Below are positions 1 to 40,391 of a DNA stretch of 40,391 nucleotides, piece after piece; position 1 is the stretch's first letter, and every line of letters starts with the position of its first letter. Below the pieces are notes generated by a model. That model had not been told where the DNA came from. It searched no databases and saw nothing but the letters and a program-made list of their open reading frames with translations. The translations under genes and the position numbers were made by a program. Where the stretch lies: positions 1 through 40,391 of IMG/VR virus record IMGVR_UViG_3300009149_000101. One strand, given 5' to 3'. This DNA is from a virus.

Positions 1-3000
1 AATGTGGATGTCTATGTCCAGGATTATGATTTCATTGCCAAGCCTTCCAAGATCCGGATGTCTGATGGGGTGCTTATTGGCCCCATGTTGGGGGTGGACA
101 CCTTAAGAGGTTTCATCCAAGAGCAGCAGTTCCTTATTCGTAATGATGTGGATGACGTGGTTTTGACCGGGACAGGTAAGCCAAGAGTACGAAGAATTGC
201 AAAGTACCCCTGGAGGCGGGTCCGGGCAAGAGGGATCTTTAAGCAGATGTACCAAAGGCACGGATTGTCTAGGCTGTTCCCCACAACTGCGGGATCCTTC
301 TTCTACACATATCCAGGTGCAGGGTCTGACCCAGACGAGGGAGAGCCAGGGGTGTACACTTGGGGCAGACATATCCCAGGAGAGAGAAAACGGGTAAGGA
401 CTCATGGGCAAGAAATTGGACAGATTTCAAACCCTGTGATCGGAGACTTTACAAACGTAGATTCCATTGCACTTTCAGCCAGACGAGCCCGCGCAAGAAT
501 CTGGGGCTATTTCCCTGATGGTATTCCGGCAGGTGCTTTTGGTTCTGTCCCTGTGGCGGCTATTGAGAAGCCTCTGATTATTGCCACTCCTCTCTTTTTG
601 CAGGACTTGCCAATCAATCCTGAGACAGGGTACCCAGATGTTGACCAGTTTGTTTCTCAGGGAGGAGAGCTGGCAGATCTTGAGGCGGGAGATGCTGATC
701 TGGTAACCCCTGGTTTCCTTTCGGGCAATCAGATTTCTTTAGGGCAGCCAGATTTGGGTGTCTATGGGTTTGTGGATGGCGGGAATGTCCTGGACTTTGA
801 TCTTGGGATTATCACCACACAATCCCTGGCAGGGATCTTTGTGGATGAGATCTTGTATGGGTGTGTTCTCACCCTTCAAGATCTGGATGGGAATCCAATC
901 ACAAATTCTGAGAATGTCCTGGTCTCCACTACCCGAGATGGTGGGGTTCCGGCTCATGAGTTCCCAGTGGCTCAAGGGGACACGGTATTTGTGACTCCTA
1001 CAACTGGGATTGCACAGCCCGATAATCCTTTGGCTCTTCCAAATCCAGATTTCTTCCAAGCCCTGGTCAGCATGAATTCTGAGATCATAGGAGAGAATGA
1101 CACTTACCGGGCGGGCTTCGATTATGGCTTGAGGAGAGACGGGCGGCTCATTGACAACACACTCCCCTCTGTTTATGACCCCTACTTTTTGGGAGTCAAG
1201 GAATTCACAGGGCAGCGTCCCCCGGATCCTCTCTCTCCTGTAGGGGGTCAGGTAGAGTTCTATTTCAATGGTCAGAATCCCTTAGAAATCCCGGCACTGA
1301 AAGGGGAAGCTACAGATGACTCTGGAGATGTTCAGATTCCTTACATGAGGACAAGGAACACCGAGTTGGACAGATTAGGTGGGATTCAGAATTCCATGGC
1401 AGCAATTATGGAACCCGATGTAGATGGGGATTCCATTTATCCTGATGAATTCCTCTCAGAGGATGGGGCGGTTACAGGGAGTGTGGTTCCAGCAGGGTTC
1501 CTTCCAGCAACAGAGCCAGCAACTTTGCTGACTACGGAAGATGTGGAGCCACTGACCCCACCGGCACAGCAATTGGGTGTGGGGAATGCAGGGAGGTATG
1601 ATCTGTTATTGGTAGAGGTGGAAGCGGGGACCGGGCCTTTCCCAGTGGCAGGCCCGATGGGGATCTGGTCTATTGGTGAGGTTACGACCTTGGCAACTTC
1701 TTGGAATCTGGATCCTCCAACAAGTACTCCAGTGGCTACCACGGGATCCTTGATTGAACCCCCTCGTTTTGTCACAAAGACAACAGCACCTCCAGTACCA
1801 GGGGTTAGTTCCACAGGCTCTCCTATCAGTTACACCATGCAGTCAGCTATGACATATTTGGAAGGTCCCTATGTGCCTTCCGTGCAAGATCCTGGTTATC
1901 CTGCTTACCCCCCAACAGGGTGTGAGATTGAGGAACATTTTGCCACTGGGTTTACCCTGTTGAGCTTTGACTCAGTCCCACAAATTGCACTCAACGATGG
2001 TTTCCAGGCGGCTACTGGGAACTTGAATGATATTTGGGCGCATGATGCCAGCAATGAGATCATAATCAAATTGATCTCCAGGCCGGATCAGGGCTTCATT
2101 CTGTTTGGGCCAGTGGGGCCTAACCCATTACCTTCAGACATTGGGGGTACCATCTGTTTGGAGATCCATATCCAAGGATCAACAGTTTGGTCTGTAGACT
2201 ATCAGGGAAATATCTATGGCCCGGTGGCTATTGGTCCGGTTGGGGTGGAATTCGGCACAGAATACCCCCCACCAGGGGATCCTTTCTTGAATCCTCTGAA
2301 CTACAAACAGATTGTGATTGATGCTGTTGGGTTCCTCCCATGGGCTCCTGTGGTTATCCCTCCAGGGACAACTCAGGATTGGTTCTTGCCTCATGATGAG
2401 TTTGACGTGGGTGGCCCCGCTGAGCGCCGAATCATGCTTTACGGGTTGGAGTTCACAATAGATCTGGACCTTGAGTCAGGCTCTTCAGATACCGCTTGGG
2501 TTGATGGGGATCGTTTGACATTCCATGAGACAGTGGACCTTAGACTGGCCAAGGCCAGAGGCTACCTGCATCCAATAACAGGACTCCCTTTGGAAGCAAA
2601 TCTCCTTGTCCATCAAGTATCCACTTCTTATCTGGGTGGTTCCTGGTCTCGCGTAAACAGGTACTCCAACGGGTTATCTGTTGGAAGCCCTGTCCCATTC
2701 ACATTCCTCCCGAGGACGGGGGATGCGGCAGACTCAGCAGGCGGCACTTGGGCTCCCTTTGATGGAGTAGCTGTTGCAGAAGTGGGCGGGCTCAAAGTGA
2801 TGGCTTTCGAGGGGCATGGGAACCAACCTATCGAGGCCACAGAAATAAAATTCTCCACAGTTCCCTCAAACCCCCAGGATATAGAAGGGGACATTTGTAT
2901 AGGAGAGGCATTAACAAACAGTCTATTCAACACTGATTTAACATACCCTGAGATCTGGGATAACAGATTACTAGGGGTGGATCCAACTTCAGGGGCAGCC

Positions 3001-6000
3001 TCCAAGGTGGTCCCTGGGGATATTGTGGTGATTGAGAAATCCTCGGATCCTACCCATGAGGCGACGGAAGCGGCAGGAACCTATTTGGTGAGGCATGCAA
3101 TCGAGGGAACATACCTTGGGGGTGCTTTCAAATCCTTCAGGGCGGTTTCTCCTCGGACAACGGCAGGCCTGGAAACAGGTTGGTGCCCTCTCCATTTCCC
3201 AACAGTAGTGAGCTTTGACTCAGGGACAGGTTTATTGGTTACTTCTGACCTAGCTCCCGTGCAGGATGGAAATACAATTGGAGGATACCCCACGGGATTC
3301 CGTGTGGATGTTGGAGTGCCTGTTTTCCCAAGGGTCTATTTGATCAGGGAAGTGGGTTCTTTGGCAGAGACCTCGAATCTGACCCTATTCCAACAGGCTG
3401 TGATTAGTGCCCGGTATACCGGAATAGCTCCTGTAGTGGTCGGGGGAGAAGTCCAGGGTGGTTTCCTCTTGACAGATTACCAGTATGCTGATGGGACTGC
3501 GGTGGTTGCAACCGATATTGATGGGGATGGGGTGGTGGAGACCTTAGCTGAAGTTCTAGAATACTTCTTCCAGAAGGGAACCCAAATTTCTGGAATGAGC
3601 TACTGGCCTGTCAATGTATCAGGGTCCGGTTCAGGTTTGCCAGACAACAACTGTGTTGGGTGGGACTCCACAAAAATGGGTGGTGGTGTAGGAGATCCTC
3701 TGAATGTGACCCAAGGATTCCTTTGGGTTTCGTTGAAGTCAGATCTGGATGACACCACTCCGCTTATTTTTGATGGGAGTGCCGGGGATATTGTCACAAG
3801 TCTTCCAGCGGCAGGTCAGTTCTTGATCCTAGCGCCAGCTGCGGAGGCTGGGAATGAGTACCAGGATGACCCCCTCACCCCTGTCTATGAGGGGGTGAAT
3901 ACTACCGCTGGACTTATTGCAATCACTGTCTCTGATTGGAATGATCTCAATATTCCAACAACTTCCATTGGGTTCGGGGTGGGCACAAAAGATGTTGGGT
4001 GCATTCTGCCAGGGACCACATTGGCTCTTCAGGAATGGGATGCAGGAACCCCAGCGTGGGGAGTCAGTGGTTTCTATGCACAGGCGGGAATCTTTTTCGA
4101 GCCCTCGATTCCCAGGTCTTCCTTGAACCTCTATGAGTCCTATCCGAGGATTGTGGATGCTTCCGTAAACTTGCCTTCTCCCATTGGGGTTGATGACTGG
4201 CTAAGAGAAGTTGGCGTTCGGAATGTGCAAGAATACTTGAGTCCTCCGGCACCCGCAACAGATCCTTTGGGGGTGACTTTTGAAGTCCGTAGAATCCGAA
4301 GATTCCATGATGTCGGGGAGCTGAATCAAGATGTCAGTTCCTTGAGGTATGTCTATGAGATCCGTAGAGGTAGACTCACAGAGTATGAGGTGACATCTCA
4401 ACAGCTCGGCATAGTCTCCGCTCAAGGATTTACCATGGATTGGGAGACAACGAAACCAGCAGGGGCACCCAAAGCACAAGATGTCTGGAATGATGGAGTG
4501 GCATACACCGGGACAAATGTGGGCTCCTTTGAGGAGCCTGATGTCAACATCCATCCAGGAGACCTTTTCCGGGTATTGGATGAAGATGGGAATCTTGTGG
4601 AAGAGGTTGAGATCTCCAAGGTTCTCGGAGCAGGTCAACTTCGATTGGCAGCTCCAGGGATTAAAGAGATTGCTCCCTTGTCCTTGGTAGGTATGCGCTT
4701 TGAGATTTTCTTGAGGAGAGCCCCAGTTCCTCATGAGCAGACAAATGAGCAATTGCTGTCTCTGATTACAGATCAAGAGATTTTACGTACAGACGCCACT
4801 TGGGGGGACGCTACAGAAAAGGGCGGCTATGTTCCGATCCCAACCGGGGTTCAGACCTATGATGACGTGGTGAATACTCTCTTTGACGACCTCAATGCAG
4901 ATGGCTCTTCAGACAAGACTTTTGGAGCTTATGGGGTCAGGAAGGGTGACATTCTGATTGTGGATCAGGCTGGAACAATCCCTCAAATTGGAGGCCTCCC
5001 CCTGACCTCTGAAATGGGGGTCAGACCCTTAGGGGATAAGGGAGTGCTCGGTAGAGTGGATGGGGCCGGAGCCTCTGCATATGAAGCCGGGGGGATTGAT
5101 GCAAGGGATGACAACAGAGGCTTTTACAGGGTGACCCAAGTGGTTGCTCCAAGTACAGACCCCCCTCATCTGTTGGTGAACCCAATCAACACCTTTGCGG
5201 GGTCGGTTGCTTCTCCAATCATTTTTGATTCAGCAGATGTTGAAAGGGCTTATGCCGTCTACCCCACAGTCCATGATTCTGATTATCCCAGTGTGGCGGA
5301 TGAGGCTCAGATGGCTTTACGCCCGACCCGTGCCAGGGATGATGTTACAAAATCCTTTGAGGACTATTCCACAGGGAGTGCTTTTTATTCCTTGAGGCCA
5401 TTCTCTTACAGGATCATCCGTCCTTCTCAGGTGTTCACAGACAATGCAATTGATCTGATTCTGATGGCCAGAGAAAGGATGCTGTCTTTCATTGAACTCT
5501 TCACAAGGGGGATTGAGAGAAAAATTGGCTCCTACTTTGTGTGGCAGAGAGATTTACATGGGTGGGACTTGGGGAACTCTACCAATCCAGAGGCAGGTTT
5601 GGGGTTGATCACAAATGCGTATCTCCAATCGATTTCAGGGAGAACTGATGTGATGCCCTATTCCAACAATGAGAGTTGCCTGTCTCTCTTGGATAGGAGA
5701 TTCTGGATTTATGATCTCAGGTTGGATAGTCTGACCTCAGATGGTGACCATTGGATGCGTCTGATTAATCCCCTGGCAGCCCCAGCGGAGACAGCTTATA
5801 CAGCTTACACTGACACTGTAAGCGGGGGCTCAGACGTGCGGCCAGTCCTCCCAGAGAGGGTGGAAGAAGTACTTGATAGCAGTGACAGGTTCCGCCAAAT
5901 CAGATATACTTGGTTGGCTTATCGGACACACCTCACGTTGGGGCTACTACCTGCAATCCAACGGTTTGAAGCTGAATTGCCAGAGAAGCTAGAGGAACAA

Positions 6001-6042
6001 AAACAAGCTCTATTGCAGAGAGAATCAATGGGTAACGCATAA
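1..6042 (+). CDS. Giant phage virion structural protein, 5' end cut by window edge
   Basis: The reading frame is open from the first base, so the visible 2,012 residues (counted from the GTG at 4) are probably not the true N-terminus. I do not recognise the family. The first 180 residues are Arg-rich and mixed. A long beta-rich, Gly/Pro/Thr-rich middle part follows, then a C-terminal part with helical character (about residues 1815-1860 and 1955-2012, ending in a Glu/Gln/Lys-rich helix). Two acidic Asp/Gly loops resemble calcium-binding loops: DVDGDS near residue 472 and DIDGDG near residue 1174. No catalytic motif is evident. The gene lies just upstream of a helical small protein and the baseplate wedge genes, so a large baseplate or tail-tip component is the likely role, but this rests on context only. 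The stop codon overlaps the next start (TAATG). Confidence 0.9.
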   Translation, partial: NVDVYVQDYDFIAKPSKIRMSDGVLIGPMLGVDTLRGFIQEQQFLIRNDVDDVVLTGTGKPRVRRIAKYPWRRVRARGIFKQMYQRHGLSRLFPTTAGSFFYTYPGAGSDPDEGEPGVYTWGRHIPGERKRVRTHGQEIGQISNPVIGDFTNVDSIALSARRARARIWGYFPDGIPAGAFGSVPVAAIEKPLIIATPLFLQDLPINPETGYPDVDQFVSQGGELADLEAGDADLVTPGFLSGNQISLGQPDLGVYGFVDGGNVLDFDLGIITTQSLAGIFVDEILYGCVLTLQDLDGNPITNSENVLVSTTRDGGVPAHEFPVAQGDTVFVTPTTGIAQPDNPLALPNPDFFQALVSMNSEIIGENDTYRAGFDYGLRRDGRLIDNTLPSVYDPYFLGVKEFTGQRPPDPLSPVGGQVEFYFNGQNPLEIPALKGEATDDSGDVQIPYMRTRNTELDRLGGIQNSMAAIMEPDVDGDSIYPDEFLSEDGAVTGSVVPAGFLPATEPATLLTTEDVEPLTPPAQQLGVGNAGRYDLLLVEVEAGTGPFPVAGPMGIWSIGEVTTLATSWNLDPPTSTPVATTGSLIEPPRFVTKTTAPPVPGVSSTGSPISYTMQSAMTYLEGPYVPSVQDPGYPAYPPTGCEIEEHFATGFTLLSFDSVPQIALNDGFQAATGNLNDIWAHDASNEIIIKLISRPDQGFILFGPVGPNPLPSDIGGTICLEIHIQGSTVWSVDYQGNIYGPVAIGPVGVEFGTEYPPPGDPFLNPLNYKQIVIDAVGFLPWAPVVIPPGTTQDWFLPHDEFDVGGPAERRIMLYGLEFTIDLDLESGSSDTAWVDGDRLTFHETVDLRLAKARGYLHPITGLPLEANLLVHQVSTSYLGGSWSRVNRYSNGLSVGSPVPFTFLPRTGDAADSAGGTWAPFDGVAVAEVGGLKVMAFEGHGNQPIEATEIKFSTVPSNPQDIEGDICIGEALTNSLFNTDLTYPEIWDNRLLGVDPTSGAASKVVPGDIVVIEKSSDPTHEATEAAGTYLVRHAIEGTYLGGAFKSFRAVSPRTTAGLETGWCPLHFPTVVSFDSGTGLLVTSDLAPVQDGNTIGGYPTGFRVDVGVPVFPRVYLIREVGSLAETSNLTLFQQAVISARYTGIAPVVVGGEVQGGFLLTDYQYADGTAVVATDIDGDGVVETLAEVLEYFFQKGTQISGMSYWPVNVSGSGSGLPDNNCVGWDSTKMGGGVGDPLNVTQGFLWVSLKSDLDDTTPLIFDGSAGDIVTSLPAAGQFLILAPAAEAGNEYQDDPLTPVYEGVNTTAGLIAITVSDWNDLNIPTTSIGFGVGTKDVGCILPGTTLALQEWDAGTPAWGVSGFYAQAGIFFEPSIPRSSLNLYESYPRIVDASVNLPSPIGVDDWLREVGVRNVQEYLSPPAPATDPLGVTFEVRRIRRFHDVGELNQDVSSLRYVYEIRRGRLTEYEVTSQQLGIVSAQGFTMDWETTKPAGAPKAQDVWNDGVAYTGTNVGSFEEPDVNIHPGDLFRVLDEDGNLVEEVEISKVLGAGQLRLAAPGIKEIAPLSLVGMRFEIFLRRAPVPHEQTNEQLLSLITDQEILRTDATWGDATEKGGYVPIPTGVQTYDDVVNTLFDDLNADGSSDKTFGAYGVRKGDILIVDQAGTIPQIGGLPLTSEMGVRPLGDKGVLGRVDGAGASAYEAGGIDARDDNRGFYRVTQVVAPSTDPPHLLVNPINTFAGSVASPIIFDSADVERAYAVYPTVHDSDYPSVADEAQMALRPTRARDDVTKSFEDYSTGSAFYSLRPFSYRIIRPSQVFTDNAIDLILMARERMLSFIELFTRGIERKIGSYFVWQRDLHGWDLGNSTNPEAGLGLITNAYLQSISGRTDVMPYSNNESCLSLLDRRFWIYDLRLDSLTSDGDHWMRLINPLAAPAETAYTAYTDTVSGGSDVRPVLPERVEEVLDSSDRFRQIRYTWLAYRTHLTLGLLPAIQRFEAELPEKLEEQKQALLQRESMGNA

Positions 6043-6257
6043 TGGCAGAGAAAGACAGACTTGAAGAGCTAGGGATCACTCCGGGGGAATGGAAACAATC
6101 GGAAGAAAAGACAGTTTTGCCAAAATCTCTTTCTTCCCAGGGTCATTCTTTGGCCAACTTAAAACAGATCTTGGAGGGTATGGTGGAAGCGGATCAGAGA
6201 AAAGTAGTGGAGCTAAAAAAGCAATTGGCATTGCTGAAGCATGGAGGAGGCACCTAA
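6042..6257 (+). CDS. Small helical protein (71 aa), unknown function
   Basis: The ATG shares its A with the stop of the preceding giant gene (TAATG), and the stop TAA directly abuts the next ATG, so the gene is tightly coupled on both sides. The product is charged and almost entirely helical in composition. Residues 35-66 have hydrophobic positions at heptad-like spacing (LANLKQILEGMVEA, then a KKVVELKKQLALLK-like stretch), which suggests a short coiled coil. It ends in Gly-Gly-Gly-Thr. No family is recognised. The position between two large structural genes suggests a small structural linker or assembly factor; this is inference. Its 3' end carries the strong ribosome binding site of the next gene. 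Confidence 0.8.
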   Translation: MAEKDRLEELGITPGEWKQSEEKTVLPKSLSSQGHSLANLKQILEGMVEADQRKVVELKKQLALLKHGGGT

Positions 6258-9188
6258 ATGGCTGGACCCTGTGGATCTAATTGGGGGACGGTAAAATTTG
6301 AAATCCCCGACGTGCTAAAGCCTGTCAGAGATGCAATCAATACAATAGCAGAATTCTTGGTTGCAATCTTGGATATCGCTCTTGGCATTCTCAGGCTGGT
6401 GAAGACTTTTTTGATTGGGTTCTTGGACCCTATCCTTGCTATTGTGCAGGCAATCATAGATGAAGTCTATGCTCTAATCCAGGACATTCGCCAGTTGGGG
6501 ATCTACCTCACTGGAGATTGGGCTTTGTTGGAGTGGCCCTTTGAGGACATTAAAGGTGGCTTTGCTGCTTATGAGCAGAGAATGATTGCGCGGCTAGCTG
6601 ACAGATCAGACCCCACCCGACCGGATGTCTCAGGGCGTACAAAGGTACTGGGGGGTTTCTTTTATCTGAACTCTGACATTTCAGACATTCAAAGGATTAT
6701 CGCTTTCATCAAAAGAATGATGTCCCTGTTTGATCAGACTTACAATGTCAATGCTCAACCAATGGCGAGCATCACGGAAATCCGGTATGGGGCGGATGCT
6801 GCCGATATCATGAATGCCAAATCCCTAGGGAAGTACTTCGATTATGACACCAATGGGGAGGGGGTTCCACCCATCCCTCAAGTGGCACAGATCCGCTGGA
6901 AGGTGAACACCCCGAATCAACGGAGTCCTTTCAATCCATTTCCCCCTCTCCCTCCAACTGGTTTTTTGGTGTCTGTTTCTTCTTTGCCCAATGGGATTCA
7001 AGTTCTGTATGATAGGCCTCAGGCTGACACAGATATGAAGCCCAGTGTGAATAACTCAACTCTGAAGACACAGCCCCGAGGGTATGATGTCATCCGAGAT
7101 TCCAATGGAAAACCCTTGGTTCTTTATGGTGGAGCTGATATGGTAGACCTGCCTGAAGATTTAACCTATAACGGGAACATCTTGGCGGATGGTACCTCCA
7201 ACCCTGGGTCAACCAGGGTGTATGGCTTTAAGGGGGATAATGCGGATTCTACTCTGATTCCCTTGGAGGAACTTGATACAAATGGATACATTTTCCAAAG
7301 ACTCTTTCTTGTAAATCCTGTTAGCACAGATGCTCAGTTTATGACTGGGGAGTACTCTTTAACTTTGGGGCTAGAGGACATGCCCTATGAAGCGAGTGTT
7401 ACTCAGGGGTCTGATGGGAAAATGATTATTCAAAGAGGAGAGAAAGCTTCCACAGTCTATGTTCGGATTGCTGCATGTTCTAGAGAAGTGGCATCCGGTG
7501 AGGTTGATGCCTATTATGACTTCTCTGCGGCTAAGCGTTTTCGAGACGCCACAAGTATCCCCTTAACAGTCCCTCTCATTGGCGGGGAGGATTCCGTAGG
7601 CAATTGGTCTGACTCCAAGACAGTTACATTTCCCAATGCCTACACTGGGGAATATCTGAATGCCGTCAAAACAGCTCTTGCCGTTTTGGTCCTTTCCCGT
7701 GCTGACCTCTCCGCAATCTCTGAGATGTCAGAGCTGTCAGAGGAACAGAAGGAGTTGATTGGAAACTCTAATCTCTTGGTGGAAGGGACAGTAAAAACTC
7801 CTGGGGGGTTGGAAAGCCTCCGTTATTTACTCGGGCACCTTTATAATACCCCAGCTGGGTTTAAGTCTGTGCTGAACAAAAAAGGAGGAAGTCCGGCCAC
7901 ATTCAGGAAAGATTTGTTGGAGCGAATTGAAAGAGTAGCTCACGATCTTTATCAGATAACAGGTCCAAACCCACAATTGGAAAAGACCATTGTGGAGAAC
8001 ACTTCTTTGCTCCAAGGGGCAAAATGGGGGGAGATCTTTGGAGAAGTGTATGGAGGAGAGTATCAAACAGTTCTCCCCGCCTCCGTGAAGGATGCCAGCA
8101 TTCTGACTTCTCTAGACCCAAACAAAAGTGGTGGGGATAATCTTTTCAATGGGATTGCGGCAAACCCTTTTAATATAGGGGTGCCAGATGATGTTGCAGA
8201 AGGGTTCTTTGAGATCCCCGGACTTATCCGTAGAAGCATTGACATGTATGAGATTGATACTGGGTTAGAGGATGGCTCGGATGGTACCCCTGTTATTGTG
8301 TCTGCTAGTTACCCGGCTTCGAATAGCACTGCTTTAAGGGAACTTTCTGCGAGTACCCAAATTTATGCAGAAAAAACGGTGGAGACCGATGGTGTAGCCC
8401 ATCTTTCTGATGCAATGATAGCACAATATCAAGAAATTGCCCTCACAGGTCAAATCAGGGGCTCTGCTGATAACTCTCCTGTTTTCTTTGTAAATCAAGG
8501 TAAGTTGGGGACCTTAAAAGAGAGAAAAACAAATGCTGCTCTCCCTGAGGATGCAACCATTGTCTTTTGCAGAGCTTTGTTGGTTGAGTCCTATTCTGGA
8601 CAGTTGATGAGTGAGGCTTACCTTGCTCTTGCAGCGGCGGCTTCTGCCCTGAGGAGACCTCCACAGGATGGAGCTTGGTTGGCGTGGAGATTCTTGGATT
8701 CCTTCCCCGAGATTGACGATTTCTTGGAAAACTTGAAGGGGTGGTTGGATGCCATCAAAAATGCCCTGGAGTCCATCATTGAGACCATCCTTAAGTACAT
8801 TGAGTTCATTGAGAGCCGTATCATGGAACTCCAACAGTTCATCAGGCGGATCAACGGCCTTTTGCAGTCCTTGCTCGGGTTGAGCTTCCTCATCCCAGAG
8901 TGTTCGGCTTTGATGCTGGTCTCTGATGGGACTCAGGGGTTGATCTCAGATCTGGTCTCTTCTGACAACAAACCCTCTGATAATGCTCTGTCTTATGGAG
9001 CAGGCTTGGCTATGGTGATTCCATTTGGTCCCTCTTTGGTCATGGATTTGATCCTGAGCCTGTTCGCTTCAGATTGCCGAGACCCAGTGTCAGGGGCAAT
9101 GATGGGACAGGAATCTACACAGGACTTGATTGGCATTGAAGGCCCAATTGGGGCACCCACAACTGACCCAGAACCCGAGGTTTTGTAA
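6258..9188 (+). CDS. Large structural protein with hydrophobic helical N- and C-terminal segments
   Basis: This 976-residue protein has an excellent ribosome binding site (GGAGGAGG at 6243-6250, 7 bases before the ATG). Residues about 17-85 form a long, strongly hydrophobic helical run rich in Ile/Leu/Val/Ala with regularly spaced charges. Residues about 817-875 form a second amphipathic helix (FLENLKGWLDAIKNALES and onward), followed by a hydrophobic segment at about 913-938. The middle is mixed, with a Pro-rich linker near residues 230-245 (FNPFPPLPPTG), and includes beta-rich sequence that may be Ig- or fibronectin-like. No enzymatic motif is seen. Its place before the gp25-like gene suggests a baseplate or tail-hub protein. 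The helical ends could mediate oligomerisation or contact a membrane. A tape measure is less likely because the middle is not repetitive helix. Function is unknown. Confidence 0.88.
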   Translation: MAGPCGSNWGTVKFEIPDVLKPVRDAINTIAEFLVAILDIALGILRLVKTFLIGFLDPILAIVQAIIDEVYALIQDIRQLGIYLTGDWALLEWPFEDIKGGFAAYEQRMIARLADRSDPTRPDVSGRTKVLGGFFYLNSDISDIQRIIAFIKRMMSLFDQTYNVNAQPMASITEIRYGADAADIMNAKSLGKYFDYDTNGEGVPPIPQVAQIRWKVNTPNQRSPFNPFPPLPPTGFLVSVSSLPNGIQVLYDRPQADTDMKPSVNNSTLKTQPRGYDVIRDSNGKPLVLYGGADMVDLPEDLTYNGNILADGTSNPGSTRVYGFKGDNADSTLIPLEELDTNGYIFQRLFLVNPVSTDAQFMTGEYSLTLGLEDMPYEASVTQGSDGKMIIQRGEKASTVYVRIAACSREVASGEVDAYYDFSAAKRFRDATSIPLTVPLIGGEDSVGNWSDSKTVTFPNAYTGEYLNAVKTALAVLVLSRADLSAISEMSELSEEQKELIGNSNLLVEGTVKTPGGLESLRYLLGHLYNTPAGFKSVLNKKGGSPATFRKDLLERIERVAHDLYQITGPNPQLEKTIVENTSLLQGAKWGEIFGEVYGGEYQTVLPASVKDASILTSLDPNKSGGDNLFNGIAANPFNIGVPDDVAEGFFEIPGLIRRSIDMYEIDTGLEDGSDGTPVIVSASYPASNSTALRELSASTQIYAEKTVETDGVAHLSDAMIAQYQEIALTGQIRGSADNSPVFFVNQGKLGTLKERKTNAALPEDATIVFCRALLVESYSGQLMSEAYLALAAAASALRRPPQDGAWLAWRFLDSFPEIDDFLENLKGWLDAIKNALESIIETILKYIEFIESRIMELQQFIRRINGLLQSLLGLSFLIPECSALMLVSDGTQGLISDLVSSDNKPSDNALSYGAGLAMVIPFGPSLVMDLILSLFASDCRDPVSGAMMGQESTQDLIGIEGPIGAPTTDPEPEVL

Positions 9189-10072
9189 TGTCTTCTTTTG
9201 ATAAAATGGCAGTTTGGCCTGTGGGCTATTTTCGAGCCTTCTCCAGTTGGATCCTGAGAAACCGGAGAGATATTGTAGCCCACATTGATACCCTGAATGC
9301 AGAAATTGCAAGGATAGGGTTCATCACAGTGGTCTACAGAGTAGAGGATGTGAATGGAGAGGAAAGGCCAACAGAAGAGCGCTTAGGTTTCAAGGTAACC
9401 CGTGGGTCTTCCTTGGGGAAATTAATCCAGGCCTACATTGCAAATGGCGGGAATCCTTATGACATTTCTTCCTTCATGCACCCAGACGGCATGGAAGTTG
9501 TGGAAGAGGATGCACAGGGGAGAATCAAAACAAATTATAGGTATCCTCATGGCGGGGTTGTCGCCCCCCTTTCAGCTGACTATGGGCCAAATTCTGTAGA
9601 AGGGGATTCCACAGGGTATGAACAGGATAGAGGCGGTTGGTTGGATACAGACAGGTATTACCCAGCTAGACAAAAAGGAAGAACAGACCGAGGGACCTTT
9701 GATTCAGATTCTATTGTTCGATACATGCATGGGATCCGAAAATGGGCTAATCAGGCAATCAAAACCCGGTTGCAGGATATTGAGTGGAGAATCATCAAGC
9801 TTTGTGATTTGCGGGAGCAGCTCACTCAGGAAAGAGATGACGTTTTGGTGCAGGCTTTCGGGGGAGCCATGGAGGATGTGGGGACTTTTGATGAGGACCG
9901 GTTCAGCAAGGATCTTAGAGTTCAAAGCCTAATTCAGGACATGTATGTCCTTTTGTATGAGACCGATGCCAGCGGGTCTGTGAGAGCATTTCGGGCCAAT
10001 AATGATGTTTCTTTCTTGAAGTTTACTTTTGATGACAAGCCTTCTGAATGGCGGATGCCATTGGGAGTGTGA
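9188..10072 (+). CDS. Hypothetical phage structural protein (294 aa)
   Basis: The gene starts on the last base of the preceding stop codon (TAATG), with GAGG at 9177-9180 as ribosome binding site. It is not a family I recognise. The N-terminal 65 residues are helical and mixed (WPVGYFRAFSSWILRNRRDI). The middle is polar, Tyr/Gly/Asp-rich and probably loop or beta. Residues about 185-225 form a charged helix (ANQAIKTRLQDIEWRIIKLC and onward) that could be a coiled coil. It sits directly upstream of the gp25-like wedge gene and is separated from it by 66 bases. A baseplate-associated role is inferred from position only. Confidence 0.85.
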   Translation: MSSFDKMAVWPVGYFRAFSSWILRNRRDIVAHIDTLNAEIARIGFITVVYRVEDVNGEERPTEERLGFKVTRGSSLGKLIQAYIANGGNPYDISSFMHPDGMEVVEEDAQGRIKTNYRYPHGGVVAPLSADYGPNSVEGDSTGYEQDRGGWLDTDRYYPARQKGRTDRGTFDSDSIVRYMHGIRKWANQAIKTRLQDIEWRIIKLCDLREQLTQERDDVLVQAFGGAMEDVGTFDEDRFSKDLRVQSLIQDMYVLLYETDASGSVRAFRANNDVSFLKFTFDDKPSEWRMPLGV

Positions 10073-10138
10073 GAAAATTGTCAGGCCTCACAGGTTTTTG
10101 GTCTATATCCTTTGTCTTGGTAGGAAGGATTATTAGGA
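10073..10138 (+). promoter_or_regulatory. 66-base gap before the wedge genes; possible weak promoter or leader
   Basis: This is one of only three gaps above 30 bases in the window. It contains TTGTCA (10078-10083) and a TATATC box (10104-10109), but they are 20 bases apart, which is long for a sigma-70 promoter. AGGAAGG at 10122-10128 lies 10 bases before the ATG at 10139 and is the likely ribosome binding site. No convincing terminator hairpin is visible. The segment CTATATCCTTTGT resembles sequence in the 16170-16230 gap. Confidence 0.2.
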
Positions 10139-11317
10139 ATGTCAACAGATTTCCAAATTGCATGGCCATGCCCCCACCTTGCTGTAGAAGAGAGGGTCAT
10201 TTTAGGGGATGACAGAAGGTCATTACCCACTCGCCATCCAATTGCGGGGGCCGGGACTGTAAGGATCCTGGCCAATGATGATCTGTTCATTCCACAGGGG
10301 GGTTATCATGTTCCTGCAACTCTGTATGGTACAGACTCAGGGCCTTATGATTTGGTGGAGAATGAGGATGTTTTTACAATAGAGACTCCTACTGGATCTG
10401 AGACAGTGACATTTTCTGTCACAGGGACTGTCCGTCTTGGTGCAGACCAAGTCATTAAGATCCTTCAGAGAAATGAAATTTCTGTGGTCTCATTTGAGAA
10501 CTATGATGGTCATTTGGTCTTCACAGATGCCAATTCAGTTGGTACGAGTTCTTATGTAGAAGTCAGCGGATCAGCTGCGGCTTCTTTGGGTTTTGGCTCT
10601 GTCCTTTGTACAAATAGTGGAGGCAGTCAAAGAAGAGCAGAGGGCAAGCAAATCTATCCGGGTTGGACCTTGGAGTCTCGGGAGGATACCATTACAAACA
10701 GGTATCCAAAATTCTTGACCCCAATCAGGACAAACCCATATTTCAAATTGACCTACACGATGCCCCCTGAGAGGTGCTCTCGGTGCCGGGGATCTTTGGT
10801 TGAGAATGATTATCGGTTCAACCCGAGTGGGCAAGCCATTCTGATTGAGAAGGAAGATCTCCTTTATCAGGCAGCCTTGAAGATATTGTTGACAGACAAA
10901 GGGTCAAACCCCTACCATCCTTGGTATGGATCAAATATCCGAGAACGGATAGGGGCAAAGGCTTTGTCAGGGGTACAGGTCTCTCTCAGTGAGGACATCC
11001 GAAAAGCTCTTGAGCGTTTTCAAGCTTTGCAGACAGAGCAAGCAAAATATCAATCAGTTTCGTTTAAAGAGCGGATGTATTCTGTGAATTCTGTTGAGGT
11101 GCGTCCTCACCAGTCAGATCCTACAACCTTTTTAATCAGGGTGATTGTGCAAAATGCATCATCAGAACCGATCACGTTGAGTATAGTATACACTGTGCCG
11201 GGGGTAGTTGCTCTAATGGGCTCCAACGGTTTGTCTCTGGGAACCTCTGCCGTAGGACTTTCGAATCGGACAACAGTTTCTAGTTTGCCCCAATCTTCCC
11301 CTTTACTTGAGGGATAG
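10139..11317 (+). CDS. gp25/gpW-like baseplate wedge protein with N-terminal extension and CxxC motif
   Basis: The C-terminal part (about residues 240-357) has the layout of the gp25/gpW/Mu gp46 baseplate wedge family: a helix starting LLYQAALKILLT, then Gly and a YGS segment, then a long helix (SEDIRKALERFQALQTEQAK), then beta strands (FLIRVIVQNASSEP). In contractile tails this protein joins the J-type protein in the wedge. Typical gp25-like proteins are about 100-150 residues; this one is 392. The extra N-terminal part includes a beta domain at about 79-153 (FTIETPTGSETVTF through SAAASLGFG), resembling a repeat often found in phage and flagellar hook-type structural proteins. A CSRC pair follows at 213-216, perhaps a metal site together with Cys11/His13 (WPCPH); that pairing is inference. 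It ends two bases before the J-like gene, which supports the assignment. Confidence 0.82.
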   Translation: MSTDFQIAWPCPHLAVEERVILGDDRRSLPTRHPIAGAGTVRILANDDLFIPQGGYHVPATLYGTDSGPYDLVENEDVFTIETPTGSETVTFSVTGTVRLGADQVIKILQRNEISVVSFENYDGHLVFTDANSVGTSSYVEVSGSAAASLGFGSVLCTNSGGSQRRAEGKQIYPGWTLESREDTITNRYPKFLTPIRTNPYFKLTYTMPPERCSRCRGSLVENDYRFNPSGQAILIEKEDLLYQAALKILLTDKGSNPYHPWYGSNIRERIGAKALSGVQVSLSEDIRKALERFQALQTEQAKYQSVSFKERMYSVNSVEVRPHQSDPTTFLIRVIVQNASSEPITLSIVYTVPGVVALMGSNGLSLGTSAVGLSNRTTVSSLPQSSPLLEG

Positions 11318-11319
11318 TT

Positions 11320-14300
11320 ATGGTTTTGACTCCACAATTTTTGGGTCCTGATGGGGTTTTGAGGGAAAAGTACATCTTTTCCACAGACCTGTCCTCCAGA
11401 TTCTTTACTGGAACTATGGACTCTGACACTGTAGACATGCAGGTTTCAATTCGAGGTGCGGCTTTCAGTTCAAGCCCGAATCTGATTTTGTTTGAAGGTT
11501 CATCTTTCACCATCCCCAACCCTTCTGCTTTTCCTGATGGTTTGCAGTTATTGGCTGGGGATAATGCAATTGAAGTCCGCTCGATTCTGTCCAATGGGAC
11601 AACCACGGCTCCAGGATCCATTCTGGCAAGACTTTCTCTGGACCGAGATGTAAAGGCTGGGGTTCTTCCTCCTTCTGCCATCTCAGTCGAGCGCCAGGAC
11701 TTGACAGTGCAGGTTTCTGTGGATGGGTTGGATGACACCAATGTGGTGGGTTACAACTTCTATGCCTCTGTGTATCCCGGTGGGGGAGTTTCCGGGTATT
11801 CCTTGCTGAATACCGCCATGGTGATTACAGGCTCTTCTGTCGAGAGAGAAAATGCTTCTTTGGGAGAGCTTACTGTTGATGCTGAAGTTGCAGTGGATCA
11901 GGACGACTCCCATGCTGCGGATCCCATGTATCTCCGGGTAATTGGGACACAAGAAGATCGTGATGGGAATGTAATCCAGACAGATTTCAACCAAAGGTTG
12001 GTTATCCCTGAGACTACCTCCAAAATGAAAACTTCCTTTGATGTTGAAGATTTGGAGACTGTGGACAGGTATTCTTTTGTACATGACAGGAGATCCAATC
12101 AAACCTCCTCTACCAACCCAGCAATCCCCAACTCTGCTTTCAATGCAATCCCGAGCACAGACCCTCTGTACTATGTGGTGACTGCTGTTTATCTGATTGA
12201 CAATGTTGAGTATGAGTCTGTTTACTCTCCTGAGGTGACAGCCTCTCCGGTTATCGTGTCCACTTCAATCAATCAGTTGCCTTCAGTCTCTCGCCAGCAA
12301 ATTGTGAGGGACACTACCCTTTCCATTTTCAGATCTCATCCAGATTTGAAGGTGGAGTCGGGCGCAGTTTTGAGAGATACTTTCATCAATCCCTTCTCGA
12401 CAGAAGCGGAGAGGATGAGGTTTATCATTGGGTACATCCAAGCTGCTCAAGCCTTCTCAACTCTCTTGGAGATTGATGACCCGACGAGTTCCGGGGTTTC
12501 TATTTCTGTGGCGCAGTCTGCATACAAACAGGCGCTAAAGCAAGCTTTCTATCTCAGAGCTGACTTGGATGTACAGAATCTGATCAATAACGCTTTTGAC
12601 CATTTGGCTTCCAAGTACAACACGATTCGAAGATCAGGGCAACGAAGTAGGGGTGAGGTTTCCTTCTACACCACAACGAGACCCCAAACCACAAAGACAA
12701 TGTCCTTGGGGTCTCCTGTTTTGGCAGGGGGCATTCGATACAGAACTACTTCTGCGGCAGAAATCACGGCTACTGGGGTGGGCTCTACCTATAACCCAAC
12801 TACAGGACGGTATGTGGCCAGGGCGTTTGTTCAAGCAGAAGACCCAGGTTCTGCTGGGGACGTGGCACGGGGACAGATCAATGTTTTGGAGAACCCTCCT
12901 TCAGGAGTTTCAGTCACCAATGAGAGTGATACCTTTGGCGGCAAGGATGCTGAAAGTAACCTTGAGTTAGCTGTGAGGGCATCGAATGCTATCTCCTCGG
13001 TAGATTCGGGTACTGCTCAAGGGTATGTTCAAACTGTTCAGAACACCTCTGGAGTATTAGAGACCCAGATAGTAGAGGCAGGGGATGACCTGATGCAGAG
13101 GGATTGGAATACCATCCTGCAAGCTCATTTGGGGGGTAAAGTTGATATTTGGGTGAGAGGCGAGAGCCCCGCTACTCTGACAGATAGTTTTGCTTTCTCA
13201 TTTGAGCTTGTTAAAAATGGTCAGTTCGAGCCTGTGGGCCAACTGGCAAACCTCAAGTTCAGAGCGGTTAATGCTGCAATCTCTGATTCAAACCCTCTGA
13301 TTGAAATGTTGGATAATGAGGCATGGGGTTTCCAGTTTGAGGATGCTACAACGGGTCATGTATTTGATCTGACAGATGTGACCCTCATTCCTCCTGATGG
13401 CATTCAACTGTCTACCGCCCACAATGCTCCTCTCAATATTTCAATCACGGATGCATTTAGAGGGTCCTACAGATATCGGACCAGTGACAAACAGATTTTG
13501 TCCAGGCAGCCTGCCAATGCTATCCTTTCAGTACAAGGAGACTCGGACAGGTCTGGGACTTTGGCTTCCTCCCTCTATAAGTTGTTTGCTGGGAGCCCTC
13601 CTCTGATCTTAGGCCGGTCCTCAGAGGCAGGGAACTATTTGCAAATCATTCAGTCAGCAAATGGGACAGATACAATTCCTTCCGGGAACCCAATCACAGT
13701 CACCGGAGAGAATCATGTTCTTACCAGTGACATTGAATACCTGTTGAATTTGGGGATCAATCCGATCACTGTCCGTATTTATAGTGTGGACAGAAGTGTT
13801 GAATATTACGGGCCTTATGCCCCCAATGTGACAGCAGATTTTACCCTGATTGATGAAAGTGGGGAGACTCCATTAGGCTTCCAGTTGACAGCGGCTTCTC
13901 GAATGTCAGAAGGCGAAACTGTGATTGTGGATTACAGTCATGATGAGAACTTTGTTGTAGAGTACACAGCAAATGCTTTGGTGACAGCTGCACAGAATCA
14001 GGTGGAATCCATGAGGCATGTTACAGCAGATGTCCTGGTGAAGGAGGCAGTGGAAGTTGGGGTGGACATCTTTAGCACAATAGTGCTGGAAAAAGGGAAA
14101 AACATTCAAACAGTGGATGGGTCTATCAGGACCGCTCTTTCCAGATTCTTTGGTGCCATGAAAATGGGAATTCCTGTGCGGGAGTCTGATATCATCCATG
14201 AATTGGATGCTGTTGATGGGGTCTCATATGTGGTTGTCCCACTGGCGCACTTGGCTAAAGCAGATGGTTCCCAGGTGGTCAGAGAGGAAGTTGCAACAGA

Positions 14301-14796
14301 TTTGTCTGCGGACTTCACCAAGATCACAGCATGGTCAACAAATACAGTGGACATGTATTTGGTGGAGGATCCCTTGACCTCGGGTACCATAGATGGAGGA
14401 GGGGAGTCCAATGATTCCCGTGGGGTCTTTTTGGATGAGCTTCAGTTCTCAATTTATGATGAAGCCCCAAATTCAAATGGGGTCCCTCTGAAAAATGGGA
14501 GCTATCGAGCTTTTATCATTGGGAATGGTGGGCTGAATATTCCGGGCTACAGTGATGATGCCACATTGGCAGTAGCATATCCATTTGCAACAGCGGCTGA
14601 GATCGAAGACAAAAGGGAAGAGCTGACCCGGCGTAGGGTGATTATGGCTCTCCCAACAGGAGTTCTGCCAAGTAGTGGAGCAGTTACAGTCACTTACGTG
14701 GTTTACGGAGATGATGGGGTTCAGGCAGTAGACCCAGGCCCAGTTGGATATCTGGTTCTAGGGGATCTGGAGTTCACCTATGATGAGGAAGTTTAA
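11320..14796 (+). CDS. Baseplate J-like (T4 gp6 / P2 gpJ / Mu gp47 type) wedge protein, enlarged
   Basis: Two blocks typical of the baseplate J family are visible. Around residues 497-560, a strand is followed by a Gly/Asp turn, DVARGQINVLENPPSGV, SVTNESDTFGGKDAES and a helical VRASNAISSV segment. Around residues 897-990 lies the C-terminal domain, with HVTADVLVKEAVEVGVDIFS, a helix ending ALSRFFGAMKMG, and ESDIIHELDAVDGVSYV. This protein forms the inner ring of the contractile-tail baseplate. J proteins are commonly about 300-660 residues; here there are 1,158. Extra parts include a fibronectin-III-like N-terminal region (GYNFYASVYPGGG near 145; YYVVTAVYLIDNVEYES near 285) and a long beta insertion between the two blocks. 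The gene overlaps the next by one base. The family call is firm; the roles of the extra domains are unknown. Confidence 0.88.
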   Translation: MVLTPQFLGPDGVLREKYIFSTDLSSRFFTGTMDSDTVDMQVSIRGAAFSSSPNLILFEGSSFTIPNPSAFPDGLQLLAGDNAIEVRSILSNGTTTAPGSILARLSLDRDVKAGVLPPSAISVERQDLTVQVSVDGLDDTNVVGYNFYASVYPGGGVSGYSLLNTAMVITGSSVERENASLGELTVDAEVAVDQDDSHAADPMYLRVIGTQEDRDGNVIQTDFNQRLVIPETTSKMKTSFDVEDLETVDRYSFVHDRRSNQTSSTNPAIPNSAFNAIPSTDPLYYVVTAVYLIDNVEYESVYSPEVTASPVIVSTSINQLPSVSRQQIVRDTTLSIFRSHPDLKVESGAVLRDTFINPFSTEAERMRFIIGYIQAAQAFSTLLEIDDPTSSGVSISVAQSAYKQALKQAFYLRADLDVQNLINNAFDHLASKYNTIRRSGQRSRGEVSFYTTTRPQTTKTMSLGSPVLAGGIRYRTTSAAEITATGVGSTYNPTTGRYVARAFVQAEDPGSAGDVARGQINVLENPPSGVSVTNESDTFGGKDAESNLELAVRASNAISSVDSGTAQGYVQTVQNTSGVLETQIVEAGDDLMQRDWNTILQAHLGGKVDIWVRGESPATLTDSFAFSFELVKNGQFEPVGQLANLKFRAVNAAISDSNPLIEMLDNEAWGFQFEDATTGHVFDLTDVTLIPPDGIQLSTAHNAPLNISITDAFRGSYRYRTSDKQILSRQPANAILSVQGDSDRSGTLASSLYKLFAGSPPLILGRSSEAGNYLQIIQSANGTDTIPSGNPITVTGENHVLTSDIEYLLNLGINPITVRIYSVDRSVEYYGPYAPNVTADFTLIDESGETPLGFQLTAASRMSEGETVIVDYSHDENFVVEYTANALVTAAQNQVESMRHVTADVLVKEAVEVGVDIFSTIVLEKGKNIQTVDGSIRTALSRFFGAMKMGIPVRESDIIHELDAVDGVSYVVVPLAHLAKADGSQVVREEVATDLSADFTKITAWSTNTVDMYLVEDPLTSGTIDGGGESNDSRGVFLDELQFSIYDEAPNSNGVPLKNGSYRAFIIGNGGLNIPGYSDDATLAVAYPFATAAEIEDKREELTRRRVIMALPTGVLPSSGAVTVTYVVYGDDGVQAVDPGPVGYLVLGDLEFTYDEEV

Positions 14797-16169
14797 TGGC
14801 AGAAGAGACCAAAGACCTACTGCCTTCCATGGTGGCACAGAACCCAGCCCCCGCTGGGGAGGACAGCCAGGACAGGAAGCAGAAAGTTAGGGATCAAGCA
14901 GACCGGATCATGGAGGTCTTTTATCTGCTATTGCCCTCAAACTATGTGAGCCAAGTGAGGGGTCCTTTCTATTCCATCCAATTTCAAGCGGCGGCTGAAG
15001 TTTTGGCCAATTTCCAAATCACAGCCCAAGAGATTTTTGCAGATGCTTCTTTCTCTTACACTCGAACCGAATACCTCTATCAAATTCTTGGTTCCTTGGT
15101 CTTCCCTGTAGCAAATGAGAAGGGGTGGCCTACCATTGAGGGGGATGTAACCTACCGAACTTTCTTGAGAAACATGATAAATCTCCTTCTCCAAGGAGCC
15201 ACAGCAGAGACAGTTCAGGACGGCATTGAGCTTTTGACAGATGCTACTATCGAGGTGATTGAAAAAGGAGTAGAAGCCAGGAAAACTCCAAATTCAGCAT
15301 GGGGTCCTCAAGACCAATTTGTTTTTGAGATCAATGTCAGTGATACCGGTACAGTTACTTCAAATGGGGTTTTGATTGAGAGCCAAGCTTTCCCTGTGGA
15401 TCCTTTCACCCTCTATGAGAATGTTCGGATTGTTCTGAGAGCACTCAAACCAGCTCACACGTTGTATGATTACCGGCATCTGTTCACAGAGTCCTTTGGG
15501 CCTTTTTTCTCTGCCTCCCTTTCTTGGGATATGGAGAATTATTATTACCAGGATTTCCGGGGGTACTGTGTTGGGGCCAAGAAACTGATAGGAACAACAG
15601 GGGTTACCCTGACAGACCGGACTCTTTTCAGTGATGCTGCTCGGGACTTTTCTTCCCTCTCTCCGGGAGCTATCTTGACAATTCTATCCGGGGTCAACTC
15701 CATCCATGCTGGAGGCACGGAAGGTACTTCAGCATCCACAGATGAAGGATACGTGGGGAGATATCGGGTTGTGGCAGTTCTCTATTTCCCTGTAGGAGAT
15801 GATGCCACTCCGAGAGCCTACACGACAACAAGCGGGCTTTCTGGGACTGCAACAGTGAGTGGGAACACAATTGAGGATTCCAGTCAAAATTGGGCACTGG
15901 CTTTGGAAGGAGAGATCCTGACTTTTTCCAGTGGGCCAAATGCTGGATCCTATCGGTTGAAATTTTTGGAGGGGAATAATGGGGGTCCTGTTGGGTTTGC
16001 TTCAGGGCCTGCTACGAAAGTGGGGATCGCCCCCAGCCTTCTGCGTTTGAGGAGAAGGATGAAATATGCAGCCACCGGGCAGAGTTATGAGGTAACTGTG
16101 GACCGGTTGGGGAAACAAACTACTCGGGAGGTAACTGGGGAAGACGTGACCCTTTACTTTTTAACCTAG
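14796..16169 (+). CDS. gpI-position baseplate/tail protein with two C-terminal beta repeats
   Basis: The ATG overlaps the stop of the J-like gene, with GAGGAA 5 bases upstream. The N-terminal 200 residues are helical: an LLLPSNYVSQ-type start near residue 47, then FQAAAEVLANFQITAQEIFA, then a YRTFLRNMINLLLQGATAET segment. This recalls the layout of tail protein I, which normally follows J and links the wedge to fibres. The C-terminal part (about 265-430) carries two tandem copies of a small beta domain with the pattern 'D.(S)..F/W..L..G..LT..SG.N...' (AARDFSSLSPGAILTILSGV and SSQNWALALEGEILTFSSGP). That is a common motif in phage structural proteins. The I-type assignment rests on gene order and general layout and is moderate. 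An adaptor between wedge and fibre is plausible. Confidence 0.82.
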   Translation: MAEETKDLLPSMVAQNPAPAGEDSQDRKQKVRDQADRIMEVFYLLLPSNYVSQVRGPFYSIQFQAAAEVLANFQITAQEIFADASFSYTRTEYLYQILGSLVFPVANEKGWPTIEGDVTYRTFLRNMINLLLQGATAETVQDGIELLTDATIEVIEKGVEARKTPNSAWGPQDQFVFEINVSDTGTVTSNGVLIESQAFPVDPFTLYENVRIVLRALKPAHTLYDYRHLFTESFGPFFSASLSWDMENYYYQDFRGYCVGAKKLIGTTGVTLTDRTLFSDAARDFSSLSPGAILTILSGVNSIHAGGTEGTSASTDEGYVGRYRVVAVLYFPVGDDATPRAYTTTSGLSGTATVSGNTIEDSSQNWALALEGEILTFSSGPNAGSYRLKFLEGNNGGPVGFASGPATKVGIAPSLLRLRRRMKYAATGQSYEVTVDRLGKQTTREVTGEDVTLYFLT

Positions 16170-16189
16170 CCTATTCAGCCTATAGCTTT

Positions 16190-16205
16190 GTACCTAATGA
16201 GGTAC
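16190..16205 (+). other. Short hairpin over an alternative start site
   Basis: GTACCT (16190-16195) and AGGTAC (16200-16205) are perfect inverted copies separated by AATG. They would form a 6-bp stem with a 4-base loop. The right arm contains the AGGT that would serve the TTG at 16207. The ATG at 16231 has its own GGAG (16219-16222) outside the stem. A regulatory role is possible but unproven, and a 6-bp stem can occur by chance. Confidence 0.3.
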
Positions 16206-16230
16206 CTTGGCTCACGACGGAGATATTGAT

Positions 16231-18315
16231 ATGTCAGCAAGCATCCAAGCACAAGTCTACACCATCCCAGGTGGTTCTCTTATCACAACGGTTGTGGACA
16301 CAAGTTTGAACACAATTGTTAAAGGCAACCAAATTGTTTTGACCTCTGTAGATGAGGGAACCACATACAATTGGGCCTTAAGCTACACCCCTTCCTCTGC
16401 GGATGGGACAGCTTCTACAGCGGCTTTAGACACACCCACAGCTAGGGTTTGCCGGTTTACAGCAGACTGGGATGGGGCTTATTTGCTCAGGCTCGTTATT
16501 GATGCCGGTTTGGTTACCGAGGACACCATCTATGTGAGGATGAGGATCCTATCCCGTTTCGGTCAAATGCAACTGATTTCTGCGGGGGAGAGAAGAGACG
16601 CTGAAGGAATCATTCCCATTGACACACCAAACACAGGCTGGGCGGATTTCCAGAACCTAAATGTTCAAAGATTGCTGGCGTTTACTCGCAGGGTTTCCAC
16701 AAGTGGCCGGGTGCTGTATGTGGATGCAAACAGAGGCCGGGATAATTCTGAGGATCAAAATGATGCTACCAATATGGTTAGTTTCCCAGGTCCCGATCCT
16801 TTAGCGAGGGAAGAGACTGGGATTGAGGCATCTGCTGTTGGTTTCGGGGATTTTTACTCCATCAATGATGCCATCACTTATGCAGCTGCGGCAGCGTCCC
16901 GTGGAGAGGCAGCCACAAGTCTAGCAGATCCTTATTGGATTGTTTTGCGCCCTGGGTTGTATGAGGAAAACCTTGTACTCCAGCCATATATCCATTTGGT
17001 TTCAGATGAGACCTCCTCTGAAAGCCTTTGGTTTACTTCTTTACCAGATGCTATCCAAGCTGTGTTGAGAACCACTGGGGCTATCATTAAAACTAACTCT
17101 ATAGATCCCGCCACAGCATTCCATCAATTGGTTTCTACTGGGGTCACCCCTACAGTAATGCCCTCAGTAATCTTGGAAGGAATCTCACTAGAAAACACAG
17201 TGGTTTCGACCAACCCAACTTTGTTGGTTGACGGTGCCGCATTGGTGTTGATGAACTCCACTGTTTTCCAAACTGCTACAGGAGCTTCTCAGGGACCAGC
17301 AATCAAAGTGGATTCTCTTGGGGGCGTTCTAATTGTGGATGGCTCTGGGGTGGGTCGTGCCCCCACGGGAGATGGGGAACGCTATGCAATTGAAGTAGAT
17401 GGCCCCTCTCAGGCCGTTATCCAAAGGAATTCCAGTGTTGCAGGTGATGCTGGGATTCTAATGAACCCAAATCTAGTGAGTGGCCCCCCAGCTCCAAGCT
17501 TGCTCATTGAAGAGTCCACAATCACAGGGTCTTTTGGCTATGCTTTAAGAGGATTCCCAGGTTCCTTGTCTATCAGGAAATCCAGGGTTTTAGGAAACCA
17601 GGATGGGGCATCCATCGATCCAAATGTCTCTTTTTTGATGGATGACAATGGTGCTTCTATCGGAGGGGGGTCCGTTTCTTTTAATACAACTTGGACTCTT
17701 TCCAATTGCCAGTGTGGCACTGAGATGCAGTTTGACCCAGGGCTTACAACGGGGACAACAGAGCTGAATCTGCACAATGTTCAGTATGATACCCTGACTT
17801 TCGTGAATGCTCCGACAGAGGTTCCTGATAGCATCAACTCGGATGCTCATGCCTATTCAATGTTTTACAATAACTTCAATGAGAGCCCTCTAAATCCTGG
17901 GGCAGGGTATGTTGTACCTCTCGCATATAGACTCGGAGATCAGAATATCCAAGATGCTTTGGATGAGCTAGCAAATAGAGGATCAGCGGTGGCCCCCACA
18001 TATACACAAGCAACAGTCCAAAATGGGATTGCTGCACCAAATGTGACAGTGACCACACAACAAATTGTGGGCATTACTATGGTCCCAGCAGCAATTCCAA
18101 TTGGAGTAACCACAGTCAATTTACCTGCGACCACGTCAACAGTAGGAAGACAAGTTACAGTCAAGGATGAGTCGGGTACTATAGCTGGTGTTGGGGGGAT
18201 TGATATTCAAGTCTCAGGAGGCGGAAATATTGATGGTGGCGCAGTCGTTAATCTTGGAAACTGGGGCTCCGGGACTTTCTACCTTGGAGCTGACACAGAG
18301 TGGCATGCGATTTGA
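16231..18315 (+). CDS. Tail fibre with PKD-like N-terminus, beta-helix and fibre-tip sequence
   Basis: The protein has 694 residues from the ATG at 16231, chosen because GGAG lies 8 bases upstream. An in-frame TTG at 16207 would add eight residues but has a poorer, hairpin-buried site. Residues about 10-100 look like a PKD/Ig-like domain (VLTSVDEGTTYNWALSYTP, then RFTADWDGAYLLRLVIDAG). From residue 163, YVDANRGRDNSED, DAITYAA and WIVLRPGLYEENLVLQPYI match the opening of pectate-lyase-like right-handed beta-helices, and beta-helix-like sequence continues to about 540. IQDALDELA near 573 is a linker motif common in fibres. The end, VTVKDESGTIAGVGGIDIQV then GNIDGGAVVN and W-H-A-I, matches a widespread tail-fibre tip pattern. 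Its role is probably receptor or surface-glycan recognition. No catalytic residues were identified. Confidence 0.88.
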   Translation: MSASIQAQVYTIPGGSLITTVVDTSLNTIVKGNQIVLTSVDEGTTYNWALSYTPSSADGTASTAALDTPTARVCRFTADWDGAYLLRLVIDAGLVTEDTIYVRMRILSRFGQMQLISAGERRDAEGIIPIDTPNTGWADFQNLNVQRLLAFTRRVSTSGRVLYVDANRGRDNSEDQNDATNMVSFPGPDPLAREETGIEASAVGFGDFYSINDAITYAAAAASRGEAATSLADPYWIVLRPGLYEENLVLQPYIHLVSDETSSESLWFTSLPDAIQAVLRTTGAIIKTNSIDPATAFHQLVSTGVTPTVMPSVILEGISLENTVVSTNPTLLVDGAALVLMNSTVFQTATGASQGPAIKVDSLGGVLIVDGSGVGRAPTGDGERYAIEVDGPSQAVIQRNSSVAGDAGILMNPNLVSGPPAPSLLIEESTITGSFGYALRGFPGSLSIRKSRVLGNQDGASIDPNVSFLMDDNGASIGGGSVSFNTTWTLSNCQCGTEMQFDPGLTTGTTELNLHNVQYDTLTFVNAPTEVPDSINSDAHAYSMFYNNFNESPLNPGAGYVVPLAYRLGDQNIQDALDELANRGSAVAPTYTQATVQNGIAAPNVTVTTQQIVGITMVPAAIPIGVTTVNLPATTSTVGRQVTVKDESGTIAGVGGIDIQVSGGGNIDGGAVVNLGNWGSGTFYLGADTEWHAI

Positions 18316-18326
18316 CATAAAAAGTG

Positions 18327-21300
18327 ATGTTTTATGAGCCCAGCACTAATCCCAACAGACCCAGCAGTCTGCTTTGCAACGAGCCTCTTTGGGTTCGGTC
18401 CCTTCCCTTTACCTGGGGAATCTGTAGACGTTTGCCCTCCGCATCCATAGGATGTGGTTATGGTGGAGTATCTTGGCTTGATGCAGGTGGCGGAGATGGG
18501 AATGGGGGAGCATATGGCCTTCAATCCTATGGTGGAGTAGTTTACCCTCCACCCCTTCTCCCGATTCTCGGTGGTTATGGTGGAGATCCTTATGGGTTGG
18601 GTTCCTATGGGTCTCTTGGGACAATACCGCCCCAAGTCACTTCTGTGCTCAGTCTCAATGGGTATGATATTCAGGTCTTTTTCTCAGAAGACATGGACCA
18701 GACCAACCCGGCATTAATTGACCCTTCTTCCTATCGGGTGATTGGGGTTACAGGTGCTCCCTCTACAGTGGTCTCAGTCCAAATTGTGAATGCAACTTCT
18801 GTTGTTTTCACGCATTCAGGGACAACTCTTGGAGGCTCCTATACTGTAGCAGTGGCAGGCCCAACAGATCTTGCAGGGAATCCAGTTCTTACTGTCCCTC
18901 TCGCCTTGTTGGCCAAAGGAGAGGTCTCTTCCTACTCGATTTCAACGCCATCCGCTAGGGAGCTGTTGTTTTCCTTCGGGGAAGACATGTTGGAGCAATC
19001 TGAAGAGCCTCCTGGTACAACTCATGGGATCTTGGACGCCTCTTCCTATGTGTTTTCTTCCACCCCTGAATATCCAGTTGAGCTGGATTTAGGGACAATT
19101 ACACATCCCTATGGTGGAGACGCCTCCAAGGTCCATATTGCTGTTCGTGGCATGACTTCTTTGCAGTATCTCTGCAACATCAGCCCAGCTCAGGCAATTG
19201 AGTATGATGGAACTATCCTCCCCTCAGCAGCCACTACCTTTGTGGGTTCTGAGGTTGGAACAGGAACCTCACAAGTAAATTCTGGGTATCTCTGGATGTC
19301 TAAGGGGGCTAGTGTCTCCTATGGATGGGAATTCTTGGACTCCAGTGCCAGGATTCAACCGGGAGATACTAGTTTCCGGGTAGATGTCGCCTTCAACTCG
19401 GAAACTGTCCAGTATGTCCCCCCACTCTCCGGTTTGGTAGACCCCCAAGTCAGCCAGATCCTAATTGAGGATGGGCCACAAGGGTCAGGAGTCCAAGTCA
19501 AGTTCATCTTGGAAAAGATCTCTGGGGTAAGCACCCTGTCAATTCAGAGCGGAACTTACAGCCTGTCAGTGGAAAAGGATTGGGATGTTGGCACAAATAC
19601 GATAATCCTGATCAGGAACAAAAAAGCTGGAATCTATGCAGTGCTCTGGAATGGCTCCCCTCTCATTTCTGTTGCTGAGGCACAATTTACAGGTGCGGCA
19701 CAGGGAACCGGGGCTGGGGTTTACTGGACTCTCCTGGATGAGGCATTCAGTGTCACAGGGTTCCAAATTCGAGAGGTCGATTTTTCAGCCTCCCAGACAG
19801 TTTGGACGGGCTCTTGGAACTTCTGCCATGATCAAACCTTTACAGTAACAGGATCTGGGGCGCTTGCTAAGGATGAAATCTTTACTCAACGAGGACCCCT
19901 GGTCAAAGATTGGGGAGATGCCACTCCGGCGACCAACCAAGATGTGAAGGTTTATGTTCAGGGGGTAGAGGTGGCAGTCAGCGAAGTCAATCCTTACATT
20001 GGGTTGATTAAGCCAACAGTCCCCATCCCACTATTCGCTCCAGCAGATAATGCAGAAGTCAAGGTGGATTACAAGTGGTTTGCTAATCCTCTCATGGAAA
20101 TGGGAGAATTGAATACTGAAGGTTTAGTGCTCAATCAATGGAGCAGACCTGTCAACCACCATAATCCTCCAGCACATGGGGAGCAGTTTGTACAAGGGGG
20201 TCCTCCAACAGGTGCTCCCAATGCTATGCGCTTTCCCTATCGAATTGTCCTCGGGCCGGTAACAAGACCAACTCCTTTGTTGGTTGGGCAAAGGTACATG
20301 GGATTTGAGCGTGAGTACTCGGCAATGTTGAACAGCCCGACTACTCTTATCCTGAATCAGAACCCCAATAGCTCCTCCCAAGAAGCATTTGAGAGAAATC
20401 CTGAAGGGGTCTCTGTGGCATATGAGGGGACAAAAACCCCAATTACTTCCAGCCCAATATGGATTTTGTCAGGGACAGACTCAGGGGAAGTAGAAGTAAA
20501 CCAGGGCACTTATGTTCTAGAAGATGCACAGAGCGGATCTTATGACCCAGATGACCCCCAAGTAGCCTATTATTGGAGAGGGGTTGATCTTACATTCCCC
20601 TCGTCAATCAACATTGTAGGCAGGTTTCAGATTGAGGATGCTTCCAGTCTCTTGAGTACTGGGAACACCAACATCTTGAGCCCCGATGGAGTCTTTACCG
20701 GGGTTGGATTCGGTATCCATAATAACCAGGATCTCTATTTGGTCGGGGCACTCCTGATCAATAATTTGGAGCATGTGGGAGTTCTACTGAATGCCCGCAA
20801 GCCTCAGTTGGCAGCCTCCTGGAGCCTTGGGCCACAAACCACAGCTACCATTACAACCTCCACTACAATGTCAGTAGCTACTTCAGCAGTACCTCTCGAC
20901 TTCAAGGCTGGAGGCAGATTCCAGATCTTAGCTGGGACCCAAACAGGGGTCTATACTGCAACAAGTGTGGTAGCCCAATGTGATGACACTACAACAATTA
21001 CAGTCTCTTCCGCCTTCCCAGCGGATTATAAGCTGTTTGGAAACAACTCCCCAGAGGTCTTGTGGGAAACCCCTTGGAGTGGGACCCCCTCAACTTATCG
21101 ACTAGTAGTGGATCCCGAAACAAAGACTGCTGTTTTGACTGTTTCCGGGAGTACTACCGCTCAGATTCTTTCTTTGACAGGAAGTACCGCAACAGTCCCG
21201 CTGCCTGCTGAGACCTCTTTGATTTTGTCTACAGAGGGCAAGGGTCAAGTCTTTTGGGGGTCTTTGAGTAGGAGAGCTACAAACAGGTTCCGGTGGTCGT

Positions 21301-23936
21301 TCTACCGGTATGGGGTTACCCCAGACCAAAACCTGATCCGGGAACATTCTCTTCTGGTTACTACAGAGATGGATGTGGTTCCTGAAGACAACCCAACTGA
21401 TGAATGGTTTATTACCCAGGCTTTCGGGTACTCCAAGGTTGACGAAACCGGGGAAGTCCTGATCCTAAAGTCAACCTCTCAGAATGAATCCTTGGACTTC
21501 ACTTTTGGATACAAAAGGATAGAGCCCTTTTTCACACAGGACTCCAATCTGGATTCCAGGTTTGAGTTCAAAGTGGAGTCAGGTGTTCTCGGAGCTGGGG
21601 ATGCGGAATTCGTCCTGAATGATGGCTTGAAGGAAGTTCGGCTCTCTCCTTTGATGTGGATAGAGAGACCTGGGCAACTCGCCTATCGAGTTCTGATTGA
21701 TCTTCCAGTCAAGAGTTTTTCAGGTATCCTTGACCCCACAGATCAAGGTTGGGCTTTAGTCTCAGGATCAACAGGCTCTACCTACATCCAAAATGCGGAT
21801 CTCAGCCTGATTCAGGATCTTGGGGAAACCATACAATATCAAGGGTCTTTGGACCTATCCAGCATTCTGTTCACAGATGATGGAGGCAGGATTCTTGAGG
21901 GTAGGTTTGCAGTAGATTCCCACACTGTAGCAGGAAGTGTAACGGGGATCTTTTTCGAGGGAGACATTGGAGCCGCACACCATGTCAAGTTACGGCTGAA
22001 AACTGGTGTTGTTCAGATTCTTGACATTAATGATATTGTTGTTCAGGAGTTTACCTTTGCTTGGGACGATGGGGAATTCCATACCTACCGGATAGTAGCT
22101 ACCCTCACCACTGTCAGCCTCTTTTTGGATGATGAATTCCAGAGCCCCTCTTTGCCCATTGCTTCGTTTGCAGGTGCAGCAGGACCAAACAGAGCTATAT
22201 TTGGAGCTGAAAACAGCTCTGTAAGTAGCTCTGTTCGATGGAGGTCATTCTCCTATTCAGTCCTTCCCCCGACAGCAGCCATAAGGACCCTCGGGGTCTA
22301 TTTGGGTGGGGACAGGACTCTGATTGATAACTGGGAAATTCCGAGAACAGACACCACTACGGCACCTAACTCCTATGAAATTGGGCCTGTTATTGAAGAG
22401 ATGGATTGGAGGAGTTACTTAGATGTCAGGCTACTGAGGACCCCTGGATGGGGTGTTACAGTGTATCGCCCAGATCTTCCTTTGCCTCCATATTATGTCC
22501 CGGAAACTGCTGGTGTGCCGGGGAGTGAATTTGCTACTTTGACCACAGAACCCTCTGCTGGTTGGATCAATGTCGAGTATTCTCTTCTGCCCCGTGTGGA
22601 CTCCACCTTTGGTTTCATAGCCTTCGGTTCTTTGAATTCCAATTCGGTCACTCAGCAAAGATGGGATAATGTCAGGTACAGGCTCTTTAAGCCTGTTACA
22701 GATGATTGGATTCAGCCACAGCATATGGTGCTGAACCATGGGAATGTTGTGACAAGTGGTGAGCGGACTCTCGACACAGAAATGGAAGAAGTCATTGTTC
22801 GCACCTTGGACACAAGAAGAGTGTCCCTGAAACCTGCTCATTTGTATGCAGATCAGATTTGGAAGATTGTGGATGGGAGCACCATTTACACCTATGAGTC
22901 TTGGACTTTTGACAAGGAATCTCAATTAGTTACGCTGGGACAGGACTCAGACGGGAATGAGTTGTACTTCTCGGGTTCTGATGTTCCTGTCACACTCATT
23001 TTTGAGGCGGGTACACCGGTAACCAATACCTACCTTCAGAACCAACCTTTGTTGGATAGTGTGACCCTGTTGAATCAGGGGACTCCTCCTGTACCCAAGA
23101 GCCAGACTTTTGATTCCAGCACAGAGGTTGAGTATGGCACTTCATTGAATGACCCTGTTCATTCGTTGAATGATCCTGGTATCCTTCTCAATGACCCTTA
23201 CAAGATAGTCACTTTTACAGATGATCCCACCTCCCCCTATCAATCCTTGGACTTTATTGAGGTTGATAACGATGGGGAGGGGGACCTACTTTCTTCTTCC
23301 TGTGATGACCTACTTCCGCAAGGATTCTCAGGATTTACAGAGGAAGAGGGCGAGACTATCTATGACAAAGATCCTGGGTCCTTAGGTGGAGGTTCCGTAG
23401 GGGCTCCTTTCAATGGGACCGGGGCAAGTGCAGATTTAGTTTCCACAGATGACAAAGTGGGGGCTCCCATTGGTGCCCATGTGTTAGACTTTAGTGGCCC
23501 AGCTTTTTGGGATTCAGCTAAGGGTGGGCCTGATTTCAATGCAGGGTCCGGTCAGCCTGGGGACTATTTGTTTGCCAGCGGTGGTAATTATGCAATTGGA
23601 GGGACTTTGGGTCCTGGGTCTGCTGTGTTGTATCCCAACCATGCTTTGAACCCGAGAAGAAAAAATTTCTCTCAGGTGACCTGGGGTTTCCAGATGAGAG
23701 CGGTTATGGTGCAACAGGAAGGATCTGTTGGCCAGGATCCAACTTGGGTGGAGATTCCTTTAACAGAAACCATGTCCAGAAGTGGTGTGGACAATACCCC
23801 TCCTAGTCTACCCCCCGATCAGGATCCAAATCCAGATGGTGCTGCTCCTGCAAATGGGTATGGGGCCGCTTTAGCCGTGATGACAATCGGAGGAATCGAC
23901 ACCGTTTTTGTTGTAGAAAGTCCACAGCCGGTATAA
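18327..23936 (+). CDS. Giant Ig-like/LamG-like mosaic virion adhesin, start uncertain
   Basis: The protein is about 1,869 residues long. A GTG (18324) and an ATG (18327) are adjacent and neither has a clear ribosome binding site. The first 40-45 residues are unusually rich in Cys, Trp and Arg and may be the wrong frame (see findings). A Gly/Tyr linker (residues 45-100) has repeated YGG/YG units. Two tandem Ig-like domains of the bacterial 'SbsA-like' type follow, at about 103-200 (VTSVLSLNGYDIQVFFSEDM) and 203-300 (ARELLFSFGEDM). At least two further regions have the layout of LamG/concanavalin-like jelly rolls, near 305-480 and 1170-1310 (GRILEGRFAVDSH, then FHTYRIVATLTTVSLFLDD), with another possible around 765-1000. 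Residues 1607-1625 hold three LNDP repeats. Such domains usually bind carbohydrate. A host-surface adhesin or fibre shaft is likely; exact targets are unknown. Confidence 0.85.
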   Translation: MFYEPSTNPNRPSSLLCNEPLWVRSLPFTWGICRRLPSASIGCGYGGVSWLDAGGGDGNGGAYGLQSYGGVVYPPPLLPILGGYGGDPYGLGSYGSLGTIPPQVTSVLSLNGYDIQVFFSEDMDQTNPALIDPSSYRVIGVTGAPSTVVSVQIVNATSVVFTHSGTTLGGSYTVAVAGPTDLAGNPVLTVPLALLAKGEVSSYSISTPSARELLFSFGEDMLEQSEEPPGTTHGILDASSYVFSSTPEYPVELDLGTITHPYGGDASKVHIAVRGMTSLQYLCNISPAQAIEYDGTILPSAATTFVGSEVGTGTSQVNSGYLWMSKGASVSYGWEFLDSSARIQPGDTSFRVDVAFNSETVQYVPPLSGLVDPQVSQILIEDGPQGSGVQVKFILEKISGVSTLSIQSGTYSLSVEKDWDVGTNTIILIRNKKAGIYAVLWNGSPLISVAEAQFTGAAQGTGAGVYWTLLDEAFSVTGFQIREVDFSASQTVWTGSWNFCHDQTFTVTGSGALAKDEIFTQRGPLVKDWGDATPATNQDVKVYVQGVEVAVSEVNPYIGLIKPTVPIPLFAPADNAEVKVDYKWFANPLMEMGELNTEGLVLNQWSRPVNHHNPPAHGEQFVQGGPPTGAPNAMRFPYRIVLGPVTRPTPLLVGQRYMGFEREYSAMLNSPTTLILNQNPNSSSQEAFERNPEGVSVAYEGTKTPITSSPIWILSGTDSGEVEVNQGTYVLEDAQSGSYDPDDPQVAYYWRGVDLTFPSSINIVGRFQIEDASSLLSTGNTNILSPDGVFTGVGFGIHNNQDLYLVGALLINNLEHVGVLLNARKPQLAASWSLGPQTTATITTSTTMSVATSAVPLDFKAGGRFQILAGTQTGVYTATSVVAQCDDTTTITVSSAFPADYKLFGNNSPEVLWETPWSGTPSTYRLVVDPETKTAVLTVSGSTTAQILSLTGSTATVPLPAETSLILSTEGKGQVFWGSLSRRATNRFRWSFYRYGVTPDQNLIREHSLLVTTEMDVVPEDNPTDEWFITQAFGYSKVDETGEVLILKSTSQNESLDFTFGYKRIEPFFTQDSNLDSRFEFKVESGVLGAGDAEFVLNDGLKEVRLSPLMWIERPGQLAYRVLIDLPVKSFSGILDPTDQGWALVSGSTGSTYIQNADLSLIQDLGETIQYQGSLDLSSILFTDDGGRILEGRFAVDSHTVAGSVTGIFFEGDIGAAHHVKLRLKTGVVQILDINDIVVQEFTFAWDDGEFHTYRIVATLTTVSLFLDDEFQSPSLPIASFAGAAGPNRAIFGAENSSVSSSVRWRSFSYSVLPPTAAIRTLGVYLGGDRTLIDNWEIPRTDTTTAPNSYEIGPVIEEMDWRSYLDVRLLRTPGWGVTVYRPDLPLPPYYVPETAGVPGSEFATLTTEPSAGWINVEYSLLPRVDSTFGFIAFGSLNSNSVTQQRWDNVRYRLFKPVTDDWIQPQHMVLNHGNVVTSGERTLDTEMEEVIVRTLDTRRVSLKPAHLYADQIWKIVDGSTIYTYESWTFDKESQLVTLGQDSDGNELYFSGSDVPVTLIFEAGTPVTNTYLQNQPLLDSVTLLNQGTPPVPKSQTFDSSTEVEYGTSLNDPVHSLNDPGILLNDPYKIVTFTDDPTSPYQSLDFIEVDNDGEGDLLSSSCDDLLPQGFSGFTEEEGETIYDKDPGSLGGGSVGAPFNGTGASADLVSTDDKVGAPIGAHVLDFSGPAFWDSAKGGPDFNAGSGQPGDYLFASGGNYAIGGTLGPGSAVLYPNHALNPRRKNFSQVTWGFQMRAVMVQQEGSVGQDPTWVEIPLTETMSRSGVDNTPPSLPPDQDPNPDGAAPANGYGAALAVMTIGGIDTVFVVESPQPV
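23142..23198 (+). repeat. Three-fold LNDP repeat inside the giant adhesin
   Basis: Within 19 residues the protein reads SLNDP, then SLNDP, then LLNDP, spaced by three and four residues. It marks the border between the LamG-like region and the C-terminal 250 residues, and may be a rigid linker or short turn repeat. Confidence 0.6.
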
Positions 23937-23937
23937 T
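23908..23937 (+). promoter_or_regulatory. Possible sigma-70-like promoter before the small tail-fibre gene
   Basis: A perfect TATAAT (23932-23937) overlaps the stop codon of the giant adhesin gene. TTGTTG (23908-23913) lies 18 bases upstream and matches the -35 consensus only at the TTG. It sits at the start of the 53-base gap after the adhesin gene and could start a separate transcript for the downstream genes. The -10 match could be chance. Confidence 0.28.
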
Positions 23938-23995
23938 AGAACCGATAAGCTTCCTATTAAACTGGATTGGTAGGATTTGAAAATGGAGATTGAGA

Positions 23996-24646
23996 ATGAC
24001 GTTGAAAACTGCACAAGGACCTTTCTTCAGGTCAAAGCTGTCCATGAACCTGGATTCCCTCTATCAAGAAAGTTTTGCCCATTTAAAAAAGGGTCAGGTT
24101 TTCATTGAACTCAAGGATGCCAGGACAGGAAGAATTCTAGAATCTAGGGAAGAGCACAATTTGCTGACTCTGGATGCTGGAATCCTGAGTGCTAGGCTGG
24201 CTAAAGATAGCCAAGAGCCTAACTCAGGGGTGAACAATGGATTGGTGATGCTCGGGGTTGGGACGGGAGCTACAGGAAATATTCTGTCCCCGGACGCTCC
24301 TCTGGATACCCAGAGGAAACTGAACAATGAGATCCAGAGAAAAGCTTTCTCACAAACTCAGTACAGGAATGCTGATGGTGTTGCTGTGGCTTACCCCACA
24401 AACATTGTAGACTTCACAGCCACTTTCTCAGAGAGTGAAGCGGTAGGACCTTTGAATGAGATGGGACTGATGTACACAGCAAGTACAAACCCCTCAGTCA
24501 CAAATCCTATCAACAATGGCCCAACCAACTATGACCCAACAATTGATGTGACAGGTTACGATTTGATGGCAAATTACCTGACATTTTCTGTGGTCACCAA
24601 ACCGGCTACTGCAATCCTATCTCTCACGTGGAGATGCACATTTTAA
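23996..24646 (+). CDS. Small tail-fibre/minor tail protein (216 aa)
   Basis: The ATG at 23996 is preferred because GGAG (23985-23988) lies 7 bases upstream; an in-frame TTG at 23990 is the alternative. The layout fits a family of phage minor tail or fibre-associated proteins. An N-terminal strand pair (GQVFIELKDARTGRILES) is followed by a helix with NLLTLDAG, then the diagnostic LVMLGVGTGATG with DAPLDTQRKLNNEIQRKA. Strands VDFTATFSESEAVGPLNEMG follow, and the end ILSLTWRCTF resembles the 'TW.itF' terminus of these proteins. In relatives such proteins sit at the fibre or collar. It stands between two giant adhesin genes, separated by 59 bases upstream and 11 downstream. Its precise role is unknown. 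Confidence 0.84.
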   Translation: MTLKTAQGPFFRSKLSMNLDSLYQESFAHLKKGQVFIELKDARTGRILESREEHNLLTLDAGILSARLAKDSQEPNSGVNNGLVMLGVGTGATGNILSPDAPLDTQRKLNNEIQRKAFSQTQYRNADGVAVAYPTNIVDFTATFSESEAVGPLNEMGLMYTASTNPSVTNPINNGPTNYDPTIDVTGYDLMANYLTFSVVTKPATAILSLTWRCTF

Positions 24647-24657
24647 GTAGGTGACTG

Positions 24658-27600
24658 ATGGCGGTAAAGGATAAGTCAAATCATTTTGAGGGGATTGGGT
24701 CCGCAGGATCCAGTGTCCAGACCCCCAATGATGTCTCTCGGGACACTCATTTTGGGGACAGAGCCCTTCAAAATGTGGTCTGGGAGGCCGGGAAACCTAT
24801 TCTTGACTCCGAGTTGCAGATCAACCAAGATGCCACTTGGTGGCAGAATAATTTGCTTAGGAAATGGCAGGTTCCCTCTGGGTGGCTAAGAGGTCAGAAT
24901 CATTATGATTCTTATGATGATTACACTTTGGTGGATGCTCCTGCGGGGCTAGATGATGACACGGATTCAGTAGGGAGTTCCTTAGGGGGTTCTGTAGGAG
25001 GATCCGTAGGGGATGATGACAGCGGTATCCTGAATGGGAAACTGATTAATGCCATCGTGCTCCCCAGGCTTGAAGCTGTTGTTGCAGGGCATCCAGTTAT
25101 CGTGGAATACACTGCAACAGATACCAAAGGGTATAACATTGTCTCTTTGCTTCCTCCCACAGCTTATGCTGGAAGTGCTACAGTCAAAAGGACTGACTTT
25201 GTTTTCTTGGAGGTCTGGAAAGCTTTGGTGGCCCCAAGCCCCATTGCCACAGGAACTATCCAAGTAGCAGATGCTTCTTCATTAGTCGCCGGGGATACCA
25301 TTACGGTAGGTGGTGTGGCTCTCACTGCTCATGCAACAGGTGTCCCAGTGGATACCTACAAAATTGAAGCTGCCAGTGAGAGCTTGACAGCAGCAAATAT
25401 TGCAGATGCAATCAATGCTTCCGCCAACTCCTTCTCAACAATGATCACAGCTACAGTCCTGCTAGACACTGTCACTCTTTGGTCCGTAGAAAGAGGTGCC
25501 GGTTCTGTAGGACCACCTCCGACAGGGAACTTTATCTCATTGGCAGTGAATAACACTGTAGTGGGGGCAACCGCAGTTTCGGGTCCTTTCCTGACAGGTG
25601 GTGTAGACAGGCCAAATAAGCCTGTAGCTCATCAAGACAGAATCTTCAGGCACGGAAATACTTTGTGCCCCCCAAGCGTTTGTCTTGATGATGAGATGAT
25701 TGACCCACAAATCCGTGTGGAGACCTCTCAAAGAATCCAGCTCCAATATCGAATTCGAGTCACGGGAGCTTCTGAAGGGGTAAACTACAAAAAGCATCCT
25801 GATGGATTCTCCTCGAAATCCTCTGGTGCCCCTTTCGATCCTATGATTTTTGCTCAGGGTTCCAGGTCTACTCCGGCTTCCAGTGTCAGCGGGAGATACT
25901 ACCCCTTTGTCCCAGCAGATCAATCCTCTACATGGGGAAACTCGTCTGCTGTGGAATATGACATCCCGGATAATGGTTTGTGGGTTGCTGGGGATGGTTC
26001 AGAGCAATCAGCAGAAGATTTGGGGACCATGGATGGATTCGTCTATGCAATCCCAATCTGTTTCGCTTTCCGTCACAATGATGCTTCCAGTGTAGCTGGA
26101 TCTCCAAAAGGGTTTGACCCTGTCAATAATGCAAATGGGGCTCCTTTGTACACCCACACAACCTACACAGGTTTTGTGGGCGGTTCCATTCCACCCCATA
26201 AATCAGACAGGCCTGACGGGGAATTTGCTGATATTGTCACTCAAAACAACATCTTAGACCTCCGTAGGCATGTGATTTACCCAGGAATTGATCTAGCCAG
26301 TGAGCTACAGTATCAAATTCAATCCGTGTTGGATGGGAGCCTGAGAACATGGCAAATGGATATTGCGGATAAGCAGCTCATGGGAGATGACACAGGAGAT
26401 GTCTCTACCCGTTATTTGGTCTGCAATGAGATTGGAAGAGATGCCGCCAACGGAGGAGCCCCCCCCTCGTCTGGAAATACAGATAGAGGAGTCACGATCC
26501 GAAACTTTGATCATGTGGCACGTAGGTTCGGGGATCAGCCTGTTGTTGAGCGGGTTGTGGTCGCTTATTGGCCAACGGATCTGACTGGAACTGTGGATGG
26601 CAAATGGGTTGTAAAGGCGGGGGCCACTCCAACAAGATGGTATGACGGAGATGTCCTCCATTTTGACATGGAGCTTTTTGATGCCACAACTTTGAGTGCT
26701 ATTTGGCATGGTGGGACTTTGGTGGGGGCTCCAGCAGTCAGTAAGATGCTGTCAGACTTGGCTCCTCCTGGAACCCGGATTACAGATGTCTTGTCAGTCT
26801 ATCATGATGATGGACATTATGTTGCAGCAGTAAACCAAGAGACCCAAATAAAGACCATAGCTGGTCTTGGTACTCGTCATGTCGAGGTCACCTTGGATCA
26901 AAATGACACCAATGCTACTGGAGGGTTGCCCATCACTGGGCCTAATCCAGAGTATCAAATGGTGGGTAGGGCTGCTGGTCCTTTGGATGGTTCCCCAAGA
27001 AGAATTTTCTTGGAACTGGAAATCACATATCCTCTTGGAGCGGGCACAACGGACACTCCAGATTGGCCTCAATCCCCAGACACCACAATCTATGATGGGT
27101 CGGTCAATGCTGGCCCCGGTCCTGTAGTAGAAGATGACATCACCCAGAGGCCAAATGACCTGGAGAGTTTGATTGCTCCTAAGTTCCGGGCAGGTTTCCG
27201 GGAAATTCAGATTGATCACTACACCAATGACACCCTGGCATATGCTGCGGGTGGGGCTCATCCTGGGATTCCAGTTGGGCAGTTGGTTGAAGAAACCATT
27301 GTGAGCCGGAATCAATATGATCTCTACTACCCCAGAAGGGTCTTTGGAGATGCTACCCATACAACCACAGTGGAAGACAAAGGGGATGCCCTGAACTTGG
27401 TTACTGTGGATGCCCCCAACACAGAATTTGGCTCCAGCTCCAGGAAAGTTACCCTGGAAGTTGGAACCCCACTCTCTGGGGCACAGACTCAATGTGCTAT
27501 CGAATACTTCCCCCAAGATCCTGTTCCTAACTATGGGGCACTTGGGTGGCAATTGTCTGTCTACTATAGGTCAAATGTCCCTCAGACTGCGGGAACAAAA

Positions 27601-28242
27601 GAAGGGGACGTGACAACAAGTGGAGATGGAGTTCTACCAACAACCTTGAATGTGGAGCCTCTCTACTTCAGCCCAGAGATGTGGACAGGTCAAGTGGGTA
27701 TGGGTTCCACAGATATTGCATACCCTTACGCTGCTCCTTTGGACCAGATCCCCGTTAATGACAATTTGGGGAACATCACTGAGGAATGGTATTTTGCCGC
27801 TACAGCATCCACTACGGTAGATGACTTCGATGCAGAAACAGGGCTGTTGAATCTCCACCCCTTTGTTCAGGGAGATGTTCAGAATGTCTTGACTTTTGGT
27901 GGGACCTCCATGGGAGAGCCCCCAGTCAAGGATGCTGAATTCAGAGCCTACTATCCAGTAGCTGATGATGCCTCTTATCGGCCTACGATTATGGGGCAGC
28001 CTCTCTTCGGGTCCACTCGACACAAAGTGTTTGCCCCTTTCTTGGCGCGGGCCACTGAGGATGTACCAGGAGTGGATGGTGGTGGACTCTTGTACCGAAA
28101 AGATGAACTTCTGCTGATCGTTCTTTGTAGATTTGCAGAGTTGGATGAAGAGAATACTGTAAGGTTTGTGGACACAGATAACACAACTTGTGCAGCTTTG
28201 TACAGAACCAGAAATCTGTTACTGATGGTTGGAGGACAATAA
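24658..28242 (+). CDS. Giant tail/baseplate protein, KPxLDSEL-type N-terminus (paralogue of the 38089 gene)
   Basis: The protein has 1,194 residues. It begins with a segment containing VVWEAGKPILDSELQINQ (residues 40-57), then a Gly/Ser/Asp linker near 100-120 (SSLGGSVGGSVGDDD). A domain at about 199-318 (TIQVADASSLVAGDTITVGG through an IADAINASAN helix) has the pattern of a small beta domain frequent in phage tail proteins. Blocks RIQLQYRIRV (359), GTMDGFVYAIPICFAFRHND (457) and FADIVTQNNILDLRR (523) recur in the same order in the gene at 38089. The KPILDSEL segment resembles by eye the 'QLDADWNEQ' stretch of DUF6519-type tail-associated proteins, but this needs a profile search. The second half is beta-rich and unrecognised. 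It is probably a virion attachment platform for fibres; this is inference. Confidence 0.87.
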   Translation: MAVKDKSNHFEGIGSAGSSVQTPNDVSRDTHFGDRALQNVVWEAGKPILDSELQINQDATWWQNNLLRKWQVPSGWLRGQNHYDSYDDYTLVDAPAGLDDDTDSVGSSLGGSVGGSVGDDDSGILNGKLINAIVLPRLEAVVAGHPVIVEYTATDTKGYNIVSLLPPTAYAGSATVKRTDFVFLEVWKALVAPSPIATGTIQVADASSLVAGDTITVGGVALTAHATGVPVDTYKIEAASESLTAANIADAINASANSFSTMITATVLLDTVTLWSVERGAGSVGPPPTGNFISLAVNNTVVGATAVSGPFLTGGVDRPNKPVAHQDRIFRHGNTLCPPSVCLDDEMIDPQIRVETSQRIQLQYRIRVTGASEGVNYKKHPDGFSSKSSGAPFDPMIFAQGSRSTPASSVSGRYYPFVPADQSSTWGNSSAVEYDIPDNGLWVAGDGSEQSAEDLGTMDGFVYAIPICFAFRHNDASSVAGSPKGFDPVNNANGAPLYTHTTYTGFVGGSIPPHKSDRPDGEFADIVTQNNILDLRRHVIYPGIDLASELQYQIQSVLDGSLRTWQMDIADKQLMGDDTGDVSTRYLVCNEIGRDAANGGAPPSSGNTDRGVTIRNFDHVARRFGDQPVVERVVVAYWPTDLTGTVDGKWVVKAGATPTRWYDGDVLHFDMELFDATTLSAIWHGGTLVGAPAVSKMLSDLAPPGTRITDVLSVYHDDGHYVAAVNQETQIKTIAGLGTRHVEVTLDQNDTNATGGLPITGPNPEYQMVGRAAGPLDGSPRRIFLELEITYPLGAGTTDTPDWPQSPDTTIYDGSVNAGPGPVVEDDITQRPNDLESLIAPKFRAGFREIQIDHYTNDTLAYAAGGAHPGIPVGQLVEETIVSRNQYDLYYPRRVFGDATHTTTVEDKGDALNLVTVDAPNTEFGSSSRKVTLEVGTPLSGAQTQCAIEYFPQDPVPNYGALGWQLSVYYRSNVPQTAGTKEGDVTTSGDGVLPTTLNVEPLYFSPEMWTGQVGMGSTDIAYPYAAPLDQIPVNDNLGNITEEWYFAATASTTVDDFDAETGLLNLHPFVQGDVQNVLTFGGTSMGEPPVKDAEFRAYYPVADDASYRPTIMGQPLFGSTRHKVFAPFLARATEDVPGVDGGGLLYRKDELLLIVLCRFAELDEENTVRFVDTDNTTCAALYRTRNLLLMVGGQ

Positions 28243-28245
28243 TCC

Positions 28246-31200
28246 ATGCCTCGCAATGATAATCCAGGAGACATCGGGGTAGGCTCAGGGCGTACAGTAC
28301 CTAGCTCTCCGAATACTCTCACAATTTCAGGTGGCGCTGTATCTTCTTCAGAGCCTTTGCCTCCAGGAGATTCCCAGGCATTGGCCGCACACATCCATAG
28401 CATGAGTGCTCACCCTGCAAGAGGGATCACCACAGATGGCCATCCTGATCTCTTGGTGTCTTCCCATGTGGAAGGTGTGATTGACGAGTTGTCAGGAACT
28501 TTGCCTCCTGAGCCTCCTCAATTGGGGAAAGTTTTTAAGCACTTGGATTTCCATTCCTTGCCAGACTGGGGTGTGATTAAGTTAAATGACACCTCCCTCC
28601 AGTACCGGGATAATGTCCATCAATGGAGCAATGACCCTGCTGAGGTCTACCCTTATTACCATGTGTTTCCAAATCCAACACAAGATTGGGGAACTGATGA
28701 CGGGGAGTTCCGTCCAAGTTATTATGACCCCCTAGCTTCGTCTGCTCCTGAAGGTGGGGATCCTTTTGCAGATCGCTATTGGAACTATCCCTCTACGGAT
28801 CTCGCCGCAGGAGCCGGAACCTTTTCTGGTGGGCCAGGGTGGGTCTATTCAGGGGCTTACACGGATCCCATTGATGGGACTCTTCAAAGATCCTTATTCC
28901 TGAACCCTCAGATCAAGGTGGGACCGGGCCTCAATACTTTATGGCCCATGGTCACCCTATCCGGGGCTCTCTATCCGGCAGACAGGGGTGTCTTGTCTCT
29001 CTTGTACTTCCCTCCAGAGGGCACTGACTCCGTTAATTTCCTGGCACAACCACTGTTGACCCGGTGTGTGGCAGCGTTGTTATTGGGTCAGGGTTTGGCT
29101 GGAGATCCTTGTATGACCTTAGAGAGTGTGGGTGCAGGTGGGCAGGGATCTCCATGTGATGGGGGTCCTGGAGGAATCTTTGCTGTTGGTGAGGATAGTG
29201 AAGGATACTATGATCCGTTTGCTTTCCCTGGTAGAGCTACAGGACAGTACAATCTTGATGAGATCCATGAAGGACTGAATATTGATGGGGTAACCCTTCC
29301 TGTTCCATGGGATGATTACAATTTGAGTGGGACAGCTGGAGCCAAAAGGCAAATAAACTCTCACATCACGGCAGCGGGCCAAGTTCGCTTGGGTTCTGAT
29401 GCAGACGCTGGAATTGCTGTTGTTCCTTGGGGCATCCCAGTGTTGGGAGCCACAAACAATGCCTATGATGAGACTGCGGGAGCTTTGGATACCATTATCT
29501 ACCCGTCAGGAGCAGGGGTCCCAGTTACAATCAAATATGTTGGACATTCTGTTGTTCAGGATCCAAACTTTTTCCAGTATCGCCTTCCTTATCTGAGTGA
29601 CTACTCTGAGGAGACCGGACTGAGAGACACCCCAAAGGGATTGGACCCTTCGGCCACAATGGAGGCAAAGAGGTTCTTTGATCCCCATACCTACCATGAT
29701 CTTCCTGTCAGTGGTGAACCTTATCAATGGAGTGGTGGAACGTTCACTATGACCAGGGCAGGGAATTATCCAGACTTTGGGCATGATTACAACCCCTGGC
29801 AGCTCTCACGCTACCGCCACACCTTCTTTATGAGTGGGAAATCTTTGGTGTCTGCCCCTGTGCCAGCAACCCCCTTCGAAATAGGGACCTATATGCTGGT
29901 GCATTTCAAGACTGAGAAGGATTTTGAAGAGATGGTGCGGGACGGAGATGTTCCCGTTTCTGTCTATGGAGCAAGTTTAGTACCGGGGACTGGGCCAGAC
30001 GATCCGCAAAATATAGTCAACAAACTTCTAGCGGCTTCGGGGTCCACTCCTCCTTATGGCCCAGCCCCGGCTTATGGTTACAGTGCGCCTCCAGAGCATA
30101 GGATTCACACCAAAGGCTTCCTGGTGGACTCCACAGACCAAGAAGTGGTTGATGGAGACTTCACAGTGGAAGGATTTGGGTGGGAGGCTCTTGGTGCAGG
30201 AACAGGAAAAGTTGCCATCTCTGGGATTACCTATATGACGCCGTTGGATCTGGCGGGGGCATCTTCTTTCCGTATCACTGATTTGGATGTCCAAATTGCA
30301 GATGCTTGGAATGGGGTCTATCGGTCAAATGACCAAACTCGGGTATTGGGTTCCGCTCCTGCCCTGATCAATGCACCAAATCCTGCTTTCCTAGGAGTGG
30401 CTCCCTTCTCTTACGGATCAACTCCCACATTTACTACACCTTTAGGTTTCACAGATGCCTGGGGGAAGAGAGAGCACAGAATAGAGTTCCCCTACAATTA
30501 CTTAGGGTCCTTCAGTGAAGCTGTAGGTCCGACAGCAGCTGACAGTTTGGACATGGCGTTAGGAGTGGGAAACGAGATTACCTTCTCTGGGGATGAGACT
30601 ACACCCTCCTTTTCCACAGATGCCGCCTTGTGGTGTTTTGTGAGAAGGCCCATTGGGCACTCTTTTTGGGAGACTACAGTATCCCCGAGACCTCGATTAA
30701 TTGGAGGTCTTCAGCAAGGGCACGGTGTGAAGCTGACCAGTGCTTTCAGTACAGTGGGAGCAGCTCATGTGGGGTGGAAAATCTTATATCACTCCACATC
30801 TTGGAACACGGGGGCTGCTACAGCTTCTTACGGGAACTATGTGGATGGGGCAAATGTGGCATATGCCAGTTTGCTGACTGCCAACAAAGACAAAGAAGAG
30901 AAGTTCCTGGATGAGATTTACCGCTACCTCTCCCCTTGGGGCGCAGGTCTTCCCGCAGGAGTTCAGAATCATTTGGTCGGACCTGGGATGAATGGTTGGG
31001 CAAGTGCCCCCATTGAAGTTCCTGTAAGAGCGGGATCAGCAGTTGCTCCTTGGGTTACTTCTTCTTGGGTCCAGTCCTTGAGTCATGTGAAACTCCTCAC
31101 AGGGGGTACTGTGACAGATGAACTTCAGGTTGCAGGTTTGCCTGAGAGGAACCCAACAATTCAATCCTGGGTAAATGTACCATTCCCATCCGCCGGATTG

Positions 31201-31932
31201 TTGAGATACCCGGCAGTGGATTATACCACAGGGTATGAACCGAGTGCGCTCCAGGCAGTGTTCCAACCTGACTACTCAACAGCAACAGGGATCCGAACAT
31301 GGAACCGAGCTTTTGACGCCTCCTTCTCCAGGTCTACAGTTGGGACCAATGGGTTTGCACCCGTTAAAGCAGCTGGGCAGCCTTTTGTAACATTTAGGCT
31401 GGATGGCATTAAGTTGGAGGACTTTTCCTTCACTGCTCCTGGACCAGGAGGGCTTGGGAATCAAAAGTATGCTATCATGTGTAAGGTTCCTGGCTTGACT
31501 TCCTGGATGGACATCGGAAGAAGAGATGGAGCTGGACCAAGCAAACTGGACCCAGCTTTAGATGGTGCCGGTTGTCAGGTAGTTGGGGCTTACACATTTG
31601 AAGCTCTGGACACGGAAACAGGGTACTGGTATTGCCAAGTCAAGGTCAATGTTGGTCCTACGGTCAATTTATTCGAGTCCACGAATGAGGAGGTTCCCAT
31701 CCTTGTGAAAGTGATCATGGATGAGGTTCCAGACGGTGAGTATGATCTAACCCAACAAATGACAACTGGAAGCTGGACAACATTATTTGGTCCGGGTTTG
31801 GACCCGGATGATGTACGAGGGCTCATGGGAGTGAAAGTGGCTCATACCACTGAGATCATTACCAAGCCCACACAGGATACAACTTTGCAAACTTCGTTCA
31901 TTACTGCCATTCCAGGTGGTCTGAGCAAATAA
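28246..31932 (+). CDS. Giant virion structural protein with VxGxIDEL fibre motif
   Basis: The protein has 1,228 residues and starts three bases after the preceding stop. The N-terminal 40 residues are a Pro/Ser/Gly-rich flexible segment. Residues about 46-85 contain ALAAHIHSMSAHPARGI and SSHVEGVIDELSG, matching a helix-turn-strand linker motif seen in many phage fibres. The rest is beta-rich, with many Tyr, Trp, Pro and Asp and a Cys/Gly-rich stretch near 285-315. No enzyme motif is seen. The C-terminal 200 residues look like one or two jelly-roll-like domains (FVTFRLDGIKLEDFSFTA; YWYCQVKVNVGPTVNLFES). It lies between two other giant fibre-like genes. A fibre, spike or whisker subunit is likely, but the family is not recognised. 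Confidence 0.86.
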   Translation: MPRNDNPGDIGVGSGRTVPSSPNTLTISGGAVSSSEPLPPGDSQALAAHIHSMSAHPARGITTDGHPDLLVSSHVEGVIDELSGTLPPEPPQLGKVFKHLDFHSLPDWGVIKLNDTSLQYRDNVHQWSNDPAEVYPYYHVFPNPTQDWGTDDGEFRPSYYDPLASSAPEGGDPFADRYWNYPSTDLAAGAGTFSGGPGWVYSGAYTDPIDGTLQRSLFLNPQIKVGPGLNTLWPMVTLSGALYPADRGVLSLLYFPPEGTDSVNFLAQPLLTRCVAALLLGQGLAGDPCMTLESVGAGGQGSPCDGGPGGIFAVGEDSEGYYDPFAFPGRATGQYNLDEIHEGLNIDGVTLPVPWDDYNLSGTAGAKRQINSHITAAGQVRLGSDADAGIAVVPWGIPVLGATNNAYDETAGALDTIIYPSGAGVPVTIKYVGHSVVQDPNFFQYRLPYLSDYSEETGLRDTPKGLDPSATMEAKRFFDPHTYHDLPVSGEPYQWSGGTFTMTRAGNYPDFGHDYNPWQLSRYRHTFFMSGKSLVSAPVPATPFEIGTYMLVHFKTEKDFEEMVRDGDVPVSVYGASLVPGTGPDDPQNIVNKLLAASGSTPPYGPAPAYGYSAPPEHRIHTKGFLVDSTDQEVVDGDFTVEGFGWEALGAGTGKVAISGITYMTPLDLAGASSFRITDLDVQIADAWNGVYRSNDQTRVLGSAPALINAPNPAFLGVAPFSYGSTPTFTTPLGFTDAWGKREHRIEFPYNYLGSFSEAVGPTAADSLDMALGVGNEITFSGDETTPSFSTDAALWCFVRRPIGHSFWETTVSPRPRLIGGLQQGHGVKLTSAFSTVGAAHVGWKILYHSTSWNTGAATASYGNYVDGANVAYASLLTANKDKEEKFLDEIYRYLSPWGAGLPAGVQNHLVGPGMNGWASAPIEVPVRAGSAVAPWVTSSWVQSLSHVKLLTGGTVTDELQVAGLPERNPTIQSWVNVPFPSAGLLRYPAVDYTTGYEPSALQAVFQPDYSTATGIRTWNRAFDASFSRSTVGTNGFAPVKAAGQPFVTFRLDGIKLEDFSFTAPGPGGLGNQKYAIMCKVPGLTSWMDIGRRDGAGPSKLDPALDGAGCQVVGAYTFEALDTETGYWYCQVKVNVGPTVNLFESTNEEVPILVKVIMDEVPDGEYDLTQQMTTGSWTTLFGPGLDPDDVRGLMGVKVAHTTEIITKPTQDTTLQTSFITAIPGGLSK

Positions 31933-31944
31933 TTGAGGTCATAG

Positions 31945-34900
31945 ATGACTTTCGATCCGACAAAAGATAATCTTGGAGCCCCTGCTTTAACATCCCCCAC
32001 GGCAAATGGTAGGGATAGGTGGCAGGAGTATTTCTCTCGTTTGCAAGCGGTGCCTTCTTCTAAGGTGGTGCAAGCTGCGGACGCCTTGAGAGATTTCTCA
32101 GGTTCTTGGGCAGCTCAATATCAGAATGGCCCGAGCATCCAGGACAATGCCTCCACCCCGAATACCCAGATCCCGGCAGGGGATCTGGTCAAGGTGTCCA
32201 ATCTTGGGCGGGCAGGAATGCCGGAGATCAATTTCACTCCCTTTGCCCATGGAACAAATAGAATAGGGAACAAGGGTGGAGCATTAATTGGATCCCCAAT
32301 ATCTTTCTCCATTGTAGGGCCAACCCTCAAATGTGGACGCCATCTGAATTGGCAATGGTCTGTGATCGATAATAGTGGGTCCCCGAATGGAGATGTTTTA
32401 CTTCTTTACACTTCTTTGTTGAGCCCAACGGCAGCATTTTTCCCTGTTTTGACAGGAGGTATTGAAGAAAGATATGGGTTCAGTGATCTTACCGACTTTG
32501 ATGGGGGGTTGTACCTCATTATTTCAGAGACAGGCAATCCGGGGGATTTGACTGATGCAGCAGCTCCCGTTGAAGGTGGGATTGGGGATGGTGCCTCTTT
32601 AGGTGTAGGGGGTTTGACTCCTATCACACCCAATGATGCCTTTGCTAAATATGAGATCTTCCGGGTTACAGATGTGAACCCTGCAACTGGTTTGGTGTTG
32701 GACCCCAACAAGAGGATTGCTGATTACTTTACCTTTGGAGCGGGTCCAAACCATACAATCAGAGCCATCACTTTGTTCAGGCCAGCAGCTACCCGTCTTT
32801 TGGCCATCCCGGATTCAGGGGATACTGTGGGCGGGGAGCAAGTTTTCATGTTTGCTTCTCCCGAGAGAGCCTTGGCAGATGACCAAGGGTATCCCTATGA
32901 GGGTCAGAATGATGCGGGAACAGCTGATGGTTGGACTTCCTCGGTTTTCCAGGAGCACAGCTACACAGATCCAGTCTATACCAGCAATGGAGCTTTTGAC
33001 CCCTACACCGGGTATGAGTTCTCTTTAATGCCCCGTCTCCCGATCCCCAGGCCCTTGTCAAATGGGACAGGGAGGATCCCGAATTCCACAGATGTGGCAA
33101 TCACAGATGCCGGTCCTGGAAGAATGAATGTGTATAGCACAGACACTTCCCCGGACGCTGGGCAGATTATCCACATCACAGAAGCTGTCCTGGCAGAGGG
33201 GGCAGTGCTCAAACCCCAAGGAGCACCCGCAAGAAAAGCTAGTTTGGAATCTTTGTTGGGTTGGTTTGAGGTAGTAAGAACAGAATACCCAGCGGCCAAC
33301 TGGTTTGTTGTCCGTAGAATCAACGAGAACAATCCTCAGACCGGTATTGCTTACTGGGGGGTTCCATTACTGCTCCGTTCTGCTAATGCAAATGGGATCA
33401 ATCTCAATTTCACTCTCCATGATCCAGTATCCACTTTGTGGAGGAGCACCTCGAATAACAGCTTTGACATAGACAAAGTGGGTTCTGCCAGGATTACAAA
33501 TTTGATTGACCCCAATTGGGTTGGCAGGTCCGTGAAGGAAGGTGTCTTTGGCTCCTCTCCACAACGGGCTGACAAGGCAATCTTCAATACGGAGTCCAGT
33601 AATGCAGGAGTAGCAGGATCAAACTCCAATCCAGGGAGTTTGTTGGATCTCGGTTTCAGGGTTGTGCTCTACCCAGCGAAATCCAAAACAATCACAATTC
33701 CGGACCCATATCCCGGAGCCCATATCGCAGACCCTGAATGGGCAGATACACAGACCATTGATGTTTTGGTCCCAGATTGGGATCGCCCAATTACTTCCAA
33801 TGAGGCTTTGATTGATTCCACGAAACCGGAAGAAAAACAGTATATCGAGGTGGACTATGCCAATGGTTTTGTCCGTCTATCCCACACCCCGAGTGCAACA
33901 GGAGGGGATCTGAGTCCTAAGACAGATATCTCTTCCCACGATGACAACCCCAGAGGGGAAATGGTTCTGTTTGCCTCCTGTGTGCCATACACACAGGAGA
34001 AGAGTCAGGTTGGTATTGGTAACCGGGTTACGGTAGGTCAAGACCCCTACAAAGATATGCCAGGATCAGATCCTTTTGTACCCACCGCTGTGGAGCAAGT
34101 GGATGCTTTTGGAGAGAGAGTAGTTTTCCCTCTGATCGCCCAAGCGATTACTTCTGGGGTTACCCAAGGTGGAACCGGGGCTGAAATTGTTCTGAGCGGA
34201 TTGGTTGCAGACCAACTTTCTCCTTCTGGTTTCTTGGAAATCATGGAAGCTAAGGCGGGGGGGGATCCTATCTTTGAGACTGCTGAGCATAGAGGATCTG
34301 TTTTCGGGTACAATTGCATGACAGAGGTGGCAGGGAATACCCACCTCCAAATGACATTTGGTGGTGGACTTTCCGGGGTGGATGTCCAGGCGGTAGAGGA
34401 TTATGTTCCTTACGTGGCAGTTCTAAGAAGAGATTTGCTACTTCCCAGCTCATTGACAGGGGAAGCGGGTCTTCCTTACCAATATGACACATCTTATGGG
34501 GATGCCAAAAGAAATTCTGCAATCAGGTTTGCTGAGGGAGAAGCTTCTCCAAATATCGATGGGACCACGACATTGGACATCAATGGCAGGAAGCTTACTC
34601 AGCTCAAAGAACTTTGGAATGATATCTATTCCTCCGTTTTGTTGAGTGGGGCAGAAGTCTCCACTCAAACTGTGGGTGGGGTTCCAGCTATTGCCCATGA
34701 GAGCGGCTTCTATGTCTATCAAGGCAGAAGGAAAGAACTTCCCGCAGGAGTGACAGCATGGCCGGTTGGGAGTGCCACCTACTATTTCTATATTGATGGG
34801 GCTACTGCTACTGTCCTGAGCACAACAGCCCTTCCTTTGTCTGACGAGGATGATATCCTATTGGCAAAGGGTGTGGTGACCATTGGGGCACCCAACTCAG

Positions 34901-37269
34901 CCGTATGGACTGACCTGAGGAATCCTCTGGTTGATATCGATAAGCGTGTGGACATCTTTGTGGGGAAGACCGAGAATCCCCATGGTCCTGAGTTTGATGT
35001 TCCACATTTTGACAATCTAGCTGCGGCTGTAAAATATGCAAACAATCTGCAAAACCCAGATAATGGGGATCCTGACAGGAGAATTCGGATCCGGGTTATC
35101 GGCTATACTGAGGAAGCAGATGCTGACCTCCCAATCGAAATTGGGATGGATGGGCTGATCATTGAGGGATCTCCCAGGGTGGGGGCTTCTGATGCAGATA
35201 AGGTGGAGCTTCGCTGGTCCCACGACACAGAATCTTTGATTGATATCAATGGGCACCATGGTTTGGTGTTCAGGGACCTCGGTTTCCGGTGGGTTTCAAC
35301 AAATCCAGCTACCATCGATGTGAACACTACTCCTATTCGTTCGGTGTTCACAAACAATGGTGGAGGGGCAAACAACCCCTCTAACAACATTGTGATCCAA
35401 AACTGCCGAGCCACCGGAAACATGCAAGGATTCATTGGGATCCTCAATGGAGGCTATTTCCAGGATTCCACAATCATCAACAATGTGGGAACAGATATGC
35501 TGGATTATGGAATCTTGTTAAGGGCAGAGGATGCAGGGGGTCCTGTTTTCACTAAAGCATGTGAAAACACAGTTATTGAAAACAATCGTTTTGAGCAGGA
35601 TGCTTCCCCAGGGAGCATGATCAACCCTGTAACGGGAGAAGGAAATGCTGCTGGAATTTTGATTCACGGATATGATGCTGGGGTTCCATCTAGGATCCCA
35701 TTCAATGCAGGAGATTCCGGGACTGTTGTTGTAACAGGAGCAGCTTGTACAATAGTACAATCTGGGGATCCTACCACTGCTTTTGTTGTTCCTCTTGGGA
35801 ATACTGCAAATTTCTCCAGGGCTGGAAATATTATTACAATCTCATATGCAGCCCTTCCACCAATAGCCATCACTACAGGAGAGGAGATTGAGGTCATCCC
35901 GGATGCAGGAGGTACTGCTGTAATCCATGTTGGTGCGGATTCCTTGACTTTTGATGCTACAGGAGAAGTAGGTCTGATAAAATTGAATGCTTCTGATGTC
36001 GGGACAGTTTGGGGTAACTATATTTGGTATTCCAACCAAGGACTCAGTAGTATCTATTTGAATGTGAATAACAGAATAATTCATAACTCTACTGAAGGGT
36101 TCCATGTGGGGATCTGGTCTGATATTATGTGGCACAGCCATGTTTCAGACAATGATGTCCAGGATACAAATACCGCAGGAATTTTCTTAGCCCATTCAGG
36201 GGGAAATGAAGTTAGTAAAAACACCCTTAGCGGGATTCATCTATCGGCCTCTTCTCTTCTTCCTATTGAGGATGGTTCCCTTCCAGGGATTCGTGTGGAT
36301 GGGCAGTTTGACAAAATTCTTGGGAATTATGTTGTGATGGGTCAAACGGGTGCCCTTGTAAGAGACATTGATGTACCTTTGAATGGGTGGGCTCACATTG
36401 AGGAAAATGTGGTAGGCCTGAGGATCCATGCCCTTGGTGGAGACATTTCAATCAGAGGGAATTTTGCTCCAAATATCAATGTTGGGATCTCATATGCAAA
36501 AATTGAGGGTAACTTTGCTTCTGCCATCACTTGTATTTGGAACTCTCCTTATGCGAAAGTCACCAATAATGTAGTAACTACAGTAACTTGGACAGGGACT
36601 TCCGAGGATACCCTAATCCAAGGAAACACTATTGGTGGAATCCTGACTGTAAACTCATTGTGTTTCAGAAATAACATCTCTGACAACCGAATGGATACTC
36701 TTGCGTTAACCGCCGACACCTGCATCATTAAAGGAAACTATGTCCTCTCAGCGGCTACCATCGATGCCGCTGATTGTGTTGTGGAAAGTAATACTTCAGG
36801 GCCTTCCGTCAGTTGGTCCTTCACAGCAAATTCAGAGAGATCCATAATTACAGGGAATAAGATGCCCCAGCTTCTGTCCCTTGGGGAGTCCTCAACTATC
36901 ACTGGGAACCATATCATTGGGATTATCCTCAATGCGGGGACTGGTTTTATGAGGGTTTCTGGGGAAAACAGCAATGTTACGGGGAACACAGTTACACTTG
37001 CAGCAGCTATTGGAGGGTCCGGGCGTATAGAGGTGAATGCAGATGGGTGCGTCCTTAATGGTAACCGGTTGGATGAAAACTTGGAATTCGACAATGCTAT
37101 TGTAACAGGAGTGGTAAGCGGGAACTTCATTGACGGGGTTATCCTAAGACTTGGGTTGTTACCAATTTTGCCAGATGACCCACAAGATATCATAGTGGTA
37201 GCTAACAAGGTCACCTCGATCTTCACAGTTGGTTCAGACAATATCCGCATTGAAAACAACGGGACGTAA
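31945..37269 (+). CDS. Giant tail fibre/tailspike ending in a right-handed beta-helix ladder
   Basis: The protein has 1,774 residues; GAGGT lies 5 bases before the ATG. Residues 1-850 are unrecognised and beta-rich. Residues about 910-1000 have a fibre-type domain (SGFYVYQGRRKELPAG, YYFYIDG, ILLAKGVVTIG, DLRNPL). From about 1018, FDNLAAAVKYANNLQNP and IEIGMDGLIIEGSPRVGA open a pectate-lyase-like right-handed beta-helix, interrupted by an inserted beta domain near 1255-1345. Residues about 1484-1774 hold some fourteen short repeats of 17-25 residues centred on GN or NN (IRGNF, IEGNF, IQGNT, IKGNY, ITGNK, ITGNH, VTGNT, LNGNR). That pattern suits an Asn ladder inside a beta-helix. The protein ends within the ladder. 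It is probably a receptor-binding or glycan-recognising spike. No catalytic acids are assigned. The two stop codons TAA TAA directly precede the next ATG. Confidence 0.88.
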   Translation: MTFDPTKDNLGAPALTSPTANGRDRWQEYFSRLQAVPSSKVVQAADALRDFSGSWAAQYQNGPSIQDNASTPNTQIPAGDLVKVSNLGRAGMPEINFTPFAHGTNRIGNKGGALIGSPISFSIVGPTLKCGRHLNWQWSVIDNSGSPNGDVLLLYTSLLSPTAAFFPVLTGGIEERYGFSDLTDFDGGLYLIISETGNPGDLTDAAAPVEGGIGDGASLGVGGLTPITPNDAFAKYEIFRVTDVNPATGLVLDPNKRIADYFTFGAGPNHTIRAITLFRPAATRLLAIPDSGDTVGGEQVFMFASPERALADDQGYPYEGQNDAGTADGWTSSVFQEHSYTDPVYTSNGAFDPYTGYEFSLMPRLPIPRPLSNGTGRIPNSTDVAITDAGPGRMNVYSTDTSPDAGQIIHITEAVLAEGAVLKPQGAPARKASLESLLGWFEVVRTEYPAANWFVVRRINENNPQTGIAYWGVPLLLRSANANGINLNFTLHDPVSTLWRSTSNNSFDIDKVGSARITNLIDPNWVGRSVKEGVFGSSPQRADKAIFNTESSNAGVAGSNSNPGSLLDLGFRVVLYPAKSKTITIPDPYPGAHIADPEWADTQTIDVLVPDWDRPITSNEALIDSTKPEEKQYIEVDYANGFVRLSHTPSATGGDLSPKTDISSHDDNPRGEMVLFASCVPYTQEKSQVGIGNRVTVGQDPYKDMPGSDPFVPTAVEQVDAFGERVVFPLIAQAITSGVTQGGTGAEIVLSGLVADQLSPSGFLEIMEAKAGGDPIFETAEHRGSVFGYNCMTEVAGNTHLQMTFGGGLSGVDVQAVEDYVPYVAVLRRDLLLPSSLTGEAGLPYQYDTSYGDAKRNSAIRFAEGEASPNIDGTTTLDINGRKLTQLKELWNDIYSSVLLSGAEVSTQTVGGVPAIAHESGFYVYQGRRKELPAGVTAWPVGSATYYFYIDGATATVLSTTALPLSDEDDILLAKGVVTIGAPNSAVWTDLRNPLVDIDKRVDIFVGKTENPHGPEFDVPHFDNLAAAVKYANNLQNPDNGDPDRRIRIRVIGYTEEADADLPIEIGMDGLIIEGSPRVGASDADKVELRWSHDTESLIDINGHHGLVFRDLGFRWVSTNPATIDVNTTPIRSVFTNNGGGANNPSNNIVIQNCRATGNMQGFIGILNGGYFQDSTIINNVGTDMLDYGILLRAEDAGGPVFTKACENTVIENNRFEQDASPGSMINPVTGEGNAAGILIHGYDAGVPSRIPFNAGDSGTVVVTGAACTIVQSGDPTTAFVVPLGNTANFSRAGNIITISYAALPPIAITTGEEIEVIPDAGGTAVIHVGADSLTFDATGEVGLIKLNASDVGTVWGNYIWYSNQGLSSIYLNVNNRIIHNSTEGFHVGIWSDIMWHSHVSDNDVQDTNTAGIFLAHSGGNEVSKNTLSGIHLSASSLLPIEDGSLPGIRVDGQFDKILGNYVVMGQTGALVRDIDVPLNGWAHIEENVVGLRIHALGGDISIRGNFAPNINVGISYAKIEGNFASAITCIWNSPYAKVTNNVVTTVTWTGTSEDTLIQGNTIGGILTVNSLCFRNNISDNRMDTLALTADTCIIKGNYVLSAATIDAADCVVESNTSGPSVSWSFTANSERSIITGNKMPQLLSLGESSTITGNHIIGIILNAGTGFMRVSGENSNVTGNTVTLAAAIGGSGRIEVNADGCVLNGNRLDENLEFDNAIVTGVVSGNFIDGVILRLGLLPILPDDPQDIIVVANKVTSIFTVGSDNIRIENNGT
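36394..37266 (+). repeat. GN-ladder beta-helix repeats in the giant tailspike
   Basis: About fourteen degenerate units, each about 17-25 residues, carry the pattern hydrophobic-x-(G/N)-N-x-hydrophobic. They include IRGN, IEGN, VTNN, IQGN, ISDN, IKGN, VESN, ITGN twice, VTGN, LNGN, VSGN and IENN. At the DNA level the units have diverged, so the repeat is visible only in protein. Confidence 0.7.
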
Positions 37270-37272
37270 TAA

Positions 37273-38076
37273 ATGAGAGTCATAGCAGACCTGAAAAGTC
37301 ATTTTGATGGGGACCCCAAAATCATCCAGGTGGAGAGAATCCCCTCGGAGAATACCACAGGGACAGCAATCAATGGAAAATTCATGCTCCCCATTTTGGA
37401 TGGGGTAGATTTTCCTATTGATCAGAATGATTACATTCTTCCTGTGGATGGTGGAGATCTGTCCAGTATCTCCTATGCCCATCTGTTGGCGTCTTACCCC
37501 ATGTTCGGGCATGTCTACTTCAATCCCTTGTTGATTGACACGGATGTGGATGACCTGGACCTTACAGCTACGTTTAGGGCGGAACAGACACCCCCGGCAG
37601 CTCCCATCTACCATCCTACAAGGTGTCAGACGGGTAGAGAGTCCACTTCTTTGTTAGATACAGGGCTAGTTCCAAATAATACTGCACTTTTACCACAAAA
37701 TAATGCGATAACTCCAGCTCATCCTGGTATCCTAATAAGTCAGGAGATTGATCTCACACCATACACGGGAGCAATTGGAACCGATGAATTTATGCTGTAC
37801 TGGAAATTGTATTCCTTCCAGAACTCTCACGATGTGGCTGCTGATTTTGGGTTACTCTCTGGGTCAAATACCCCGGCTTTTCGGGACATTCATGAGACCA
37901 GCGAGGAGCCTAGTGGGTTATCCGCCTATATTTCGCCTGATAATGGAGTGCATTGGTGCTCAACAGGATACCTGGAGCCCATTGCCTTCACGACAAAAAC
38001 AACTGCAATTCGGTTAGCTTTTAAGAATACCGGAACTGCAAAAGTTTACCTTTCCACCTTTGGTGTTTTGTTCTAG
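37273..38076 (+). CDS. Fibre-associated protein (267 aa), unknown
   Basis: It begins three bases after the tailspike stop; those three bases are a second TAA. The N-terminal 90 residues are mixed alpha/beta (MRVIADLKSHFDGDPKIIQV). The C-terminal 120 residues have a beta-sandwich look (SQEIDLTPYTGAIGTDEFML, LSAYISPDNGVHWCS, AIRLAFKNTGTAKVYLSTFG). That suggests a jelly-roll or carbohydrate-binding-like fold, but no family is identified. Because it directly follows a spike that ends abruptly within its beta-helix, it could supply the tip or act as an accessory or chaperone; this is inference from position. Its stop overlaps the next gene's ribosome binding site (TAGGAGA). Confidence 0.83.
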   Translation: MRVIADLKSHFDGDPKIIQVERIPSENTTGTAINGKFMLPILDGVDFPIDQNDYILPVDGGDLSSISYAHLLASYPMFGHVYFNPLLIDTDVDDLDLTATFRAEQTPPAAPIYHPTRCQTGRESTSLLDTGLVPNNTALLPQNNAITPAHPGILISQEIDLTPYTGAIGTDEFMLYWKLYSFQNSHDVAADFGLLSGSNTPAFRDIHETSEEPSGLSAYISPDNGVHWCSTGYLEPIAFTTKTTAIRLAFKNTGTAKVYLSTFGVLF

Positions 38077-38088
38077 GAGAAGACAAAT

Positions 38089-40391
38089 ATGGCTCTCAAT
38101 TTTGGTACAGGAGTCTCAAGAACTTTGGACGCCTCTTTGAGGCAGTTTTCCACAGTTCTCTGGCAAAAGAATAAGCCTCCTTTAGACAGTGAGTTGAACC
38201 TGATGGGGCAGGTGGATTGGGATAACTTGAGGAAGGTAGTTAGCACTGCAATGCCTTCCGGGTTCCTGACGGACCCCACCAGAGCCTCTGAAGAATATCA
38301 GACCAACCAAGCTTGGGCGAACCTTTTTAAATTGGGGAACCCCCGGACAGTTTTGGGTGCTTTGGAAAGTGCTGAACAATCCCCAGTAGTGTGGGCAAAT
38401 GTCAACGGATGGCTGATTCCTGTTGTGGGGACAGAAGTGAATACTGAGGGGGATCTCTCCAACAACATTAAATTGTATCCTCCCCCAGAGTCTGATGCCA
38501 GGATTGATTATGTCTTTCTAGAGGCATGGCAGACAAGAGTGGATCCAAATCCTTCTGCTGTCAATAAACCTTCAACCTCCACCGTCTGGAAGTATGGAAA
38601 CGTCCAGTATGGTGGAACCAACATTACAGATGACATTGAAGACCCCACCATTGGGTTTGAGACCACGGGGAGAATCCAAGTTCAGTACCGAATTCGAGTT
38701 TATGGGCAGGGAGTTGGCCTGGGGGCATCCGTAGCTTTGGACCTTTATCCTGATGGCCTGGGTGACCCAAGCATTCTTGGACGGGGGGTATCAACCACTC
38801 CTGTAGCCGGGATGCCTTTTGAGAACATGCGGGAAGCTTTAGGAGACCCTTCTTTGTGGAGGGCTGGAGATGGGGACCCCAACAATAGTTTGGGAACCAT
38901 TGACGGCTATGTGTATGCCATCCCCATTTGTGCCATTTTCCGTAGGAATTCCTTGGTTTACCGGGCTGTAAATGAGTCTGGTAACCCAAACCAAAATGGA
39001 GCCTTTAACAGGACTCCAGGTTCGAAAACTTTGCCAGATCCATTGGATGGCGCACGGATTCTTACTACAGCTACACTGACAAGTGCCTTGAGTCCTACAG
39101 CGGGGGCTTCTGCTGCCTATGATATGAGTGTGACGAACCTTTCCGGGTCAGGCTTTGATGACTCCTCCCACACCCTTACCAGTGTTTTCATGGTCATTGA
39201 TAACGAGATCCTGTCCTTGAGTGCTGTGAGTGTCATTTCCAACACAATCACGATCCCTTCCGGGGGAAGAGGGAGGTTTGGTTCCGCTGCTGTTGGACAT
39301 GCAGCAGGAGCAACTATCCAATTTTACAATTCCCGTCCAGATGGTTTGTTTGCCGATCAGATTGCTGACACAGATATCCTGGATCTCAGGAGAGCTGTCA
39401 ATGACCAGGATTGGGACTACACCAGACTCCTGGAGAGTGGGGTAACGTCCTTGTTGAGAGGTGACCTGCACTCCACTTGGAAGAAGTCTGGAGTGGGTGA
39501 TACTCAAGGTCCTCTGGTCCATGAAGTGGACCATCTGTATGCTGGCGGAGCAACCCACCCAAACCACACAGAGCCTATTGACGGACCTGATGGGGTCAGG
39601 ACAGTATGGTCTGATGCAGCTACCATTCAGCCGGATGTCACTATGCTTTTGGACAATGAAGCAGTAGCGGTTGACGGGATTGTTTCCTCCTTTGATGCCA
39701 ATGTTGACTGGGATGTTGGGGCACCTTTCCAACCGGGCGGATTTATGAATGTCGCCGGATTATCCGATACTGAATCCTTTGCCAATGGAACTTCCCTCTT
39801 TATCTACCTCGGGGGAACTGATGGCACAGGAGGAGCACGGGGCACGTTCCGGGATGGGACTACAAGAGCAGTAAGAGCTTTGATGCCAAAAGAATACTGG
39901 AAAACAGGGTATCCTATTGTGGATCCTTTGAATGGAAACCAGTACCCATTTTCTTTGAGATTCATTGATCAACGGGCTCATGAACCCGCTCCCACAGGAA
40001 TGACCGCAGCAAATACTGCCAAGCATGTTGGGCCTATGTATCCTTGGCAGCCTCTGAACTTTGAGTACCCCTATATCGTTTTGGGAGGGGTCCTCGAAAC
40101 AACCTTGAGGAAGACTGGGATCTTAATCACCGGGTATAGTGAAATCACAGATGCAACTCTAGGAAAGATTGTGGAGTTGGATATCGGTGTCAATTTTGAC
40201 ACTCCGGGGACCTACTACAGCAAAGATTCCTACGGGAATTTTGAGAATGACCCCACCCAGGTAACAAACCCATTGTTGAGGGATTCCGGGACTCTGTTCG
40301 GAATGCTCACCAATGATGGTAAAGACCGTTCTGGAATGTCTTCTGAGGTCTACGTGGTAATCTATGGGGATGACCTCAACAGTGACAACAA
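38089..40391 (+). CDS. Tail/baseplate protein paralogous to the 24658 gene, 3' end cut by window edge
   Basis: The frame is open from the ATG at 38089 to the right edge (767 complete codons), with GGAG at 38076-38079 nine bases upstream. It shares four ordered blocks with the 24658 gene: VLWQKNKPPLDSELNLMGQ (residues 24-42), RIQVQYRIRV (195), GTIDGYVYAIPICAIFRRN (269) and FADQIADTDILDLRR (420). Between the last two it carries a different insert containing VIDNEILSLSAVSV and GGRGRFGSAAVGHAAGA. That insert matches a small domain common in phage tail proteins ('...IDdEi.l...RG..GT.a..H..G'). It is likely a second virion attachment platform or adhesin base built on the same N-terminal scaffold. 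The C-terminus is not seen. Confidence 0.88.
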   Translation, partial: MALNFGTGVSRTLDASLRQFSTVLWQKNKPPLDSELNLMGQVDWDNLRKVVSTAMPSGFLTDPTRASEEYQTNQAWANLFKLGNPRTVLGALESAEQSPVVWANVNGWLIPVVGTEVNTEGDLSNNIKLYPPPESDARIDYVFLEAWQTRVDPNPSAVNKPSTSTVWKYGNVQYGGTNITDDIEDPTIGFETTGRIQVQYRIRVYGQGVGLGASVALDLYPDGLGDPSILGRGVSTTPVAGMPFENMREALGDPSLWRAGDGDPNNSLGTIDGYVYAIPICAIFRRNSLVYRAVNESGNPNQNGAFNRTPGSKTLPDPLDGARILTTATLTSALSPTAGASAAYDMSVTNLSGSGFDDSSHTLTSVFMVIDNEILSLSAVSVISNTITIPSGGRGRFGSAAVGHAAGATIQFYNSRPDGLFADQIADTDILDLRRAVNDQDWDYTRLLESGVTSLLRGDLHSTWKKSGVGDTQGPLVHEVDHLYAGGATHPNHTEPIDGPDGVRTVWSDAATIQPDVTMLLDNEAVAVDGIVSSFDANVDWDVGAPFQPGGFMNVAGLSDTESFANGTSLFIYLGGTDGTGGARGTFRDGTTRAVRALMPKEYWKTGYPIVDPLNGNQYPFSLRFIDQRAHEPAPTGMTAANTAKHVGPMYPWQPLNFEYPYIVLGGVLETTLRKTGILITGYSEITDATLGKIVELDIGVNFDTPGTYYSKDSYGNFENDPTQVTNPLLRDSGTLFGMLTNDGKDRSGMSSEVYVVIYGDDLNSDN

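Follow-up and report, generated by a model that had tools for sequence, protein, structure and literature searches.

Genes A (P0001) and B (P0002) probably encode ancient paralogous tail-tip proteins, which would serve as two specialised baseplate anchors in huge contractile-tailed phages. Both lie in a window of 40,391 bases, which is the whole of the virus contig analysed here (IMG/VR record IMGVR_UViG_3300009149_000101), and the window genes from position 10139 on constitute a contractile-tail baseplate module (Table 1). Relatives of B, when complete, have about 1,325 to 2,150 residues. The assignment as anchors is drawn from remote homology and from operon position, as read from genes and predicted models.

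Table 1. Coordinates of A, B, their parts and the neighbouring genes in the window
Feature	Position	Strand	Remarks
P0013, gp25 / sheath-initiator-like baseplate protein	10139..11317	+	below Pfam cut-off, PHROG 1.6e-5
P0011, baseplate J-like protein	11320..14796	+	PF04865 E 7e-18
P0014, phage G gp189 homologue	14796..16169	+	in Tail_P2_I position, putative role
P0006	18324..23936	+	fused to P0014 in LR745208 and some relatives
P0007, homologue of phage G gp190, usually next to A on its upstream side	23990..24646	+	phrog_5417 E 9e-17
Gene A (P0001), first of the two paralogues, 1194 aa	24658..28242	+	orthologues in 100+ viral loci
A, N-terminal core in common with B, about aa 26-572, inserted small domain included	24733..26373	+	hhalign to B profile; model helix 51-71 and strands
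A, small inserted domain, about aa 196-316	25243..25605	+	in one A sub-group, absent from other
A, C-terminal part	26374..28239	+	conserved among A-type proteins
P0003, usual downstream neighbour of A	28246..31932	+	69/91 distinct A genes
P0004, beta-helix fibre or spike candidate, variable C terminus	31945..37269	+	weak NosD match
P0005, usual upstream neighbour of B	37273..38076	+	
Gene B (P0002), first 767 aa	38089..40389	+	cut off by record end
B, shared N-terminal core, about aa 8-466, inserted small domain included	38110..39486	+	hhalign, model
B, inserted small domain, about aa 322-415	39052..39333	+	kind recurrent in phage tail proteins

The original prediction held that A and B share four sequence blocks in the same order, and all of these could be located in both genes: KPxLDSEL (A 24793-24816, B 38173-38196), RIQxQYRIRV (A 25732-25761, B 38671-38700), GTxDGxVYAIPIC (A 26023-26061, B 38893-38931) and FADx6ILDLRR (A 26224-26268, B 39349-39393). 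With BLASTP, the two proteins align in three colinear segments (E 3e-18, 3e-8 and 7e-7). The relatives gathered amount to 107 A-type and 102 B-type proteins, duplicates included. A profile-profile comparison by hhalign of 62 A-type with 61 B-type proteins yields a probability of 100 and an E-value of 1.2e-81. Because this match covers 447 aligned columns, the similarity extends well outside the blocks, and a likeness confined to four short motifs is not what was found. Between the C-terminal parts of A and B, neither profile comparison nor coverage analysis found a relation. Similarity of the core to the neighbours P0003 to P0008 or P0014 was also looked for and not found. The family is easily overlooked: P0001 and P0002, used as single-protein queries against viral contigs, retrieve no relatives, an alignment being needed as query, and Pfam and PHROG scans of the whole proteins give only insert-level or weak matches.

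Near-identity of the DNA had also been regarded as telling, on the strength of the word cgaattcgagt at 25750 in A and 38689 in B, which encodes R-I-R-V within the RIQxQYRIRV block. This was an over-reading. The longest DNA word shared by the two genes has 11 bases, and a word of at least this length is reached by 279 of 300 synonymous-codon shuffles. Since such shuffles commonly reach 11, the shared word is uninformative on the recency of the duplication.

The distribution of the two genes tells more about their age. The search covered 26 long viral records of 203-619 kb, some of them possibly near-duplicates, and matches in one reading frame were counted as one gene; exactly one A and one B are present in 23 of these records, and a single gene in the other three. 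With one of each in nearly all long relatives, the pair therefore seems to be a regular part of the group's equipment, not the result of a recent duplication. The 50 fetched loci with both copies have them on one strand without exception, separated by a median of 5.9 kb, and in two records (G012 and G013, the latter being the LR745208 genome) the order is changed, with B about 50 kb before A. In the tree, A and B fall on opposite sides of one branch (support 98.6 for B and 82 for A), while in a tree with two very distant rows added, the A clades and Tunturi_5 are not separated from B. Furthermore, the sub-clades of A and B mirror each other, and over 30 phages the distances in A are correlated with those in B (Mantel r 0.89, p 2e-4). 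As there are two co-diverging clades, the duplication is older than this radiation: it predates the radiation of a large huge-phage group and is neither local nor recent. A recent local duplication in this phage lineage could be imagined from the common strand, the 11-base word and the short distance (9.8 kb as measured, close to the 10 kb first given), but there is practically no chance that it is correct. It is refuted by the trees, in which A, like B, groups more closely with its counterparts from other phages than with its paralogue; moreover, the inserts are common to lineages, and the word is within the synonymous-shuffle expectation. The claim that a common scaffold was duplicated is thus strongly supported by the profile match (E 1.2e-81), the trees and the co-divergence. 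Other phages have the family without the pair. Tunturi_5 has one homologue (gp247), which belongs to the same family by sequence, and no A-B pair; Bacillus phage G, in which gp211, gp420, gp423 and gp431 are likewise family members, has about five such genes and no A-B pair arrangement.

The small domains inserted in the core lie where they had been placed originally, before the RIQ block in A and after the VYAIPIC block in B. Relatives of the A insert match phrog_28344 (E 5e-8). The B insert, which is found in the B-type rows of the alignment, matches phrog_1101 (E 2.5e-6), phrog_11439 in a relative and, weakly, the JBD30 hub protein. A fold match of B to JBD30 was discounted for the core, since the JBD30 protein has this weak sequence match to the insert. 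In some distant homologues (Thermosipho L194, Clostridia L202), the core is interrupted over a greater length, at the B site or close to it. The core tolerates domains at fixed places. Both inserts are small domains of kinds that recur among phages; being fixed in lineages and ancestral to sub-lineages, they are not recent decorations.

Profile comparison reveals a remote homology between the shared N-terminal core and DUF6519 (PF20129), which is found in bacterial injection systems. DUF6519 corresponds to eBAP5, the N-terminal baseplate anchor of eCIS tail fibres (PMC12923769, 2026), and eBAP3-5 are related to the tCIS crown and TssK (PMC12923769). The core family profile matches nine DUF6519 proteins with a probability of 96.2, an E-value of 2.2e-9 and a score of 77.1 in hhalign, against a maximum of 25.5 in 119 column shuffles. 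With three DUF6519 proteins the score is 56.3, the maximum of 200 shuffles being 24.0 and the reversed control 22.8. The homology is colinear over the N-terminal helix motif and the VFLEVW and QYRIRV segments; it is limited to the first half of the phage core, and the second half does not align. DUF6519 also has its own insertion of roughly 200 residues (PMC12923769); the inserts of A and B appear to be at other places. The Pfam gathering cut-off for DUF6519 is unreached in the window and in six aligned members, and single DUF6519 proteins had no match among solved structures.

A second domain, DUF4815 (PF16075), resembles the core in that its N-terminal helix motif aligns in register. Its Pfam gathering cut-off is reached in no record, the best aligned member having an E-value of 0.13. 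In profile comparison, the match of the core to a cyanophage DUF4815 pair is not significant (17.8 against a shuffle maximum of 24.2), and that to ORF65 of phage 812, also a DUF4815 protein, is weak (31.2 against 23.8). The DUF6519 profile in turn matches ORF65, a component of solved phi812 baseplates. Phage G gp673 matches both the DUF6519 and the DUF4815 profiles, and its N-terminal motif is joined to glycoside hydrolase and deacetylase domains, so that this protein may show the cargo that such an anchor carries elsewhere.

Structure prediction of both proteins, as called for in the original prediction, gave AlphaFold2 models with a pLDDT of 86.7 for A and 79.8 for B. The same order of elements is found in the shared region, and differing folds were not the outcome. 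Paired through the sequence alignment, without superposition, helix 51-71 of A corresponds to 33-54 of B, strands 179-191, 358-368 and 462-471 to 138-151, 195-205 and 274-285, and helix 546-559 to 444-457. Solved structures gave no significant match to the A model, which does match gp211, gp420, gp431 and gp423 of phage G. The B model matches the phi812 baseplate chains 9eui_Q (E 5.8e-6) and 9euj_G (E 3.5e-5), with low TM-scores (0.14 or less), and these matches may involve TmpF or only part of a chain. Both entries contain ORF65 as well as TmpF, and the matched chains may be either one. TmpF was considered as the phi812 relative, and no profile match was found. The Anabaena tCIS crown (eBAP4, 7b5h) and T6SS TssK are among the fold matches of B with E-values of 0.3-0.4. 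These two fold matches agree with the eBAP relation, and alone they are not significant; a sequence match to the tCIS crown (eBAP4) or TssK was looked for and not found.

The gene context points in the same direction as the remote homology. The order in the window is P0013, P0011, P0014, P0008, P0006, P0007, A, P0003, P0004, P0005, B, and in dozens of loci it is gp25, baseplate J, P0014, P0006, P0007, A, P0003, P0004, P0005, B. The 485 kb uncultured phage LR745208 has counterparts of most of the baseplate-module genes of the window. Of 78 distinct A genes, 44 have a recognised P0007 directly upstream, and of 91, 69 have P0003 directly downstream; of 76 distinct B genes, 44 have P0005 directly upstream. 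These counts are lower bounds, the remainder being mostly unrecognised reading frames. Homologues of the phage family on bacterial contigs are found downstream of what reads, by inspection, as the same module. In annotated Streptomyces plasmid loci, DUF6519 comes after gp25, a gene for baseplate assembly and one more gene, annotated as tail or hypothetical. DUF6519 and A occupy the same position, after a module of gp25, baseplate-J-type and P2 I-type genes, with P0014 as the putative P2 I-type member. Of the originally proposed virion-docking scaffold that was duplicated and decorated, the docking is supported by remote homology and operon position, and the decoration is old, as the inserts show; the mounting of different adhesins, which was also suggested, is conjectural.

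It remains to be considered what the anchors would hold, and whether A and B could themselves contact the host. Pair identity in A is 0.49 over the final 54 residues, so that A is conserved to its last residues, and relatives of B have an identity of 0.46-0.54 at 1901-2100, with one variable stretch at 1501-1800. A fast-changing C-terminal tip, as in receptor-binding proteins, was not seen in relatives of A or B. Because conservation runs along A and most of B, their sequences argue for scaffolds more than for receptor-binding tips. That each would be a receptor-binding tail fibre with its own host receptor is improbable: the position after the baseplate genes is that of tail fibre genes, and the homologue in Tunturi_5 carries a tail fibre annotation, but the C termini of A and B stay conserved even between divergent phages, and it is P0004 whose C-terminal half varies as a receptor-binding tip would. 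In coverage analysis, this half is common to few relatives, and on such sequence comparisons P0004 is a better adhesin candidate than A or B.

The same conservation, to the C terminus of A and over most of B, and the obligate presence of both genes would also fit baseplate rings or arms that pass on the contraction signal and bear no adhesins. The fibre-like proteins gp9, gp10 and gp12 of T4 are a precedent of duplicated and diversified baseplate proteins, the analogy being one of role alone. We consider such a role for A and B rather unlikely, since DUF6519 is a fibre anchor according to PMC12923769, and distant homologues bear domains of glycan-active, lectin-like or propeller type.

In the preferred reading as baseplate anchors, A and B both start with one common core, about 350 residues long without inserts and made up of an N-terminal helix around KPxLDSELN followed by beta elements with VFLEVW, QYRIRV, DGxVYAIP and LDLRR. 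This core would be the phage form of a class of baseplate anchors that includes DUF6519/eBAP5. It would dock A and B on the baseplate, with the gp25, baseplate-J and P0014 proteins close by as putative contacts. Docking would probably occur as a trimer; trimerisation and presence in the virion are presumed, and the models are monomeric. The differing remainders of A and B could then provide two attachment points or layers for fibres or spikes such as P0004, and the two proteins may hold different fibres. More tentatively, it is possible that the two-anchor baseplate is obligatory, with A and B as non-interchangeable docks for different fibre sets, and that these share an ancestral anchor domain with DUF6519/eBAP5 and, by way of the latter, with DUF4815, in which case one anchor superfamily would span phages and injection machines.

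With these results, proteins that have no Pfam match, and PHROG matches at the level of their inserts only, gain a testable role, and the A/B family can be used for annotating the tail-tip genes of huge uncultivated phages. The link between the core and DUF6519 connects a component of huge phages with a recently named anchor of injection machines. From the conserved pair, it can furthermore be predicted that the tails of these phages have two distinct docking sites for fibres.

The baseplate genes P0014 and P0006 are separate in the window and have P0008 between them; in LR745208, a 485 kb uncultured phage, and likewise in some other relatives, they form a single fused reading frame. P0008 and P0004, the latter lying between the paralogues A and B, are both beta-rich and are possibly beta-helix proteins, and the profile of the one gave a weak match to that of the other (hhalign score 31.7, probability 1.5). 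For P0009, at the start of the window, family matches were sought and none were found; LR745208 encodes a 2,683-aa homologue of it on the opposite strand.

Features in the window and in related loci
Feature	Location	Description
P0009	window 1-6042	5'-truncated gene, >2,000 aa
P0014 + P0006	window 14796-23936	two genes, P0008 in between
P0008	window 16207-18315	beta-rich
P0004	window 31945-37269	beta-rich
P0014-P0006, LR745208	L005:12518-17809	fused
gp673, phage G	L098:6329-9427	N-terminal DUF4815-like motif
gp420, phage G	L097:11784-17816	core homologue, 2010 aa
Clostridia homologue	L202:9539-15802	core homologue

In Bacillus phage G, gp673 carries an N-terminal motif resembling the baseplate family DUF4815, joined to two enzyme domains, a GH113 glycoside hydrolase and a polysaccharide deacetylase. 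In gp420 of this phage, the N-terminal core shared by A and B is present as two partial tandem copies. In the Clostridia homologue, the core is split by a long insertion and there is also an NHL-repeat propeller region.

A- or B-type genes also occur on contigs from genome bins of Altiarchaeales, Terriglobia, Actinomycetota and Spirochaetes (L180, L181, L183, L186-L189); these contigs probably belong to huge phages and were placed in the MAGs by mistake. Finally, in the related locus L021, P0007 is followed directly by B, which could be an A-B chimera; A, P0003, P0004 and P0005 are absent, a gap that may stem from faulty assembly but looks as if the stretch separating the paralogues had been deleted.
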